This document shows, piece by piece, positions 1 through 64,000 of a stretch of DNA of 64,000 nt. Numbering within the stretch: position 1 is the first letter of the stretch; each line of letters starts with the position of its first letter. A model generated the notes under the pieces. It was given only the letters and a program-made list of their open reading frames with translations. It ran no database searches and was not told where the DNA came from. The DNA comes from Pseudomonas eucalypticola (lineage in GTDB: Bacteria; Pseudomonadota; Gammaproteobacteria; Pseudomonadales; Pseudomonadaceae). A program made the translations under genes and the position numbers. The stretch covers positions 1,272,501-1,336,500 of the forward strand of contig NZ_CP056030.1 of assembly GCF_013374995.1 (NCBI RefSeq). The letters are read 5' to 3'.

Positions 1-858
1 GTTGCCCCGGGCATTGATGGCCACGCCTTCGCGGCCTACCAGGTGAGTGCCGGGCATCTTCACCCCGGCGCCTTCTGCGGTGCTGACGATGTTGATGCGC
101 CCTGCGCGCATGGCCCCCAGCAGGTGAGCGTCGACGGGAGGAGCCGTCGCAGCGGCGGTGTGCAGCAGCGCACGGTCGGCATAGGCCAGGGTGTTGTGCC
201 CCAAGGTGATGTCCAGTGCGTCGCGGCTGCTCAATACACCGCGGCCATCGATAACCGGGGTAATCAACTCCAGCGCCCCCTGGGGGTTGCTGATGCCTCC
301 TTCACCGACCGCCAGTACCGCTTGGTCATGGCCGGCAGCCAGGCGTACGATACGGCCATCCTCCAGCTCCGGGATGCCCACCAGGAAAGTGGCGCGGTTG
401 GTGTTGATGAAGCTGGCACCGTTGGCGCTGATGCCGTTGGGGTTGGCCAGGATGTAATCGGCACGCTGGCCGAATATCTCCTGGGCGCCATCGATGCGCG
501 AGCTGCTCATGCCCGTCACTTCGAAGACGATGGCGCTGGCGGCCTGGCCCTGGAAGTGCCGGTTGGCCTCCAGCGCCGGCCCCAAGTGCGACTGTCCGCC
601 TTGCAGGGCATTGTTGATGACCAGGCCCTGGGCGTCGACGTTGTAGTCACCGAAGCGGTTGTGTGACGTGCCCTGGGCATCGGGCCGGACGATGTCCACC
701 GCAGGGATGCCCTGATGGTCGGCGACCACGGGCATGCCTGCCGGCCCGGCCACGGGCGTCACACCCTCGCTCAGGGCCGGCAGGCTGTAGCCCAGCAACG
801 CGCTGGCAATGGCCCAGCCCAGGGGGTTGAGGGTAAAACGAAAGGCGTGCTGATTCAC
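1..858 (-). CDS. Two-partner secretion exoprotein (TpsA, filamentous haemagglutinin family), N-terminal part
   Basis: The minus-strand frame is open from a GTG at 858 to the window edge (286 codons), so only the N-terminus is present. A hydrophobic signal-like stretch lies at about residues 9-30. The TPS secretion domain follows, recognised by HNRFGDYNVDAQGLVINNA near residue 65 and ILANPNGI near residue 140. In this family the TPS domain is recognised by the TpsB pore, and the long C-terminal part forms a surface beta-helix that may be an adhesin, a haemolysin or a contact-dependent toxin. The TpsB gene sits 24 bp upstream on the same strand, so the two are probably co-transcribed. The effector end lies outside the window, so adhesin and CdiA-like toxin cannot be told apart. 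The start is the only one in this frame directly before the signal sequence. Confidence 0.85.
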   Translation of the reverse strand, partial: MNQHAFRFTLNPLGWAIASALLGYSLPALSEGVTPVAGPAGMPVVADHQGIPAVDIVRPDAQGTSHNRFGDYNVDAQGLVINNALQGGQSHLGPALEANRHFQGQAASAIVFEVTGMSSSRIDGAQEIFGQRADYILANPNGISANGASFINTNRATFLVGIPELEDGRIVRLAAGHDQAVLAVGEGGISNPQGALELITPVIDGRGVLSSRDALDITLGHNTLAYADRALLHTAAATAPPVDAHLLGAMRAGRINIVSTAEGAGVKMPGTHLVGREGVAINARGN

Positions 859-882
859 GTTGTTATCTCTTTTGTCGATGAG

Positions 883-2508
883 TCAGAAGTCCAGTTTCAG
901 CTCCGTGTTCCAGAAGCCCGGCTCTGAGGGAGGGCCGTCCTTGATCACCATGGCATGGCGATATTCGAGTGTCAGTTCACCGCCTGGCCAGCCGAGGCGG
1001 GCGCCGCCGCTGAGGGCGGCCAGGGCGGGGTACTGTTGTTCGCGGATGTAGGTGCCCCAGCCGCGGCCGTAGTCCAGGCCCACCTGGGGCGTCAGCGTCA
1101 GGCCCTGGCCCAGCGGCAGGGTCACCCCCAGGTTATTGCGCCAGACCAGGGCGCTGCTGGCGGCAATGTTGCTGTCGCGAAAACCGCGCACGCTGTTGGG
1201 GCTGCTCAGCAGCGCCTGTTCGCTGGCGGGCAAGGGGTGGGGGCTGTACTGCGCCTCCAGGCTGCTGTCCCAGCGCCAGGGGTAGCCCTTGGCTGGCCAT
1301 GCCCGGGTACGCATGACCGCCGCGCGCCAGCGCTGGTGCGGGCGGGCGGTTGCACTGAGCCAGGGCAGGCTGTGGTCGTAGCCCAGTTGCCCGCTCCACG
1401 TGGCCCGGCCCAGCCACAGCACGTTCAGGTCCAGGCTGGCACTGGTCAACTGGTCATCGGCGCGGGTGTAGTGGCGGCCCGCTATCCAGCGGTCCTGGTG
1501 CTTCTGGGTCAGGCGCAGGCCGGCGCCTATCAGGGTGTGCTGGTTGCGCCACAGGGTCCGGTTCAGGCGCAGGCTGTTGCTGGCGCCCCGGGCTTCGCTG
1601 CGGGTGCGGTTGACCGGCGCAAAGGCGATCTGCTGGCTGCGCGCCAGACTGGCGCCCAGGGTCCAGGGGCCATAAGGCACGCTGTAGTAAAGGCCCAGGC
1701 CCGTGGTATGACTGGGGTCGGCACCGGCGGTGCGGAACAGGCCCACCTGCAGCGAATCGTTGAGGTGCAGCGGGCTGTCATGGCTGACCACCAGGTTCAC
1801 GCCATGGCGGCCGGTGAACCGGTCGCCGCCATTGCCGTATCGAACGCCCAGCCCCCAGCGAGCCTGGTGCCCGCGTGGTACCAGCAGGATCCGCGACCCT
1901 CCTGGCAGTTCACCCGGTGCTATCTGCGCCTGCAGGTCGATGCTGCGCAGGCGGTTGAGCTGGTCCAGGCCCTGCTCCAGGGCCGGCAGGTGCAACGGCC
2001 GGCCGAGCAAGTCGGGGAAAGCGTTCTTGAGCGACACCGGCAGGCTGTCATCACTCAGCTCGATGGACTCGACGAAACCTTCCTCCACCGTTATCTCCAG
2101 CGGTTCCCCGGCCACTGGCGGCCCGGCCGGGTAGGCGCGGGCGGCGATGTAGCCCCGTTGCACATAAGCGTGGGTGATGGCGGCGAGCACCTGGCGGATG
2201 GCGCCCACGTCCATGCACGGACGCAGGTGGGGCGTTACTTCCCGGGCCAGGGCCGGGTCGGCGATGAGGCGGTTGCCGCGCAAGCGCAGGCCGGGCAGAG
2301 ACCAGCAGGCCACTTCGCGGTCCTCGGCCCTCGGCTGGGGCAGGGGCGGCGGCACCGGGGCCTGGCGTTGCAGTTGGCGCAGGCGCTCGTCACGTTCCAG
2401 GCCGTCGCGCTCGCGGCGCTGCTGGTCCAGCCAGCGCAGGGTTTCGTCCGCCTGCGCCGTGGAGGCCAGCAGGGTGCAGCAGGTCAGCAGGCGGAGAAGT
2501 GCGCGCAT
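883..2508 (-). CDS. TpsB outer-membrane transporter (ShlB/FhaC/HecB family)
   Basis: A 541-residue protein with an N-terminal signal peptide (MRALLRLLTCCTLLASTAQA). POTRA-like segments follow at about residues 60-210, including a PxPxPL/RxEDRE region and a VEEGFVESIEL strand. The C-terminal beta-barrel ends in LKLDF, an outer-membrane terminal signature with Phe last. The SVRGFRDSNIAA segment near residue 445 matches the conserved VRGF/Y loop motif of Omp85/TpsB transporters. The role is export of the neighbouring TpsA protein across the outer membrane. An upstream in-frame ATG at 2538 exists. The ATG at 2508 is preferred because it directly begins the signal peptide and has an AGAAG ribosome-binding sequence. 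Confidence 0.88.
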   Translation of the reverse strand: MRALLRLLTCCTLLASTAQADETLRWLDQQRRERDGLERDERLRQLQRQAPVPPPLPQPRAEDREVACWSLPGLRLRGNRLIADPALAREVTPHLRPCMDVGAIRQVLAAITHAYVQRGYIAARAYPAGPPVAGEPLEITVEEGFVESIELSDDSLPVSLKNAFPDLLGRPLHLPALEQGLDQLNRLRSIDLQAQIAPGELPGGSRILLVPRGHQARWGLGVRYGNGGDRFTGRHGVNLVVSHDSPLHLNDSLQVGLFRTAGADPSHTTGLGLYYSVPYGPWTLGASLARSQQIAFAPVNRTRSEARGASNSLRLNRTLWRNQHTLIGAGLRLTQKHQDRWIAGRHYTRADDQLTSASLDLNVLWLGRATWSGQLGYDHSLPWLSATARPHQRWRAAVMRTRAWPAKGYPWRWDSSLEAQYSPHPLPASEQALLSSPNSVRGFRDSNIAASSALVWRNNLGVTLPLGQGLTLTPQVGLDYGRGWGTYIREQQYPALAALSGGARLGWPGGELTLEYRHAMVIKDGPPSEPGFWNTELKLDF

Positions 2509-2613
2509 CTTGTTATTCTTCTGAGTGGGTAAAGACATCCGGTAAGGAAGAATTTACCTATTTACACACTCGTTCGAATTCAGATGCATCCAGGATTTAT
2601 GTAGGACGAATCC

Positions 2614-2627
2614 GGAACTATCGTTCC
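2614..2627. repeat. Short inverted repeat GGAAC-N4-GTTCC upstream of tpsB
   Basis: GGAAC at 2614-2618 and GTTCC at 2623-2627 form a small dyad in the 155-bp gap between the L,D-transpeptidase stop and the tpsB start. It lies about 105 bp upstream of tpsB and could be an operator for the tpsBA pair. No regulator is encoded next to it, so the role is unassigned. Confidence 0.3.
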
Positions 2628-2663
2628 ATTTTGTTCAAGGCGCGAGGGAGTCGGCGGTATCCC

Positions 2664-3248
2664 TCAAGGGCGAATTTCAATCAGGGTACCGTCCTTGACC
2701 ATGCTCCACAGCTCGCGCATGTCCTGGTTCTTCATGGCGATGCAGCCGTCGGTCCAGTCCAGGCTGTTGAAATACCACTCGGGGTAGTCCTCGCTGTCCG
2801 GGGTGCCGTGGATCATGATCATGCCACCTGCCGGGACGCCGGCATTGCGCGCGCGTGCCGCGTCGGTGGTGTTGGGGTAGGAAACGTGGATGGCCAGGTT
2901 GAAGCGGTCGCTGACCTTGCGCCAGTCCAGCCAGTAGAAGCCTTCGGGGGTGCGCATGTCACCCTCGTACTCCTTGGGCCCGCGCGGGCGCTTGCCCAGG
3001 GACACGCGGTAGGTCTTGAGCGGCTGGCCGTCACTGAGCAATTGCAACTGGTGCGCCGATTTGATCACCAGCACCTTGTCGACCACGGCGTTGGCGAGAT
3101 TTCTCGGCACGCTGGGCGTCACGCCATGCACGGGGTCGATGACGTTGCCGGGTAATTGCGACACCGGCTTTTTCTCGATGGTGACGGTGAAGGCAGCCGA
3201 GGACACGGTGGCGAACGACAGACAGAAGAGGGCAAGCAACCAGCGCAT
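2664..3248 (-). CDS. L,D-transpeptidase (YkuD domain), exported
   Basis: A 194-residue protein with a signal peptide (MRWLLALFCLSFATVSSAA) followed by a YkuD catalytic domain. The core motif is visible: IMIHGTP near residue 147 supplies the catalytic-site His, and SLDWTDGCIAM near residue 170 supplies the nucleophilic Cys in the [S/T]xGC context. The family makes or remodels peptidoglycan 3-3 cross-links, or anchors proteins to peptidoglycan, in the periplasm. There is no LysM domain and the length is typical of the short single-domain class. The start is unambiguous because the signal sequence begins at it. It appears monocistronic; the exact substrate cannot be read from the sequence. Confidence 0.85.
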   Translation of the reverse strand: MRWLLALFCLSFATVSSAAFTVTIEKKPVSQLPGNVIDPVHGVTPSVPRNLANAVVDKVLVIKSAHQLQLLSDGQPLKTYRVSLGKRPRGPKEYEGDMRTPEGFYWLDWRKVSDRFNLAIHVSYPNTTDAARARNAGVPAGGMIMIHGTPDSEDYPEWYFNSLDWTDGCIAMKNQDMRELWSMVKDGTLIEIRP

Positions 3249-3312
3249 TTAACGATCAATCCTGCAGGTAAACGCACCCCGCTTGCGCCGGTGCCGCGTG
3301 ACACGGTCGGGT

Positions 3313-3864
3313 TCAGGTCTGCGCCAGCCCGTGCAGCGGCGGCAGATATTCATTGCGAACCGGGTAGTCGTGACCCTGGCGGTCGGCAAAGTAGCATTCT
3401 AAGGTACGGCTTACCGTGGGAAAAGCCAGCTCCGCCCAAGGGACTTCGTGCTGGGCAAACAGGCGTACCTCCAGGCTCTCCTCGCCGACGGCGAAATCCA
3501 GGTCGGCCAGTTCGGCGCGGAAGAACACGTGGACCTGGCTAATGTGCGGCAAGTCGAACAGCGTGTACAGCGCCAGTTGGCGCACGCGTGCGCACGCTTC
3601 TTCGTCGGTCTCGCGGGCGGCGGCCTGCTCCAGGGTCTCGCCATTTTCCATGAAGCCGGCCGGCAGGGTCCAGTAGCCGCGGCGCGGTTCGATGGCGCGC
3701 CGGCACAGCAAGATGCGATCGCCCCACACGGGCAGGCAACCGGCGACTATATTGGGGTTCTGGTAGTGAATGAATTCACAGTGCCCGCACACGTACCGCA
3801 GGCGGTTGTCGCCCTGGGGGATGAGCTGGCTGACCGGGTTGCCGCACTGGCTGCAGAATTTCAT
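3313..3864 (-). CDS. NUDIX hydrolase with N-terminal zinc ribbon
   Basis: Starting at ATG 3864 the 183-residue product opens with a zinc ribbon (CSQCG at residues 4-8 and CGHC near 25-28). The NUDIX box follows: GFMENGETLEQAAARETDEEA near residues 70-90 carries the G-x5-E-x7-RE-x2-EE pattern that binds the catalytic metal. The architecture resembles NudC/ADP-ribose-type pyrophosphatases that hydrolyse nucleoside diphosphates linked to another moiety. The open frame extends further upstream to 3918, but the zinc-ribbon Met is the family-consistent start. It is divergent from a second NUDIX gene beginning 117 bp away. The substrate is not predictable from sequence. Confidence 0.85.
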   Translation of the reverse strand: MKFCSQCGNPVSQLIPQGDNRLRYVCGHCEFIHYQNPNIVAGCLPVWGDRILLCRRAIEPRRGYWTLPAGFMENGETLEQAAARETDEEACARVRQLALYTLFDLPHISQVHVFFRAELADLDFAVGEESLEVRLFAQHEVPWAELAFPTVSRTLECYFADRQGHDYPVRNEYLPPLHGLAQT

Positions 3865-3981
3865 CTCGGGTTTCCTGTTCGCTGCGCCTATCTTGGCGCC
3901 AGCGGGCGCGTCGAGCAAGGGGGTTGGGCAGGGCGCGGGTTTGGTGCATGATTGCCCCAGGGCATCGAAAAGAGAGAGACC

Positions 3982-4581
3982 ATGCTGGACGAGCTACTGC
4001 GTCGGATGAGCAGCCACAGGCCACGGACCCTGGAGACCGATCGTCGTTTTCCCGAGGCTGCCGTGCTGATGCCCATTACCCGCAGTGACGAGCCCGAGCT
4101 GGTGCTGACCCTGCGCGCCAAGGGTCTTTCCACTCACGGCGGCGAAGTGGCGTTCCCTGGTGGCCGCCGCGACCCCGAGGACCCGGACCTGGTCTTCACC
4201 GCCCTGCGCGAGGCTGAGGAGGAGATCGGCCTGCCGCCGGGCCTGGTCGAGGTGCTGGGGCCCTTGAGCCCGCTGGTGTCCAAGCATGGCCTGAAGGTCA
4301 CGCCCTTCGTGGGCATCATTCCCGATTTCGTCGAATACCGCGCCAATGACGCCGAGATCGCCGCGGTGTTCAACGTGCCGCTGGCGTTCTTCCGCCAGGA
4401 CCCGCGCGAACATACCCACCGTATCGATTACCAGGGCCGCAGTTGGTACGTGCCCAGCTATCGTTTTGGCGAGTACAAGATCTGGGGCTTGTCGGCGATC
4501 ATGATCGTGGAATTGGTGAACCTGATCTACGACGCGCAAATCAGCCTGCACCGGCCCCCTGAGCGTTTCACCTCAACCTGA
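3982..4581 (+). CDS. NUDIX hydrolase, CoA pyrophosphatase-like
   Basis: A 199-residue protein. Two motifs identify the CoA-pyrophosphatase branch: LTLRAKGLSTHGGEVAFPGG (residues about 43-62), which matches the UPF0035 signature, and the overlapping NUDIX box GGRRDPEDPDLVFTALREAEEEIG. The family hydrolyses CoA or oxidised CoA to 4'-phosphopantetheine and 3',5'-ADP in the cytoplasm. The start at 3982 is chosen because an AGAGAGA ribosome-binding sequence lies just upstream and MLDELL fits family N-termini. An upstream in-frame start at 3952 lacks one. The gene is followed after 42 bp by a co-directional gamma-carbonic-anhydrase-like gene and may be co-transcribed with it. Confidence 0.87.
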   Translation: MLDELLRRMSSHRPRTLETDRRFPEAAVLMPITRSDEPELVLTLRAKGLSTHGGEVAFPGGRRDPEDPDLVFTALREAEEEIGLPPGLVEVLGPLSPLVSKHGLKVTPFVGIIPDFVEYRANDAEIAAVFNVPLAFFRQDPREHTHRIDYQGRSWYVPSYRFGEYKIWGLSAIMIVELVNLIYDAQISLHRPPERFTST

Positions 4582-4623
4582 GCGGACCTGCGAGCCGCCC
4601 TCTGCCTGCCTGAGGACTTACCG

Positions 4624-5148
4624 ATGAAATACCGCCTGGGCGATGCCCGTGTCGAGACGCACCCCGACAGTTGGACAGCTCCCACTGCCACCCTGATCGG
4701 CCGCGTGCGCCTGCAGCAAAACGCCAGCGTGTGGTTCGGCGCCGTGTTGCGGGGTGATAACGAGCTGATCGACATAGGCCCCGACAGCAACGTGCAGGAC
4801 GGCACCGTGATCCACACTGACATGGGCTCGCCCCTGACCCTGGGGCGCGGTGTTACAATTGGCCATAACGCCATGCTGCATGGCTGCACGGTGGGCGACT
4901 ATAGCCTGATCGGCATCAATGCGGTGATTCTCAACGGCGCGAAGATCGGCAAATACTGCATCATCGGCGCCAACGCGCTGATCGCCGAAGGCAAGGAGAT
5001 CCCCGACGGTTCGTTGGTGATGGGCTCGCCTGGCAAGGTCATACGCGAGCTGACCGAGGCGCAGAAAAAGATGCTCGAAGGCAGTGCTGCCCACTATGTC
5101 CACAATGCCCGGCGCTATGCCCGGGAGCTTGAGCCCCAGGAAGACTGA
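4624..5148 (+). CDS. Gamma-carbonic-anhydrase-like hexapeptide-repeat protein (YrdA/PaaY type)
   Basis: A 174-residue protein made largely of imperfect hexapeptide repeats that fold into a left-handed beta-helix (for example [20 protein letters not shown] and [13 protein letters not shown]). The conserved early motif [11 protein letters not shown] and the three histidine positions VIHTD, IGHN and MLHGC match the zinc-ligand arrangement of gamma-class carbonic anhydrases. Many close relatives lack measurable activity, so an actual CO2 hydratase role is not certain. The stop overlaps the start of the next gene by one base (TGATG), which implies translational coupling with the DUF1289 protein. 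Confidence 0.87.
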
Positions 5149-5348
5149 TGACCCAAGAACGCCCCGTCGCCTCGCCCTGCGTGCAGGTGTGTGCCCTGGA
5201 TGACGACGATATCTGCACTGGTTGCCAACGCACGGCCGCCGAAATCACCCGCTGGGGGCGCATGAGCAACGACGAGCGCCGCGAAGTGCTGGTCAAATGC
5301 CACGAGCGCGCCGTGGCCGGCGGTATGATGTTCGTCGCCGGCGCCTGA
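5148..5348 (+). CDS. DUF1289 domain protein, small Cys-containing
   Basis: A 66-residue protein with four cysteines: SPCVQVCALDDDDICTGCQRT (residues 9-26, CxxxC and CxxC pairs). The conserved EITRWGRMSNDERREVL segment follows. This is the DUF1289 signature; the Cys pattern suggests a metal or iron-sulphur site but the function is unknown. It overlaps the preceding carbonic-anhydrase-like gene by one base and is probably translated from the same message. Confidence 0.85.
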   Translation: MTQERPVASPCVQVCALDDDDICTGCQRTAAEITRWGRMSNDERREVLVKCHERAVAGGMMFVAGA

Positions 5349-5405
5349 TTTTTGCTCTTGTGGGCGACCGGCCCTGTTCATTGATGGCATCCGCACCGAG
5401 GCACC

Positions 5406-5882
5406 ATGCTTTTCCTGCTTTCCTATATCGCCAGCGTCGTGCTGATCAACTTCGCCTTCAGTGCCGCGCCGCATCTGGATGTCATCTGGTCGGCCTGGGG
5501 CGGGCTGGTGTTCATCTTGCGCGACATGGTGCAGGCCCGCTTCGGGCACGGCGCGTTCGTCGCCATGCTGGTGGCGCTGGTGCTGTCCTATGTCACCTCG
5601 GACCCGGCCATCGCCCTGGCCAGTGCCACCGCGTTCGGCCTGTCCGAGCTGATCGACTGGCTGGTGTTCACGGTCACCAGGCGCCCCCTGCACGACCGTC
5701 TGTGGATCAGCTCGGCGCTGAGCATTCCGCTGGATACCTTTATCTTCTTCGGCATGATTGGCGCTTTGACCCCGCCGGTGGTCCTCACTGCACTGGGTTC
5801 CAAGTTTGCCGGGGTCACCTGCGTCTGGCTGGCCATGGCCTGGCGGTCGCGTCGCACCACGGCGGCCAGCCGATTGATGTAA
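5406..5882 (+). CDS. VUT family membrane protein (queuosine-precursor-transporter-like)
   Basis: A 158-residue, very hydrophobic protein with about five membrane helices. The segments GGLVFILRDMVQARFGHGA, LSELIDWLVFTVTRRPL and SIPLDTFIFFGMIG resemble the VUT (YhhQ-like) family, whose characterised members take up queuosine precursors. The protein is shorter than E. coli YhhQ, as in many Pseudomonas homologues. The substrate is inferred from family only. The 57-bp leader was examined for a preQ1 riboswitch and none was recognised. Confidence 0.7.
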   Translation: MLFLLSYIASVVLINFAFSAAPHLDVIWSAWGGLVFILRDMVQARFGHGAFVAMLVALVLSYVTSDPAIALASATAFGLSELIDWLVFTVTRRPLHDRLWISSALSIPLDTFIFFGMIGALTPPVVLTALGSKFAGVTCVWLAMAWRSRRTTAASRLM

Positions 5883-5947
5883 AATGGCCGCTTCGGTGGG
5901 CCGCAGCTGGCGGCCTGCGATAACCTCGTTCCCCTTAAGGACCTGAA

Positions 5948-7129
5948 ATGACCCGTATCGGAACTCCACTGTCGCCTACCGCGACGCGCGTACTGCTGTG
6001 TGGCTGCGGCGAGCTGGGCAAGGAAGTCGTGATCGAACTGCAACGCCTGGGCGTTGAAGTGATCGCCGTCGACCGTTATGCCAATGCCCCGGCCATGCAG
6101 GTCGCCCACCGCAGCCATGTGATCAACATGCTCGATGGCGCCGCGCTGCGTGCGGTGATCGAGGCCGAGAAGCCGCACTACATCGTGCCGGAAATCGAAG
6201 CCATCGCCACCGCTACCCTGGTGGAACTGGAGTCCGAAGGCTTTACCGTGGTGCCGACCGCCCGCGCCGCGCAGTTGACCATGAACCGCGAAGGCATCCG
6301 CCGCCTGGCCGCCGAAGAGCTGGACCTGCCGACCTCGCCGTACCACTTCGCCGACACCTTCGAAGAGTACCGCAACGCGGTGCAGGACCTGGGTTTCCCG
6401 TGCGTGGTCAAGCCGGTGATGAGTTCGTCGGGCAAGGGCCAGAGCCTGATCAAGCGCGCCGACGATGTGCAGAAGGCCTGGGACTATGCCCAGGAAGGCG
6501 GCCGTGCCGGCAAGGGTCGGGTGATCATCGAAGGCTTCATCGACTTCGACTACGAGATCACCCTGCTGACCGTGCGCCACGTCGGTGGTACCACCTTCCT
6601 GGCTCCGGTGGGCCACCGCCAGGAGAAGGGCGATTATCAGGAGTCCTGGCAGCCCCAGGCCATGAGCCCGGTGGCCCTGGCCGAGTCCGAGCGCGTGGCC
6701 AAGGCCGTGACCGAGGCCCTGGGTGGCCGTGGCCTGTTCGGCGTCGAGCTGTTCGTGAAGGGTGATCAGGTGTGGTTCAGCGAAGTCTCGCCGCGCCCCC
6801 ACGACACCGGCCTGGTGACCCTGATTTCCCAGGACCTGTCGCAGTTCGCCCTGCACGCCCGCGCCATCCTCGGCCTGCCGATTCCGCTGGTGCGCCAGTT
6901 CGGCCCGTCGGCGTCGGCGGTGATCCTGGTGGAAGGCAACTCCACCCAGACCGCGTTCGCCAACCTGGGCGCGGCCCTGAGCGAGCCGGACACGGCCTTG
7001 CGCCTGTTCGGCAAGCCGGAAGTGGCCGGCCAACGCCGCATGGGCGTGGCCTTGGCGCGTGACGAGTCCATCGAGGCGGCCCGCTCCAAGGCGACCCGCG
7101 CAGCCCAGGCTGTAAACGTAGAGCTGTAA
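5948..7129 (+). CDS. purT: Formate-dependent phosphoribosylglycinamide formyltransferase (GAR transformylase 2)
   Basis: A 393-residue ATP-grasp enzyme of usual PurT length. The N-terminal segment ([29 protein letters not shown]) is the GAR-binding fold. The ATP-grasp core carries [14 protein letters not shown] (about residues 155-168) and the metal-binding end [12 protein letters not shown] (about 278-289). It uses ATP and formate to formylate glycinamide ribonucleotide in purine synthesis. It has a ribosome-binding AAGGA 7 bp before the ATG and appears to stand alone. Codon use is typical for the G+C-rich backbone and contrasts sharply with the island that begins about 100 bp downstream. 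Confidence 0.96.
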
Positions 7130-7181
7130 TCGACCGGACGCCGCTTGCGGCAGCTTGCTACCTGCTCCCACCCCAGGCAGT

Positions 7182-7201
7182 CGCTGCGACTAGTTGCAGC
7201 G
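7182..7201. repeat. 20-bp near-perfect palindrome downstream of purT
   Basis: Arms CGCTGC (7182-7187) and GCAGCG (7196-7201) enclose an almost self-complementary centre with a single G-T pair. It lies about 50 bp after the purT stop without a T-run, so it is a weak terminator candidate. It is also next to the island junction. Confidence 0.4.
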
Positions 7202-7212
7202 GCCGCTAAGCC

Positions 7213-7224
7213 GTGTCGCGACAC
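7213..7224. repeat. 12-bp perfect palindrome at the island's left edge
   Basis: GTGTCGCGACAC is a perfect palindrome 4 bp before the left copy of the direct repeat that brackets the island. It could be a recombination or operator site. Chance is not excluded. Confidence 0.35.
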
Positions 7225-7228
7225 CGAA

Positions 7229-7261
7229 CTCAAATCCTCATCCCGAATTTCTTTCAGGCAC
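7229..7261. repeat. Left copy of a 33-bp direct repeat: fossil of an MFS gene 3' end
   Basis: This segment matches 15235-15267 at 29 of 33 positions in the same orientation. The right copy encodes the C-terminus of the MFS transporter (minus strand, LKETRNEDLS). The left copy, read on the minus strand, still gives LKEIRDEDLS, but the frame runs on without the MFS stop and no MFS gene precedes it. It is therefore a remnant. It marks the left boundary of the A+T-richer island, as expected if foreign DNA was inserted between purT and the MFS gene. Confidence 0.7.
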
Positions 7262-7364
7262 GGTAGCAGCCTGGCCTTCCCTCCCGATCTCATGCCCACT
7301 CGATGCCATACGTGTGAAGGCATTTCCTACAGAAAATTCGCGCTAGCGCTCTGAAATGTCTGAC

Positions 7365-7392
7365 TTGAAGGCTTAATCACCAACGGTAGATT
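7365..7392 (+). promoter_or_regulatory. Candidate promoter of the biosynthetic operon
   Basis: TTGAAG at 7365-7370 and TAGATT at 7387-7392 are 16 bp apart. Each box matches the sigma-70 consensus at 4 of 6 positions. The pair lies about 80 bp before the halogenase start and is the best such pair seen in the gap. It remains only a candidate. Confidence 0.3.
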
Positions 7393-7471
7393 CAAGGCTC
7401 AGGTGAGACGTGTGACCGGAAAAATTCCGCCCATTTGGGCACTGAGGACAAACCAGTCGAGGCGTGCTGAT

Positions 7472-8398
7472 ATGACAGAGAATGGCCGATTCAGTTTATC
7501 CAGTGCGGAACTGGAAACATTTCATGAGCAAGGATTCATCGGACCCTTTGATGTGTATCCAGAGGAGGAGATGGAGCGCATTCTGCGAGAATTACGCCCC
7601 AAGCTGCTTGATCAAAGCAATGCGGCTTTCGCAAACCCAAAGTCCTTGTCAGGAAACACCAACCTGTCCAGTTATGACAGGCATCTAGATGTGCCGTTTC
7701 TAGATGCCCATATCCATCGGCCAGAAATAATTGACAGGGTTCGGAGTATTCTGGGCGACAACTTATTGTGCTGGAGGACTGAGTTTTTCCCCAAATACCC
7801 CGGAAATGAAGGCACTGACTGGCACCAGGCTTCTAATTTTGCCAACGTCGCAGGCGATAAAAGGCCCCAGATCGAGTGGCCCAACGGGTCCGACTTTGGC
7901 GGCACCATCACCGTGTGGACGGCGATCACCGACTCAACCATAGACAATGGTTGTCTTCAGTTCATCCCGGGAACGCACCGGGAAATGAACTATGACGAGT
8001 CCAAGGAAATGGAGTACCAATCGGCCAGCATCGATTCGCTTGAAAAAGATGGCGTCAAACGTGGTTTTTTTGGCTACGACTACCGGCAACTGCAAATTGA
8101 TCCAGATTGGCGCCCCGACGAGGCTGCGGCGCGGTCGATGGTGATGAAAGCAGGCCAGTGCATCATTTTCTGGTCAACCTTGATGCACGCTTCTCATCCT
8201 CACAGCGGTAAGACGCAAGCTATGCGCTTGGGGTTCGCCGCCAGGTATGTTCCGACCAGTGTGAAAGTCTATCCGTACTCGAAGAAATTGAGCGAGTTTG
8301 GTGGCCAAGCTGATCTTGAGAAACATGCCTGCGTGTTAGTGAGTGGTAGTAACGAGTACGGGCATAATGTGGTGATAAATTCTACCTTCAAAAAGTGA
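7472..8398 (+). CDS. SyrB2/CmaB-type non-haem Fe(II)/2-oxoglutarate halogenase
   Basis: A 308-residue protein of the size and sequence pattern of SyrB2. Shared landmarks are FIGPFD, the NYDRHLD-like segment [64 protein letters not shown] and FWSTLMHAS. The iron site reads His118-Gln119-Ala120 with distal His239. The carboxylate of the usual HxD triad is replaced by Ala, the established mark of halogenases that bind chloride at iron. Arg252 (MRLGF) matches the 2-oxoglutarate-binding Arg. Characterised members chlorinate aminoacyl groups on a carrier protein, and such a carrier lies two genes downstream. ATG 7472 is chosen because a GAGG ribosome-binding sequence sits 9 bp upstream; the longer frame from 7403 has no family support. 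It is the first gene of the island operon. Confidence 0.93.
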
Positions 8399-8416
8399 AA
8401 TTGGGAGGGGACAGGA

Positions 8417-8866
8417 ATGCCTGAATTGTCGCCATTGATATCTCGGGTAGAGGGTGTTGATCATATTGCTTACGCCACGCGTGACGCAAAAAAAACCGCT
8501 GGGGTTTTTCGGGGGTTGGGTTATGAGATCATTATCGACGGACAGCTTGTTGAGTCACTCAATATTTTCGCTACGAAACTTCAGAACCCAAACGGGGATG
8601 TGATTGAGCTGGTTGAGCCAACAGGGATAGCTCGTTCGCCTGTGGATGGGCTGTTGCTAAATAAGGAATGTTGCCTTTACCACGTGTGTCATCGGGTCAT
8701 GGACTTCGATAAAAGCCTGGAGCGCCTAAAGTCGGCCGGCGCTCTGCTGATCAGCCAACCCTTCGAAAGTCATCTATTTAACGGGTATCGGCACGTCCAC
8801 GTGTATCACCCCATGGTGGGGGTGCTCGAGCTGTTTTCGACCCTGGAAAAAGGAGAAATCAAGTGA
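8417..8866 (+). CDS. VOC-fold metalloprotein, predicted cyclopropane-forming cyclase (CmaC-like role)
   Basis: A 149-residue protein with two VOC (glyoxalase/methylmalonyl-CoA epimerase) half-domains. Potential metal ligands fall at the four usual places: His16 (VDHIAYA), Glu64 (VIELVEP), His89 (YHVCHRV) and Glu138 (GVLELFS). VOC enzymes stabilise a carbanion or enolate next to a carbonyl. In coronamic acid synthesis the protein after the halogenase (CmaC) removes the alpha proton of the gamma-chloro aminoacyl thioester and closes the cyclopropane. I recall CmaC as a metal-dependent enzyme of this superfamily but cannot verify it here. Its place between halogenase and carrier supports the same role. 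It starts 18 bp after the halogenase and overlaps the carrier gene. An epimerase or a resistance function are alternatives. Confidence 0.75.
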   Translation: MPELSPLISRVEGVDHIAYATRDAKKTAGVFRGLGYEIIIDGQLVESLNIFATKLQNPNGDVIELVEPTGIARSPVDGLLLNKECCLYHVCHRVMDFDKSLERLKSAGALLISQPFESHLFNGYRHVHVYHPMVGVLELFSTLEKGEIK

Positions 8867-9081
8867 ACGACAGTGCGGTGGTCGCGGTGTGGGAAGACGT
8901 GTTAGGTCAGAAAGGTGCCAGCATGAACGATGATTTTTTTGAAAGCGGAGGTACATCAATCCAATTGCTTAAATTGTTGCATGAAGTACAGAGTCAGTTC
9001 AGCGTTACTATTGATTTTAACGAATTTTATCTGGCTCCTACACTTGAGCGCTTTGTGCAGTTAGTGAGGGAAAAACAGTGA
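8863..9081 (+). CDS. Free-standing peptidyl carrier protein
   Basis: A 72-residue carrier protein. The phosphopantetheine attachment motif is FFESGGTSIQL with Ser32 as the modified residue, followed by helices typical of NRPS thiolation domains. It starts at GTG 8863, which overlaps the VOC stop (GTGA), with AGGAG 7-12 bp upstream. The predicted job is to hold the aminoacyl thioester while it is chlorinated and cyclised. There is no separate carrier fused to the adenylation protein of this operon, so this should be the only loading site. A phosphopantetheinyl transferase is not in the window and would come from elsewhere in the genome. Confidence 0.9.
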   Translation: MNDSAVVAVWEDVLGQKGASMNDDFFESGGTSIQLLKLLHEVQSQFSVTIDFNEFYLAPTLERFVQLVREKQ

Positions 9082-9103
9082 AGTGCACGCCGCGGAGGCG
9101 GAG

Positions 9104-9844
9104 ATGAATAGGCGCAAAGTCCAAGATGGGGCCGGGGACAGTGTCAATCTCATTTGCCTGCCTTACGGTGGTGCCGGCGCGGCGCTGTTTGATACTTGGC
9201 AAAGTAAACTTCCAGTGGGGGTCCAGGTGCATGGCCTGGACTTGCCTGGAAGAGGCCGTCGCTACAAAGAACCGCCGATCGACGATATGGCTGAACTGAC
9301 TGAGTTTTTGTACTCAACGATTCGTGGTTTGATTGCGGAGCCCTACGTCATTTTTGGGCATAGCCTCGGCGCATTATGTGGTTATCACTTATTAAAATTC
9401 TTGCAGGCGCGGGAAGAACGCCTTCCCTATCATTATATCGCCTCAGGTTGTAGGCCACCTCATCTCCCGTATGCCCATGAAGGCATGTGGCGAGAGAGTG
9501 ATGAGACGTTCCTGAAAAAGGTTGCGAGATTTGGCGGTACACCTAAAGAGGTGATCGCTCAGCCAGCGCTATTCAACGTATTCAGTTCAGTGCTGAAGGC
9601 CGACTTCAGACTGGCGGATTGGTTGTCGGAGAGGCCGGTTGCGCCTATGAAGGATGTGGAGTGCACAGTGTTATATGGTCGTCGTGATCCCATCGTCCCA
9701 GTCGAGCGCTTGAATGAATGGGCTGGTTATTTTGAAAGTGTGAGTTTTGAAATGTTCGATGGTGATCATTTTTTTATGACGTCGAAGGCTGATGAAGTGC
9801 TCTTGGCAGTACGGAGAATTTTGACTCATGGACGGTGGGGGTAG
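9104..9844 (+). CDS. Type II thioesterase (alpha/beta hydrolase), release enzyme
   Basis: A 246-residue GrsT-type thioesterase. It shows LPYGGAGAALF near residue 19, GHSLGA with nucleophile Ser87, GRRDPIVP with the Asp region and FDGDHFFM with the catalytic His. Such enzymes hydrolyse acyl or aminoacyl groups from carrier proteins. With no condensation domain in the operon, it is the likely releaser of the finished amino acid, matching CmaT in coronamic acid synthesis. ATG 9104 is preferred over GTG 9083 because a GGAGG stands 5 bp upstream. The next gene begins 4 bp after the stop. Confidence 0.88.
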   Translation: MNRRKVQDGAGDSVNLICLPYGGAGAALFDTWQSKLPVGVQVHGLDLPGRGRRYKEPPIDDMAELTEFLYSTIRGLIAEPYVIFGHSLGALCGYHLLKFLQAREERLPYHYIASGCRPPHLPYAHEGMWRESDETFLKKVARFGGTPKEVIAQPALFNVFSSVLKADFRLADWLSERPVAPMKDVECTVLYGRRDPIVPVERLNEWAGYFESVSFEMFDGDHFFMTSKADEVLLAVRRILTHGRWG

Positions 9845-9848
9845 AGCG

Positions 9849-10769
9849 ATGAAAGTTTTTGTGTTCTGTGGAGGCATGTCATCGGAGCGCGAGGTTTCCC
9901 TCAAGTCGGGCGCGATGGTAAGGCTTATTCTCGAAAATGCCGGCCGTGACGTCGTGCTCGTCGATACGGCCGCCACGCCCCTAGAGTCGCTAGTGATAAC
10001 GGGCGAAGACTTTGTTTTTTTGGCGCTACATGGAGGTGACGGAGAGAATGGAACGCTACAAAATTATTTGGAGTTACGGGGAATCTGTTATTCGGGGAGC
10101 GGTCCTTTAGCATCGGCGTTGGCCATGCGCAAAGATATCAGCAAAAAAGTCTGGCAGGCGGAAGGTATAGTAACTCCAAGCGCAAGAGTGCTTACCGATG
10201 GTTGGGTGGACGGTGCTTTGGATACTATCCGGTTTCCGGCGGTTGTGAAGCCGACTAGCGAGGGCTGCAGCGTTGGCCTGAGGATAGTGGACAACAAAGC
10301 AGAGTTGCGTCACGCGGTATCAGCGGGTGTTGTTGATTTTGGACGGGTGATGGTGGAGGAGTATATTCAAGGAGATGAATATACGGTGGCCATCCTGGGC
10401 GACAAGGTGTTTTGCCCTGTATTGGTGAAAGCGCCAAGGCGAGCATTTGATTTCTACTCGAAATTCGAATCATTGGAAACTGAATACATTTATGCGCCTG
10501 AAGTGCCCGAGGACGACTTACAGGCGATAAAAGACACCGCCTGGCGCGCCTATACAGCACTTGAGTGTTCGGGTTTCGCTCGGGTCGACATCATTTTTTG
10601 CCGTCGACGCCGCAAACCGTATGTGCTGGAAGTCAATACCCTGCCAGGCATGACGAATCGCAGTATTTTCCTCCAGGCATCATTGCGTGCTGGCTACTCG
10701 GCGGCTCGCGTTATGGAGTTGATTATGGCATATGGTGTCGCCCAGCGTAGTACGAACTCACTCAATTGA
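9849..10769 (+). CDS. D-Ala-D-Ala-ligase-family ATP-grasp ligase with altered second-substrate triad
   Basis: A 306-residue protein of DdlB length and layout. It has GGMSSEREVSL (N-terminal substrate loop, Glu13), HGGDGENGTLQ, the ATP lysine Lys134 in VVKPTSEGCSVG, FARVDIIF with the conserved Arg245, and LEVNTLPGMT for the metals. Aligned by eye to E. coli DdlB, the Glu15-Ser150-Tyr216 triad becomes Glu13-Cys140-Phe206. Tyr-to-Phe at this position is known to shift Ddl toward non-Ala acceptors such as D-lactate. Its place between thioesterase and adenylation genes suggests that it joins two amino acids, one possibly the operon's cyclopropyl product, rather than making cell-wall precursor. Start 9849 follows the GGGGGTAG ribosome-binding region. 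Confidence 0.85.
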   Translation: MKVFVFCGGMSSEREVSLKSGAMVRLILENAGRDVVLVDTAATPLESLVITGEDFVFLALHGGDGENGTLQNYLELRGICYSGSGPLASALAMRKDISKKVWQAEGIVTPSARVLTDGWVDGALDTIRFPAVVKPTSEGCSVGLRIVDNKAELRHAVSAGVVDFGRVMVEEYIQGDEYTVAILGDKVFCPVLVKAPRRAFDFYSKFESLETEYIYAPEVPEDDLQAIKDTAWRAYTALECSGFARVDIIFCRRRRKPYVLEVNTLPGMTNRSIFLQASLRAGYSAARVMELIMAYGVAQRSTNSLN

Positions 10770-10785
10770 TTTCAGGAGGGCAGTC

Positions 10786-12327
10786 ATGGATAGTATTGGG
10801 TCGGAAACCGTGGCTTCCGTATTCGATAAAGTCGCAAGAGCGCGTCTGCATGACGTTGCAGTCATTTATGATGGGCAGTCTGCAACCTATGCCGAACTGA
10901 ACTCGCGTGCCAACAGCATTGCTTCGGGACTTCGTAAGTTGGGTCTTGATCAGCTATCCTCTATTGCAATACTGCTGCCACGGTCAACTGATTTGATTGC
11001 CACCATTTTGGGGGTCGTGAAGGCAGGTATGGTTTATGTTCCATTGGATGCCCAAGCGCCTTTGGAGCGGATAAGGAGAGTATTTAGAAGCGCAGACTGC
11101 CAGCTCGTTATCACTTCTACTGATGGCAGGGCCAAGCTTATTGATTTTCCCTGTTGCGAAGTCGATGAGCTTGAGCGCGCAGGAAGGGGGGCGGTCGCTT
11201 TTACCGAAACTGCAGCATTGGTCGATATGCCGCTATATATAAACTACACCTCTGGGTCAACGGGTAGTCCCAAAGGTGTTATCGTTCGCCATGTGAACGT
11301 CCTGAACTTGGTGCGCGAGCAGCATTACTGCGAGCTGGGGCCGGGAGTGAAGGTATTGCATTTGGCGAATGTTGCCTTCGATGCCACCACGTTTGAAATT
11401 TGGGGGCCACTGCTCAATGGAGGGGTCGTGGTCGTTTGCCCTGAGCAGTCGTTTTCACTTGCGACTATAGCGTCTGTATTACGCCGATATCAGGTCGATA
11501 TTGCCTTTTTGACGACCTCTTTGTTCAATCTGGTCGTTGATAGCTGCCCTAGCGCATTCGAGCCCTTGAAACAGGTGCTGACGGGTGGGGAGATCATGTC
11601 TGCCACGCACGTAAAGCGGTTAGCGGAGCAATATCCCGGGTTGCGCATTACAAACGTATATGGCCCTACTGAATGCACTACGTTTTCTACTTATCATGAT
11701 GTACAGGTGGGGGATTGCCAAGCAGCCAATGTCCCCATAGGGCGGCCGATTGAAAACACAGTCGTTCAAGTAATGGACGATCAGAACGCGCTCGTACCGA
11801 TCGGTGGCGAGGGCGAGATATGGATTGGTGGCCGGGGAGTGTCCAGCGGTTACATCAACAATCCCGCCCTGACGTCAGACGTTTTTATTTTTCTTCCCCA
11901 CGGCACGTTTTACCGCACGGGAGACCTTGGGCGAGTCGGCCGATCTGGGAATATCGAATACATTGGCAGATCGGATGATCAAGTCAAGGTACGTGGCTTC
12001 CGTATCGAATTGGCTGAAGTGCTGAGTGGATTGCTGCGTTGCGCCGCCATCGACCAAGCTTATGTAAGCGTGGAGCTGAATCCGCGTAACGAGAAGGTCC
12101 TGGTCGCGTATGTCGTGGGGCTGGAGTTGGAGGGGGGGAGGATTTCAAGTCAGCTGGCCTCCATACTTCCGGCGTATATGATTCCGTCCGAAATTTACCG
12201 GGTACATCAAATTCCCCTCGGGCCGACCGGGAAGGCGGATCATGGCCAGCTCATCAGAAATCGAGAGCGCAAATTGGTGCTGAGGCCAGCGGAAACCTTC
12301 TTTGGTCCAGGGGACAACCATGATTAA
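10786..12327 (+). CDS. Free-standing NRPS adenylation domain, predicted Ile/Val-type
   Basis: A 513-residue adenylation enzyme with all core motifs: YINYTSGSTGSPKG (A3), FDATTFEIW (A4), NVYGPTECTTF (A5), YRTGDLGR (A7), GRSDDQVKVRGFRIELAEV (A8) and PTGKADHGQL (A10 with the invariant Lys). There is no carrier or condensation domain at the C-terminus. Aligned by eye to GrsA, the ten pocket positions read D-A-F-F-L-G-V-T-F-K, which is close to published isoleucine codes and suggests Ile, allo-Ile or Val. The predicted reaction is ATP-dependent loading of that amino acid on the carrier two genes upstream. An AGGAGG lies 6 bp before ATG 10786. Its 3' end overlaps the next ligase by 8 bp. Confidence 0.9.
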   Translation: MDSIGSETVASVFDKVARARLHDVAVIYDGQSATYAELNSRANSIASGLRKLGLDQLSSIAILLPRSTDLIATILGVVKAGMVYVPLDAQAPLERIRRVFRSADCQLVITSTDGRAKLIDFPCCEVDELERAGRGAVAFTETAALVDMPLYINYTSGSTGSPKGVIVRHVNVLNLVREQHYCELGPGVKVLHLANVAFDATTFEIWGPLLNGGVVVVCPEQSFSLATIASVLRRYQVDIAFLTTSLFNLVVDSCPSAFEPLKQVLTGGEIMSATHVKRLAEQYPGLRITNVYGPTECTTFSTYHDVQVGDCQAANVPIGRPIENTVVQVMDDQNALVPIGGEGEIWIGGRGVSSGYINNPALTSDVFIFLPHGTFYRTGDLGRVGRSGNIEYIGRSDDQVKVRGFRIELAEVLSGLLRCAAIDQAYVSVELNPRNEKVLVAYVVGLELEGGRISSQLASILPAYMIPSEIYRVHQIPLGPTGKADHGQLIRNRERKLVLRPAETFFGPGDNHD

Positions 12328-13414
12328 AAAGACAGTGGCAGTCCTGTGCGGTGGTGCTTCTACTGAGCATAAAGTCTCATTGTTATCTGCCACAAATGTC
12401 GTCCGGGCAATTGATCGCAGTCGCTATGACATCGTGGTGATCGGCATTCGGGAAAGTGGCGAATGGTATGTGCTTGATGCGTCCTCATTCCTGATTGGCG
12501 GTAGCAATCTTGAGTCGGTTCGACCGGCGTTGGAGGGTGCGAGGGTGGCGGTATTGCCGGGTGGAGGGCCGGGCCAATTGCTGGATTTGTCGACCGGCCT
12601 TTTGCTGCCCAAGATTGATGTCGTATTCCCCGCGCTGCACGGAGGTGCTGGCGAAAATGGCGCTTTGCAAGGTCTGTTGTGTTGCCTGGGCATACCGTTT
12701 GTGGGGGCATCCGTACTGGGCTCGGCAATCTGCATGGACAAAGACGTCACCAAGACGCTGCTGGTTGCGGCCGGGTTGCCAGTGGTCCCCTACATACTGG
12801 TGACCCCTGATGCAATAACGACGTACGACGCCGCTGTGCAAGCGCTGGGCTGGCCTTTGTTCGTCAAGCCCGCCTGCCAGGGATCGTCAGTTGGCGTGCA
12901 AAAGGTAAAAAGCCGTGGCGCCTATGAGTCAGCGCTGGTCAAGGCCTTCCGGTATGACCGCAAAGTTTTGGTGGAGTCGGCAATTGACGGTAGAGAAATA
13001 GAGTGTGCCGCTACGGGGTATCGTGAATATGTAACCAGTGGCTGTGGCGAGATAACACCCCATGCCGATTTTTATGGCTATGAGGCCAAGTATTCAGTGT
13101 GTAGTCTGGCGGAGATTAAAGTGCCAGCAACGCTGCCTCCGCAAGTGTCCGAAGAAATCCACCGCCTAACCCAGATCGCTTGGCAGGTGCTTGAATGTTC
13201 GATCATGCTGCGGCTGGATTATTTCGTCACGGTTGATGGCGATGTGTATATCAATGAAGCAAACACTTTACCCGGGTTTACCGACAGCAGCATGTTTCCC
13301 AAGCTATGGAATGTGGAGGGTATCAGCAACGAGGCGTTGGTCAGCAGGTTGCTAGTGTTGGCCGAGGAACGCTTCGTAGACGAGCACAAGCGAAACTATC
13401 CCCGTCATGGCTGA
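12320..13414 (+). CDS. D-Ala-D-Ala ligase of the DdlA type, possible self-resistance copy
   Basis: A 364-residue ATP-grasp ligase close in layout to E. coli DdlA. It shows VLCGGASTEHKVSL (Glu16), DVVFPALHGGAGENGALQGLL, CMDKDVTK, FVKPACQGSSVGVQKV, DFYGYEAKY, a conserved Arg in MLRLDYF and NEANTLPGFTDSSMFPKLW. The second-substrate triad is complete (Glu16, Ser189, Tyr258), unlike the other ligase in this operon. It probably makes genuine D-Ala-D-Ala. A spare Ddl in an antibiotic operon is a known form of self-protection against Ddl inhibitors, which is the working guess; participation in product assembly is the alternative. It overlaps both neighbours by 8 bp. Start 12320 has AGGGGA 5 bp upstream. 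Confidence 0.87.
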   Translation: MIKKTVAVLCGGASTEHKVSLLSATNVVRAIDRSRYDIVVIGIRESGEWYVLDASSFLIGGSNLESVRPALEGARVAVLPGGGPGQLLDLSTGLLLPKIDVVFPALHGGAGENGALQGLLCCLGIPFVGASVLGSAICMDKDVTKTLLVAAGLPVVPYILVTPDAITTYDAAVQALGWPLFVKPACQGSSVGVQKVKSRGAYESALVKAFRYDRKVLVESAIDGREIECAATGYREYVTSGCGEITPHADFYGYEAKYSVCSLAEIKVPATLPPQVSEEIHRLTQIAWQVLECSIMLRLDYFVTVDGDVYINEANTLPGFTDSSMFPKLWNVEGISNEALVSRLLVLAEERFVDEHKRNYPRHG

Positions 13415-14531
13415 GATTCTGATTTCCAGTATGGTGTTCCGATTCGCAGCAGGCGCAATGATTTTTTGCATCACTTGGCGATTTGCATCTCAGGCCGATG
13501 GGGATTACAGGTTGCTAGCGTTTATTCTCTTTTGCTCTTCGGTCCCGGCGCTGCTTGTGCCGATGCTTATGAGGGTGGGCGCTCAACGCAAGAGCGGTCG
13601 TGCATTGTCTGTCACTGCTATCGGGTTGATTGCAGTGGCCTGCGCCGCAGGGACGACTGCCCAAGACTTCGTCGAGGCGTGGGTCCTGCTTAGCTTTGTG
13701 TTGTGGTTGCTGTTTTATGTGTTAGATGCAAGTTTTGACATGTGGCTGGCGGCAGGTGTGTCTGGCCTGGCAGCGCCCGGTGCTCAAAAAGCAGTTGGTA
13801 AGTTTTCGATGCTGAACCAGCTTGCTGTAATGTCAGGTCCGCTCGTAGCAGCGGGGATTATGGCAGGTAGCGGCGACTCGTATGTGCTCGCCGTCCTGGC
13901 GCTGGTCATGCTCGTATTGTTCATCATCTTGAAGTTGCAAGCGAAGGATGGTGGCACTAGCCCACTCGAGTGCGTAGGGAGTCTAGCCAGAATTCCAATA
14001 GCTTTGAGACTTATGCTGGTTCTGTTATGGCCAATTGTTTCCGCAGTGAGCTTCACGCTGCCTGTTACGGTTAGTGAGACGCCTGGCTGGGGCGGTTTCC
14101 ACCTAGCGGTGCTGGAAGCTTTTTTCGGTGCGGCAATGGCGTGTGCGGGAATCGTTGCAGGACGTTGGGAAAGCGAGCGCAGCGCCTGCATTGGGGTGTT
14201 TTCTTGTGCCGCATCTATCGTGGGTTCATTAGCGGCATGGACGCACATGGATCAACTAGCGCCGCGGATCCTGATGGTAATTGGGTTGGGCTTCGCGCTG
14301 GGGAGCATGCGGGTTGTAGCGAAGACGTTGTTGCTAAGAAGCCAGCCTGAGGCAAGCGTTGGTCGCATTGTGGCGCAGTGCAATGGGGTTGGCGTCTGGG
14401 TGACCGCGTTTTTCCTGCTGATGCAACTGGCGCTGGATGAATACTATGGGTTCGTACCCTTTGCACAGCTGCTGTTCGTGTGCCTGCTTGCATTTATGTT
14501 GATCTCCAAGGGTGGCTGGCATCACCGCTAG
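13407..14531 (+). CDS. MFS-type membrane transporter, probable exporter of the operon product
   Basis: A 374-residue hydrophobic protein with about 10-12 predicted membrane segments and the loop pattern of the major facilitator superfamily (ALLVPMLMRVGAQRKSGR after the second pair of helices, and a long central loop near residue 190). No close named relative was recognised. It overlaps the DdlA-type ligase by 8 bp and ends 52 bp before a LysE-like gene, so it belongs to the operon. Export of the product or immunity is the likely role by context. The substrate is inference. Confidence 0.72.
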   Translation: MAEILISSMVFRFAAGAMIFCITWRFASQADGDYRLLAFILFCSSVPALLVPMLMRVGAQRKSGRALSVTAIGLIAVACAAGTTAQDFVEAWVLLSFVLWLLFYVLDASFDMWLAAGVSGLAAPGAQKAVGKFSMLNQLAVMSGPLVAAGIMAGSGDSYVLAVLALVMLVLFIILKLQAKDGGTSPLECVGSLARIPIALRLMLVLLWPIVSAVSFTLPVTVSETPGWGGFHLAVLEAFFGAAMACAGIVAGRWESERSACIGVFSCAASIVGSLAAWTHMDQLAPRILMVIGLGFALGSMRVVAKTLLLRSQPEASVGRIVAQCNGVGVWVTAFFLLMQLALDEYYGFVPFAQLLFVCLLAFMLISKGGWHHR

Positions 14532-14583
14532 CGATCCGTTTTCAAGGATGTAATCGCGAGCGTATTGATATCAAGGAAGTGAT

Positions 14584-15150
14584 ATGTCAGGCCTCATATG
14601 TTTCCTGCTGTTTTCAGTCCCCGGTGCGTCTAATGTCCTGGTGTTTTTGCTATGCCGCCACGCGAAGACCAGTCGCGTGATGGCCGGCGTCTTGGCCGTT
14701 TTAGCTGGTGCGGGCGTATCGCTCACAATGTGGTCGGTACTTGCATCATTTGAGTGGCGCGGTGCGGTGGTCGTTGCGTTATTGCTTAAATTGGTTGCTG
14801 CTGGGGTCATTGCCGGGATGGCTGGAAAATGGTGGGTGAAATCTTGGTCCGATGAAGAGATGTTGACGGTTTCCGCGCCCGAATTGATCCCGCTATTCAG
14901 CGTTTCCTTGCTCAACCCCAAAATAATGATTGCTGCATTCTATTTTCTCTCACCCATGCCTGGCAGTGGGGAGGCGGGCATAGTGCTCGGAATCATGGCT
15001 TTCGCAGGTTCCATGGTGGTGTGGGGTACCGTGGGACGTCTATCCACCCGCTATGCTTTAGGAGGGCTCAAACCCAAGTGGGGCGCACGTCTGGTTTCCT
15101 GTTGCATGGCTTTCTTTTCGCTGTTCATCGTCTGGGAGGCGCTGTCTTGA
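14584..15150 (+). CDS. LysE/RhtB-family amino acid exporter-like protein
   Basis: A 188-residue protein with about five or six membrane helices. The N-terminal SVPGASNVLVF is the LysE-family PGP/N motif in variant form, and SLLNPKIMIAAFYFLSP matches the family's conserved NPK segment. LysE/RhtB proteins export amino acids and small dipeptides. As the last gene of the island operon it could secrete the cyclopropyl amino acid itself. AGGAAGTG just upstream of the ATG serves as ribosome-binding site. Divergence from typical LysE members is clear, so the substrate is unknown. Confidence 0.72.
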   Translation: MSGLICFLLFSVPGASNVLVFLLCRHAKTSRVMAGVLAVLAGAGVSLTMWSVLASFEWRGAVVVALLLKLVAAGVIAGMAGKWWVKSWSDEEMLTVSAPELIPLFSVSLLNPKIMIAAFYFLSPMPGSGEAGIVLGIMAFAGSMVVWGTVGRLSTRYALGGLKPKWGARLVSCCMAFFSLFIVWEALS

Positions 15151-15175
15151 TTACCTTGCGCGGTACTTGGTACCC

Positions 15176-15213
15176 CGAGCGCCGGACGCCCACAGTCCAA
15201 GTTCCGGCGCTCG
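15176..15213. terminator. Inverted repeat between convergent genes, probable bidirectional terminator
   Basis: An 11-bp perfect stem (CGAGCGCCGGA at 15176-15186 and its complement at 15203-15213) with a 16-nt loop. It lies between the end of the island operon and the converging MFS gene. There is no clear T-run on either side, so termination strength is uncertain. Confidence 0.5.
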
Positions 15214-15221
15214 TATCAAGG

Positions 15222-16535
15222 TTATTTGACGAGGCTCAAATCCTCATTCCGCGTTTCCTTCAGGCACAGCACCGCCAGCACGCTGAGCAGTGCTGCCGCC
15301 GATACATACCCGCCCACCCAGCTTAGCCCCCCCAGGCTCACCAGCTTCTGCGCCGCGAACGGCGCGGCCGATGCGCCGACGATACCGCCCAGGTTATAGG
15401 CCGCCGAAGCCCCGGTGTAGCGCACTCGCGTAGGGAACAGTTCCGGCAGCAGGGCGCCCATGGGGGCGAAGGTAAAGCCCATCAGGAACAATTCGATGCT
15501 CAGGAACAGGGCCACGCTGGTGGTCGACCCCTGGGTCAGCAACGGCTCCATGGCGAAGCCCGAAGCAATCGCCAGCACACCGCCCAGTACCAGCACCGGC
15601 TTGCGCCCGAAGCGGTCGCTCAAGGCTGCGGAGATCGGTGTCGCCAGCGCCATGAACAGCACCGCGAAACACAGCATGCCCAGGAAGCTTTCACGGCTGT
15701 AACCCAGGGTGGCGACGCCGTAGCTCAGGGAAAACACCGTGGAGATGTAGAACAGCGCGTAGCACACCACCATGGAGGCCGCGCCCAGCAGCATGGGCCG
15801 CCAGTACTGGGCGAACAGTTCCACCAGGGGCAGTTTCAGCCGCTCGTGCTGGGCCATGGCCTTGGCGAATACCGGGGTTTCCTCCAGCTTCAGGCGTACA
15901 TACAGGCCCACCATCACCAGCAGGGCGCTCAGCAAGAAGGGCAACCGCCAGCCCCAGGCGCGGAATTGCTCGTCGCTGAGCAGCACGGCCAGGCTCAGGA
16001 ACAAGCCGTTGGCGGCGAGAAACCCGATGGATGGCCCCAACTGCGGGAACATCCCGAACCAGGCCCGCTTGCCCTTGGGAGCGTTTTCGGTGGCCAGCAG
16101 CGCCGCGCCGCCCCATTCGCCGCCCAGCCCCAGGCCCTGGCCGAACCGCAGCACGCACAGCAGAATCGGCGCCCAGGCGCCTATTTGGTCATACCCGGGC
16201 AGCACACCGATCAACGTGGTGCAAATGCCCATCAACAGCAACGAAGCCACCAGGGTCGACTTGCGCCCCACCCGGTCGCCGAAATGGCCGAACAACGCCG
16301 AACCCAAGGGGCGGGCCAGGAAGGCAATGCCAAAGGTGAGAAAGGCCGAGAGCATTTGCGCAGTGGCCGAACCCTGGGGGAAGAACACCGGGCCGATCAC
16401 CAGGGCCGCGGCCGTGGCATACACGTAGAAGTCGTAGAACTCGATGGCCGTGCCGATGAAGCTGGCGGTCGCCACCCGGGCGGTGGAGTTGAGCGGCTGG
16501 TCGGTGCCGCTGGCAGCGTAGGTGCTGGTGCTCAT
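15222..16535 (-). CDS. MFS transporter, metabolite:H+ symporter (MHS) family
   Basis: A 437-residue, 12-helix transporter. The MHS subfamily is recognised by FIGTAIEFYDFYVYATAAAL near the N-terminus and FGHFGDRVGRKSTL (loop 2-3 motif), repeated as ALSDRFGRKPVL in the second half. Members take up small carboxylates or osmolytes such as 2-oxoglutarate, shikimate or proline/betaine; the substrate here is not predictable. Start 16535 has AGGGA upstream and begins the family-like N-terminus; the frame extends further without support. Its last 33 bp are duplicated at 7229-7261, on the other side of the island. Confidence 0.88.
   Translation of the reverse strand: MSTSTYAASGTDQPLNSTARVATASFIGTAIEFYDFYVYATAAALVIGPVFFPQGSATAQMLSAFLTFGIAFLARPLGSALFGHFGDRVGRKSTLVASLLLMGICTTLIGVLPGYDQIGAWAPILLCVLRFGQGLGLGGEWGGAALLATENAPKGKRAWFGMFPQLGPSIGFLAANGLFLSLAVLLSDEQFRAWGWRLPFLLSALLVMVGLYVRLKLEETPVFAKAMAQHERLKLPLVELFAQYWRPMLLGAASMVVCYALFYISTVFSLSYGVATLGYSRESFLGMLCFAVLFMALATPISAALSDRFGRKPVLVLGGVLAIASGFAMEPLLTQGSTTSVALFLSIELFLMGFTFAPMGALLPELFPTRVRYTGASAAYNLGGIVGASAAPFAAQKLVSLGGLSWVGGYVSAAALLSVLAVLCLKETRNEDLSLVK
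15235..15267. repeat. Right copy of the 33-bp direct repeat (3' end of the MFS gene)
   Basis: This copy is inside the MFS coding sequence and encodes LKETRNEDLS close to its C-terminus. It matches 7229-7261 at 29 of 33 positions, same orientation, and brackets the island. Confidence 0.7.
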
Positions 16536-16722
16536 TGCAGAATCCCTGGCAGTCGTGCTCCCGCGCTGGGGCGGGGCGAATTTATTATGTGTGCGGGGCA
16601 GGGTGGGCCGCAGGAGAAGGGCCGGTACACCTCCAGGCGGGTAGCAGGGGCGGCGGCAGTTGGCTGGGTAAGCCGGCTCGATTATAGGAAGGGGGGTGAA
16701 GGGCGTCCAGACCGACGGTGGT

Positions 16723-16739
16723 GGCGCCCACAAGGCGCC
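16723..16739 (-). terminator. Hairpin after the CorB-like gene
   Basis: GGCGCC at 16723-16728 and 16734-16739 with a 5-nt loop, 7 bp past the stop of the minus-strand CBS protein gene. There is no T-run, so it is only a weak terminator candidate. Confidence 0.3.
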
Positions 16740-16745
16740 GCCCCT

Positions 16746-17981
16746 TCAGGCCAGTTTGGGCAAGCTGCTGGTGTGCCAGATCAGCACCCGGGTCACGCGG
16801 TTCTCCTCGGCCTGCAGAATCTCCAGCCGGTAGCGGCCGATCTTCAGGCACACCGCGCAGTCAGGAATGCTCTCCAGGGCTTCGGTGACCAGACCGTTGA
16901 GGGTCTTGGGACCGTCGCTGGGCAAGTGCCAGCCCAGGGTCTTGTTCAGCTCGCGTATGGACGCCGCGCCCTCCACCACGAAGCGCCCGTCGGGTTGAGG
17001 GTGTACGTGGGGGTTGTCCATGCTGTGTTCTTCTTCGAACTCGCCGACGATTTCCTCGAGGATGTCCTCCAGGGTGACGATACCCTGTACTTCGCCGTAT
17101 TCGTCCACGACGATGCCCAAACGCCGTTGCTGCTTGTGGAAGTTCAGCAGTTGCAGGTGCAGCGGGGTGCTTTCCGGCACGAAGTAGGCGTCGTAACAGG
17201 CGGCCAGCAGGGCCTGCATGGTCAACTCGCCGTTGGGCAGCAAGTGGCTGACCTGACGGGTGTTGAGGACCTTTTCCACCTGGTTGATATCGTTGTGGTA
17301 CACCGGCAGGCGGGTGTGGCGGCTGATGATCAACTGTTCAGCGATCTTTTCGATCGGGTCGTCCAGGTTCAGCCCGTCCACTTCACTGCGCGGCACCAGA
17401 ATGTCGTTGACGGTGATGCGGTTCAGCGCCTGCAAGCCGCCGAGCAGGTGCGGTTCGTCTGGTGTTTCATCGTCCTGGTCGCCTTCGGGCTCGGGGTGAT
17501 CGTCGTCATCGTGCTGCCGGGCAATGGGCGTGGCCACGGGGGCGAAGGGCTTGAGCAGCAGGCGGGCAATGCCGCTGAACGGCCACACCAGCGGGTACAG
17601 CAGCTTCAGTGGCAGACGCAGCAGCGAGTTGCCCAGGCCGATGAAGGGTTCGGGGTAGCGCCGTGCCAATAGGCGCGGCAGGTACTCGCAGAAGGTCACC
17701 AGCAGCGCGGCCATGATCAGGCCGCCCAGCCACAGGCCTTTGACGTGCCAGTGGTACACCGCCAGGAACACCCCCAGCACAACCACCAGCACCCGGCACA
17801 GGGTGTTGCACAGCACCAGGCTTTCCAGCGGAAACGCTAGGCTGGGCCGCTCGCCTACCTTGCGCCGGGTGCGCAGGGCGGCCAGGTGGTTGCGGGCTGT
17901 CTCGACACCCGTGAACAGGGCCGACCAGAGCATCGACAGCAGCACGACGCCCAGCATCGAGCCCAACGGCAGATTGTCCAT
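16746..17981 (-). CDS. CorB/HlyC-type membrane protein with DUF21 and CBS domains
   Basis: A 411-residue protein. Order: N-terminal DUF21/CNNM membrane domain with about three to four helices (residues 1-140), an acidic linker (HDDDDHPEPEGDQDDE), a CBS pair (about 190-320, with ILVPRSEVDGLNLDD, TRLPVYHNDINQVEKVL and VVDEYGEVQGIVTLEDILEEIVGE) and a C-terminal CorC_HlyC domain. Such proteins are implicated in magnesium or cobalt efflux and resistance. The next gene on the strand, encoding a CcsA-fold membrane protein (YpjD), begins upstream with an 11-bp gap; this yfjD-ypjD pairing next to ffh is also seen in enterobacteria. Confidence 0.9.
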   Translation of the reverse strand: MDNLPLGSMLGVVLLSMLWSALFTGVETARNHLAALRTRRKVGERPSLAFPLESLVLCNTLCRVLVVVLGVFLAVYHWHVKGLWLGGLIMAALLVTFCEYLPRLLARRYPEPFIGLGNSLLRLPLKLLYPLVWPFSGIARLLLKPFAPVATPIARQHDDDDHPEPEGDQDDETPDEPHLLGGLQALNRITVNDILVPRSEVDGLNLDDPIEKIAEQLIISRHTRLPVYHNDINQVEKVLNTRQVSHLLPNGELTMQALLAACYDAYFVPESTPLHLQLLNFHKQQRRLGIVVDEYGEVQGIVTLEDILEEIVGEFEEEHSMDNPHVHPQPDGRFVVEGAASIRELNKTLGWHLPSDGPKTLNGLVTEALESIPDCAVCLKIGRYRLEILQAEENRVTRVLIWHTSSLPKLA

Positions 17982-17992
17982 TTACTCGCCCG

Positions 17993-18805
17993 TCAGATGT
18001 GCAGAATGTATTCGCGGACCAGCTTGCTGCCGAAATACGCCAGCATCAGCAGGCAGAAGCCGGCCAGGGTCCAGCGGATGGCCTTGTGGCCGCGCCAGCC
18101 CAGGCGGTTGCGGCCCCACAGCAGCACGCTGAACACGATCCAGGCCAGGCACGCCAGCAGGGTCTTGTGTACCAGGTGCTGGGCAAACAGGTTCTCGACG
18201 AACAGCCAGCCGGAAATCAGCGACATCGACAACAGCGCCCAGCCAGCCCAGAGGAAGCCGAACAGGAGGCTTTCCATGGTTTGCAGGGGCGGGAAGTTCC
18301 GGATCAGGCCGGCGGGGTGCTTATGCTTGAGCTGGTGGTTCTGCACCAGCAGCAACAGCGCCTGGAACACCGCGATGGTGAACATGCCGTAGGCCAGGAT
18401 CGACAGCAGGATATGCGCGAGCATCCCCGGCTCTTCGTTGATGAGCGGCACGGTACCCTTGGGAATGAACTGCGCCACCAGGGTGGTCAGGGCGCCCAGC
18501 GGGAACAGCAACAGCAACAGGTTTTCCACCGGGATGCGCGTGCAGGCGATCAGTGTCAGGGCGATCACCGCCGCGGAAATCAGACTGGCGGCGCCGAAGA
18601 AGTCCAGGCTCAGGCCAAGCGGGGTCATCAGCTGGAATTTCAGCGCGATGCCCTGGGCCACCACGGCGAGGGTGCCGACGAGGTAGAGAAGGCGTTTGTC
18701 CACCGTCTCCCGCTGGTTCACGCGGGTGCCGTGGTAGACGGTCGCAGCGGCATAAAGGAAGGCGGCGGCGAGGCTGGGTAGCAAACTGGGTGACAAGGGG
18801 AGCAT
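17993..18805 (-). CDS. Cytochrome c assembly (CcsA/HemX-fold) inner-membrane protein YpjD
   Basis: A 270-residue integral membrane protein with about eight helices. The CcsA-like core includes LAHILLSILAYGMFTIAVFQALLLLVQN (about residues 125-152) and SLISGWLFVENLFAQHLVHKTLLACLAWIVF, with His positions typical of the haem-handling fold. In gamma-proteobacteria this gene (ypjD/corE) is linked to a CBS transporter gene and ffh, as here, and has been tied to cobalt/magnesium resistance. A true cytochrome c assembly role is not established. Confidence 0.85.
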   Translation of the reverse strand: MLPLSPSLLPSLAAAFLYAAATVYHGTRVNQRETVDKRLLYLVGTLAVVAQGIALKFQLMTPLGLSLDFFGAASLISAAVIALTLIACTRIPVENLLLLLFPLGALTTLVAQFIPKGTVPLINEEPGMLAHILLSILAYGMFTIAVFQALLLLVQNHQLKHKHPAGLIRNFPPLQTMESLLFGFLWAGWALLSMSLISGWLFVENLFAQHLVHKTLLACLAWIVFSVLLWGRNRLGWRGHKAIRWTLAGFCLLMLAYFGSKLVREYILHI

Positions 18806-18906
18806 AAGTCCTGTGGAGCAAGCCCGAAAGTCGCTGAGTGTGGCATAGAACCGCTGTCACAAGAAAGACTGGCGCGGCACTGGTGTCCGTGGCGCGGAGT
18901 CTTCGC

Positions 18907-18912
18907 TATAAT
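18907..18912 (+). promoter_or_regulatory. -10 element of the probable ffh promoter
   Basis: A perfect TATAAT stands 84 bp before the ffh start in the divergent gap. No good -35 box is seen at the proper distance, so the promoter call rests on the -10 box and position. Confidence 0.45.
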
Positions 18913-18995
18913 CGCCGACTGCCCTCGCCGCGCCTCTGCTTTATCACGGGCCAGGCTGCTTAACCTCGGTTCAATTGAGCCTGAAAGGATCGCGC

Positions 18996-20375
18996 ATGTT
19001 TGAAAACCTTACCGAACGTCTTTCGCAGACGCTGCGCCATGTCACTGGCAAGGCCAAACTGACGGAAGACAACATCAAAGACACCCTGCGTGAAGTGCGC
19101 ATGGCGTTGCTGGAGGCCGACGTGGCCTTGCCGGTGGTCAAGGACTTCGTCAACAAGGTCAAGGAGCGTGCGGTCGGCACCGAAGTGTCGCGCAGCCTGA
19201 CCCCGGGCCAGGCGTTCGTGAAGATCGTCCAGATCGAGCTCGAAGGCCTGATGGGCGCAGCCAACGAAGACCTGGCGCTCAACGCCGCGCCACCGGCCGT
19301 GGTGCTGATGGCGGGCCTGCAGGGTGCGGGTAAAACCACCACTGCCGGCAAGCTGGCGCGCTTCCTCAAGGAGCGCAAGAAGAAGACCGTGATGGTAGTG
19401 TCGGCCGACGTCTACCGTCCGGCGGCCATCAAGCAGCTGGAAACCCTGGCCAACGACATCGGCGTGACTTTCTTCCCGTCCGATATCAGCCAGAAGCCGG
19501 TGGCCATCGCCGAAGCCGCCATCCGCGAAGCCAAGCTCAAGTTCATCGACGTGGTCATCGTCGACACCGCCGGCCGCCTGCACATCGACGCCGAGATGAT
19601 GGGCGAGATCCAGGACCTGCACGCGGCCATCAAGCCGGTGGAAACCCTGTTCGTGGTCGACGCCATGACCGGCCAGGACGCCGCCAACACCGCCAAGGCC
19701 TTTGGCGACGCGCTGCCACTGACCGGCGTGATCCTGACCAAGGTCGACGGCGACGCTCGTGGCGGTGCCGCGCTGTCGGTGCGGGCCATCACCGGCAAGC
19801 CGATCAAGTTCATCGGCATGGGCGAGAAGAGCGAAGCGCTCGAGCCTTTCCACCCGGACCGTATCGCCTCGCGGATCCTGGGCATGGGCGACGTGCTCAG
19901 CCTGATCGAGCAGGCCGAACAGACCCTGGATAAAGAGAAGGCCGACAAACTGGCCAAGAAGCTGAAGAAGGGCAAGGGCTTCGACCTCGAAGACTTCCGT
20001 GACCAGCTGCAGCAAATGAAGAACATGGGCGGCCTGGGCGGCCTGATGGACAAGCTGCCGAGCATCGGCGGCATGAACCTGTCGCAAATGGGCAACGCCC
20101 AGAATGCCGCTGAAAAGCAGTTCAAGCAGATGGAAGCCATCATCAACTCCATGACCCCGGCCGAGCGCCGCGACCCTGACCTGATCAGCGGTTCGCGCAA
20201 ACGCCGCATCGCCATCGGTTCCGGCACCCAGGTGCAGGACATTGGCCGCTTGATCAAGCAGCACAAGCAGATGCAGAAGATGATGAAGAAATTTTCCACC
20301 AAGGGTGGCATGGCCAAGATGATGCGCGGCATGGGCGGCATGCTGCCCGGCGGCGGTGGCATGCCCAAGATGTAA
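18996..20375 (+). CDS. ffh: Signal recognition particle protein Ffh
   Basis: A 459-residue SRP GTPase that binds signal sequences and 4.5S RNA and delivers ribosomes to FtsY. Order: N domain (1-90), G domain with GLQGAGKTTTAGKLA (P-loop), DVYRPAAIKQLETL, DTAGRLHIDAEMM and TKVDGDARGG, and a methionine-rich M domain from about residue 300 ending GGMLPGGGGMPKM. The start at 18996 has AAAGGA upstream and gives the canonical MFENLTERL N-terminus. An earlier in-frame codon at 18975 lacks support. Confidence 0.97.
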   Translation: MFENLTERLSQTLRHVTGKAKLTEDNIKDTLREVRMALLEADVALPVVKDFVNKVKERAVGTEVSRSLTPGQAFVKIVQIELEGLMGAANEDLALNAAPPAVVLMAGLQGAGKTTTAGKLARFLKERKKKTVMVVSADVYRPAAIKQLETLANDIGVTFFPSDISQKPVAIAEAAIREAKLKFIDVVIVDTAGRLHIDAEMMGEIQDLHAAIKPVETLFVVDAMTGQDAANTAKAFGDALPLTGVILTKVDGDARGGAALSVRAITGKPIKFIGMGEKSEALEPFHPDRIASRILGMGDVLSLIEQAEQTLDKEKADKLAKKLKKGKGFDLEDFRDQLQQMKNMGGLGGLMDKLPSIGGMNLSQMGNAQNAAEKQFKQMEAIINSMTPAERRDPDLISGSRKRRIAIGSGTQVQDIGRLIKQHKQMQKMMKKFSTKGGMAKMMRGMGGMLPGGGGMPKM

Positions 20376-20381
20376 GAAATT

Positions 20382-20403
20382 GGCGCAGGCCTCGGCCTGC
20401 GCC
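20382..20403 (+). terminator. Strong hairpin after ffh
   Basis: GGCGCAGGC at 20382-20390 pairs perfectly with GCCTGCGCC at 20395-20403, 7 bp past the ffh stop. It is G+C-rich without a T-run, so it may be a processing or pausing hairpin rather than an efficient intrinsic terminator. Confidence 0.5.
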
Positions 20404-20518
20404 GTTCGCAGTGATGCGGACACTGCTGTAACCCTGCTTCGGCAGGGCCCGCGGCCATCGTGATGATGGCTATATAAGGCAAATCGAACAGCCACACTGC
20501 ATGTGCCGGAAAAAGGCA

Positions 20519-20547
20519 TTTGCAAAAGTCCGGATATTCCTTGAGAA
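20519..20547 (+). promoter_or_regulatory. Candidate promoter of the rpsP-rimM-trmD-rplS operon
   Basis: TTGCAA at 20519-20524 and GAGAAT at 20542-20547 are 17 bp apart, each 4/6 to consensus. They lie about 75 bp before rpsP in the 246-bp ffh-rpsP gap, which otherwise holds only the ffh hairpin. Confidence 0.35.
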
Positions 20548-20621
20548 TATGCGGCCTTTCGGGCACCCGTGTGCCCGCTGTGCATTATGATTTGCAGCAC
20601 CGACTACAGGAACGATGTTCA

Positions 20622-20873
20622 ATGCTAACCATCCGTCTTGCCCGTGGCGGCTCCAAAAAGCGCCCATTCTACCAACTGACCGTGACCGACTCGCGCAACC
20701 CGCGTGACGGCTCGCACAAAGAGCACGTTGGCTTCTTCAACCCAGTGGCTCGTGGCCAGGAAATCCGCCTGTCCGTGAACCAAGAGCGCGTCAACCACTG
20801 GTTGAGCGTTGGTGCACAGCCTTCTGAGCGCGTTGCTCAGTTGCTGAAGGAAGCTGCCAAGGCCGCGGCCTGA
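20622..20873 (+). CDS. rpsP: 30S ribosomal protein S16
   Basis: An 83-residue protein with the S16 signature [25 protein letters not shown] and the downstream [19 protein letters not shown]. It belongs to the small subunit and is the first gene of the conserved rpsP-rimM-trmD-rplS operon. The start has ACAGGAAC upstream and matches the invariant N-terminus. Confidence 0.97.
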
Positions 20874-20878
20874 GCAAT

Positions 20879-21418
20879 ATGAACACGACGCCAGCTACTG
20901 CTGATGATTTGATCGTTATTGGCAAGATTTTCTCGGTTCACGGCGTTCGTGGCGAAGTGAAGGTTTACTCCTTTACTGATCCGATAGACAACCTGTTGGA
21001 CTACAAGCACTGGACGCTCAAGCGCCAGGGCAGTGTGGACAAGCAGGTAGAGCTGGTCAGCGGGCGCTTGCAAAGCAAGTTCCTGGTCACGAAGCTCAAG
21101 GGTCTCGACGACCGTGATGAAGCCCAGCTTCTTTCCGGTTACGAAATCTGCGTGCCGCGTAACCAGTTTCCCGACCTGACTGAAGGCGAGTACTACTGGT
21201 ACCAGCTGGAAGGCCTGCATGTCATCGACCAGCTCGGGCAATTGCTCGGGAAGATCGATCACCTGCTGGAGACCGGTTCGAATGATGTGATGGTGGTCAA
21301 GCCTTGTGCTGGCAGCCTGGATGATCGCGAGCGCCTGCTGCCCTATACGGAGCAGTGTGTGTTGGCCATCGACCTGGCGGCGGGTGAAATGAAGGTTGAT
21401 TGGGACGCGGACTTCTAG
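20879..21418 (+). CDS. rimM: Ribosome maturation factor RimM
   Basis: A 179-residue protein with the RimM N-domain (IVIGKIFSVHGVRGEVKVYSFT) and a PRC-barrel-like C-domain (GEYYWYQLEGLHVIDQLGQLLGKIDHLLETGSNDVMVV). RimM assists maturation of the 30S head near S19 and 16S rRNA. It starts 5 bp after rpsP and ends 3 bp before trmD, so it is in the operon. Confidence 0.96.
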   Translation: MNTTPATADDLIVIGKIFSVHGVRGEVKVYSFTDPIDNLLDYKHWTLKRQGSVDKQVELVSGRLQSKFLVTKLKGLDDRDEAQLLSGYEICVPRNQFPDLTEGEYYWYQLEGLHVIDQLGQLLGKIDHLLETGSNDVMVVKPCAGSLDDRERLLPYTEQCVLAIDLAAGEMKVDWDADF

Positions 21419-21421
21419 GCA

Positions 21422-22174
21422 ATGGCGAGCCTGCGCGTAGAAGTGATCAGTCTGTTCCCCGAGATGTTCTCGGCCATCAGCGAGTACGGCATTACCAGCC
21501 GCGCGGTGAAACAGGGGTTGTTGCAACTGACCTGCTGGAACCCGCGGGACTACACCACGGATCGTCACCACACGGTGGATGATCGGCCTTTTGGCGGTGG
21601 TCCGGGCATGGTGATGAAGATCAAGCCCCTGGAAGACGCGCTGGCCGAGGCCAGGAACGCAGCGGGGGAGTCGGCGAAGGTCATTTACCTGTCGCCGCAA
21701 GGCCGCCAGCTGACACAGCAGGGGGTACGCGAACTGGCCGAATCGGAGTCGTTGATTCTGATCGCAGGGCGCTATGAAGGCATCGACGAGCGGTTCATTC
21801 AGGCTCATGTCGATGAAGAGTGGTCGATTGGTGACTATGTCCTGTCTGGCGGTGAGCTGCCGGCGATGGTCCTGATCGATGCGGTTACACGACTGCTGCC
21901 CGGAGCTTTAGGGCATGCGGACTCCGCGGAGGAAGATTCCTTCACGGATGGGCTGCTGGATTGCCCGCACTACACCCGACCGGAGGTGTATGCGGATCAG
22001 CGTGTTCCCGACGTATTGCTAAGCGGCAATCATGCACACATCCGGCGCTGGCGTTTGCAGCAGTCCCTTGGGCGGACCTACGAACGACGTGCCGATCTTC
22101 TGGAAAGACGCTCGCTTTCTGGAGAAGAGAAGAAGCTGCTGACGGAGTACCTCCGTGAGCGGGACGATAGTTAA
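21422..22174 (+). CDS. trmD: tRNA (guanine-N1)-methyltransferase TrmD
   Basis: A 250-residue SPOUT methyltransferase that makes m1G37 in tRNA. Visible landmarks are [23 protein letters not shown], the AdoMet trefoil-knot segment [14 protein letters not shown] and [17 protein letters not shown], and the C-terminal [20 protein letters not shown]. It starts 3 bp after rimM. Confidence 0.96.
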
Positions 22175-22217
22175 CGTATCGATGGTAGATCAAAACGATT
22201 TACCTTAGGAGCACAGC

Positions 22218-22568
22218 ATGACCAACAAAATCATTCTGCAACTCGAAGCCGAGCAGATGACCAAAGAAATCCCGGCCTTCGCCCCGGGCGACACCATCGT
22301 CGTTCAGGTTAAAGTGAAGGAAGGCGACCGCGCTCGTCTGCAGGCGTTCGAAGGCGTTGTCATCGCCAAGCGTAACCGTGGTGTGAACAGTGCTTTCACT
22401 GTTCGTAAAATCTCCAACGGCGTTGGCGTAGAGCGTACTTTCCAGACCTACAGCCCGCAAATTGACAGCATGGCCGTGAAACGTCGTGGTGACGTGCGTA
22501 AAGCCAAGCTGTACTACCTGCGCGACCTGTCGGGTAAAGCAGCTCGCATCAAGGAAAAACTGGCTTAA
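22218..22568 (+). CDS. rplS: 50S ribosomal protein L19
   Basis: A 116-residue protein with the L19 pattern [27 protein letters not shown] and [21 protein letters not shown]. It sits at the 30S-50S interface. It is the last gene of the rpsP operon and is followed by a textbook terminator. TAGGAGCAC precedes the start. Confidence 0.97.
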
Positions 22569-22589
22569 TAGCCGTTTTACCGATGCAAG

Positions 22590-22617
22590 AAAAAAGCAGC
22601 CTGCGGGCTGCTTTTTT
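22590..22617 (+). terminator. Intrinsic terminator of the rpsP operon
   Basis: A-run, GCAGCC stem (22596-22601), 4-nt loop, GGCTGC (22606-22611) and six T residues (22612-22617). It starts 21 bp after rplS. Confidence 0.92.
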
Positions 22618-22656
22618 GTGCCTGAAATATATGCCAACTTCGGACAGGCAGCACCC

Positions 22657-23064
22657 ATGACCCCACGCGATCAAGAGATCCAGCGCCGCACCGAACTGTC
22701 GGTAAGCCGCGTCACCAAGGCGGTATTCCCGCCCACCACCAATCACCACAACACCCTGTTCGGCGGCACGGCCCTGGCGTGGATGGATGAAGTGTCGTTC
22801 ATCACCGCCACGCGCTTCTGCCGCCTGCCGCTGGTGACCGTGTCTACGGACCGCATCGACTTCAACCACCCGATTCCGGCTGGCACCATCGTCGAACTGA
22901 TCGGCACGGTGGTCAAGGTTGGCAACACCAGCCTCAAGGTGCGGGTGGAAGTGTTCGTCGAGAGCATGAGCAGCGACGGCCGGGAAAAGGCGATCGAAGG
23001 CGTGTTCAGCTTCGTCGCCATCGACGACGACAAACGGCCGATCCCCGTGCTGCCGGGCGTCTGA
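22657..23064 (+). CDS. Acyl-CoA thioesterase, hotdog fold (YciA-like)
   Basis: A 135-residue single-hotdog protein. The family core NHHNTLFGGTALAWMDEVSFITATRF (about residues 28-53) carries the catalytic Asp in the long helix, followed by VTVSTDRIDFNHPIPAGTIVELIGTVVKVGNTSLKV. It would hydrolyse acyl-CoAs in the cytoplasm. ATG 22657 is chosen because the terminator of the previous operon lies inside the longer open frame and MTPRDQEIQRR is a family-like start. Confidence 0.88.
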   Translation: MTPRDQEIQRRTELSVSRVTKAVFPPTTNHHNTLFGGTALAWMDEVSFITATRFCRLPLVTVSTDRIDFNHPIPAGTIVELIGTVVKVGNTSLKVRVEVFVESMSSDGREKAIEGVFSFVAIDDDKRPIPVLPGV

Positions 23065-23100
23065 GGTAAACTGCGGCTTTTACTCGCCCGGTTCGTCCTG

Positions 23101-23997
23101 ATGCCTGCTGTAGACCACCCGCTCATCGATCAATACCTCGACGCCCTGTGGCTGGAAAAGGGGCTGTCGGACAACAGCCGCGACGCCTACCGCAGTGACC
23201 TGACGCTGTTCAATGGCTGGTTGCTGGAGCAGGGCGTGGCGTTGCCCCAGGCGGGGCGCGAGCTGATCCTCGACCACCTGGCCTGGCGCGTCGACCAGGC
23301 CTACAAACCACGCTCCACGGCGCGGTTTCTTTCAGGTGTGCGAGGCTTCTATCGCTACCTGTTGCGCGAAAAGCTGATCGCCGTGGACCCGACCCTGCAG
23401 GTGGACATGCCGCAGTTGGGCAGGCCGTTGCCCAAATCCCTATCGGAAGCCGACGTCGAGGCGCTGCTCAAGGCGCCCGACCTCAGCGAGCCCATCGGCC
23501 AGCGCGACCGCGCCATGCTGGAGGTGCTATACGCCTGCGGCCTGCGGGTGACCGAGCTGGTCAGCCTGACGCTGGACCAAGTCAACTTGCGCCAGGGGGT
23601 GCTGCGGGTGATGGGCAAGGGCAGCAAGGAACGGCTGGTGCCCATGGGCGAAGAGGCGGTGGTGTGGGTGGAGCGCTACCTGCGGGACGGGCGCAATGAC
23701 TTGCTGGGCGGGCGCCCCAGCGATGTGCTGTTTCCCAGCCAGCGCGGCGAGCAGATGACCCGCCAGACCTTCTGGCACCGCATCAAGCACCAGGCCACGG
23801 TGGCCGGCATCGGCAAGTCGCTGTCACCCCATACCCTGCGTCATGCCTTCGCCACCCACCTGCTCAACCATGGCGCCGACCTGCGCGTGGTGCAGATGCT
23901 GCTGGGCCACAGCGACTTGTCCACGACCCAGATCTACACCCACGTGGCCCGCGCCCGCCTGCAAGACCTGCACGCCCGTCACCACCCCCGGGGCTGA
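23101..23997 (+). CDS. xerD: Site-specific tyrosine recombinase XerD
   Basis: A 298-residue recombinase, the exact length of E. coli XerD. Domains: SAM-like N-terminal DNA-binding domain (1-100) and catalytic domain with Arg149 (CGLRVTEL), Lys in KGSKERLVPMG, HTLRHAFATHLL, LLGHSDLSTTQIYTHV and nucleophile Tyr279. It resolves chromosome dimers with XerC at dif under FtsK control. It is core, not a phage integrase: xerD-dsbC-hom-thrC order is conserved in Pseudomonas. Confidence 0.96.
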   Translation: MPAVDHPLIDQYLDALWLEKGLSDNSRDAYRSDLTLFNGWLLEQGVALPQAGRELILDHLAWRVDQAYKPRSTARFLSGVRGFYRYLLREKLIAVDPTLQVDMPQLGRPLPKSLSEADVEALLKAPDLSEPIGQRDRAMLEVLYACGLRVTELVSLTLDQVNLRQGVLRVMGKGSKERLVPMGEEAVVWVERYLRDGRNDLLGGRPSDVLFPSQRGEQMTRQTFWHRIKHQATVAGIGKSLSPHTLRHAFATHLLNHGADLRVVQMLLGHSDLSTTQIYTHVARARLQDLHARHHPRG

Positions 23998-24154
23998 GGC
24001 GAATACCGCACATCTCTTGTTGCCTTGCCAGTCGGACACGCCCGGCGAATGTGGTAGGCTTGGCCGGTTACCCAAGCGGGCATCGAATGCAGGTCGTTTC
24101 CGGACGGCCCACCCAGCACGATTGGCCCCTTCGTCCGCTGCCTCAGGAGTTCCC

Positions 24155-24889
24155 ATGCGCGTGACCCGAATCTTCGCTGCTGCTGCCCTCGCGCTGCTCA
24201 GCACCGTCGCCCTGGCCGACGACAAGGCCGAGCAGGCCATCCGCAAGACCCTCGACACCCTGCACCTGGGTACCCCGGTGGACAGCATCTCCGCCAGCCC
24301 GCTCAGCGGCCTGTACGAAGTGAAGCTGCAGGGCAGCCGCGTGCTGTACGCCAGCGCCGACGGCAAGTTCGTGATGCAGGGCTACCTGTTCCAGGTGCAG
24401 GACGGCAAGCCGGTGAACCTTACCGAAGCCACCGAGCGCCAGGGCGTGGCGAAGACCATCAACGCCATTCCAGCCAATGAAATGGTGGTGTTCCCGGCCG
24501 TCGGCGAAACCAAGTCGCACATCACCGTGTTCACCGACACTACCTGCCCGTATTGCCACAAGCTGCACGAAGAAGTGCCGGCCTTGAACAAGATGGGTAT
24601 CGAGGTGCGCTACCTCGCCTTCCCGCGCCAGGGCCTCGGCTCGCCGGGTGACGAGCAGCTGCAGGCCGTGTGGTGTTCCAAGGACCGCCAGGGCTCGCTG
24701 ACCAAGCTGATCAACGGCAAGAGCGTCGATGCGCCCAAGTGCGCTAACCCGGTGAGCAAGCAGTTCGCCATGGGCCAGTCCATCGGTGTCAACGGCACGC
24801 CAGCCATCATCCTGGAAGACGGCCAGATGATTCCTGGCTACCAGCCGGCCCCGCAAGTGGCCAAGCTGGCCCTGGGTGCCAAAGGCTGA
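24155..24889 (+). CDS. dsbC: Periplasmic thiol:disulfide interchange protein DsbC
   Basis: A 244-residue precursor. A signal peptide (MRVTRIFAAAALALLSTVALA) is followed by the N-terminal dimerisation domain and a thioredoxin domain with the active site Cys131-Pro-Tyr-Cys134 (FTDTTCPYCHKLH) and the cis-Pro loop GVNGTPAI. It isomerises wrong disulfides in the periplasm. AGGAG lies 7 bp before ATG 24155. The 157-bp gap after xerD shows no other gene. Confidence 0.95.
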   Translation: MRVTRIFAAAALALLSTVALADDKAEQAIRKTLDTLHLGTPVDSISASPLSGLYEVKLQGSRVLYASADGKFVMQGYLFQVQDGKPVNLTEATERQGVAKTINAIPANEMVVFPAVGETKSHITVFTDTTCPYCHKLHEEVPALNKMGIEVRYLAFPRQGLGSPGDEQLQAVWCSKDRQGSLTKLINGKSVDAPKCANPVSKQFAMGQSIGVNGTPAIILEDGQMIPGYQPAPQVAKLALGAKG

Positions 24890-24917
24890 TGGCCGCCTGC
24901 ATGTCATCCAAGATCAA

Positions 24918-25006
24918 GGCCTGACGGGAATGCCCGCCAGGCCGTAAATACCAAGCCGCACGGGTGTGCGGCGGTTTGTCACGGCCGACCCTGTGTCGGC
25001 CGTTTT
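24918..25006 (+). terminator. Three tandem hairpins between dsbC and hom, the last terminator-like
   Basis: Hairpin 1 spans 24918-24943 (GGCCTG and CGGG against CCCG and CAGGCC). Hairpin 2 spans 24955-24972 (GCCGCAC/GTGCGGC). Hairpin 3 spans 24981-25003 (ACGGCCGAC/GTCGGCCGT) and runs into TTTT, 15 bp before the hom start. The last looks like an intrinsic terminator for dsbC or an attenuator in the hom leader. No leader peptide with Thr/Ile codons was found. Confidence 0.6.
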
Positions 25007-25020
25007 ATGGGGAGTTCAGA

Positions 25021-26325
25021 GTGAAACCGGTCAAAGTAGGCATCTGTGGGTTAGGTACCGTCGGTGGCGGCACCTTCAACGTACTTCAGCGCAACGCCGA
25101 GGAGATTGCCCGCCGTGCCGGGCGTGGTATCCAGGTGGCTCAGATTGCCATGCGTTCGCACAACCCGAATTGCCAGATTACCGGTACCCCCATTACCAAC
25201 GATGTCTTCGCAGTGGCCACCAACCCTGAGATCGACATCGTCATCGAATTGATCGGCGGCTACACCGTGGCCCGCGAACTGGTGCTCAAGGCCATCGAGA
25301 ACGGCAAGCACGTGGTCACCGCCAACAAGGCGCTGATCGCCGTGCACGGCAACGAAATCTTCGCCAAGGCCCGGGAGAAGGGCGTGATAGTGGCGTTCGA
25401 AGCCGCCGTGGCCGGTGGCATTCCGGTGATCAAGGCCATTCGTGAAGGCCTGTCGGCCAACCGCATCAACTGGGTGGCCGGCATCATCAACGGCACCGGC
25501 AACTTCATCCTCACTGAAATGCGCGAGAAGGGCCGCACCTTCGAAGACGTGCTCGCCGAGGCCCAAGCCCTGGGTTACGCCGAAGCCGACCCGACCTTCG
25601 ACGTGGAAGGCATCGACGCGGCGCACAAGCTGACCATCCTGGCGTCCATCGCCTTCGGTATCCCGCTGCAGTTCGACAAGGCCTACACCGAAGGCATCAC
25701 CAAGCTGACCACCGCTGACGTGAACTACGCCGAGGCCCTGGGCTACCGCATCAAGCACCTGGGCGTGGCCCGCAGCACCGCCGCCGGCATCGAACTGCGC
25801 GTGCACCCGACGCTGATCCCGGCCGACCGCCTGATCGCCAACGTCAATGGCGTGATGAACGCGGTGATGGTCAACGGCGACGCCGCCGGTTCAACCCTGT
25901 TCTACGGTGCCGGGGCCGGCATGGAGCCTACCGCTTCCTCGGTCATCGCCGACCTGGTGGACGTGGTTCGCGCCATGACCAGTGACCCGGAGAACCGCGT
26001 GCCGCACCTGGCCTTCCAGCCCGATTCGCTGTCGGCGCACCCGATTCTGCCGATCGACCAATGCGAAACCGCCTACTACCTGCGCATCCAGGCCAAGGAC
26101 CACCCGGGCGTGCTCGCCCAGGTCGCCAGCATCCTGTCCGAGCGCGGTATCAACATCGAGTCGGCCCTGCAGAAGGAAGTCGAGGAACAGGACGGCCTGG
26201 TGCCCATGATCCTGCTGACCCACCGGGTGCAGGAACAGCGCATGAACGACGCCATCAAGGCGCTTGAAGCGCTGGAAGGCGTGGTCGGCCAAGTGGTCCG
26301 CATCCGCGTCGAACACCTCAATTAA
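25021..26325 (+). CDS. hom: Homoserine dehydrogenase with C-terminal ACT domain
   Basis: A 434-residue monofunctional enzyme reducing aspartate semialdehyde to homoserine (Thr/Met branch). It shows the nucleotide-binding GICGLGTVGGG, catalytic-domain segments TANKALIA and AGIINGTGNFIL, EADPTFDVEGIDAAHKL, and an ACT domain (YYLRIQAKDHPGVLAQVASILSERGINIES, about residues 350-380) for threonine feedback. The start is GTG 25021 with GGGGAG upstream, matching the conserved VKPVKVGICG N-terminus. It stands upstream of thrC. Confidence 0.95.
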   Translation: MKPVKVGICGLGTVGGGTFNVLQRNAEEIARRAGRGIQVAQIAMRSHNPNCQITGTPITNDVFAVATNPEIDIVIELIGGYTVARELVLKAIENGKHVVTANKALIAVHGNEIFAKAREKGVIVAFEAAVAGGIPVIKAIREGLSANRINWVAGIINGTGNFILTEMREKGRTFEDVLAEAQALGYAEADPTFDVEGIDAAHKLTILASIAFGIPLQFDKAYTEGITKLTTADVNYAEALGYRIKHLGVARSTAAGIELRVHPTLIPADRLIANVNGVMNAVMVNGDAAGSTLFYGAGAGMEPTASSVIADLVDVVRAMTSDPENRVPHLAFQPDSLSAHPILPIDQCETAYYLRIQAKDHPGVLAQVASILSERGINIESALQKEVEEQDGLVPMILLTHRVQEQRMNDAIKALEALEGVVGQVVRIRVEHLN

Positions 26326-26349
26326 CTGGCAGCGGCAAGCGGTGAGCGG

Positions 26350-26407
26350 CACGCTGCAAGCGAGGCACCGCACGTTCATGAATGTGCGCGTACCCACTTG
26401 CAGCGTG
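26350..26407 (+). repeat. Nested inverted repeats between hom and thrC
   Basis: Outer arms CACGCTGCAAG (26350-26360) and CTTGCAGCGTG (26397-26407) are perfect complements. Inside them a second dyad at 26369-26388 (CGCAC...GTGCG around TTCATGAA) is also self-complementary. Together they can fold into one long hairpin in the 121-bp hom-thrC gap. It may tune thrC expression or be an intergenic repeat of the kind common in Pseudomonas. Confidence 0.6.
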
Positions 26408-26446
26408 TAGCCTGAAGCTTGAAGCTCGAACCAAAGGTTGGAAAAA

Positions 26447-27856
26447 ATGCGCTATATCAGCACCCGCGGCAAAGCCCCGGCCCTGAATTTCGAAGACGTG
26501 CTGCTGGCTGGCCTGGCCAGTGACGGCGGCCTGTACGTGCCGGAAAACCTGCCACGTTTCACCGTGGAAGAAATCGCCTCGTGGGCCGGCCTGCCGTACC
26601 ACGAGCTGGCGTTCCGCATCATGCGCCCGTTCGTCACCGGCAGCATCCCGGACGCCGACTTCAAGAAGATCCTCGAAGAAACCTACGGTGTGTTCGCACA
26701 CAACGCCGTGGCGCCGCTGCGCCAACTCAACGGCAACGAATGGGTGATGGAGCTGTTCCACGGCCCGACCCTGGCGTTCAAGGACTTCGCCCTGCAACTG
26801 CTCGGCCGCCTGCTGGACTACGTGCTGGCCAAGCGTGGCGAGCGTGTGGTGATCATCGGCGCCACCAGTGGTGATACCGGGTCGGCCGCCATCGAAGGCT
26901 GCAAGCACTGCGAAAACGTCGACATCTTCATCCTGCACCCGCACCAGCGCGTATCGGAAGTGCAGCGTCGGCAGATGACCACGCTGTTCGGCGACAACAT
27001 TCACAACATCGCCATCGAAGGCAACTTCGACGACTGCCAGGAAATGGTCAAGAACAGCTTCGCTGACCAGAGCTTCCTGAAGGGCACGCGCCTGGTCGCC
27101 GTGAACTCGATCAACTGGGCGCGCATCATGGCCCAGATCGTCTACTACTTCCACGCGGCCCTGCAATTGGGCGGCCCGGCGCGCTCGGTGTCGTTCTCGG
27201 TGCCTACCGGCAACTTCGGCGATATTTTCGCCGGTTACCTGGCGCGCAACATGGGCCTGCCGATCAACCAGCTGATCGTGGCCACCAACCGCAACGACAT
27301 CCTGCACCGCTTCATGAGCGGCAACCAGTACGTCAAGGAAACCCTGCACGCCACCCTGTCGCCGTCCATGGACATCATGGTGTCGTCCAACTTCGAACGC
27401 CTGCTGTTCGACCTGCACGGTCGCAACGGCGCAGCCATCGCCGAGCTGATGGACACCTTCAAGCAAGGGGGCGGTTTCAGCGTCGAGCAGGAGCGCTGGA
27501 CCGAAGCGCGCAAGCTGTTCGACTCCCTGGCGGTCAGCGACGAAGCCACCTGCGAGACCATCGCCGAAGTCTTCGCCCAGACCGGCGAAGTGCTGGACCC
27601 GCACACCGCCATTGGCGTCAAGGCCGCGCGCGAATGCCGCCGCAGCCTGGACATTCCCATGGTGGTGCTGGGCACCGCGCACCCGGTCAAATTCCCGGAC
27701 GCGGTAGTCAAGGCGGGCGTGGGCAAGGCGCTGGAACTGCCCGCGCACCTGACCGACCTGCTCAGCCGCGAAGAAAAGTGCACTGTGCTGCCCAACGACC
27801 TGAAGGCCGTGCAAGCCTTCGTCAGCCAGCATGGCAACCGCGGCAAGCCGCTGTGA
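26447..27856 (+). CDS. thrC: Threonine synthase
   Basis: A 469-residue PLP enzyme of the long ThrC class, converting O-phosphohomoserine to threonine. The N-terminal MRYISTRGKAPALNFEDVLLAGLASDGGLYVPE is diagnostic. The PLP lysine is in GPTLAFKDFALQLLG, the phosphate-binding loop in GATSGDTGSAAIEG and FSVPTGNFGDIFAGY. The ATG at 26447 is preferred to TTG 26438. It is followed by an intrinsic terminator. Confidence 0.95.
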   Translation: MRYISTRGKAPALNFEDVLLAGLASDGGLYVPENLPRFTVEEIASWAGLPYHELAFRIMRPFVTGSIPDADFKKILEETYGVFAHNAVAPLRQLNGNEWVMELFHGPTLAFKDFALQLLGRLLDYVLAKRGERVVIIGATSGDTGSAAIEGCKHCENVDIFILHPHQRVSEVQRRQMTTLFGDNIHNIAIEGNFDDCQEMVKNSFADQSFLKGTRLVAVNSINWARIMAQIVYYFHAALQLGGPARSVSFSVPTGNFGDIFAGYLARNMGLPINQLIVATNRNDILHRFMSGNQYVKETLHATLSPSMDIMVSSNFERLLFDLHGRNGAAIAELMDTFKQGGGFSVEQERWTEARKLFDSLAVSDEATCETIAEVFAQTGEVLDPHTAIGVKAARECRRSLDIPMVVLGTAHPVKFPDAVVKAGVGKALELPAHLTDLLSREEKCTVLPNDLKAVQAFVSQHGNRGKPL

Positions 27857-27877
27857 CGGACTAGTCCTGCAACACTT

Positions 27878-27900
27878 AAAGCCCGTCGCTGACGGGCTTT
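27878..27900 (+). terminator. Intrinsic terminator after thrC
   Basis: AAAGCCCGTC (27878-27887), 3-nt loop, GACGGGCTTT (27891-27900), then ATCTTTTCT. It begins 21 bp after the thrC stop. Confidence 0.88.
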
Positions 27901-27953
27901 ATCTTTTCTACGTGTCAAACTTGACCCTGGGAAACGGGTTCAAGGGCACGGGC

Positions 27954-30900
27954 ATGAAGCACGCACACCACGCATCGAAACGCTGGCTGGCCGCCTGGCT
28001 GGCGTTGCTGTGCCTGGCGTCCTGTGGGCTGGCGCAGGCTGCCCAGAGCCTGCCTTTCACCCTGATGCCGGCTTTCACGCAGTTGACCCCCCTGGTACTG
28101 GCCCCCGCCGACCAGCAATGGTTGCAGCGCCATGGGGTGCTGCGGGTGGGGGTCTCCATCACCGATCATGAACCGGTGGACATCACCGTTGACCGCAACC
28201 GGTACCGCGGCATCAGCGCCGATTACCTCAACCTGATCGCCGGCCGCTTGGGCGCGCCCCTGCAGATTCAAGGCTTTGCCCGTCGTGAAGAAGCCGTGGA
28301 GGCGTTGCAGAACCGCGAAATCGATATTCTTACCGGTGCCAGCGGCTTCGAACGGCAAGTGCCCGGGCTTGCCTTTAGCCGCGCCTACATGCCTGACGAT
28401 GCTGTGCTCGTGGTACGCGACACCGGGGCAGAGGCCGCCTTGCCTGCCGGCGGCAAGATCGCGGTGCTCGACGGTTACACTGACCTTGCGGTGCTGCATG
28501 ATGCCTATCCCGGCCACCCGATCGTAGTCGCCCCGAGCCTGGCCAGCGGGCTGGAGGCCGTGGCGCAGGGGGACGTGCAGGGCTTCGTCGGCAATGAGGT
28601 GGTGGTACGTGCCTACAGTGCCCTGCGGCCGTTCATGGGGTTGCGCATCGCCGATAGCGGCCGTTTGCCTGCGGCCGGCTTTGCGTTTGCCGTGCGCCGC
28701 GGTGACGGCCCCCTGCAGGCAATGCTCGACCGCGCGCTGGGCAGTATCGAAGAACCGCTGCGCCGCGAGATCCTGGGGCGCTGGACCGCCGGGCTGGGGT
28801 CGGACATTGCTCAACCGCGGGTGCAATTGAGCGCCGAGGAAGCGCAATGGCGCCAGGCACACCCCAAGGTCCGGGTGATCGCCAGCGAGTACCCACCCTA
28901 CTTGTACCGCGACCGCCAGGGCAATTGGGTCGGGCTCAACCGCGACGTGCTGGCCACGGTTTCGTCCATGACCGGCCTGCAGTTCGAATTCATCCCCTCC
29001 GGCTCCATCGCCCAGAACCTGCAGGCGTTGCGCAACGGCACCGCCGACATGAGCACCACGCTGTCGGAAAGCCCCGAGCGCAAGGTGTTCCTGGGCTTTA
29101 GCCACTCCTTCGGGGGGCAGGGCTGGGTGTTCGTGGTGCGCGGCAACGGCCCTGGCGTCGCGTCGCTGGATGACATGGCCGGGCGGGTTCTGGCCCTGCC
29201 ACGCGAGCACGCGCTAGAAAGCCAGTTGCGCCAGCAATACCCGCGCATCCGCTTGCGCCTGGTGGACACCTACGACCAGGCTCGCGACCTGGTACGCAAG
29301 GGCGAAGCCGATGCCACCCTGGACAGCGAGGTCAGCGCCTGGCGCGCGGTGGCCCGTTACCCCCAGGGCGAACTCAGGGTGGGGCGCAGCGTGGAGGGTG
29401 GCTGGGCGGCAGACCATTTTGCGGTGCGCCTGGCCGAGCCTTACTTGCTCAGCATCCTCAACAAGTCGCTGGAGGCCTACCCGGTGGCCGAACTGCGCGC
29501 GGTGCGGATCAAATGGCTGGGGGCGGTCGATGGCCAGGCGCCGGTGTGGCAGCGCATCGCGCCCTGGGTATGGTGGGCCCTGGCGGCGGCGTTGTCGTTC
29601 GGCCTGGTGTCGCTGATGTGGAGCAGCCGCCTGAAAGCACAGATCCACCAGCGGGAACGGCTGGAGGCCGAACTGGTGAAGGCCCGGGAGGTGGCCGAGC
29701 AGGCCAGCCAAGCCAAGAGTGGGTTTCTGGCGACCATGAGCCATGAGATCCGAACCCCCATGGCGGCCATCATCGGCTTGCTGGAACTGGAGCGCGAAAC
29801 CACCCGCCTGCGCGGCGGCGAGCCGTCGCGGGCCGTGGACGTGGCCTACCAGTCGGCCCGCGATCTGATCGCCTTGATCGGCGACAGCCTGGACCTCGCC
29901 AAGATCGAGTCCGGCAGCCTGCAACTGCTGCCCGAGGCCGTCGAGCTGCGCCCCTTCTTCGAAGCCATCGTGCAACTCTTCGCTGCCCAGGCCAGCCAAA
30001 GGCGCCTGGTGCTGGAGCTGACCCTTGCCCCCGAGGCCGACGGTGTCTACCGCTTCGACCCGTTGCGCCTGCGCCAAGTGATGCACAACCTGCTCAGCAA
30101 CGCCCTCAAGTTCACTGCGCGGGGCGGCGTGTACATCGACGTGCAGGGCCGTCCAGGCAGCCCGCTGCAGGTCAGCGTGCGTGACACCGGGGTGGGCATC
30201 GACAGCGAGCAGCAGGGCCGGTTGTTCAAGCCGTTCGTGCAGGTGGGTGGGCAACCGGACGGGCAGGGCACGGGGCTGGGGTTGAGCATCTGCAAGCAAC
30301 TGGTCAGCCTCATGGACGGGCAAATCCAGCTTAGTAGCGTCGTAGGCGAAGGCACCTGCGTGGTACTGCGCTTGCCGCTGCCTCGCGTGGCCGCGAAGCC
30401 TGGCACTGTCGTCGATGCGCCTCCTGACGTGCCCACGCGGGCCTTGCGCGTGCTGGTCGTGGATGACTTGTCGGCCAACCGGCTGGTGGTGGGCCAGCAA
30501 GTGGCCTTTTTCGGCCACGCGGTGCACACGGCCAGCAGCGGTGAAGAGGCCTTGGCCTGGTGGCGCGAGCACCCCGTGGACGTGATCATCACCGACTGCC
30601 GCATGCCGGGCATGAGCGGCTATGCCCTGACACAGGCCATTCGCAGGGCAGAAGCTGAAGCGGGGCGGCTGCCGGTGCCGATCTTTTGCTGTAGCGCCAA
30701 TGGCCAGGCAGAGGAAGCCGAGCGCTGTCGCGAGGCGGGCATGAACCAGTTGCTGGTCAAACCGCTGGAGCTGCAAGCGCTGGGCCGGCTGCTGGCTGGC
30801 TTGGGCGTACCGCCAGCCTTCGACATGGATACCCTGCGGCGCATGACCCAGGCCGACGCCGAAGTGATGCGCCGGATGCTCGAAGAGCTCCAGCGCAACA

Positions 30901-31163
30901 TCGCTCAGGAGCTGGAAGGGCTCGCCAGCGCCGTGTCCAAGGCCGACTGGCCGGCGTTGCGGGCGGCGCTGCATCGGCTCAAGGGGGTGGCCTGCCTGAT
31001 CGACGCCGCGCCCATGGCCAAGGCCTGCGCGGCCCTTGACGTCAGCGCCCGAGAACAGCGTGCCCAAGCCCTGGAAGATGAATGGGCGGCCCTGCACGCA
31101 CGCCTGGACGAGTTGGCCGAAGACATTGAGCGCCAACTCTGGGAAATGTCCTACCCAAAATAG
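27954..31163 (+). CDS. BvgS/RocS-like unorthodox hybrid sensor histidine kinase
   Basis: A 1069-residue protein with a signal peptide, two tandem periplasmic solute-binding (venus-flytrap) domains (about 50-280 and 290-520) and a membrane helix near 537-557 ([19 protein letters not shown]). A coiled linker leads to HisKA (MSHEIRTPM, His597), HATPase (N box [23 protein letters not shown]), a receiver domain (Asp881 in [12 protein letters not shown]) and an Hpt domain (His1007 in LHRLKGVA). There is no PAS domain, as in RocS1/EvgS types. It is followed by a REC-EAL protein and a LuxR-type regulator, the composition of the P. aeruginosa roc (sad) locus that controls fimbriae and biofilm. The ligand is unknown. 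ATG 27954 begins the signal sequence. Confidence 0.92.
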
Positions 31164-31174
31164 GACTTGTCCTA
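31149..31174. repeat. Triple TAGGAC/GTCCTA element at the end of the hybrid kinase gene
   Basis: GTCCTA at 31149-31154, TAGGAC at 31161-31166 and GTCCTA at 31169-31174 alternate in orientation and overlap the kinase stop codon. The last two form a 6-bp dyad with a TT centre. It lies 75 bp before the REC-EAL gene and could bind the locus's own LuxR-type regulator. Confidence 0.4.
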
Positions 31175-31216
31175 TGTGTCTGGCCTGTTACACGGCCTAG
31201 AGTGTGCCCCAGCGTC

Positions 31217-31230
31217 GCCACTGAAGTGGC
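31217..31230. repeat. 14-bp palindrome GCCACT-GA-AGTGGC before the REC-EAL gene
   Basis: Perfect 6-bp arms 19 bp upstream of the REC-EAL start. Position suits an operator or a translational hairpin. Confidence 0.4.
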
Positions 31231-31248
31231 GTATTGAGAGATAGGCAC

Positions 31249-32562
31249 ATGCACGCACTGAAAGTCCTGATTCTTGAAGACAGTCCGTTCCAGCTGATGG
31301 CACTGCACCAGATGCTCAATGCCAGCGGGGTGTTCGACGTTTTGACCGCCGACACCGTAGAGGGTGCGCTGGGCTCGCTTGAGCGGCGCGGGCCGGTGGA
31401 CGTGGCCATCTGCGATCTGCAACTGGAGGAAGGTGACGGGCTGCAGGTGATCCGCCACCTGGCGCGGTACCGGCAAGCGCGTGCGCTGATCATTCTTTCC
31501 AGCCTGGGGCGCGACCTGCTCGACGGCGTCGGGCAACTGGCTCGGCACCTGGGGCTGCAGGTGCTCGGCGTGCTGGAGAAACCCGCCAGCCCGGCGGTGC
31601 TGCATGAACTGCTGCAAGGTTATGACCGAAACGCCGAGCAGCGGGCCATGCCGCTGGTTGAGGTCGACGAACTGGTGGCGCTGGACGAACTCACGGTTGA
31701 CCGCCTGCCGCAGTTGCTTGAACAGTGGCAGCCGTACTTTCAGCCCAAGGTGGCCTTGGACGGCCGGTTACTGGGCGTCGAGGCGTTGGTGCGCTGGGAG
31801 CATCCGGCCCTGGGGCTGTTGTCGCCGGCCAGCTTTCTGCCATTGGTGAGCTACGCCGGTTTGCTGCCGCACCTCAGCTGGCACATGCTCGACTGCGCGC
31901 TGGCCTTGAGCGCGTCGGTGCGCGACGAACAGGGCGAGGCCTTGCCGGTAGCCGTCAACGTGCCCACCTCGCTGATCGAAAGCGAAGGGTTCGTGGAGCG
32001 GCTCAGGGGCTTGCTTCAGCCCCTGGGCCTGCCGGCGTCGGTATTGACCCTGGAGATTGTCGAAAGCCAGCAGGCCTGCACCAGCAGCGTGGCGCTGGAG
32101 GCTTTGCTGCGCCTGCGTTTGCTGGGCTGCGGGCTGGCCATCGATGATTTCGGCATGGGGGATTTCAACCTGCAACGGCTGCTGGCCCTGCCGTTTTCCG
32201 AGGTGAAGATACCCAGCCAGTTCGTGCGTGGCGTAGCCGAGGACGGCCGCAAGGCGGCAGTGGTGGCCGGTGCACTGATCATGGCTCGGCGCATGGGCCT
32301 GGCTGTGGTGGTGGAAGGCGTGGAAACCGCCAGTGACTTCCTGGCGCTGGAAACCCTGGGCCAGCCTGCACTGCAAGGCCATTATGTGGCCAGGCCCATG
32401 GCCGGCCCGGCATTGCGCACCTGGATGGGCACCCACGAGGCCAGCCAATGGCCCCGCCCCGGTGAGACCGGGGGAAGTTCGGAAACAGAACACCACAGTG
32501 CATCTGCTGAACCGCGGCAGCTGCTTCCCGAGCTTCGCCCGGTCCCACAGGGGAATGAATGA
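31249..32562 (+). CDS. RocR-like response regulator with EAL phosphodiesterase domain
   Basis: A 437-residue REC-EAL protein. The receiver has Asp56 (ICDLQLEEGDG). The EAL domain (about residues 160-405) keeps the catalytic set visible by eye: GVEALVRWEHP, the Asn in AVNVPTSLI, the Glu in TLEIVESQ, AIDDFGMGDF, the Lys in EVKIPSQFV, VVEGVE and the Gln in LQGHYVARPM. It should therefore hydrolyse c-di-GMP to pGpG, as RocR does. It lies between the BvgS-like kinase and a converging LuxR-type regulator. The last 16 or so codons are provided by a REP-like repeat, so the tail is species-specific. Confidence 0.92.
   Translation: MHALKVLILEDSPFQLMALHQMLNASGVFDVLTADTVEGALGSLERRGPVDVAICDLQLEEGDGLQVIRHLARYRQARALIILSSLGRDLLDGVGQLARHLGLQVLGVLEKPASPAVLHELLQGYDRNAEQRAMPLVEVDELVALDELTVDRLPQLLEQWQPYFQPKVALDGRLLGVEALVRWEHPALGLLSPASFLPLVSYAGLLPHLSWHMLDCALALSASVRDEQGEALPVAVNVPTSLIESEGFVERLRGLLQPLGLPASVLTLEIVESQQACTSSVALEALLRLRLLGCGLAIDDFGMGDFNLQRLLALPFSEVKIPSQFVRGVAEDGRKAAVVAGALIMARRMGLAVVVEGVETASDFLALETLGQPALQGHYVARPMAGPALRTWMGTHEASQWPRPGETGGSSETEHHSASAEPRQLLPELRPVPQGNE
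32510..32552. repeat. REP-like element inside the 3' end of the REC-EAL gene
   Basis: The segment closely matches 40839-40882 (shared parts ACCGCGG, TTCCCGAGCTT and GCCCGGTCCCACAGGG). It is translated as the C-terminal tail of the REC-EAL protein. Confidence 0.65.
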
Positions 32563-32600
32563 GCTCCCGATCGGCCTCCGGATGGTTGGCTTCCGTGAAG

Positions 32601-33257
32601 TCAGGCCAGGCCATGTTCCTGGAGGTAAATGAACAACGCCGCATCGTTGGCCACCCCCAGCTTGCGCATGGCACTGACCTTCTGGGCGCTGACCGTCTGC
32701 TTGCTGCGGTTGAGTTGCTGGGCTATCTCACCTACCGACAGCCCGCCAGCCAGCAGGCGGGTCACCTCCAGCTCCCGGGGTGACAGCGCCTCGCGCTCGA
32801 ACAGGCGGTCGGGCCGCGCCTCGCCTTCCTGAAGCAGTACCTGGCTTACCGATTCGGCGATGAACACCTTGTTGCGGCGCAGTTGGGCAATGGCCTGCGG
32901 CAGTTCGCTGACCAGGCTGGCCTTGCCCAGCACGCCCTTCACGCCGGTTTCCAGCATGGAGCGGAACAAGCCGCCGTTGGTCAGCATGGTCACCACCAGA
33001 ATGGGCAGCGCTGGCCAGCGACGGTGCAGGGTCTCCAACAACCGCAGGCCATCGTTCTGGTGTTCGGCCGGCATCATGAAATCGGTGATCAGCAGGTCAC
33101 ACTCGCCTTCCTCCAGCCATTGGGTCAGTTGTGAGGGCGTACTGGCCTCGCCGACCACCAGCAAGTCAGGGTCCTGCTGCAGCACGGCGCGCAGCCCGAT
33201 CCGGAAGATGGGGTGGTCGTCTGCGATGAGTATGCGCAAGGGCGAGCGGCTATTCAC
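32601..33257 (-). CDS. RocA-like NarL/LuxR-family response regulator
   Basis: A 218-residue regulator. The receiver domain (ILIADDHPIFRIGL, phosphoacceptor Asp59 in LLITDFMMP) is followed by a LuxR-type helix-turn-helix (LSPRELEVTRLLAGGLSVGEIAQQLNRSKQTVSAQKVSAMRKLGV). It converges on the REC-EAL gene with 38 bp between stops. In the Roc/Sad system the kinase signals to both regulators, one acting on DNA and one on c-di-GMP. That partnership is inferred from context here. Confidence 0.92.
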   Translation of the reverse strand: MNSRSPLRILIADDHPIFRIGLRAVLQQDPDLLVVGEASTPSQLTQWLEEGECDLLITDFMMPAEHQNDGLRLLETLHRRWPALPILVVTMLTNGGLFRSMLETGVKGVLGKASLVSELPQAIAQLRRNKVFIAESVSQVLLQEGEARPDRLFEREALSPRELEVTRLLAGGLSVGEIAQQLNRSKQTVSAQKVSAMRKLGVANDAALFIYLQEHGLA

Positions 33258-33476
33258 GAGGGTTGCTCCGTGGCGAGGCTATCAGTCTGGCACATCCGCG
33301 AGCCTTTACGGGTCCACTGCCACCCGTGGGGCTGGCTTTTTCGGTATTTCAACTGTCATATTCCACGGGCAAGCTGAAACCGCACTTTCACTCCCCGCCG
33401 GGCGCATTAGAACTTTTTGCCCTTACGGCGGGTCATTGATAGACACCTTGATTTCGAACAACTGAGTGGTGATCGA

Positions 33477-33767
33477 ATGGAAAATATCAACGAGCTGCTG
33501 ACTGAAGCACTGACGCCTTACCACGTGGACGTGGTCGATGTGGGCGGCCCGCTTGAATGCCGGGTGATATTGCGCGATTCGACCGGCGCTCTGGTACTGG
33601 ACCGGCGCTTCAGCCGTCGCCAGTTCGCCGACACCCGGGCGCTCACCGACGTCGTTGACGGCCTGCACCGGGACCTGATGGTCGTCGAAGGCCGCCTGCA
33701 ACCCTGCATGCTGGCGGCGATGGCTGCCAGTGTGCAGGCACCTGTTGCTGGCGCGGTGATGAGCTAG
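33477..33767 (+). CDS. DUF3509 family protein
   Basis: A 96-residue protein typical of the Pseudomonas DUF3509 family (MENINELLTEALTPYHVDVVDVGGPLECRVILRD, then RRFSRRQFADTRALTDVVDGLHRDLMVVEG). The function is unknown; it is probably cytoplasmic. The 219-bp gap to the divergent LuxR-type regulator shows no other gene. It is followed by a structured 3' region ending in a terminator. Confidence 0.82.
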   Translation: MENINELLTEALTPYHVDVVDVGGPLECRVILRDSTGALVLDRRFSRRQFADTRALTDVVDGLHRDLMVVEGRLQPCMLAAMAASVQAPVAGAVMS

Positions 33768-33784
33768 GGAACCTTCCGCAAGCG

Positions 33785-33875
33785 TTACGTTCACATCACG
33801 TAAGGGCAGGGGGGCTGGCATTGTGCTCCGGTGCCTGCCACCTGTCGTACTGGCCCAGCAGTTGGGCCATGTTTG
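33785..33875 (+). other. Series of hairpins after the DUF3509 gene, possible 3'-UTR RNA
   Basis: Three dyads precede the terminator: TTACGT/ACGTAA (33785-33803), GGCAGG/CCTGCC (33805-33839) and TGGCCCA/TGGGCCA (33851-33869). Such stacking over about 90 nt upstream of a good terminator is more structure than termination needs and could be a small RNA. No reading frame is apparent. Confidence 0.35.
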
Positions 33876-33911
33876 ACCCCGGGTAGCCTCCCCACTGCCC
33901 GGGGTTTCTTT
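33876..33911 (+). terminator. Intrinsic terminator after DUF3509 gene
   Basis: ACCCCGGG (33876-33883) pairs with CCCGGGGT (33898-33905) around a 14-nt loop, then TTCTTTTT. Confidence 0.82.
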
Positions 33912-33926
33912 TTGCCTGCGATCTGC

Positions 33927-34793
33927 CTAGCGGGTTGCCGGGTCGGTGAAGAAACGCCGGGCGTCGCGCAGGTAGTCCTGGCGGCTGGCGGGGTCCAGCC
34001 ACTCGGCGTAATAGCCCGGCAAGGTGGTGATGCGTAGCGTTGCCAACCGTTCGTTCAGGCGCCGGATCACGGCGCGGCCCTGGGCAGTGTTGGAGCAGGC
34101 CACGTAGACATTCTGGTAACGGGGCACCCCCAGCACGGGCAGGAATTCGAGGTCTTGCCCCGCGATGCGCTGTTGGGGCGCCAGGTACAATACTTCCGGC
34201 CAATAGCCCAATACCCCGTCCAGCCGACCCCGTTGCTGCATCTGCAACAGGCTGGCCACGGCATCGTCGCCATGGTGGGCATTGATCGCTGCCGGTGGCG
34301 CGGCCGCCAGCATGGTATCGATGGCCCCGCCATAGCTGCGCTCTGCCACGCGCCCCACCTTGATGTTGGGGCTGGCCAGCAGTGCCGGGAGGTCAAGGGC
34401 ACCGTGGCGCATGAAACTGTTGAAACCATGGCGGTCCTGGTGACGAATGATCAGGCCGTTGGTCAAGGTGGCGAACATGGGGATGGAGTACACCGCTGCC
34501 TGGCTGCGGTCGGGCGTCCACAGTAACTCCGGGTCGCAACTCAGTGCCGGCTCTTGCAGCATCTGCAAGGCCCGGGCGCGGTTGACGCGGACCACGCTGT
34601 GGTCATGGTCCGGCAGCGCCTGCATCAGCAGCGGCAATACGCGGTCCACGGCGCCTTGGCCCACACGCGGGCCACTTTCGATGGTCAGCGGTGGCAGGTC
34701 GCGCACCAGCCAGGTCAAAGGTTCCCCGCCCCAGGCGACCAGTGGCACGGCCAGGCACAGCAACAACGTCAACGCTCGGCGGCGACCTTCCAT
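33927..34793 (-). CDS. Periplasmic solute-binding-like protein (TIGR02285 type)
   Basis: A 288-residue protein with a signal peptide (MEGRRRALTLLLCLAVPLVAWG) and a type II periplasmic-binding fold: PLTWLVRDLPPLTIESGPRVGQGAVDRVLPLLMQ, then LLWTPDRSQAAVYSIPMFATLTNGLIIR and KVGRVAERSYGGAIDTML. It resembles the TIGR02285 family of single-gene binding-protein-like proteins, whose ligands are unknown. There are no ABC permease genes nearby. ATG 34793 is chosen because the signal peptide starts there. Confidence 0.75.
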   Translation of the reverse strand: MEGRRRALTLLLCLAVPLVAWGGEPLTWLVRDLPPLTIESGPRVGQGAVDRVLPLLMQALPDHDHSVVRVNRARALQMLQEPALSCDPELLWTPDRSQAAVYSIPMFATLTNGLIIRHQDRHGFNSFMRHGALDLPALLASPNIKVGRVAERSYGGAIDTMLAAAPPAAINAHHGDDAVASLLQMQQRGRLDGVLGYWPEVLYLAPQQRIAGQDLEFLPVLGVPRYQNVYVACSNTAQGRAVIRRLNERLATLRITTLPGYYAEWLDPASRQDYLRDARRFFTDPATR

Positions 34794-34933
34794 GATGCGG
34801 GCTCCGAAACAACTCAATGGCCTGTGTAGCACAGGTCTGTGCCTGTCCGGTAATGTTGTCGGCTATCGACCTTAGTTGATTAGGCCACGATCGGTTAGAC
34901 TGTGCGACTTTTCCTCGTAGCAAGAAGCCCCTC

Positions 34934-35476
34934 ATGGCCCAGCCGTCCACGACCTACAAATTCGAACTCAACCTGACCGATCTCGACCGTGGTGTCTACG
35001 AAAGCGTCAAGCAGACCATCGCCCGGCACCCTTCCGAGACCGAGGAACGCATGGCCGTGCGCCTGCTGGCCTACGCCTTCTGGTACAACGAACAGTTGTC
35101 GTTCGGCCGTGGCCTGTCTGATGTAGACGAAGCGGCGCTGTGGGAAAAAAGCCTGGACGACCGCGTGGTGCACTGGATCGAAGTGGGCCAGCCTGACGCT
35201 GACCGCCTGACCTGGTGCTCGCGCCGTACCGAGCGCACCAGCCTGCTGGCTTACGGCAGCCTGCGCGTGTGGCAGACCAAGGTGGTGGACGCGGTCAAGA
35301 ACCTCAAGAACGTCAACATCGCCGCCGTGCCCCAGGAGGTCCTGGAAACCCTGGCCAAGGACATGCCACGTGCCATCAAGTGGGACGTGATGATCAGCGA
35401 AGGCACCCTTTTCGTCACCGACGACCGCGGCCAGCACGAAGTGCAACTGGAATGGCTGATGGGCGAGCGCGGCTGA
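34934..35476 (+). CDS. YaeQ family protein
   Basis: A 180-residue protein with the family pattern YKFELNLTDLDRGVYESVKQTIARHPSETEERMAVRLLAYAFWYNEQLSFGRGLSD and DADRLTWCSRRTERTSLLAYG. The fold resembles a PD-(D/E)XK nuclease but activity is unproven; E. coli yaeQ was named as a suppressor of RfaH loss. It precedes recJ by 44 bp in the same direction. Confidence 0.88.
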   Translation: MAQPSTTYKFELNLTDLDRGVYESVKQTIARHPSETEERMAVRLLAYAFWYNEQLSFGRGLSDVDEAALWEKSLDDRVVHWIEVGQPDADRLTWCSRRTERTSLLAYGSLRVWQTKVVDAVKNLKNVNIAAVPQEVLETLAKDMPRAIKWDVMISEGTLFVTDDRGQHEVQLEWLMGERG

Positions 35477-35520
35477 GCCGTACCGCCCGTTCCGATTTTT
35501 GCCCCTGAATAAGAAGCCCC

Positions 35521-37230
35521 ATGCGTATCGAACCGCGTCAACTGCCTGCCACCCTGCCGTTTCTCGGTGACCTTCCGCCCTTGCTCACCCGCTTGTACGC
35601 GGCGCGGGGGGTGCAGTCGGAGGCCGAGCTGGACAAGAGCCTGGCGCGGCTGATCCCGTACCAGCAGCTCAAAGGCATCGACGCGGCCGTGGAGCTGCTG
35701 GTGGACGCCCTGGCCCAGCGCCAGCGCATCCTCATCGTCGGCGACTTCGATGCCGATGGTGCCACCGCCAGCAGCGTTGGCGTGTTGGGCCTGCGCTTGC
35801 TGGGCGCGGCTCATGTCGACTACCTGGTGCCCAACCGGTTCGAATACGGCTATGGCCTGACGCCGGAAATCGTCGCTGTGGCGCTGCAGCGCCAACCGGA
35901 CCTGCTGGTGACCGTGGACAACGGAATTTCCAGTGTCGACGGCGTGGCCGCCGCCAAGGCCGCGGGGCTCAAGGTGCTGGTCACCGACCACCACTTGCCA
36001 GGCCCCGAATTGCCCGCCGCCGATGCCATCGTCAACCCCAACCAGCCCGGCTGCGAGTTTCCCAGCAAGTCGCTGGCCGGTGTCGGGGTGATTTTCTATG
36101 TGCTGATGGCCCTGCGCGCACGCCTGCGCAGCCTGGGCCATTACGACAGCAAGCCGCAGCCCAACATCGGCGAGCTGCTCGACCTGGTGGCCCTGGGCAG
36201 TGTCGCCGACGTGGTGCCGCTGGACGCCAACAATCGCATCCTGGTGCACCAGGGCCTGGAGCGCATTCGTGCCGGCCGCGCCCGGCCGGGCCTCAAGGCG
36301 ATTCTGGAGGTAGCCAAGCGCGACCACCGGCGCATCACCTCCACCGACCTGGGCTTCATCCTCGGCCCGCGCCTGAACGCAGCGGGGCGCCTGGACGACA
36401 TGAGCCTGGGCATCGAATGCCTGCTCAGCGACGACAGCGCCCTGGCCCAGGCCATGGCCGCGCAACTGGACGAACTGAACCAGGACCGCAAATCCATCGA
36501 GCAAGGGATGCAGCGGGAGGCGTTGGCCCAGCTCAAGGACTTGCCGCTGGAGGACATGCCCTTCGGCCTGTGCCTGTTCGACGCGGACTGGCACCAGGGG
36601 GTGATCGGCATCCTCGCCTCGCGCCTCAAGGAACGCTACCACCGGCCCACCATCGCCTTTGCCGATGCCGGCGAGGGCATGCTCAAGGGCTCGGCGCGTT
36701 CGGTCCCTGGCTTCCACATCCGCGATGCGCTGGACGCCGTGGCGGCGCGCCACCCGCAACTGATCAGCAAATTCGGTGGCCACGCCATGGCCGCAGGCCT
36801 GTCGTTGCCCGAAAGCAATTTCCCCGCCTTTGCCCAGGCCTTCGACGAAGAAGTACGCCGCCAGTTGCAGGAGGACGACCTCACCGGCCGCCTGCTGACC
36901 GACGGCAGCCTGGCCGTGGAAGAGTTCCACCTCGAATTGGCCCGCGCCCTGCGTCACGCCGGGCCCTGGGGCCAGCACTTCCCCGAGCCACTGTTTCACG
37001 GCGTGTTCCAGCTGGCCGAGCAACGAGTCGTGGGCGAGCGGCACCTGAAGGTGGTGCTCAAGAGCGAATGCGGTTCCGTGAAGCTTGATGGCATAGCCTT
37101 TGGCATCGACCGCGACGTGTGGCCCAACCCCACCGTGCGCTGGGTGGAACTGGCCTACAAGCTGGACGTCAACGAGTTCCGTGGCCAGGAAACCGTGCAG
37201 CTGTTGATTGCGCACATGGAGCCGCGTTGA
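35521..37230 (+). CDS. recJ: Single-stranded-DNA-specific exonuclease RecJ
   Basis: A 569-residue DHH-family 5'-3' exonuclease of RecF-pathway and mismatch repair. It shows ILIVGDFDADGATASS, VTVDNGISS, VLVTDHHLPG, VALGSVADVVPLD, GPRLNAAGRLDDMSLG, KGSARSVPGFHIRDAL and FGGHAMAAGLSL, with an OB-fold region at the C-terminus. Length and motifs are normal. Confidence 0.96.
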   Translation: MRIEPRQLPATLPFLGDLPPLLTRLYAARGVQSEAELDKSLARLIPYQQLKGIDAAVELLVDALAQRQRILIVGDFDADGATASSVGVLGLRLLGAAHVDYLVPNRFEYGYGLTPEIVAVALQRQPDLLVTVDNGISSVDGVAAAKAAGLKVLVTDHHLPGPELPAADAIVNPNQPGCEFPSKSLAGVGVIFYVLMALRARLRSLGHYDSKPQPNIGELLDLVALGSVADVVPLDANNRILVHQGLERIRAGRARPGLKAILEVAKRDHRRITSTDLGFILGPRLNAAGRLDDMSLGIECLLSDDSALAQAMAAQLDELNQDRKSIEQGMQREALAQLKDLPLEDMPFGLCLFDADWHQGVIGILASRLKERYHRPTIAFADAGEGMLKGSARSVPGFHIRDALDAVAARHPQLISKFGGHAMAAGLSLPESNFPAFAQAFDEEVRRQLQEDDLTGRLLTDGSLAVEEFHLELARALRHAGPWGQHFPEPLFHGVFQLAEQRVVGERHLKVVLKSECGSVKLDGIAFGIDRDVWPNPTVRWVELAYKLDVNEFRGQETVQLLIAHMEPR

Positions 37231-37317
37231 AAAAACGCTGAACCCTGCTCGAGGTGAGGTTGTCGACTAGGCTCTAGACATTGTCTGCGCCCGACCCCAA
37301 GCCTTGAGAGGTGCCCC

Positions 37318-38424
37318 ATGAGCGTGCTGCTGGAACCCTATACCCTGCGTCAACTGACACTGCCCAACCGTATCGCGGTCTCCCCCATGTGCCAATACTC
37401 CAGTGTCGATGGCCTGGCCAACGACTGGCACCTGGTGCACCTGGGCAGCCGCGCCGTGGGCGGTGCTGGCCTGGTGTTCACCGAAGCCACCGCCGTGACC
37501 GCTGACGGCCGTATCACCCCTGAAGACCTGGGCCTGTGGAACGATGAGCAGATCGAGCCACTGCAACGCATTACTCGCTTCATCACCGCCCAGGGCGCCG
37601 TGCCGGCGATTCAACTGGCCCATGCGGGGCGCAAGGCCAGCACCTACCGCCCCTGGCTCGGCAAGTCCGGCAGTATTCCAGTGAATGAAGGTGGCTGGGT
37701 GCCGGTGGGGCCGTCGAAGATCGCCTTCGACCCACGTCACACGGCGCCCACCGCGCTGGATGAAGGGCAGATCCAGGAAATCATCCTGGCGTTCGTCGAG
37801 GCGGCGAGAAGGGCACTGAAGGCCAACTTCAAGGTGGTGGAAGTGCATGCGGCCCATGGCTACCTGTTGCATCAGTTCCTGTCGCCGATCAGCAACCAGC
37901 GTCAGGACAGCTATGGTGGGTCGTTTGAAAACCGCATTCGCCTGACGCTGCAGGTCACCGAGGCGATTCGCACCGTCTGGCCCGAAGAATTGCCGGTGTT
38001 CGTGCGCGTGTCGGCCACCGACTGGGTCGAGGACGGCTGGAACCCGGATGAGACCGTTGAACTGGCCAAGCGCCTGAAGGCCCTGGGGGCGGACCTGGTG
38101 GATGTGTCGTCGGGCGGTACCGCGGCCAATGCCGAGATTCCCACAGGGCCCGGGTACCAGACCCGCTTCGCCGAGCGCGTGCGCAAGGAGGCGGGCATTG
38201 CCACCGGCACCGTCGGCATGATCACGGAACCTGCCCAGGCTGAGCACATCTTGCGCACCTGCCAGGCTGACATCATCCTGCTGGCCCGTGAACTGCTGCG
38301 CGACCCCTACTGGCCGCTGCACGCCGACGACGACCTCAACGGCCGCCAGGCCACCTGGCCCGCCCAATACCAGCGCGCCACCCACCGCGATCAGCCGATC
38401 CACGAGTCGGACCTGCGCGATTGA
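37318..38424 (+). CDS. Old-yellow-enzyme-type NADH:flavin oxidoreductase (YqjM/XenA class)
   Basis: A 368-residue FMN TIM-barrel. The N-terminal LLEPYTLRQLTLPNRIAVSPMCQYSSVDG carries the Cys of the YqjM-like class. It continues with NDWHLVHLGSRAVGGAGLVFTEATAV, QLAHAGRKAS (substrate-binding His) and VEVHAAHGYLLHQFLSPISNQRQDSYGGSFENR. It reduces activated C=C bonds with NAD(P)H, but the physiological substrate is unknown. It stands between recJ and opgD without obvious operon partners. Confidence 0.9.
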   Translation: MSVLLEPYTLRQLTLPNRIAVSPMCQYSSVDGLANDWHLVHLGSRAVGGAGLVFTEATAVTADGRITPEDLGLWNDEQIEPLQRITRFITAQGAVPAIQLAHAGRKASTYRPWLGKSGSIPVNEGGWVPVGPSKIAFDPRHTAPTALDEGQIQEIILAFVEAARRALKANFKVVEVHAAHGYLLHQFLSPISNQRQDSYGGSFENRIRLTLQVTEAIRTVWPEELPVFVRVSATDWVEDGWNPDETVELAKRLKALGADLVDVSSGGTAANAEIPTGPGYQTRFAERVRKEAGIATGTVGMITEPAQAEHILRTCQADIILLARELLRDPYWPLHADDDLNGRQATWPAQYQRATHRDQPIHESDLRD

Positions 38425-38473
38425 CCGCACCGTTGCAGGATCGAGCGTCGCCCGGTCCTGCAACGGGTTACCG

Positions 38474-40090
38474 TCAGCTGTACTTGCGTTTTTCCGGCGC
38501 AGGCGGGAAGTATTGGTACAACCAGGTCTCGCTCAGAGTGCGGTCCTGGGTGCGGATGAACAGGCGCATTTCCACCGGCTCGACGCTGTCACTGGTGGGG
38601 TGCCAGTCGAACGTCACGCGGTAGCCCTTGTCCGGCAGTACCAGAATGTTGAAGTCCTGCACCTTGCCGCTGGACACGGTCACCACCGGCTCGATGCCGG
38701 TACCTTCCGGCAAGCGTTCCAGGCCACCGCCCTTGAAGTCCACGGCAAAGCGGCGGGCCCAGACGTCCGGGTAGTGTTCGCCCGGTGCCCAGCCTTCGGT
38801 AAAGCCGCCCATGCCCGAACGGGTCGCGTGCACCCGAGCCAGCGGCGTGCCCACCGGTGGCAGGGCGCTCCAGTACAGCTTGTAGCCGAAGTTCAGGGCG
38901 TCGCCGGCCTTGACCGGTTGCTTGGGCGTCCAGAACGCCACGATATTGTCCAGGGTCTCGCCGGTGGTGGGGATTTCCATCAGGCTGACCGCGCCTTCAC
39001 CCCAGTTGGTGGTGGGCTCGACCCACAGGCTGGGGCGCTTGTCGTAGCCGTCCACGGTGTCTTCGTAGCTGGAAAACTCGTGGTCGGTCTGCACCAGGCC
39101 GAAACCCTTGGGGTTGTTGTCAGCGAAGGCGTTGAACTGCAGCGTGGCCGGGTTGTTCAGCGGGCGGCAGATCCACTCGCCATTGCCGCGCCACATGGCC
39201 AGCCGGTCCGAATCGTGGATTTGCGGGTGGATGGTGTCGCACATGCGTCGCTCATGGGTGCCGCAGCTGAACATGCTGGTCATCGCCGAGATACCCAACT
39301 GCTCGATGTCGGTACGGGCGAACACATGGGCATCGATGGCCATCACTACCTGTTGTGCCTGGCAGTCGATGTCGAACCTGTAGGCGCCCGTCGCGCTGGG
39401 TGACTCCAGCAGGGCATAGACGGTGAAGCGGGTGCTTTCCTTGTCCGGGGTTTCGAACCAGAACTTGGTGAAGTCGGGAAATTCCTCGCGCTTCCTGGCA
39501 TAGGTATCGATGGCCAGGCCGCGGGCCGATAGGCCGTACTGGCCGGTGGAGTCCACTGCGCGGAAATAGCTGGCGCCCAGGAATGACAGGATGTCGTGCT
39601 TGTCCAGTTCCGGTGCCTTGAACATGCGGAAACCGGCGAAGCCCAGGTCGCCCTTGAGCTGCTTGGTGTCCACCCCGGTGTTGTCGTAGCGGAACAGCGG
39701 CGGGTGGAAGTGCACCTCGCGCGCCTGCTGCTTGGCCGCATCGACACTGTACATGCGCACCGGCAGCTTGAAGCCCATGCCCACGTGGAAGAACTGCACG
39801 TCCAGCTGGCCCTTGTTGTCGTACCAGAGCGAGTGCTTGGGGTCGTACTGAATGGCATTGAACTGCTGGGGTGTCATGTTCGCCAGGGTCGGCGGCAACA
39901 CCTGCTTGCGGTCGGTATAACCCTGGGTGGCCAACTGCCGCGCCTGGGCTTGCAGCAAATCGAAACTGAATGGCTCGGCATCGCCATCGGCGGTGGCGGC
40001 CATCGCCTGTGCGGCCAGCAGCCCGGTGCCGGAAAGGCCGGTATAGGCGGCGAGCGCCATGGAGGCCTTGAGAAGGTGCCTGCGGTGCAT
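38474..40090 (-). CDS. opgD: Glucan biosynthesis protein D (OpgD/MdoD)
   Basis: A 538-residue periplasmic protein of osmoregulated periplasmic glucan synthesis. It begins [21 protein letters not shown], a twin-arginine type signal (RRHLLK), as in E. coli OpgD. OpgG/OpgD landmarks follow: [66 protein letters not shown] and YGYKLYW-like segments. ATG 40090 is chosen at the signal sequence; the longer frame to 40222 has no support. The 318-bp gap to the next gene contains only possible promoters. Confidence 0.92.
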
Positions 40091-40408
40091 AAGTAAACCT
40101 GTCTGCAAAGAATCCGGGCCACCTCCTGGCAGCCTGGCTGGATCGAGATAAAGGTCTGGACATGCCCTCGGCCAAACGCAACCAACTCCTAACAGATAAC
40201 AAAGTGGGCGGTGGGTTCGCAAGAAGGGGTGAAAAAAGTCGTTCCGGGTGATCGCGGCCGTACGGTGAGCAGAGCAGCAGCGTCATAAGCCGCTTGCCCT
40301 ATTGCTTGGGAAAATTCTTACAAATACGCCGGATTCTTCCTCGTTTTTCTCCTTGACGTCCCCTGAATAATCACGGCTTCGGCACTCGAACCAGAGAGGA
40401 CAAGGTTG

Positions 40409-40774
40409 ATGCCCAGGGTTAGATCGACACGGGTCACCGTGACCGGCCACGTCGTTTTTGATCAGAACTTCGGTGGTTGTGGGGATATATATCTGTATTG
40501 GCGTGACGTGCGCGCGCCGGCAGTGGAAGGTGACGCACCGAAGCGAACGGGGCAGCCAGGTTATGTGTGTGCGAGCATTTATGACGGCAGCGGCTGGTGC
40601 AAGCTGCACCTGGGCCGGCTGATGCCTTGCGAATACCGCAGCTGCCAGCGGGCGACTCAACGCAATAAAGTCACCGACTGCGTCAAGGGCATGGTCCAGA
40701 GCTGGCGCGGTGAGTGGGCGGATTACAGCGAGGACTCGCAAGGGTTTCGCTTGAGCGCGCTGGAGCTGCCCTAG
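40409..40774 (+). CDS. Hypothetical Cys-rich protein, 121 residues
   Basis: I do not recognise this family. The frame codes for a soluble, basic protein with six Cys residues (FGGCGD, YVCASIYDGSGWCK, MPCEYRSCQ, TDCVKG), several of which are paired closely enough for a metal site or disulfides. There is no signal peptide or membrane helix. AGAGAGGA stands 9 bp before the ATG, which favours real translation. It is divergent from opgD across 318 bp and is followed by a REP hairpin. Confidence 0.55.
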   Translation: MPRVRSTRVTVTGHVVFDQNFGGCGDIYLYWRDVRAPAVEGDAPKRTGQPGYVCASIYDGSGWCKLHLGRLMPCEYRSCQRATQRNKVTDCVKGMVQSWRGEWADYSEDSQGFRLSALELP

Positions 40775-40788
40775 GCGCGCGCCAGCTT

Positions 40789-40880
40789 CTGTGGGGCCGG
40801 GCAAAGCTCGGGAGGTGGCCACCGCGGTGGTTCGGGCTAACCGCGGCGCCTGGTTCCCGAGCTTGCGCCCGGTCCCACAG
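40789..40880. repeat. REP-type long inverted repeat
   Basis: The left arm 40789-40813 (CTGTGGGGCCGGGC...AGCTCGGGA) and right arm 40855-40880 (TCCCGAGCTT...GCCCGGTCCCACAG) are near-complementary and enclose a smaller CCGCGG-centred dyad. This is a familiar Pseudomonas repetitive extragenic palindrome. It lies between convergent genes, and its right half recurs at 32510-32552. Confidence 0.8.
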
Positions 40881-40905
40881 GGTTGCGCCTACAGGGCCGG
40901 TTGCG

Positions 40906-42384
40906 TCAACGTTTTATCTTCCAGGCGTCGCCCGCGGGGGCGGTGCCGTGGTCGTAGGGTTTGGCCAGCCACATGTACAGCAGCCCCAGGCCGATCACTA
41001 CCGCCGTGGTCACGACCATGGCGTAGTTCACGTACCAGGCGGCGTCCGGGGTGCGCGGCCAGGCCATGTTGATGATGGCGCCCACGCCGTACACCAGTGC
41101 CCCGACGTTCACCAGCAACCCCCAGCGCCCCAGGTTGAACTGGCCACTGGGTTTCCAGCCGCGCAGGCGGGCGTACAGTGCGCCCAGGACGATCATCTGG
41201 AAGGCCAGGTAGATGCCGATCGCTGCGAAGCTGACGATGGTGGCCACGGCGTCCTGCAGGAAAAAACCGAGGATGATGATCAGCGCCGGCAACACGCCCG
41301 CCACCAGCAGGGCATTGACTGGCACCTGGGTAGTGGCCGACAGGCGCTTGAGCAACCGGCTGCCGATGACCATCTCGTCACGGGCGTAGGAGTACAGCAG
41401 ACGGCTGGCGGCAGCCTGCAGGCTGATGACGCAGGAAATGAACGACACCATCACCACAGCCATCACCACCCGCGAACCGACGCTGCCAAATGCGTTGTTC
41501 AGTACGGTGGTCACCGGGTCCTTGTCAGTCCCGTTGATGACCGCCTGCATGTCCGGCACGGCGAGGATCAAGGCCAGGCAGGCGAACATCGCCGAGATGC
41601 CACCGATGTAGATGGTCATGCGCATCGCTACCGGAATGCGTTTGCTGGGGTTGGGGGTTTCCTCGGCCACGTCGCCGCAGGCTTCGAAGCCGTAGTACAG
41701 GAACATCCCTGCCAGCGAGGCGGTCAGGAAGGCCGGAAGGTAGGAACCGTCGACGCGGATGTCGAAGGTATTCCACAGTACGCTGAATGGCTGGTGGCGT
41801 TCGAAGATCAGCAGGTAGATACCGACGATCAACGCGCCCAGCAACTCGCACAGGAAGCCGAACATGGCGATACGCGCCAGCATCTTGGTGCCGCTGAGGT
41901 TGACCAGGGTGGCCAGCAGGGTCAGCACCAGGGCGATGACGATGTTGGTGCTGTTGCTCGGTTCGAAGCCCAGCATCACCGCCAGGTAGGGCCCGGCGCC
42001 CACGGCCACCGCGGCGATGGTCACGCACAAGGCGATGGAGTAGATCCAGCCCACCATCCACGCCCAGCGCTTGCCCACCAGGCGTCTGGCCCATGGGTAC
42101 ACACCCCCGGAAATCGGGAATTGCGACACCACTTCGCCGAAGATCAGGCACACCAGCATCTGGCCCAGGCCCACCAGCAGGTAGGCCCAGAACATCGGCG
42201 GCCCGCCCGCCGCCAGGCACAGGCCGAACAGGGTGTACACACCTACTACAGGTGACAGGTAGGTGAAGCCCAGGGCGAAGTTTTCCCATAGGCTCATGCT
42301 GCGGTTGAAGTTGGAGGTGTAGCCCAGTTGCCTGAGCTGCTCGGCATCGTGGTCGACGGCTGCCATGTCAGGGGTGACGCTCAT
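40906..42384 (-). CDS. APC-family amino acid/GABA permease
   Basis: A 492-residue, 12-helix permease. Family landmarks are SMSLWENFALGFTYLSPVVGVYTLFG, the second-helix region FGEVVSQFPISGGVYPWARRLVGKRWAWMVGW and YGFEACGDVAEETPNPSKRIPVAM. It resembles eukaryotic-type choline/GABA permeases. It is the distal gene of the polyamine-like locus, 103 bp after the PatD-like dehydrogenase, so GABA, putrescine or a related amine is a fair guess. The substrate is not proven by sequence. Confidence 0.88.
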   Translation of the reverse strand: MSVTPDMAAVDHDAEQLRQLGYTSNFNRSMSLWENFALGFTYLSPVVGVYTLFGLCLAAGGPPMFWAYLLVGLGQMLVCLIFGEVVSQFPISGGVYPWARRLVGKRWAWMVGWIYSIALCVTIAAVAVGAGPYLAVMLGFEPSNSTNIVIALVLTLLATLVNLSGTKMLARIAMFGFLCELLGALIVGIYLLIFERHQPFSVLWNTFDIRVDGSYLPAFLTASLAGMFLYYGFEACGDVAEETPNPSKRIPVAMRMTIYIGGISAMFACLALILAVPDMQAVINGTDKDPVTTVLNNAFGSVGSRVVMAVVMVSFISCVISLQAAASRLLYSYARDEMVIGSRLLKRLSATTQVPVNALLVAGVLPALIIILGFFLQDAVATIVSFAAIGIYLAFQMIVLGALYARLRGWKPSGQFNLGRWGLLVNVGALVYGVGAIINMAWPRTPDAAWYVNYAMVVTTAVVIGLGLLYMWLAKPYDHGTAPAGDAWKIKR

Positions 42385-42487
42385 GTGTGTGCTCCGAAAG
42401 AATCGGCAGATTCAGGTTGCAGGGTGCCCGGGGGTGGTGCCCGAAAGGCACACCCCGGATCATTGTTGTATGAGGTACGGGAGGCGA

Positions 42488-43912
42488 TCAGTGCTTGAAC
42501 ATGACATGCCGCACAGTGGTGTAGTCCTCAAGGCCATACATGGACATGTCCTTGCCATACCCCGACAGCTTCTGCCCACCATGGGGCATCTCGCTGACAA
42601 GCATGAAATGCGTGTTTACCCAGGTGCAGCCGTATTGCAGGCGCGCGCTCAAGCGGTGGGCGCGGCCCACGTCGCGGGTCCATACCGAGGAAGCCAGGCC
42701 GTAGTCCGAATCGTTGGCCCAGCCCAGCACCTGCGCTTCGTCATCGAAGCGGGTCACCGACACCACCGGCCCGAACACCTCGCGGCGCACGATTTCGTCG
42801 TCCTGCTGGGCGTCAGCCAGTACCGTGGGCTGGAAGAAGTAGCCATCGCCGTCCACCGCCTTGCCGCCCGTGACCAGGCGAATGTGCGGCTGCGCCAGGG
42901 CGCGCTCGACGAAGGCGGCTACCCGATCACGATGCTGGGCGGTGATCAGCGGGCCCAGTTCAGTGTCGGGGTCGTCCTGCAAACCATGCTTGATGCCGCT
43001 GACCGCGGCGCCGAGCTTTTCCACGAACTGCTCGTAAATGCCTGCTTGCGCATAGATACGGCACGCCGCGGTGCAGTCCTGGCCGGCGTTGTAGAAACCG
43101 AAGGTGCGGATGCCTTCCACGGCTGCGTCGATGTCGGCGTCGTCGAAAATGATCACCGGCGCCTTGCCCCCCAGTTCCATGTGCATGCGTTTCACGCTGT
43201 CGCTGGTGCTGGAGATGATGTTCGAGCCGGTGGCGATGGACCCGGTCAGCGACACCATGCGCACCCTCGGGTGGGTCACCAGCGGCTGGCCCACGGTGTG
43301 GCCCCGGCCAAACACCAGGTTCAACACCCCGGCGGGGAAAATGTCGTTGGCCAGTTGCGCCAGGCGCAGGGCGGTCAACGGGGTTTGCTCGGACGGCTTG
43401 AGCACCACCGTGTTGCCGGCGGCCAGGGCTGGGGCGATCTTCCAGGCCACCATCATCAACGGGTAGTTCCACGGCGCGATGGAGGCGATGACACCCACCG
43501 GGTCGCGGCGAATCATCGAGGTGTGCCCCGGCAGGTATTCACCGGCCGCCGAGCCGCTCATGCAACGGGTGGCGCCGGCGAAAAAACGGAACACGTCGGC
43601 GATGGCCGGAATCTCGTCATTCAACGCCGCGTTGTAGGGCTTGCCGCAGTTGTCCGATTCCAGTTTGGCCAACTCTTCGCCATGGGCTTCGATGGCATCG
43701 GCCAGCTTGAGCAGTAGCAGGGCGCGGTCTTTGGGCGCGGTCTGCGACCAGCTGTCGAAGGCCGCATCGGCGGCACGCACCGCCGCATCCACCTGGCCTT
43801 CGGTGGCCTCGTTGATTTCAATCAGCACGCGGCCCAGGGCCGGGTTGAACACGGCCTGCGCCGGGCCCTCGCCGGTGACCAGGTGGCCGTTGATCAGCAG
43901 TTGCGTTTGCAT
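42488..43912 (-). CDS. Gamma-aminobutyraldehyde dehydrogenase, PatD/YdcW-like (copy 1)
   Basis: A 474-residue NAD-dependent aldehyde dehydrogenase. It has [34 protein letters not shown], catalytic Glu in [11 protein letters not shown], and the PatD-type active-site motif [16 protein letters not shown] with the catalytic Cys. It would oxidise 4-aminobutyraldehyde to GABA, or a similar aldehyde. It directly follows the YdcV-like permease in the order of E. coli ydcSTUVW. A paralogue lies at the other end of the same transporter block. ATG 43912 gives the family N-terminus [12 protein letters not shown]. Confidence 0.88.
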
Positions 43913-43934
43913 GGTCTGTTCCCCTGTGAAGGTG

Positions 43935-44744
43935 TTATTTGCCGCCGCTGCCGGCCACGCTTTCACCGCCGCGTGTCAGGTCGTAGGCGCCCAGGATGGG
44001 CAGCATGGTCACCAGCATCACCAGCATGGCGACCACGTTGGTCACCGGTACGTCGCGCGGGCGGCTGAGCTGGTTGAGCAACCAGATGGGCAGCGTGCGC
44101 TCGTGGCCGGCGGTGAAGGTGGTGACGATGATCTCGTCGAATGACAGCGCGAACGCCAGCATGCCGCCGGCCAGCAGCGCCGAGCCCAGGTTGGGCAGGA
44201 TGATGTAGCGAAAGGTCTGCCAGCCGTCGGCGCCCAGGTCCATGGACGCCTCGATCAGGCTGTGGGAGGTGCGGCGCAGGCGGGCGATGACGTTGTTGTA
44301 GACGATCACCACGCAGAACGTGGCGTGGCCGACGATGATGGTGAACATGCCCGGTTCGATGCCCAGGCGCTTGAACGCGGCCAGCAAAGCGATACCGGTG
44401 ATGATGCCGGGCAGGGCGATGGGCAGGATCAGCATCAGCGAGATACCGTCCTTGCCGAAGAAGTCACGCCGGTACAGCGCCGCCGACGCCAGGGTGCCGA
44501 GCACGATGGCGATCAGCGTCGCCACGCACGCCACCTGCAGCGACAGCTTGATGGCCTCCAGCACGTCGGTGCGGGCGAAGGCCACGCTGAACCACTTCAG
44601 GGTGAAGCCCTGGGGCGGAAAGCTGAAGGCCGCGTCTTCGGTGTTGAAGGCGTACAGGAAGATGATCAGGATGGGGAAGTGCAGGAATACCAGTCCGCCC
44701 CAGGCGGCGAGGCGCAGGCCCCAGGAGGCTTTGTCAGAGTGCAT
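43935..44744 (-). CDS. ABC transporter permease, YdcV/PotC-like
   Basis: A 269-residue permease with six membrane helices and the EAA loop [32 protein letters not shown] that contacts the ATPase. It is paired with the second permease, overlapping its 3' end by 11 bp. PotC-type membership and neighbours point to polyamine-like import. Confidence 0.88.
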
Positions 44745-45684
44745 CGAAGGCCCCCAGGCGTTTGACGATGGACAGGTACACCGCGATCAGCACGATGGGC
44801 ACCAGGGTGAACGCCGCGGCCATGGGCATGTTGCCGATGGCCCCTTGCTGGGCGTAGACCATGCTGCCGATGAAGTAGCCGGGCGGGCCGATCAGTTGCG
44901 GCACGATGAAGTCGCCCAGCGTCAGCGAGAAGGTGAAGATGGAACCCGCCGCGATGCCGGGTACCGACAGCGGCAGCACCACTTGCAGGAAGGTCTGGCG
45001 CGGTGTCGCGCCCAAGTCCGCGGAGGCTTGCAGCAGCGAGGGCGGCAAGCGTTCCAGGGACGCCTGGATCGGCAGGATCATGAACGGCAGCCAGATGTAC
45101 ACGAACACCAGGAAACGCCCCAGGGTCGACGTGGACAATGTGCTGCCGCCAATGCCTGGCAATCCCAGCACGGCTTGCAGAACCGGCCCCAGCCCCAGGT
45201 GCTGGACAAACCACTGGGCCACGCCACCCTTGGCCAGCAGCAGGGTCCAGGCGTAGGCCTTGACGATGTAGCTGGCCCACATGGGCATCATCACCGCGAT
45301 GTAGAAAAACGCCTTGGTCTTGCCCTGGGTGTAGCGCGCCATGTAGTAGGCGATGGGGAAGGCCACCACGGCGCTGGCGATGGACACCGCCACGGCCATG
45401 CCCAGGGTGCGCTGGATGATGTCGAAGTTCGACGGGTTGAACAGCGCGGCGAAGTTGGCCAGGGTCAGGTCAGGGGTGACCGTCATGCTGAAGTCGTCGA
45501 AGGTGTAGAAGCCCTGCCACAGCAGGTTCAGCAACGAGCCCAGGTAAATGGCGCCGAACCACAGCAGCGGCGGCACCAGCAGCAATGACAGGTACAAGTT
45601 GGGCTTGCGATACAGTAGGGTCCACAGCCGCCGCAGGGGCGGTACGTCCACCGTTGGTGCAGGTTTTTCCAAGACCAGGCTCAT
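44734..45684 (-). CDS. ABC transporter permease, YdcU/PotB-like
   Basis: A 316-residue permease with six helices and the EAA loop [34 protein letters not shown] 45684 is chosen because GAGGG lies 9 bp upstream and it starts just after the ATPase stop. An alternative at 45705 would overlap. It forms the membrane channel with the YdcV-like partner. Confidence 0.88.
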
Positions 45685-45685
45685 G

Positions 45686-46714
45686 TCACAGGCCCTCGGT
45701 TTCACGCAGCACGGTCATGGCGTCCCGGGCCCAGCGCGCATTCAGGCGCTGGCCGGGTTGCAGGACGATGCTCGGTTCCTGCCACTGGTTGTTGGCCTGG
45801 CTGATGGCGATGAGCTGGCCGTTGTCCAGCTTGAGTTCGTAGCGGGTCGAACTGCCCTGGTACTGAATGTCATGCAGCAGGCCGTTGACCTGTATTTCAT
45901 GGGGCGTGGCCACTTCACCGAAGCGGATGTGCTCCGGGCGGATGGAGAAGGGCAACTCGCTGCCGGTCAGCTGCCGCGCCGTCTCGCCGCGCAGCACGTT
46001 GGAGGTGCCGACGAACTCGGCGACGAAGGTGGTGGCCGGTTTCATGTACAGGTTGCGCGGGCTGTCGACCTGCTCGATGCGGCCTTTGTTGAACACCGCC
46101 ACCCGGTCGGACATGGAAAGGGCTTCAGTCTGGTCGTGGGTGACGAAAATGAAGGTGATGCCCAGCTGGCGCTGGAGTTTCTTCAGCTCGCCCTGCATCT
46201 GCTCGCGCAGTTTCAGGTCCAGGGCCCCCAAGGGTTCATCAAGCAGCAACACGCGAGGACGGTTGACCAGCGCCCGGGCCAGGGCCACGCGCTGGCGCTG
46301 GCCGCCCGACAGTTGTACCGGCTTGCGCTCGCCGTAGCCGCCCAGGGCGACCATGTTCAGCGCCTCCTCGGCCCGGGCCAGGCGTTCCTGCTTGCCCACA
46401 CCCTTCACTTTCAGGCCGTAGGCCACGTTGTCACGCACGTTCATGTGGGGGAACAGCGCGTAATCCTGGAACACGGTGTTCACGTCACGCTGGTAGGGCG
46501 GCAACCCGGCCGCCTCGGCGCCATGAATGCGGATCGAGCCGGCGCTGGGCTGCTCGAACCCGGCGATCAGGCGCAGGCACGTGGTCTTGCCCGAGCCGGA
46601 CGGGCCGAGCATGGAAAAGAACTCGCCGTCCTGGATATCGATAGAAACCCGGTCAACGGCCTTCACCTCGCCGAACACGCGGGAAACCTGGGTGAACTGG
46701 ACTGCAAGCGTCAT
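45686..46714 (-). CDS. ABC transporter ATP-binding protein, YdcT/PotA-like
   Basis: A 342-residue ATPase with Walker A (GPSGSGKTTCLR), the ABC signature LSGGQRQRVALARAL, Walker B (RVLLLDEPLGALD) and H-loop (VTHDQTEAL). A C-terminal TOBE domain follows, as in PotA-type importers. It energises the two permeases encoded next. Confidence 0.92.
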   Translation of the reverse strand: MTLAVQFTQVSRVFGEVKAVDRVSIDIQDGEFFSMLGPSGSGKTTCLRLIAGFEQPSAGSIRIHGAEAAGLPPYQRDVNTVFQDYALFPHMNVRDNVAYGLKVKGVGKQERLARAEEALNMVALGGYGERKPVQLSGGQRQRVALARALVNRPRVLLLDEPLGALDLKLREQMQGELKKLQRQLGITFIFVTHDQTEALSMSDRVAVFNKGRIEQVDSPRNLYMKPATTFVAEFVGTSNVLRGETARQLTGSELPFSIRPEHIRFGEVATPHEIQVNGLLHDIQYQGSSTRYELKLDNGQLIAISQANNQWQEPSIVLQPGQRLNARWARDAMTVLRETEGL

Positions 46715-46789
46715 GATGCGCTACTCCGAAAGGTACGGCAGACACCGTCGTAGCCGCAGCCTGGGGCAGCGGCTACCAGGATGGGGGCC

Positions 46790-47941
46790 TCAGCGGCCGC
46801 CCATGATCGCGATGTAGTCCTGGGTCCAGCGGCTGTACGGCACGAACTTGCCGCCCTCGGCCTGCGGGGTTTTCCAGAAGGCGATCTTGTCGAACTGGTC
46901 GAAGCCGTTGGTCTTGCAACCTTCGGCCCCCAGCAGTTCGCTGCCCTGGCAGGCGGCCGGTACCGCTGGCAACGAGCCGAACCAGGCGGCCACGTCGCCC
47001 TGCACCTTGGGCTGCAGCGACCAGTCCATCCACTTGTAGGCGCAGTTGGGGTGCGCCGCTTCGGCGTGCAGCATGGTGGTGTCGGCCCAGCCGGTGGCGC
47101 CCTCTTTGGGAATGGTCGAGGCCACGGGCTGGTTGTCGGCTTTCAGGCCGTTGACCATGTAGCCCCAGGAGCTGGACGCTACTACGCCCTCGTTCTTGAC
47201 GTCGCTCATCTGCACGGTCGCGTCATGCCAGTAGCGGTGCACCAGAGCGTGCTGGGCCCGCAGCAGGTCGAGCACGGCCTTGTACTGGGTTTCGGTCAAT
47301 TCGTAGGGGTTCTGGATGCCCAGCGCGGGCTTGGCGCTCTTGAGGTACAGCGCCGCGTCAGCGATGTAGATCGGCCCGTCATAGGCCTGTACGCGGCCCT
47401 TGTTGGGCTTGCCGTCGGGCAGGTTCTGCGCGTCGAACACCACGCCCCAGCTGGTGGGCGCGGTCTTGAAGGTGTTGGTGTTGTACAGCAGAACATTGGG
47501 GCCCCATTGGTAAGGGGTGCCGTAGGTCTGGCCATTGACCACGTACCAGGGGCCATCTTTGAGGCGCGGGTCGAGGTTCTTCCAGTTGGGGATCAGCGCC
47601 GTGTTGATCGGCTGTACGCGCTTGCCGGCCACCAGCCGCAGGGAAGCATCGCCCGAGGCGGTCACCAGGTCGTAACCACCCTTGGCCATCAGGCTGACCA
47701 TCTCGTCGGAGGTGGCCGCGGTCTTGACGTTGACCTTGCACCCGGTCTCTTTCTCGAAACCGGTCACCCAGTCGTAGTTTTTGTCGCTTTCGCCCCGTTC
47801 GATATAGCCCGGCCAGGCAACGATATCCAGCTGCCCCTCACCGGCACCCACCGCCTTGAGCGGTTCGGCGGCCTGCAGGCTGGCGCTGGCCAGCAAGGCG
47901 GTGGTCAAGGCGCTGAGCAATGCGGTCTTGTGCTGGTGCAT
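46790..47941 (-). CDS. ABC transporter periplasmic binding protein, YdcS/PotD-like
   Basis: A 383-residue protein. A signal peptide (MHQHKTALLSALTTALLASASLQAA) is followed by a PotD-like fold (LDIVAWPGYIERGESDKNYDWVTGFEKETGCKVNVK, VTASGDASLRLVAGKRVQPIN, GTPYQWGPNVLLYNTN). It should capture the transported amine in the periplasm. ATG 47941 has AGAGGG 6 bp upstream. It leads the transporter block, 76 bp before the ATPase. Confidence 0.9.
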   Translation of the reverse strand: MHQHKTALLSALTTALLASASLQAAEPLKAVGAGEGQLDIVAWPGYIERGESDKNYDWVTGFEKETGCKVNVKTAATSDEMVSLMAKGGYDLVTASGDASLRLVAGKRVQPINTALIPNWKNLDPRLKDGPWYVVNGQTYGTPYQWGPNVLLYNTNTFKTAPTSWGVVFDAQNLPDGKPNKGRVQAYDGPIYIADAALYLKSAKPALGIQNPYELTETQYKAVLDLLRAQHALVHRYWHDATVQMSDVKNEGVVASSSWGYMVNGLKADNQPVASTIPKEGATGWADTTMLHAEAAHPNCAYKWMDWSLQPKVQGDVAAWFGSLPAVPAACQGSELLGAEGCKTNGFDQFDKIAFWKTPQAEGGKFVPYSRWTQDYIAIMGGR

Positions 47942-48042
47942 GGTAACCCTCTTCTTCAAATTATGGTCGGGGCAGTAGCGAACAGGTGAAGCGGCCTTCA
48001 GGGAGGCTGATTATTAGCGTAGTGGTGTGCGGCGTTTCGTGG

Positions 48043-49446
48043 TCAGAGGTGCTCCCCGTGGCGGGCCATGATGTGGCGCACCACGCTGTAGTCGTGCAGT
48101 GAGTCGCTGGACAGGTCCTTGCCGTAGCCGGACCGTTTCAGGCCACCGTGGGGCATTTCGCTGGCCAGCATGAAATGGCTGTTGATCCAGGTGCAGCCGT
48201 ATTGCAGGCGCGCGGCGACCTGCAGGGCCTTGTCCAGATTCTGCGTCCATACCGAGGACGCCAGGCCGTATTCGGAATCGTTGGCCCAATCCACTGCCTG
48301 ACTCAGGTCGTCAAAGCGGGTGACGGTGACCACGGGGCCGAATACTTCGCGCTGCACGATCTCATCGGTTTGCCGGCAGCCGGCCAGCAGTGTCGGCTGG
48401 TAGAAAAAGCCGGGCCCGGAATGCACGGCGGCACCGCTGATACGCTCGATGTGCGGCTGGCTCAGGGCGCGTTCCACAAAGCTGGCGACCCGGTCGCGCT
48501 GGCGCGAACTGATCAGCGGGCCCAGTTCGTTGTCGGCGTCGCGCTTGCTGGCAAAGCGCAGCTTGCCAACGGCGGCGCCCAGTTCGCTGACCAGCCGATC
48601 ATGGATGCCAGCCTGGGCATACACGCGGCAGGCGGCGGTGCAGTCCTGGCCGGCGTTGTAGTAGCCGTAATTGCGCACGCCTTCGACCACGGCCTGCAGG
48701 TCGGCGTCATCGCAGACGATCACCGGCGCCTTGCCGCCCAGTTCCAGGTGTGTGCGCTTGAGGGTCTTGGACGCCGCCTGGAGGATTTTCTGCCCGGTGA
48801 CGATATCGCCGGTGAGCGACACCATGCGCACCTTGGCATGGCCCACCAGGTGGCTGCCCACGCCCTCACCGCCACCGCAGACAATGTTCAGCACGCCGCG
48901 CGGCAGAATTTGCGCCAAGGCCGGCGCCAGTGCCAGGATCGACAACGGCGTGTGCTCGGACGGCTTGAACACCAGGGTATTGCCGGCGGCCAGGGCCGGG
49001 GCGATCTTCCACGCGGCCATCATGATCGGGTAATTCCACGGTGCGATGGAGGCCACCACGCCGATGGGGTCACGGCGCACCATGCTGGTATAGCCGGGCA
49101 CGTATTCGCCGGCCAACTGGCCGGTCTGGCAGCGCACGGCGCCAGCGAAGAAACGGAACACATCGACGGTGGCGTTGAGGTCATCCTGGCGGGCCAGATG
49201 CAGGGGCTTGCCGCAGTTCAATGCCTCCAGGCGGGCCAGGCGGTCGGCCTGGCGGGCCACGGCGTCGGCGATTTCCAGCAGCAGGTTGGCGCGTTGTTGT
49301 GGCGTGGTGCGCGACCAGCCGGCAAAGGCGTGGTGGGCGGCAAGGATGGCGCTTTCCACTTGCTCGGTGCTGGCTTCAGCGATATGGGTCAGTACTTCGG
49401 CGGTGGCCGGGTTGATGATGGCTTCCACCCGGCCATTACCGGCCAC
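48043..49446 (-). CDS. PatD-like aminobutyraldehyde dehydrogenase (copy 2), N-terminus uncertain
   Basis: A paralogue of the dehydrogenase at 42488-43912, with the same Glu motif ([11 protein letters not shown]) and [16 protein letters not shown]. The first usable start in this frame is GTG 49446, but this omits the N-terminal strand LLIDGEL that aligns with LLINGHL in copy 1. The strand is encoded immediately upstream in frame, yet no ATG/GTG/TTG precedes it before a stop. An ATG at 49502 would fit if the G-run at 49483-49489 (7 G) had one more base. A frameshift, a sequencing error or a non-standard start are all possible. The catalytic parts are intact. Confidence 0.75.
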   Translation of the reverse strand: MAGNGRVEAIINPATAEVLTHIAEASTEQVESAILAAHHAFAGWSRTTPQQRANLLLEIADAVARQADRLARLEALNCGKPLHLARQDDLNATVDVFRFFAGAVRCQTGQLAGEYVPGYTSMVRRDPIGVVASIAPWNYPIMMAAWKIAPALAAGNTLVFKPSEHTPLSILALAPALAQILPRGVLNIVCGGGEGVGSHLVGHAKVRMVSLTGDIVTGQKILQAASKTLKRTHLELGGKAPVIVCDDADLQAVVEGVRNYGYYNAGQDCTAACRVYAQAGIHDRLVSELGAAVGKLRFASKRDADNELGPLISSRQRDRVASFVERALSQPHIERISGAAVHSGPGFFYQPTLLAGCRQTDEIVQREVFGPVVTVTRFDDLSQAVDWANDSEYGLASSVWTQNLDKALQVAARLQYGCTWINSHFMLASEMPHGGLKRSGYGKDLSSDSLHDYSVVRHIMARHGEHL

Positions 49447-49637
49447 CAGCTCACCGTCGATCAGCAGCGCGGTACACAGCTCGGGGGGGAAGTGCCAGCC
49501 ATTTTGCGAGGTCTCTGTTCTTTTGGGCTCACGGGCAGGTTCCTGGGAAACGGCCCGGGCACGGATTGTCTCGGTGGATAGAGACTAGTGCGCGGGCGGG
49601 TGGGCGACAAATTCTAAATACTGAATGCAGCGTTCGA

Positions 49638-50552
49638 TTAAATCGATACCCTGCGGCCGTTGTGGGGTTGTTCACGGGCTACGGTCAGGAACGGGTCCAC
49701 CAGGGCCGGCCGCGCCGTGCCACGGCGCCAGGCCAGGCCCACGTCCAGGGTCTGGGTCAGGTCGGCCAGGGGGCGCGCCTCGATAATGTCGCCTTCCAGC
49801 GACCAGGGGCGGTAGGTCATGTCGGGCTGGATGGATACGCCCAAGCCCGCCGCCACCAGGCTGCGCACGGCCTCGGTGGAGGCGGTGCGCAGGCTGATGC
49901 GCGGTGTCAGGCCCGCGCCGGTCCAGATGCGCTGGGCGTTGTGGTCCATCTCGTCGACGTTCAGCTGGATCAGCGGTTCGCGGGCCACGTCGGCCAGGTT
50001 GATGCTGTCGTGCTCCAGCAACGGGTGCTGGGCCGGCAGCCACAGGCGATGGGGCGAGTGGGTCAGCACTTCGGTCTGCAACGCGTGGCGGTCCTCCAGG
50101 TTGGAGAGGATCAGCACCCCCACGTCGATCTCGCCGCTCACCAGCAGGTGCTCGATGTAGGGGCGCTCGTCTTCCATCACCCGCAGCTCGACGTTGGGGT
50201 AGGCGCGCTGGAAGCGCGTCAGCAGGTCGGCCAGGTAATACCCGGCGACCAGGCTGGTCACGCCGATCACCAATTGGCCCGCCACCTGGTCGGTGCTCTG
50301 TTGCAGGCTGCGCTTGGCGTTGTCCACGGTGGCCAGGATCAGGTGCGCCTGGCGCAGGAACTGGTGGCCCTGGTGGGTCAGGGTCATGCCCTTGGCGTGG
50401 CGGTTGAACAGGGTCACGCCGATTTCCTGTTCCAGTTGCTGGATGGCCAGGGTCAGGGTCGACTGGGAAATGAACACCGCCTGGGCGGCGGCCGAGATCG
50501 AACCGGTCTCGGCCACGGCAATGAAGTGGCGGATCTGGCGCAAGGTCATCAT
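49638..50552 (-). CDS. LysR-family transcriptional regulator
   Basis: A 304-residue regulator. The winged helix-turn-helix is MTLRQIRHFIAVAETGSISAAAQAVFISQSTLTLAIQQLEQEIGVTLFNRH, and the effector-binding domain begins near residue 90 (GQLVIGVTSLVAGYYLADLL). It lies upstream of the second aldehyde dehydrogenase on the same strand, so it is a candidate regulator of the amine locus. The two adjacent ATGs at 50552 and 50549 cannot be separated. Confidence 0.9.
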   Translation of the reverse strand: MMTLRQIRHFIAVAETGSISAAAQAVFISQSTLTLAIQQLEQEIGVTLFNRHAKGMTLTHQGHQFLRQAHLILATVDNAKRSLQQSTDQVAGQLVIGVTSLVAGYYLADLLTRFQRAYPNVELRVMEDERPYIEHLLVSGEIDVGVLILSNLEDRHALQTEVLTHSPHRLWLPAQHPLLEHDSINLADVAREPLIQLNVDEMDHNAQRIWTGAGLTPRISLRTASTEAVRSLVAAGLGVSIQPDMTYRPWSLEGDIIEARPLADLTQTLDVGLAWRRGTARPALVDPFLTVAREQPHNGRRVSI

Positions 50553-50680
50553 GGCAGGCTTGCTCGGTAGTGAAGGGCGGGCTGCATTGAACGGACACGC
50601 CGCGCACCCTCGCGACCCGGCGAGCGCGGCGCGGCCAGAATCGAGTGTATATCTTTTTTTTCGAAGGCTGGCCGCTTCGC

Positions 50681-51943
50681 TCAGGTGGGCACGGCCGTCA
50701 GCAGCGCCAAAGCCGCCAGCAGGGCAGGTGGCATGACTAGCGCGCCGAGGCGCAGGAAGCCCAGGGCACTGACATGGCCGCCCTCGCGCCGCACCGCGAT
50801 CAACCACAGCAACGTCGCCAAGGACCCCGTGACCGACAGGTTCGGCCCCAGGTCCACGCCAATCAGCAGCGCCGCGGTGGCCTGGGTGGGCAGCGGCGCG
50901 ATATGGTTCATGGACCCGGCGATCAGCCCCGCGGGCAGGTTGTTGATCAGGTTGCTGGCGATGCCCACCAGCACTCCTCCCACCCAGCTCGCCTGCACGG
51001 GTGCCCGCTGCGCCAGGTCGGCCAGGGCGTGGGCGAGGTGGGCGGTCACGCCAGTCTGGGTCAGGCCGGCGACCAGCACGAACAACCCCGCCACCAGGGG
51101 CAATACCCCCCAGGCCACATGGCGCAGCACCGGCACCGGGCTGCTGCGCTCCAGCAGGTGCACGCCCAGCAAGGTCGTCAGGCCGGCGCAGAACGTTGGC
51201 AGCCCCAACTGCGCGTCCAATGCCGATGCCAGCAGCAACACCACGGCAGTCAGGCCGATGCCCCAGGCGGTGAGGCGGGCGCTGGTATTCAGGGGCTGTA
51301 CGTCGAATTCGCGGGCCAAGGGTTGGCGCAGCGCATGTCGCTGGGTGAAGCGCAGCACCCCATAGGTCATGCCGATGGCGGCGAGTGAGGGCAGAGTGAA
51401 ATGCCACAGCCAGGTCAGCAATGGCGGCATGTGGCTGCCGAATACCACCAGGTTGGCCGGGTTGGAAATGGGCAGCACGAAGCTGGCGGCGTTGGCAATG
51501 AAGGCGCACACGAACAGATACGGCAGTGGCTCGGCGCGGGCCGCGCGGGCGGCGGCATACACTGCCGGGGTCAGCACCACCGCCGTGGCGTCGTTGGACA
51601 GCAGCACGGTCACCAGCGTGCCCACCAGGAACACCAGGTCGAACAGACGCTGGCTGGAGCCCTTGGCATGCCGCGCCGCATACATCGCCAGCCAATCGAA
51701 CAGGCCTTTTTGCCTCGCCAGTTCAGCCAGCACCATCATGCCGATGAGGAACAGATAGACATCACCGCCCTTGCCCACCGCGCGCAGGGCGTCCGGCCAG
51801 GGAATCACCCCGGTGGCCGTCAGCAGCACCGCGGCACCGGCCGCCCAGGCATACTCAGGCGAGCGCCACGGGCGCAGCAGAATGCCCAGGGTAGCGAGTA
51901 TCGCCACCCCCCAGATAATCAATTGGCTTGTGGTGAAGGGCAT
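50681..51943 (-). CDS. ArsB/NhaD-superfamily anion or arsenite transporter
   Basis: A 420-residue protein with about 11-12 helices of the ion-transporter superfamily. It has LFLIGMMVLAELARQKGLFDWLA, VLLSNDATAVVLTPAV, NAASFVLPISNPANLVVF and the repeated IASNLINNLPAGLIAG and VDLGPNLSVTGSLATLLW. These two inverted re-entrant motifs are typical of ArsB. No arsR or arsC is nearby, so arsenite export is a family-level prediction. Its start abuts the stop of the MFS gene upstream. Confidence 0.83.
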   Translation of the reverse strand: MPFTTSQLIIWGVAILATLGILLRPWRSPEYAWAAGAAVLLTATGVIPWPDALRAVGKGGDVYLFLIGMMVLAELARQKGLFDWLAMYAARHAKGSSQRLFDLVFLVGTLVTVLLSNDATAVVLTPAVYAAARAARAEPLPYLFVCAFIANAASFVLPISNPANLVVFGSHMPPLLTWLWHFTLPSLAAIGMTYGVLRFTQRHALRQPLAREFDVQPLNTSARLTAWGIGLTAVVLLLASALDAQLGLPTFCAGLTTLLGVHLLERSSPVPVLRHVAWGVLPLVAGLFVLVAGLTQTGVTAHLAHALADLAQRAPVQASWVGGVLVGIASNLINNLPAGLIAGSMNHIAPLPTQATAALLIGVDLGPNLSVTGSLATLLWLIAVRREGGHVSALGFLRLGALVMPPALLAALALLTAVPT

Positions 51944-53191
51944 TCAGCGGGCTCGGGCAAGGAGGGCGGGGGAAACCCGGGTAGCGGGCTGCAGTGTCTC
52001 CGGCATCTTCAACCACAGCAATAGCAGCGCCACGGCCGCGACGCCAGCCAGGGTCAGAAAACCTGCGCTGTAGCCAGCCCACTGCACCACGGTGCCGGCC
52101 AGACTGCCGCTTAGCGCGGCACCCAGCCCGAAGGCTGTGGTCACCGCGCCGAGGCTGACGTTGAAGTGGCCGGTGCCCTGGGTCAGGTCCTTGACCATCA
52201 AGGGCAACAGCGCGCCGAACAGGCCGGCACCGATGCCGTCTAGCATCTGGATAGCCACCAGCCAATACGGGTCATCGGACAGGGTATACAGCACCCCGCG
52301 CACCGGCAGAATCAGGAAACCGGCCAGCAGCAACGGCTTGCGCCCCCACTGGTCAGCGCGAGCACCCACCAGCCAGGCCATGGGAACCATCACGAGCTGT
52401 GCAGCGATGATGCAGGCAGAGGTCAACGGGGTGGCGAGTGTCAGGTCCTGCAGCGAAAGCTTCTGGCTCACCAGCGGTAGCATGGCGGCGTTGGCCAGGT
52501 GGAACAGGGCACAACACAGGGCTAGCAACAACAGGGGGCGGTTACCCAGCAACACATCGATCGCCGAGGGTTGGGCACGGTGCTGATCCGCCGGGTCGTC
52601 CAGCCCGCGGGCCTGGGCATGGTCAATGGCGGCGGGGTCCACCTGCCACACCGCCAGCACACTGGCCAGGGCCATGAAGGCCATCAGGTAGAACACGGCC
52701 ACCGGGCCCAGCCAGAACGCCAACCCCCCGGCCAGCAACGCTGCCACGGCGTTGCCGGCATGGTTGAAGCTTTCGTTGCGGCCGGTACGCCGGGTAAACG
52801 CCCGTGGCCCCATCAGCCCCAGGGAAATCGCGGCAATGGCCGGTGCGAAGGCCGACGCTGCCACGGCGCTGAGGGCCTGGGTCATGGCCACGGCGGTGAA
52901 CGAAGCGGTCCAGGGCAGCACCAGGCAACTGCCCGTCACCAGCAGCGCCGCCACCGTCACGACCGCACGCTTGGCGACGGTGCCGTCCACCAGCGCGCCA
53001 GCGGGCGTCTGCGCCACCAGCCCGGCCAGGCCTGCCAGGGTCATCACCCAGCCGATCTGCGCGGCGTTCCATTGGTGCACCGCCAACAGGTAGATGGCGA
53101 GGTAGGGGCCCAGGCCGTCGCGCACGTCAGCCAGAAAGAAGTTCAGCGCGTCCAGCGCCAAGCCGTTACGACGGGACGAAGGGATGGACAA
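51944..53191 (-). CDS. MFS transporter
   Basis: A 415-residue, 12-helix MFS protein. It has FFLADVRDGLGPYLAIYLLAVHQWNAAQIG at the N-terminus and the loop 8-9 motif GARADQWGRKPLLLAGF. The N-terminal pattern is common in Pseudomonas MFS proteins of unknown substrate. It is directly adjacent to the ArsB-like gene and likely co-transcribed with it. Confidence 0.85.
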   Translation of the reverse strand: MSIPSSRRNGLALDALNFFLADVRDGLGPYLAIYLLAVHQWNAAQIGWVMTLAGLAGLVAQTPAGALVDGTVAKRAVVTVAALLVTGSCLVLPWTASFTAVAMTQALSAVAASAFAPAIAAISLGLMGPRAFTRRTGRNESFNHAGNAVAALLAGGLAFWLGPVAVFYLMAFMALASVLAVWQVDPAAIDHAQARGLDDPADQHRAQPSAIDVLLGNRPLLLLALCCALFHLANAAMLPLVSQKLSLQDLTLATPLTSACIIAAQLVMVPMAWLVGARADQWGRKPLLLAGFLILPVRGVLYTLSDDPYWLVAIQMLDGIGAGLFGALLPLMVKDLTQGTGHFNVSLGAVTTAFGLGAALSGSLAGTVVQWAGYSAGFLTLAGVAAVALLLLWLKMPETLQPATRVSPALLARAR

Positions 53192-53300
53192 GATGAAGGT
53201 CTCGAGTCAGAGCCCAGAGAAGTTCAGGGGCCTCTTCATCACTGACCGAAGGCCAGGTGCAATGGTTCACCCAGCACCGGCGGTACCTTCATGCCTTCCT

Positions 53301-54185
53301 TCATGTTGCTTTCGGCAGTGTAACAACGGGTATTTGCGGGTGACGAAGCCCATAACGATCACGCATGTCTTTGGGGCATAAAGTGTCGACCGCCCACCAG
53401 CCCGCGTTACGAAACTCCTGATACGGATCGTCGATGTACTGCGCCAACAGCTTGTCCCAGCATCTTCTAGCGTTCACCAGTTGATCATCAGCGATAAACA
53501 GGTCAACTTCTTCCCATAGGTTCTGGAGTCCCTTGAGCCGGCGATTGACAAAGTCCACTCGTCTGTCCAGATCCAGCACTTCTATCGTCATATCACCGAG
53601 GCTGTCCAGCCCCTCCAACGTCCATCTCCATTTTGCCTTGGGAAGCTGACGATCGACGGGTATCCACTGCAGATGGTCCAGCGGATCGTCCAATCGAGGG
53701 TCAAGCAATAATCTGCGTTCCATCGAGCAATCAAAAAATTCGGGGGTTACGGGACCGACGATGGGGCGGGTGGGCGTTTGTGCTCTGGCCGTGCCCGGCT
53801 CGATAGGGAATTTGTTGCCCTTTTTTCCTGCCATATTGCAGCTCTGACAGCTGAAATAGAGGTTCGACCATGTCCAGGCAAGCCACCAATAATGACCACT
53901 CGTGGTCACCCACCTGGCGTCGACCTTGTCCTGTGCACCTTTCTTCGGCCTGAAGTGTTCGACTGGACGAAACTCTGCATCTTCGCTGCGCTCACAGAAG
54001 GCGCACTTCTCATATTGCCGCTGGAACAGAACAGGCTTCGCCACTTGGTAGCCCGTTTCGAGCAGCTCCCTGAACTCTTTATGATCCACACCATGCTGGT
54101 TGAATAACAGTACCGCCGCAGGCCAATTCTCTTGGCGTGCGGCGACCAGTTCGTGCGGCTCATCGCCCAGTTCCAGTTTAATCAT
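53301..54185 (-). CDS. Septu-type HNH endonuclease PtuB-like (TIGR02646 class)
   Basis: A 294-residue protein. The HNH signature is spread over KCAFCERS (CxxC, about residues 60-67), RPVEHFRPKKG (catalytic His) and WSNLYFSCQSCNMAGKKGNKFP (second CxxC and metal/Asn positions). This is the VEHFRPK pattern of the TIGR02646/PtuB family. The gene overlaps an AAA ATPase gene by 8 bp, the two-gene arrangement of the Septu anti-phage system, in which PtuA and PtuB form a complex that degrades DNA on infection. No reverse transcriptase or msDNA element was seen, so it is not a retron. Confidence 0.85.
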   Translation of the reverse strand: MIKLELGDEPHELVAARQENWPAAVLLFNQHGVDHKEFRELLETGYQVAKPVLFQRQYEKCAFCERSEDAEFRPVEHFRPKKGAQDKVDARWVTTSGHYWWLAWTWSNLYFSCQSCNMAGKKGNKFPIEPGTARAQTPTRPIVGPVTPEFFDCSMERRLLLDPRLDDPLDHLQWIPVDRQLPKAKWRWTLEGLDSLGDMTIEVLDLDRRVDFVNRRLKGLQNLWEEVDLFIADDQLVNARRCWDKLLAQYIDDPYQEFRNAGWWAVDTLCPKDMRDRYGLRHPQIPVVTLPKAT

Positions 54186-55587
54186 GGCTGTTCTGGCCCG
54201 GATCTACTGCTACTGGCTCAACCAGATCAGCCACCAACGCCGTGGTCAGTTGCAGTTTGAGCTTCTCCATCTTTTCCTGTTGGTAGGGCGTGCGGTAAGG
54301 GTTTGTCGCGAGTGCGGTATAGCTGCGCAGTTGCTCACCGTGCTCGTTGAGTGTGAGGCGGTCCAAACCGAAATACTCCTGATACATTTCGGTCCCCGTC
54401 ATTGTGCGGGGATCGGGCTGGGTCAGCGCGCACGGCTCATCCTCGACCTCCTCCCATATCCCTGTTTCAGCGTCTGGCGCAATTCGGTGCACGTCTCCGG
54501 TGGCGGCGTCAGCCTGTACCCGAATGACCTCATCAGGTGCCAATGTTGCCAGCACGACCGGGCTATGAGTCGTCGCGACAAACTGTAGTTTGGGAAAGGT
54601 TTTGCGTAGTGCAGGTATCAGGCGAGCCTGCCACGTGGGGTGCAAGTACAAGTCGATCTCATCAATCAGCACAAGCCCTTCAAAGTCCTCTGGATGAAGA
54701 TCACCCTTCGCCTCCAACAAAATGTGGCCAACCAAGTCGGCGATCCAGGCGATTGTCGACTGGTAACCGTGCGCCAACGCAACAGCCGGAATCTTTACTT
54801 TTTCAGATCCCATGGCCTGAAGGAATCGATCGCGATCGAGCAGGTCAGCAGCTTTCGAAACCCCGCCATAACCCCGCATTTCCAGATTCGCGATATCGTG
54901 GGGTAGGACACCCGTGTTGATTATGGCCTTCTTCAGTACAGTTGAATAAACCCTGGCTTTTGCCGAGCGACTGCCGTAGTGCCCGAGGAAGCTGGTACTG
55001 GTCAGTGGGTACTCCGGGCCGAACAGTGGTTTCATTCTGTCTACCGACGGCCGCGACAGCACTGATACCCGGCCAGACTCGGGGAGGGTGCGGTGTACGC
55101 CATACCCAATCACGAACCACAGATGAGATTCTTTTGCCCGGGCCTGATCCAGGGGATCTTGAGCGCCTCCAGGCTGCTCCTCATCGACGCCATACCAGGC
55201 ATCGGCGCGGATGGACGTTTCCTTGGGGTCGAGGCTGACCTGCGAAGTCAGCCTCAAGTCGAGCGGCAACGTACCCTCATACAGAGGGTGACACTTGCGG
55301 TCTGCCAACGATGAAGGGGTGAAGCTGAATTGGGCCCGTATGCTCAGCGGTTGTTTATGCTTGTGCCGCCGGTCCACCAGATGAGCAAACGCGGTACTGG
55401 CAAGGTCGTTGACACGCAGCTTTCCAGCCGAAGCCAACGCGATTGCCTGCAAGATACTGGTTTTGCCGGTCCCATTTTCGCCGATGATGACAGTCCACAT
55501 CCTAGGGTTGCCTTGGGCGTCGGTGAAGTCCAGTGTCAGGTCGCGAAGGCGCTTGAGATTTCTGACGCTCAGGGAACGGATATACAT
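54178..55587 (-). CDS. Septu-type AAA ATPase PtuA-like
   Basis: A 469-residue SMC-like AAA ATPase. It has MYIRSLSVRNLKRLRDLTLDF, Walker A in IIGENGTGKTSILQA (about residues 31-45), Walker B in GLVLIDEIDLYLHPTWQ (about 300-316) and the switch His in FVATTHSPVVL. A C-terminal extension lacks any nuclease motif, as expected when the nuclease is a separate PtuB. ATG 55587 has GAGG upstream and is preferred to 55638. Codon usage looks less G+C-rich than neighbouring core genes, consistent with transfer. Confidence 0.87.
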   Translation of the reverse strand: MYIRSLSVRNLKRLRDLTLDFTDAQGNPRMWTVIIGENGTGKTSILQAIALASAGKLRVNDLASTAFAHLVDRRHKHKQPLSIRAQFSFTPSSLADRKCHPLYEGTLPLDLRLTSQVSLDPKETSIRADAWYGVDEEQPGGAQDPLDQARAKESHLWFVIGYGVHRTLPESGRVSVLSRPSVDRMKPLFGPEYPLTSTSFLGHYGSRSAKARVYSTVLKKAIINTGVLPHDIANLEMRGYGGVSKAADLLDRDRFLQAMGSEKVKIPAVALAHGYQSTIAWIADLVGHILLEAKGDLHPEDFEGLVLIDEIDLYLHPTWQARLIPALRKTFPKLQFVATTHSPVVLATLAPDEVIRVQADAATGDVHRIAPDAETGIWEEVEDEPCALTQPDPRTMTGTEMYQEYFGLDRLTLNEHGEQLRSYTALATNPYRTPYQQEKMEKLKLQLTTALVADLVEPVAVDPGQNSHD

Positions 55588-55685
55588 AGTCGCCTCATGG
55601 CATTGCTGAATCGGATTGCTGACATTGACCATAGCCAATGGTGGAAGTCACATCACTTCGGTCTGGAGAGTGTTTCCGAGGTCGG

Positions 55686-55714
55686 ATGATACAGTCTGTC
55701 CTCTGCGTTTTCAG
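55686..55714 (-). promoter_or_regulatory. Candidate promoter of the ptuAB pair
   Basis: Read on the minus strand, CTGAAA (55714-55709) and TATCAT (55691-55686) are separated by 17 bp, about 100 bp before ptuA. Match is partial. Confidence 0.4.
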
Positions 55715-55747
55715 CGTTCATGTCCGTCGTATCAGTCTGGTTGCCAG

Positions 55748-57022
55748 TTATTGAAGCGCCGGTGCGCAGTCCAGTCTGAAGCAGGTAGGGCCACCGGGCG
55801 GGGACAACACGCTGATGGCCCAGCCCTGGCTCAGGCATATGCGCTTGACCAGCGACAGCCCCAGCCCCAGGTTATCGACGCTGGGCTGCGTGCCACGGGT
55901 GAAGGGCAGGAAGATGGCTTCATGCTGATGCGCGGGCACGCCGGGGCCGCTGTCCTGCACTTCGGCCCAGGTGTCGCCGACCCGGATCAGCAGTTCACTG
56001 CCGGTGCCCGCGTATTGCAGGGCATTGCGCAGCAGGTTGCCCAACACCGTGCGCAGCAAGGGCAGGGGGTAGGTTGGCGGCGTGGTGGCGCCAGGCAGGT
56101 GTTCCAACCTTGGCGCCAGGCCCAGGCGTTGTGCCCGTTCGCATGACCCCTGCCATTGCTCATCCACTGCCTGGGCTAGGCTGGCGTGGGGGAAACCCAG
56201 GCAGTCGCCTTCGCCGCGGGCGAGCATCAGGTAGGTGTCCAGGCGTTGGCGCATGTCCTGTATCGAGGCTTCGATACGCTGCAGTTGCGCGTCGGCAGGA
56301 GCGCTCAGGGGCTCTTCGTCGCGCAGCACTTCACAGGCACTCAGGGCGGCCATCATGGGGGTGCGCAGTTCATGGCCGACGTCGGCGGTGAACAGTCGCT
56401 CTCGCTGCAATGCCAGTTCCAGGTGGTTATAGGTCTCGTCGAAGGCGCGTGCCACGGTGCCGATTTCGTTCGCAGGGAAGTCCGTCGCCAGGCGGCTGCA
56501 CGGCGGCAGGCTGGCGCGCATGGTCATGCGTGCGGCCAGGCGCTCGATGGGCCGTACCAGGCGCCGGGTGGTCACCAGCCCCAGTAGCACGGCCAGTACC
56601 ACCAGGCCGCCGAGGCTGATGAGGCCCACCATCACCAGGGTGGTCTGGGTATGTTCGTAGTCGGTGTAGTCGCGCATCAACAGGAAGCGCTGGTTGTCCT
56701 CATCCAGCACACGCACGTGCCACAGCCGCTGGCCGCGCATGAGTTTGTAGAAGCCGGGTGCCAGTGGCCGCAGGTCGGCCGGGAAACGCTGCGAGCCAGG
56801 CGCGCCGACGAAGAAGCGCCCGGGCCGGCCCTCGCCGCCGTTGGCGACTTCCTCGCGTACCCGCTCGATGGCGATGCCCATGTCGATTTCCTGCAGGCTC
56901 ATCTCCAGGCGGTTGAGGCTGAAATTCGACAGGCCCAGCACCAGCGCGCCGGTCAGCAGGCTGACCAGGCCATAGATCAGAATCAGCCGCCGGCCCAGGC
57001 TGTGGCGGCGCCCTTCACGCAT
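55748..57022 (-). CDS. Two-component sensor histidine kinase
   Basis: A 424-residue kinase. A membrane helix near the N-terminus (LILIYGLVSLLTGALVLGL) is followed by a periplasmic sensor of about 100 residues, a second helix (TTLVMVGLISLGGLVVLAVLLGLV) and HAMP. HisKA follows with DVGHELRTPMMAAL, then HATPase (LLRTVLGNLLRNALQYA, GLGLSLVKRICL). ATG 57022 overlaps the regulator gene by 8 bp. It stands divergent from a siderophore receptor, like PirRS next to pirA in P. aeruginosa, so iron-chelate sensing is a reasonable inference. Confidence 0.88.
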   Translation of the reverse strand: MREGRRHSLGRRLILIYGLVSLLTGALVLGLSNFSLNRLEMSLQEIDMGIAIERVREEVANGGEGRPGRFFVGAPGSQRFPADLRPLAPGFYKLMRGQRLWHVRVLDEDNQRFLLMRDYTDYEHTQTTLVMVGLISLGGLVVLAVLLGLVTTRRLVRPIERLAARMTMRASLPPCSRLATDFPANEIGTVARAFDETYNHLELALQRERLFTADVGHELRTPMMAALSACEVLRDEEPLSAPADAQLQRIEASIQDMRQRLDTYLMLARGEGDCLGFPHASLAQAVDEQWQGSCERAQRLGLAPRLEHLPGATTPPTYPLPLLRTVLGNLLRNALQYAGTGSELLIRVGDTWAEVQDSGPGVPAHQHEAIFLPFTRGTQPSVDNLGLGLSLVKRICLSQGWAISVLSPPGGPTCFRLDCAPALQ

Positions 57023-57689
57023 CGGCGGCGAGCCGGTAACCGATGCCATGCACGGTGCGCAGCAGGGCGTGGGGGAAGGGCTTGTCGACCACGTGGCGCA
57101 GTTGATGGATATGGGTACGCAGGCTGTCGCTGTCGGGGGGTGAGTCATGCCACAACAGTTCTTCCAGTTTGCGCCGGGCTACCACGGCAGGGCTGGCTTG
57201 CATGAGAGCCATCAGCAGGCGCAAGGGCGCCGGTGGCAGTTTCAGCGCCTGGCCGGCGCGCGTCAGGGCCAGGGTGGTGGTGTCCAGGTACAGGTCGCCC
57301 ACCTGCAGCACGGCTTTCTGCGCCGGGCTGGCGCGTAACAACACCGCGTTTACCCGCGCCGCCAGTTCCGCCAGGGCGAACGGCTTCACCAGGTAGTCGT
57401 CAGCCCCGGCCTCGAAGCCTTCCAGGCGATTTTCCAGGGTGTCACGGGCGGTGACCATGATCACCGGAATGCGCCGCCCGCTCTGTTCACGCAGGTGCCG
57501 ACACAGGGTGTAACCGTCCAGCCGCGGCAGCATCAGGTCGAGCACGATCAGGTCGAAGTCGCCGGTCCGGGCCAATTCCAGGCCCTGCGCGCCGTTCTCG
57601 GCGCAGTCGACGATGTAGCCGCGGCGGGTCAGGTAACGGGTGATGTTGTCGAGGATAACCAGGTCGTCTTCGATGACCAGAATGTGCAT
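57015..57689 (-). CDS. OmpR-family response regulator
   Basis: A 224-residue regulator. The receiver domain (MHILVIEDDLVIL, phosphoacceptor in LIVLDLMLPRLDG, KPFALAEL) is followed by a winged helix (LPPAPLRLLMALMQ, LRTHIHQLRHVVDK, VHGIGYRL). It partners with the kinase encoded downstream. ATG 57689 gives the normal regulator N-terminus; the longer frame has no support. It is divergent from the TonB-dependent receptor. Confidence 0.92.
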   Translation of the reverse strand: MHILVIEDDLVILDNITRYLTRRGYIVDCAENGAQGLELARTGDFDLIVLDLMLPRLDGYTLCRHLREQSGRRIPVIMVTARDTLENRLEGFEAGADDYLVKPFALAELAARVNAVLLRASPAQKAVLQVGDLYLDTTTLALTRAGQALKLPPAPLRLLMALMQASPAVVARRKLEELLWHDSPPDSDSLRTHIHQLRHVVDKPFPHALLRTVHGIGYRLAADA

Positions 57690-57726
57690 GGCGGGCCACA
57701 TGTAATAAGTGTGTCGAAGGTGAAAT

Positions 57727-57749
57727 CTTCTTAACAAGATCTTGAGAAG
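57727..57749. promoter_or_regulatory. Dyad in the regulator-receptor intergenic region
   Basis: CAAGATCTTG at 57735-57744 is a perfect 10-bp palindrome, flanked by CTTCT (57727-57731) and AGAAG (57745-57749), which are complementary to each other. It lies between the divergent response regulator and receptor starts. It is a candidate operator for the regulator. Confidence 0.45.
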
Positions 57750-57822
57750 GGTTATCGCACAATGCGCAAAAGCGAATCATTGTTGTTTACTTTAACCTGC
57801 TGGCCCCTCCCACGAGAACCCC

Positions 57823-60081
57823 ATGAGCCGTCAATCCGCCCACCCACCTCGCCTGGAATTCACCCTGGGCATGGCCGTCGCCACCCTGAGCAGCATGACC
57901 TACGCCGCCGACCAGGTGCCCAACACGTTGCAGCTGGGCTCTACCGTTATCGACGCGACCCAGGACAACGCCGCGCCGTACCAGACCGAGAAGTTGTCGA
58001 GCAGCAAATTCACCGAAGCGCTGCGCGATACGCCGCAAAGCATCAGCGTGGTGCCCCAGCGCGTGCTGCAAGAGCAGAACGCTCAAGACCTCAAGGACGT
58101 GCTGCGCAACGTACCAGGCATCACCTTCAACTCCGGTGAAGGCGGTGGCGGGGTAGGGGACAGCATCAACATTCGCGGCTTCAGCGCCGACGGCAACATC
58201 TACCGTGACGGCGTGCGCGACCCGGCCAAATACACCCACGCCGAACTGTTCAACACCGAGCAGGTGGAAGTGCTCAAGGGCTCCAGCGGTTCGGGGTGGG
58301 GGGTAGGCGCGATCGGTGGCGCGGTGAACCTGGTGACCAAGAGTCCGGAGCTGAAAAACTCCGACACCCTCGACGTCGGCGTTGGCACCGCCAACTACAA
58401 ACGCTCGACCCTGGACATCAACCACACCCTCGATGGCCTGGGCGACGGCGCGGCGTTTCGCGTCAACGTCGTCGGCTACAAGGGCGGCGAGAACGGCCGC
58501 GACTGGGTTCAACGCGAGCGCAACGGCTTCGCGCCGTCACTGTCCCTGGGCCTGGGCACCGACACCCGTTTCACCATCGCCTACGAATACCTGCACGACA
58601 ATGGCAACACCGACTACGGCATCCCGACCGTCGACGGCCAGTACGGCGGCAGCCCGCACCGCTTGGGCAGCTGGAGCAGCTACTGGGGCTGGCGCAACCT
58701 GGACAAGGAAAACAACGAGTCGCACCGCTTGAACCTCAGGTTCGCCCACGACTTCAATGACAACGTCACCTTCGACAACCAGCTCACCTATTTCCACCTG
58801 GACCATGACTATTTCGTCACGACCCCCGGCGGCACCTACTACGGCGCCAATAGCCCTGCCCCGGGTGTGCAGGTCAACAAAGGCGTGTACCGTCGCAACA
58901 TCAACACGCCGCTGCGCAACCAGACCAACGCCACCTGGAGCGACCAGAGCAACCTGACGTGGCGTTTCGATACGTTCGGCATCGGCCACACCCTGGTCAC
59001 CGGCATCGAGTACAGCAAGCAGACGCTGCAGTCCGACACCGGCAAACTGACCGCCGCCGACGCCGCGCAGATGGGTAACCTGACGTCCGCCAGCAACGAC
59101 TGGTCCAAGTACCCCTACTCAGCCGACAGCTACATCAGTTCCGAAATCGGTGCCGAGCAGACCGACGCGGCGTTCTACGCCCTCGACACGCTGAAGTTCG
59201 ACGAGCAGTGGGAGCTGCACCTCGCGGCTCGCCAGGATCACTACGACTCGCGCATCACCAGCAGCTATTCGCGCAGCAGCCAGACCGCGGCCTGGGTGGA
59301 CAATGGCACTTCATCGGCCAGCGAGAAACTCACCAGCGTGCACACCGCCCTGGTCTACAAACCGGTGGAAGAGGGCAGTATCTACCTCAGTTACGCCAAC
59401 GCCCGCCAGCCCAGCAGCCTGACGGCGGTCGCCCAGACCGGCACCAGCACCGGCGACAGCACCCAGCGCGGCAAAACCATCGAACTGGGCACCAAGTGGG
59501 ACGTGCTCAACGAAAACCTGAGCCTTACCGCCGCGTTGTACGAGACCAAACGCAACCTGACCTACACCGACGATGACACCGGCGCCACCCTCAACGTGGG
59601 CGGGGAGCAGCGCGTGCGCGGCCTCGAACTGGGCGTGGTGGGCAACATCACGGACAAATGGTCGGTCTACGCCGGCTATGCGTATCAGAACAGCAAGACC
59701 CTGAAGGCGGCCACCGATGGCTCTGAAGACGGCATTGGCATTGCCAACACGCCCAAACACACCATCAGCCTGTGGAATACCTGGAAACTGCCAGGCGACA
59801 ACACCTTCAGTTATGGCGTGCGCTACGTCGACACCGTCGACATCTACACCGGTACCGGCACAGGTGCCGACTCGGTAACCTCGGCGCAATACAAGACCAC
59901 CGTGCCTGACTACGTGGTTCACGACCTGGCCTTCACCCACGCCATCAACAAGGACATCGATGTGCGCCTGAACGTCACCAACCTCTTCGATAAGCGTTAC
60001 TTCACCCAATACAACAGCCGCGGCTACGGGCTACCGGGTGATGGCCGCGGCGCGACGGTCACCGCCGAGTATCGCTTCTGA
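57823..60081 (+). CDS. TonB-dependent catecholate siderophore receptor (Fiu/PiuA-like)
   Basis: A 752-residue outer-membrane receptor. It has a long signal region ending near TYAADQ, a TonB-box-like start, and a plug domain (TEALRDTPQSISVVPQRVLQEQNAQDLKDVLRNVPGI, then NIRGFSADGNIYRDGVRD and VEVLKGSSGSGWGVGAIGGAVNLVTK). A 22-strand barrel ends VTAEYRF. The overall pattern is that of Fiu/PiuA, which import ferric catecholates and are a common entry route for siderophore-drug conjugates. The stop overlaps the Sel1 gene. PiuC, the dioxygenase normally encoded after PiuA, is absent here. Confidence 0.92.
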   Translation: MSRQSAHPPRLEFTLGMAVATLSSMTYAADQVPNTLQLGSTVIDATQDNAAPYQTEKLSSSKFTEALRDTPQSISVVPQRVLQEQNAQDLKDVLRNVPGITFNSGEGGGGVGDSINIRGFSADGNIYRDGVRDPAKYTHAELFNTEQVEVLKGSSGSGWGVGAIGGAVNLVTKSPELKNSDTLDVGVGTANYKRSTLDINHTLDGLGDGAAFRVNVVGYKGGENGRDWVQRERNGFAPSLSLGLGTDTRFTIAYEYLHDNGNTDYGIPTVDGQYGGSPHRLGSWSSYWGWRNLDKENNESHRLNLRFAHDFNDNVTFDNQLTYFHLDHDYFVTTPGGTYYGANSPAPGVQVNKGVYRRNINTPLRNQTNATWSDQSNLTWRFDTFGIGHTLVTGIEYSKQTLQSDTGKLTAADAAQMGNLTSASNDWSKYPYSADSYISSEIGAEQTDAAFYALDTLKFDEQWELHLAARQDHYDSRITSSYSRSSQTAAWVDNGTSSASEKLTSVHTALVYKPVEEGSIYLSYANARQPSSLTAVAQTGTSTGDSTQRGKTIELGTKWDVLNENLSLTAALYETKRNLTYTDDDTGATLNVGGEQRVRGLELGVVGNITDKWSVYAGYAYQNSKTLKAATDGSEDGIGIANTPKHTISLWNTWKLPGDNTFSYGVRYVDTVDIYTGTGTGADSVTSAQYKTTVPDYVVHDLAFTHAINKDIDVRLNVTNLFDKRYFTQYNSRGYGLPGDGRGATVTAEYRF

Positions 60082-60827
60082 TGCTGGCCGACCTGGTCCT
60101 GCGCCTTGGCGTGCAGGGCAGCCCCGCCGTTGCCCGCCTGTTGCTGGACCAGGCCGCCGCGGGCAACCTGGAGGCCCAGGCCCGCCTGGGCCAGGCGTTG
60201 CTCGACGGCCATGGCCTTGCGCGCGATCCGGTGCTGGCCTTGCGCTGGTTCCGGATCGCGGCAGGGCATGGGCACCTGGCGGCCTTGAACATGGTGGGCC
60301 GTTGCCTGGAGCTGGGTTGGGGCTGCGCGCCTGATCTGCCCGGCGCGGCGCGCCATTATCGCGCCGCCGCCGAGCGCGGGCTGGACTGGGGCCAGTACAA
60401 CTACGCCAACCTGCTGAGCCAGGGCCGCGGCGTGGCCCGGGACATGCCCCAGGCGTTGGCGTGGTACCAGCGCGCCGCTGACGCCGGGCATGCCAAGGCC
60501 ATGAACCTGGTGGGGCGGTTCCATGAGGAAGGTTGGGTCGGCGAGGCCGACGCGGACCTTGCTTTCAACTGGTTTCAGCGCTCGGCGCTGGCCGGGGATT
60601 TTCGCGGGCAATGCAGCTACGCCGCCATGCTGGTGCGCCGCGGCAACCCCGAAGCGGCGGCGAAGTGGGTCATGCGTGCAACGCGCACGGCCACGCCGGC
60701 GTTTCTGCGCACCATTCGCGAGGCCGTGGCCTGCCTGCCGGCGGCTTTGTTCGCGCCGGTCATCGACGCCATAGACCATCGCCTGGCCTGCGGCAATGTC
60801 CCTGCGGGGGCAGGTGAGACGGGGTAG
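60081..60827 (+). CDS. Sel1-repeat protein
   Basis: A 248-residue protein of four to five Sel1/TPR-like repeats (AAAGNLEAQARLGQALLDGHG, WFRIAAGHGHLAALNMVGRCLELGWG, HYRAAAERGLDWGQYNYANLLSQGRG, WYQRAADAGHAKAMNLVGRFHEEGW). It is translationally coupled to the receptor by a one-base overlap (TGATG). A similar Sel1 gene (PA4516 type) occurs in the PiuA region of P. aeruginosa. It probably mediates protein contacts, but the function is unknown. Confidence 0.88.
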   Translation: MLADLVLRLGVQGSPAVARLLLDQAAAGNLEAQARLGQALLDGHGLARDPVLALRWFRIAAGHGHLAALNMVGRCLELGWGCAPDLPGAARHYRAAAERGLDWGQYNYANLLSQGRGVARDMPQALAWYQRAADAGHAKAMNLVGRFHEEGWVGEADADLAFNWFQRSALAGDFRGQCSYAAMLVRRGNPEAAAKWVMRATRTATPAFLRTIREAVACLPAALFAPVIDAIDHRLACGNVPAGAGETG

Positions 60828-60915
60828 CAGTTTTGTGCGAAGACGCGCCGCAGTGTGTCGGAAAGAAGTACGAAAGTAGCTAAAAACGACACAGTCAGCA
60901 GGGTTATCGCTGGGC

Positions 60916-60921
60916 TATACT
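60916..60921 (+). promoter_or_regulatory. -10-like element before wspA
   Basis: TATACT lies about 45 bp before the wspA start in the 137-bp gap after the Sel1 gene. No clear -35 box is seen. Confidence 0.3.
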
Positions 60922-60964
60922 CGCCCCATTTCGCCGGTAGACGTAGCACTCTCGAGGGATGACT

Positions 60965-62587
60965 GTGAAGAACTGGACATTGCGCCAACGGATTCTGGCG
61001 AGTTTCGCCGTGATTATCGCCATCATGCTGTTGATGGTGGTCGCTTCCTATACGCGCCTGAAGGCTATCGACGATGCCCAGCAGACGGTGCGTACCGACA
61101 GCGTTCCGGGTGTCTATTACAGTTCCATGATCCGCAGCGCCTGGGTGGACAGCTATGTCTACACCCAGCAACTGGTTGGCCTGAGTTACCAGCGCGAGTA
61201 CGTCACTGCCGACGAAGAGCAGTACAAGGGCTTTGCCAGCCGCCTGGCCGAGCAGATGACCAACTACCAGAAAACCGTGTTCGACGCCGAAGACAAGGCC
61301 AACTTCGCCGAGTTCGCGCGCTTGAACGGCGAATATGTCCAGGTGCTGGCCAAAGTGCTGGATGCCTACCACCAGAAACACTTCACCCAGGCTCAGGACC
61401 TGCTCAATGATGCGCTCACCCCGGCGTGGATCGCCGGGCGCAAGCAGCTCAACACCCTCATCGAGCGCAACCGTGACGCGGCCGAGCAGGCTTCCCAGGC
61501 CAGCTCGCAGGCGGTCAGCGACGCCAAGCTGACCATGGGCATCGCCTTGGTGCTGGCCATCATCGCCGCCGGTATCTGCGGCCTGTTGCTGATGCGCGCG
61601 ATCATGCAGCCGATGCAGAAAATCGTGAAGATTCTGGAAACCATGCGCAACGGTGACCTCAGCACCCGCCTCGACCTGTCGCGCCGGGACGAATTCGGCA
61701 TGGTCGAGACCGGCTTCAACGACATGATGACCGAGCTTACCGCCCTGGTGTCCCAGGCCCAACGTTCCTCGGTGCAGGTGACCACTTCGGTGACCGAGAT
61801 CGCCGCCACGTCCAAGCAGCAGCAGGCCACGGCCACGGAAACCGCTGCCACCACCACCGAGATCGGCGCTACCTCGCGGGAAATCGCCGCCACTTCCCGG
61901 GACCTGGTGCGCACCATGACCGAGGTCACCTCCGCCGCCGATGCGGCGTCGATGCTCGCCGGTTCCGGCCAGCAGGGGCTGTCACGCATGGAAGACACCA
62001 TGCACCAGGTCATGGGCGCCGCCGATCTGGTCAATGCCAAGTTGGCGATCCTCAACGAGAAGGCCAGCAACATCAACCAGGTGGTGGTGACCATCGTCAA
62101 GGTGGCCGACCAGACCAACCTGCTGTCGCTCAACGCTGCCATCGAGGCCGAAAAGGCCGGTGAATATGGCCGCGGCTTCGCCGTGGTCGCCACTGAAGTG
62201 CGGCGCCTGGCCGACCAGACCGCGGTGGCCACCTACGACATCGAGCAGATGGTGCGCGAAATCCAGTCGGCGGTGTCGGCCGGCGTGATGGGCATGGACA
62301 AATTCTCCGAAGAAGTGCGCCGCGGCATGTTCGAGGTGCAGCAGGTCGGCGACCAGCTGTCGCAGATCATCCAGCAGGTGCAGGCCCTGGCGCCGCGGGT
62401 GCTGATGGTCAACGAGGGGATGCAGGCCCAGGCGACCGGGGCCGAACAGATCAACCATGCGTTGTCGCAGCTGGGCGACGCCAGCAGCCAGACCGTCGAG
62501 TCCTTGCGCCAGGCCAGCTTTGCCATCGACGAGCTGAGCCAGGTGGCGGCAGGCCTGCGCGGTGGCGTCTCGCGTTTCAAAGTCTGA
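60965..62587 (+). CDS. wspA: Methyl-accepting chemotaxis protein WspA
   Basis: A 540-residue receptor. The N-terminus MKNWTLRQRILASF is followed by TM1, a ligand-binding four-helix region (about 36-185), TM2 (IALVLAIIAAGICGLLLM) and HAMP. The signalling hairpin has NLLSLNAAIEAEKAGEYGRGFAVVATEVRRLADQ. It matches the surface-sensing WspA of Pseudomonas, which feeds the WspE/WspR pathway and raises c-di-GMP. GTG 60965 is preferred because GAGGGA is 6 bp upstream; ATG 60959 would add two residues and lacks a spaced ribosome-binding site. It is the first gene of the wsp operon. Confidence 0.93.
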   Translation: MKNWTLRQRILASFAVIIAIMLLMVVASYTRLKAIDDAQQTVRTDSVPGVYYSSMIRSAWVDSYVYTQQLVGLSYQREYVTADEEQYKGFASRLAEQMTNYQKTVFDAEDKANFAEFARLNGEYVQVLAKVLDAYHQKHFTQAQDLLNDALTPAWIAGRKQLNTLIERNRDAAEQASQASSQAVSDAKLTMGIALVLAIIAAGICGLLLMRAIMQPMQKIVKILETMRNGDLSTRLDLSRRDEFGMVETGFNDMMTELTALVSQAQRSSVQVTTSVTEIAATSKQQQATATETAATTTEIGATSREIAATSRDLVRTMTEVTSAADAASMLAGSGQQGLSRMEDTMHQVMGAADLVNAKLAILNEKASNINQVVVTIVKVADQTNLLSLNAAIEAEKAGEYGRGFAVVATEVRRLADQTAVATYDIEQMVREIQSAVSAGVMGMDKFSEEVRRGMFEVQQVGDQLSQIIQQVQALAPRVLMVNEGMQAQATGAEQINHALSQLGDASSQTVESLRQASFAIDELSQVAAGLRGGVSRFKV

Positions 62588-63120
62588 TGAGCGCACCGTT
62601 GCGGCCCCATGAAGCTGCGCCTGCCGCGCAGGGCAAACTGTTTCTGGTGTTCCGGGTGGGAGACCAGCGCTTTGCCTTGGCCGCCACCGACATCGGCGAG
62701 GTGCTGCCCTGTGTGGCGTTGAAGCCGGTGCCGCAGGCTCCCGCCTGGGTCGCCGGTATCTTTGCCCACCGCGGGCGGATAGTCCCGGTGGTCGACGTGA
62801 GCCAGTTGATGTTCGGCACCCCGGCCTCCCAGCGCACCAGCACGCGTCTGGTATTGGTGCATTACCACACCGGGCCGGGGCAGGGTGACCAGCGCCTGGG
62901 GCTGGTGCTTGAGCACGCCACGCAAACCCTGCGTTGCCCAGCGCAAGACTTTCGCCCCTATGGCGTGTCCAACCGAGAGGCGCCATACCTGGGGCCGGTG
63001 CGCGAGGACGAGCACGGTTTGCTGCAGTGGGTAGGCGTGCAGGACCTGCTCGATGAGCGCGTGCGCGACCTGCTGTTCGCCCCCCGATGGGCCGAGCAGC
63101 TCACGGACGGAAATGGGTGA
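62587..63120 (+). CDS. wspB: CheW-like coupling protein WspB
   Basis: A 177-residue CheW-domain protein (FLVFRVGDQRFALAATDIGEVLPCVALKPVPQAPAWVAGIFAHRGRIVPVVDVSQLM) with the Wsp-type insert RLVLVHYHTGPGQGDQRLGLVLEHATQ. It couples WspA to the kinase. It overlaps wspA by one base (TGATG) and wspC likewise. Confidence 0.92.
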   Translation: MSAPLRPHEAAPAAQGKLFLVFRVGDQRFALAATDIGEVLPCVALKPVPQAPAWVAGIFAHRGRIVPVVDVSQLMFGTPASQRTSTRLVLVHYHTGPGQGDQRLGLVLEHATQTLRCPAQDFRPYGVSNREAPYLGPVREDEHGLLQWVGVQDLLDERVRDLLFAPRWAEQLTDGNG

Positions 63121-64000
63121 TGGACAACGACCCCCGCTTTTTCAAATACCTGCGTGATCGCATCGGCCTCGATGTGGCCTCGGTGGGCGCCCCCATGATC
63201 GAGCGCGCCGTGCGCCAGCGTTGCGCCGCCAGCGGTGCCGCCGACCTGGACGGCTATTGGGGCGTGTTGCAGCTCAGTGGCGCCGAACAGCAGGCCCTGA
63301 TCGAAGCGGTGATCGTGCCTGAAACCTGGTTCATGCGTTACCCGGAAACCTTCGCTGCCTTGGTCCGTGTGGCCCAGGCGCGCCTGCTGGAGCTGAAGGC
63401 TACCCGGCCACTGCGCATCCTCAGCCTGCCCTGTTCCACTGGCGAGGAGCCTTACTCCATCGCCATGGCCTTGTTCGACGCGGGCATCAGTGCGGCGTCG
63501 TTCACCATCGATGGCGTGGACATCAGCCCGATTTCCGTGGCCAAGGCCCAGCGCGGCGTATATGGCCGCAATTCGTTCCGCGGCAGCGACCTGAGCTTCC
63601 GCGATCGCTACTTCGAAGCAGCGGACGACGGTTATTGCCTGCTCGCGCGGGTGCATCAGCAGGTTCGTTTGCACGTGGGCAATGTGCTCGACCCAGCCCT
63701 TCTCAAGGGTGAGGCACCCTACGATTTCGTGTTCTGCCGCAACCTGTTGATCTATTTCGATGTGGACACCCAGCGCCGTGTCTTCGAGGTGCTCAAGGGC
63801 TTCAACGACCCGGCCGGCGTGCTGTTCATCGGCCCTGCCGAGGGTAGCCTGCTGGCGCGCCTGGGCATGCGCCCGCTGGGCGTGCCCCAGTCGTTCGCCT
63901 TTGTGCGCACCGAACCGGCCCCCGTTGAACCCGCCGCCCCGGTGCGAGCGGTGGCGCCACCCCGGCCCGCTGCGCCGCCGGTGCGTGCGCGCCCTTCACT
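63120..64000 (+). CDS. wspC: CheR-type methyltransferase WspC, N-terminal part
   Basis: The frame begins at ATG 63120, overlaps the wspB stop and is open to the window end (293 codons). A CheR N-domain (MDNDPRFFKYLRDRIGLDV) precedes the AdoMet-binding domain with ILSLPCSTGEEPYSIAMALF, VDISPISVAKAQRGVYGRNSFRG and FVFCRNLLIYFD. It methylates WspA receptor glutamates. The Pro/Ala-rich stretch at the end (APPRPAAPPVRARPS) is the linker to the expected C-terminal TPR region, which lies outside the window. Confidence 0.92.
   Translation, partial: MDNDPRFFKYLRDRIGLDVASVGAPMIERAVRQRCAASGAADLDGYWGVLQLSGAEQQALIEAVIVPETWFMRYPETFAALVRVAQARLLELKATRPLRILSLPCSTGEEPYSIAMALFDAGISAASFTIDGVDISPISVAKAQRGVYGRNSFRGSDLSFRDRYFEAADDGYCLLARVHQQVRLHVGNVLDPALLKGEAPYDFVFCRNLLIYFDVDTQRRVFEVLKGFNDPAGVLFIGPAEGSLLARLGMRPLGVPQSFAFVRTEPAPVEPAAPVRAVAPPRPAAPPVRARPS

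Follow-up and report, generated by a model that had tools for sequence, protein, structure and literature searches.

A nine-gene Pseudomonas operon that probably joins coronamate-type cyclopropane chemistry to a modified cell-wall ligase

Main finding and proposed pathway

Nine adjacent genes of Pseudomonas eucalypticola, recovered from a window of 64,000 nucleotides (the whole stretch of DNA that was analysed), probably make a three-membered-ring amino acid and then couple another amino acid to it via a modified cell-wall enzyme; the expected product would be a new small antibiotic-like molecule. The complete scheme, in which an alkyl-ACC is made on a carrier, released and ligated by a short Ddl homolog, a long Ddl homolog provides resistance, the product is exported, and the operon as a whole is a horizontally acquired biosynthetic cassette, is given a joint probability of about 0.48, i.e. 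just short of even odds.

Beyond the observed gene content, homologies, catalytic motifs, altered Ddl positions and insertion, we infer each chemical step, the substrates, the order of ligation, the target and the resistance role along the following lines. The amino acid activated by the adenylation protein and charged onto the stand-alone carrier would be an aliphatic one of L configuration (Ile, allo-Ile or Val), the halogenase would chlorinate the gamma carbon of the carrier-bound amino acid, the CmaC-like VOC protein would take the alpha proton and close the ring with loss of the chloride, and the thioesterase would free 2-alkyl-1-aminocyclopropanecarboxylic acid. The short Ddl, altered at its substrate end, may then couple the cyclopropyl amino acid to a partner, for which D-Ala is the likeliest candidate. 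As for the long Ddl, its likeliest task would be to sustain the supply of D-Ala-D-Ala while the cell's own ligases are blocked by the product (self-resistance); less likely, it would add a further residue. Two membrane proteins would export the product.

Operon layout and genomic setting

The features are collected in Table 1, with gene coordinates that correspond to the most likely starts; the nine ORFs span positions 7472-15150 on the plus strand. All nine co-directional genes proposed by an earlier, sequence-only reading were found as open frames on this strand, and the tight spacing it described was borne out as well (gaps between genes range from 1 to 52 bp, and three neighbouring pairs overlap by 4, 8 and 8 bp). 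A decayed operon is ruled out by the open frames and the undamaged motifs, and chance or mis-called genes by the domain scores and the orthologs.

Table 1. Genes of the operon and elements bordering the insertion (positions in the window)
Feature	Position	Strand	Basis or remark
Halogenase, carrier-type Fe(II)/2-oxoglutarate	7472..8398	+	TIGR01762; HQA motif and distal His
VOC protein, CmaC-like, proposed ring closure	8417..8866	+	tblastn to CmaC; invariant H-E-H-E
Stand-alone carrier protein	8863..9081	+	PF00550; GGTS serine site
Type II thioesterase	9083..9844	+	PF00975; GHSLG motif
Short Ddl homolog, DdlB subfamily, proposed peptide ligase	9849..10769	+	S150C, Y216F, P284L
Stand-alone adenylation protein	10786..12327	+	TIGR01733; code DAFFLGVTF
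Long Ddl homolog, DdlA subfamily, candidate for self-resistance or a second ligation	12320..13414	+	catalytic residues retained
MFS-like exporter	13407..14531	+	weak PF07690 match
Small membrane protein, LysE-like	14584..15150	+	motifs by eye
33-bp direct repeat, left copy	7229..7261	.	repeat search and junction comparison
33-bp direct repeat, right copy	15235..15267	.	within 3' end of resident MFS gene
Resident MFS gene	15222-16733	-	carries right repeat copy

The operon sits in an 8-kb low-GC insertion, with purT on one side and the resident MFS gene on the other, and this insertion is bracketed by the two copies of the direct repeat (88% identity). The GC content of the operon genes is 0.44-0.55; GC3 amounts to 0.54-0.61 in eight of them (all but the carrier) and to 0.79-0.89 in the genes listed on either side (1-7129 and 15222-20375). 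For the VOC protein, the short Ddl and the long Ddl, the P. putida ortholog is in each case listed with 342,023 bases as the longest contig, and because the operon differs in composition from its flanks and the P. putida orthologs are listed likewise, the nine genes do not represent a chance array. Scans for promoters and terminators yielded scores at about chance level.

The two Ddl homologs

Both Ddls match PF07478 and PF01820 in the family searches. They belong to different subfamilies and have a separate origin; a recent duplication is ruled out for the pair (best models PRK01372 and PRK01966). When genome contigs were searched with the short Ddl, five Ddl loci were recovered at 33-37% identity.

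Following E. coli DdlB numbering, the short Ddl retains the catalytic residues E15, K215, R255, D257, E270, N272, G276 and S281 and is changed in three of the 38 strongly conserved columns (S150C, Y216F and P284L). These changes are common to the protein's three operon orthologs, and the usual residues occupy positions 150, 216 and 284 in all of the next-nearest homologs that served as background (117/117). The substitution D69N, common to both Ddls, was dropped as evidence since Asn is found there in 22 of these 117 homologs. Ser150 and Tyr216 are described as residues that are conserved in the ligases making only D-Ala-D-Ala, and are named for specificity (PMC7691350); in the short Ddl this pair is replaced by Cys and Phe. 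The altered positions, in a protein with otherwise intact listed catalytic residues, argue for the ligation step as proposed above.

The long Ddl retains E15, S150, K215, Y216, R255, D257, E270, N272, G276 and S281, yet is strongly remodelled, with differences at 21 of 125 conserved columns and an altered strand around R255. It is proposed to serve in self-resistance or as a second ligase, and a Ddl has likewise been proposed for self-resistance in the description of the D-cycloserine cluster (PMC6804068). If it were an insensitive copy, the operon would name its own target. The number of changed columns nevertheless counts against the preferred scheme, as it exceeds the needs of a plain spare copy. 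The peptide ligation suggested by the sequence-only reading gains from the unusual active site of the short Ddl and from the tabtoxin and mangotoxin precedents (see below), but the reading had left the two Ddls undivided, and the long one may act in self-resistance. For the D-configured partner that the reading thought probable, the operon has no recognisable racemase.

A more specific form of the scheme, which we consider somewhat unlikely, is a D-dipeptide antibiotic of a new class, made without NRPS condensation: cryptic chlorination would lead to a cyclopropyl amino acid, which a Ddl turned into a dedicated ligase (S150C/Y216F/P284L) would join to D-Ala, the product would mimic D-Ala-D-Ala and block cell-wall ligation, and the remodelled second Ddl would be the insensitive copy of the target. 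The precedents of tabtoxin and mangotoxin lower this form a little and raise another one, in which both Ddls are biosynthetic in turn and yield a tripeptide (or depsipeptide) with the cyclopropyl amino acid, resistance being conferred by the exporters alone. The two ATP-grasp ligases of mangotoxin are described as jointly giving tripeptides (PMC13185094), which by analogy keeps a two-ligase route live against the preferred scheme; moreover, both operon Ddls are remodelled and a DdlB altered at Tyr216 and Ser150 is reported to gain weak D-Ala-D-Lac activity (PMC7691350). The long Ddl, however, retains the residues expected of a D-Ala-D-Ala enzyme, and the family searches pointed to no gene for hydroxy-acid formation in the operon; we regard the successive action of both ligases as unlikely.

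An improbable reading takes the pathway to end at the free amino acid, cyclopropyl or chlorinated, which would act as an antimetabolite of the alanine type, with both Ddls as resistance enzymes less sensitive than those of the cell itself. Coronamate-type cassettes that are free of a ligase do exist (cma and the flavoprotein type; a Ddl was found near the cma genes and flavoprotein-type operons at 0 of 49 loci), and Ddl self-resistance has its precedent in D-cycloserine (PMC6804068), but S150C and Y216F hit the two positions reported for specificity, which should stay unchanged in a housekeeping-type role, and two resistance Ddls would be redundant.

The proposed ring-forming enzymes and the membrane proteins

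The halogenase matches TIGR01762 (413 bits, cut-off 226) and the SyrB2 structure 2fct (E 3e-124), and both the hallmark HQA motif and the distal His were found. It is 64-70% identical to the halogenases of flavoprotein-type operons, i.e. operons with an acyl-CoA-dehydrogenase-like flavoprotein in place of the VOC protein, and 49% identical to CmaB. In the halogenase tree the seven CMA rows form a separate clade (100/100) with the operon halogenase outside, and its nearest rows are of the flavoprotein type (a six-row set at 98/95, which includes the very long branch L072). We classify it, on sequence grounds, as close kin of the carrier-type halogenases, within the flavoprotein-type clade rather than that of CmaB.

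The carrier matches the PP-binding model (51 bits, cut-off 20.8), the thioesterase PF00975 (118 bits, cut-off 26.4) and the adenylation protein TIGR01733 (376 bits, cut-off 317). The adenylation code, DAFFLGVTF, is of the aliphatic type and is identical in three flavoprotein-type operons (L041, L062 and L063), the proteins themselves being just 37-39% identical.

The VOC protein is homologous to CmaC (36.6% identity, E 7e-22 in tblastn) and thereby a candidate for the ring-closing enzyme. Its metal-type residues H16, E64, H89 and E138 are invariant across six sequences. It matches Glyoxalase_4 (42 bits, cut-off 27), glyoxalase-type chains in the PDB (E 5e-7) and, weakly and below the cut-off of 115, the methylmalonyl-CoA epimerase model TIGR03081 (35 bits). 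Scans with the VOC alignment gave matches in 2 of 398 genomes of the phylum and 8 of 398 of the family; apart from the genome of the operon itself, the matches were two cma loci plus five others that have AMP-ligase genes close by. One of them (G104) came up in both scans. A search of 57 relatives with the VOC protein as sole query matched its own genome and, weakly, four further places. VOC relatives in Rahnella and at L075 sit in ketosynthase/AMP-ligase clusters and were put aside. The ~36% identity to CmaC and the weak match to the epimerase model count against the preferred scheme, and so do the closer kinship of the halogenase with the flavoprotein type than with CmaB and the lack of a recognisable racemase gene among the nine.

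VOC proteins include methylmalonyl-CoA epimerase, which acts on a thioester at its alpha carbon. Were the VOC protein likewise an alpha-epimerase on the carrier-bound amino acid, the missing racemase would be explained and a D gamma-chloro amino acid would supply the D-configured substrate that a Ddl-type ligase needs, giving a chlorinated D-dipeptide, in line with the weak epimerase and glyoxalase-type matches, but the closest named relatives of the protein are CmaC, adjoining CmaB-type halogenases, and the short Ddl is without the Ser/Tyr pair of ordinary D-Ala-D-Ala ligases, so that this is the least probable of the readings considered.

The two exporters assigned earlier stand as two membrane-protein ORFs, but the match of the MFS-like gene to PF07690 (23.5 bits) is under the Pfam cut-off of 33.4, the last gene found no Pfam model at a threshold as loose as E 10, and its designation as LysE-like derives from motifs recognised by eye.

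Comparison with known systems

In the literature we found no described cluster that combines a halogenase with a Ddl, and the pairing of halogenase/VOC cyclopropanation with Ddl-type ligation was not found elsewhere among the clusters examined. The feature that distinguishes the operon from coronamate-type cassettes is the presence of two Ddl homologs of separate origin. The short Ddl represents a natural change at the residues invoked for D-Ala-D-Ala specificity and is a convenient case in which to study how a cell-wall ligase acquires new substrates. Two cyclopropane routes can also be compared directly, as sister operons share the adenylation code but have a different candidate for ring closure.

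With the cma operon (Pseudomonas coronamic acid) the operon has in common a homologous VOC protein, halogenase, carrier, adenylation protein, thioesterase and small exporter gene. It differs by a halogenase of another clade, by its adenylation code (DAFLYGGVF in CmaA, from a pathway that activates L-allo-isoleucine), and by the absence of CmaE, which is carried by the cma locus L061, and of a carrier domain fused to CmaA, which we take L061 to have from the length of its CmaA. A plain cma operon is ruled out by the halogenase tree and the missing CmaE. The coronamate analogy of the sequence-only reading is thus sound as to the logic (VOC homolog of CmaC, carrier-type halogenase, stand-alone carrier, adenylation protein with an aliphatic-type code, thioesterase), not as to the operon being cma.

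The flavoprotein-type operons, to which that of kutzneride allocoronamate belongs (KtzA-KtzD), contain the nearest halogenases, have separate carrier and adenylation proteins and include the three loci with the identical code. Unlike the operon, they are without a Ddl and have the acyl-CoA-dehydrogenase-like protein as candidate ring-closing enzyme, which is absent here. Since the halogenase and the code are of the flavoprotein type and the VOC protein is of the CmaC type, the operon is a mosaic coronamate-type cassette.

As regards ligation, coronafacate ligase is described as the enzyme that links coronamate with coronafacic acid (PMC4228168), whereas the candidates in the operon are the Ddl homologs. 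Recruitment of a Ddl homolog to biosynthesis is described for MysD (PMC8472315), likened to the operon by description, in the unrelated pathway of mycosporine-like amino acids. The mangotoxin (mbo) cluster of Pseudomonas is described as small and as containing an oxygenase for amino-acid tailoring along with a pair of ATP-grasp amino acid ligases; that description, on which the comparison is based, names no halogenase, carrier or VOC protein (PMC13185094). The tabtoxin ligase TblF, likened by description as well, is reported to be similar to D-Ala-D-Ala ligase and acts in a Pseudomonas antimetabolite pathway, yet one of beta-lactam chemistry (PMC3927611). By analogy, tabtoxin and mangotoxin serve as precedents for ATP-grasp small-peptide assembly in Pseudomonas. 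We know of no halogenase or cyclopropane chemistry in the D-cycloserine cluster. What it shares with the operon is a Ddl within an antibiotic cluster, for which self-resistance has been proposed together with a transporter (PMC6804068).

Gene content, insertion and distribution of the operon

The nine co-directional genes of the sequence-only reading, separated by at most 52 bp, were recovered with the same extent, strand and spacing in the genome (6.4 Mb, two contigs). The family assignments were borne out by domain matches for seven of the nine and were weaker for the two membrane proteins: the MFS-like protein scores under the Pfam cut-off, and no Pfam match was found for the final gene. 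The gene order at the locus is purT - MFS - CorC/CNNM - cytochrome c assembly - ffh, an arrangement in keeping with Pseudomonas. The operon genes have a GC of 0.44-0.55 and, for eight of the nine, a GC3 of 0.54-0.61. purT adjoins the resident MFS gene in 10 of 18 same-genus relatives (spacing 47-114 bp between BLAST ends), no MFS match being found in the 1.5 kb examined beside purT in the remaining eight; in the window the two stop codons lie 8,092 bp apart. Given the low GC and GC3 and this adjacency in relatives, the operon arrived as one unit at the end of that MFS gene; a 33-bp direct repeat, present on both sides of the insertion, may be a trace of the event. None of the nine genes encodes an integrase. 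The repeat duplicates part of the MFS 3' end and is a possible attachment or recombination site. Elsewhere in the window, family matches alone suggest a Septu-like anti-phage defence pair for two overlapping low-GC genes (best PADLOC matches PtuB, E 2e-35, and PtuA, E 1e-49).

Positions of the features discussed, in the window or in the compared locus
Feature	Sequence	Position	Strand	Remark
ShlB/FhaC-type two-partner secretion transporter	window	883-2538	-	217 bits
Listed flanking genes	window	1-7129, 15222-20375		GC3 0.79-0.89
33-bp repeat, left copy	window	7229-7261		88% identity between copies
Nine-gene operon	window	7472-15150	+	largest gap 52 bp
Final operon gene	window	14584-15150	+	LysE-like by motifs (by eye)
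33-bp repeat, right copy	window	15235-15267		inside MFS 3' end
PtuA/PtuB-like pair	window	53301-55638	-	GC 0.54-0.57
Sister operon, Pseudomonas	L041	5402-12009		
Sister operon, Pseudomonas	L042	5130-11731		
cmaD-E-A-B-C-T homologs, Azospirillum B510 megaplasmid	L060	8166-13117		CmaB 73%, CmaC 59%

A search of 5.8 billion proteins gave four relatives of the VOC protein at E ≤ 0.001 (99, 89, 89 and 49% identity), one of the 89% orthologs being named Pseudomonas putida. Three relatives of the short Ddl were found at 83-99%, the next at ≤45% (best 120 of 1238 matches), and two of the long Ddl at 86-100%, the next at ≤51% (best 120 of 5260). That the P. putida VOC protein and both Ddls are each listed with the same longest contig (342,023) suggests that the three genes share one contig. 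Halogenase homologs, own genome included, occur in 39 of 398 genus genomes (E ≤ 1e-40) and 4 of 398 phylum genomes (E ≤ 1e-50); neither Ddl had a match at E ≤ 1e-3 in 49 halogenase loci (15 with 6-12 kb of flank each way and 34 with roughly 1.5 kb, partly covering the same places). Of 28 plasmid records carrying a halogenase, the surroundings of four were examined.

The two Ddl ligases

Both Ddls are additional to the cell's own DdlA and DdlB and fall in different subfamilies by best match. Compared with 117 listed homologs (three operon orthologs left out; residue numbers verified on E. coli K-12 DdlB), the short Ddl breaks 3 of the 38 columns conserved at ≥97%: S150C, Y216F and P284L. This count is by itself modest, because 14 background proteins break one column and two break two (101 break none), and the own DdlA, of the other subfamily, breaks four; the own DdlB breaks none. 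What matters is the identity of the positions: each is kept in 117/117 background proteins, the own DdlA retains S150, Y216 and the proline of P284, and all three changes are common to the three operon orthologs. Ser150 and Tyr216 are described as conserved in ligases making only D-Ala-D-Ala, and their exchange as giving DdlB weak D-Ala-D-Lac activity (PMC7691350). The short Ddl is read as a candidate biosynthetic ligase, a reading for which MysD is a precedent (PMC8472315).

The long Ddl (47% to the own DdlA) differs in 21 of 125 conserved columns (20 in its ortholog P0126, one in the own DdlA, at most nine in 118 background proteins) and retains all catalytic residues tested. Near R255, 84 of 118 homologs have G/V-L/M-A/S-R-V-D, the other 34 falling outside the search pattern and uncounted, and both long-Ddl orthologs have I-M-L-R-L-D. 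We read it as a putative self-resistance enzyme, as proposed for a Ddl against D-cycloserine (PMC6804068), or a second ligase. A two-ligase route, with both Ddls acting as ligases, is a serious alternative, with a precedent in the two ATP-grasp ligases of mangotoxin (PMC13185094).

Halogenase, adenylation and VOC proteins

The halogenase, with its HQA site and distal His, aligns with SyrB2 over almost its full length. Its nearest rows by path in a 45-row tree are four halogenases from operons with an acyl-CoA dehydrogenase (two Pseudomonas, 70%; B. cenocepacia, 64%; Streptomyces CL7, 66%), in a set (98/95) that also includes the very long branch L072, the root being arbitrary. Gamma-methyl chlorination of isoleucine diastereomers is described as the first step of coronamate and kutzneride biosynthesis (PMC8407142). 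The sister operon of L041 and L042 contains a GntR-like regulator (by eye), halogenase, carrier, thioesterase, adenylation protein, acyl-CoA dehydrogenase and LysE, with integrase-like genes nearby (by eye).

The adenylation code, DAFFLGVTF, is the same in the window and in three acyl-CoA-dehydrogenase operons (L041, L062, L063); that the code is shared although the proteins are only 37-39% identical argues for a common substrate. The CmaA code is DAFLYGGVF. Code positions were numbered on an assumed GrsA fragment, and DAFFLGVTF presumably resembles published isoleucine codes.

Among the matches of the VOC protein are CmaC from nine Pseudomonas plasmids, with 36.6% identity across 85% of the query (E 7e-22), and, at 40%, an Azospirillum protein whose gene follows a CmaB homolog; ten Rahnella records (29-31% among the matches listed; the one locus examined lies in an unrelated cluster) and one Sinorhizobium record complete the 21. 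H16, E64, H89 and E138, which we take to be metal-binding, are invariant in six sequences. CmaC is reportedly 'aminocarboxycyclopropane-forming', by the title of Kelly 2007, and cma operons occur among the genome's genus-mates. Since the VOC protein is distant from CmaC, it may be an epimerase rather than a cyclase, which would account for the source of a D-configured partner. L060 is a coronamate-type operon outside Pseudomonas, and in L075 (Pseudomonas) and L064 (Rahnella) a CmaC-related VOC gene lies among ketosynthase III, AMP-ligase and acyl-CoA dehydrogenase genes.

Comparison with known systems

The operon is not a member of the cma type, because its halogenase lies outside the CmaB clade and CmaE is absent, nor of the flavoprotein type, because it has no flavoprotein. 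Tabtoxin TblF, a further precedent, is described as similar to D-Ala-D-Ala ligase (PMC3927611); no halogenase-plus-Ddl cluster was found in the literature searched, which covered few subscription journals. The enzyme kinds are known and their combination is new within that literature; the active site of the short Ddl is shared by 0/117 near homologs. With the VOC protein as cyclase, the predicted pathway would work like that of coronamate, supplying an ATP-grasp ligase.
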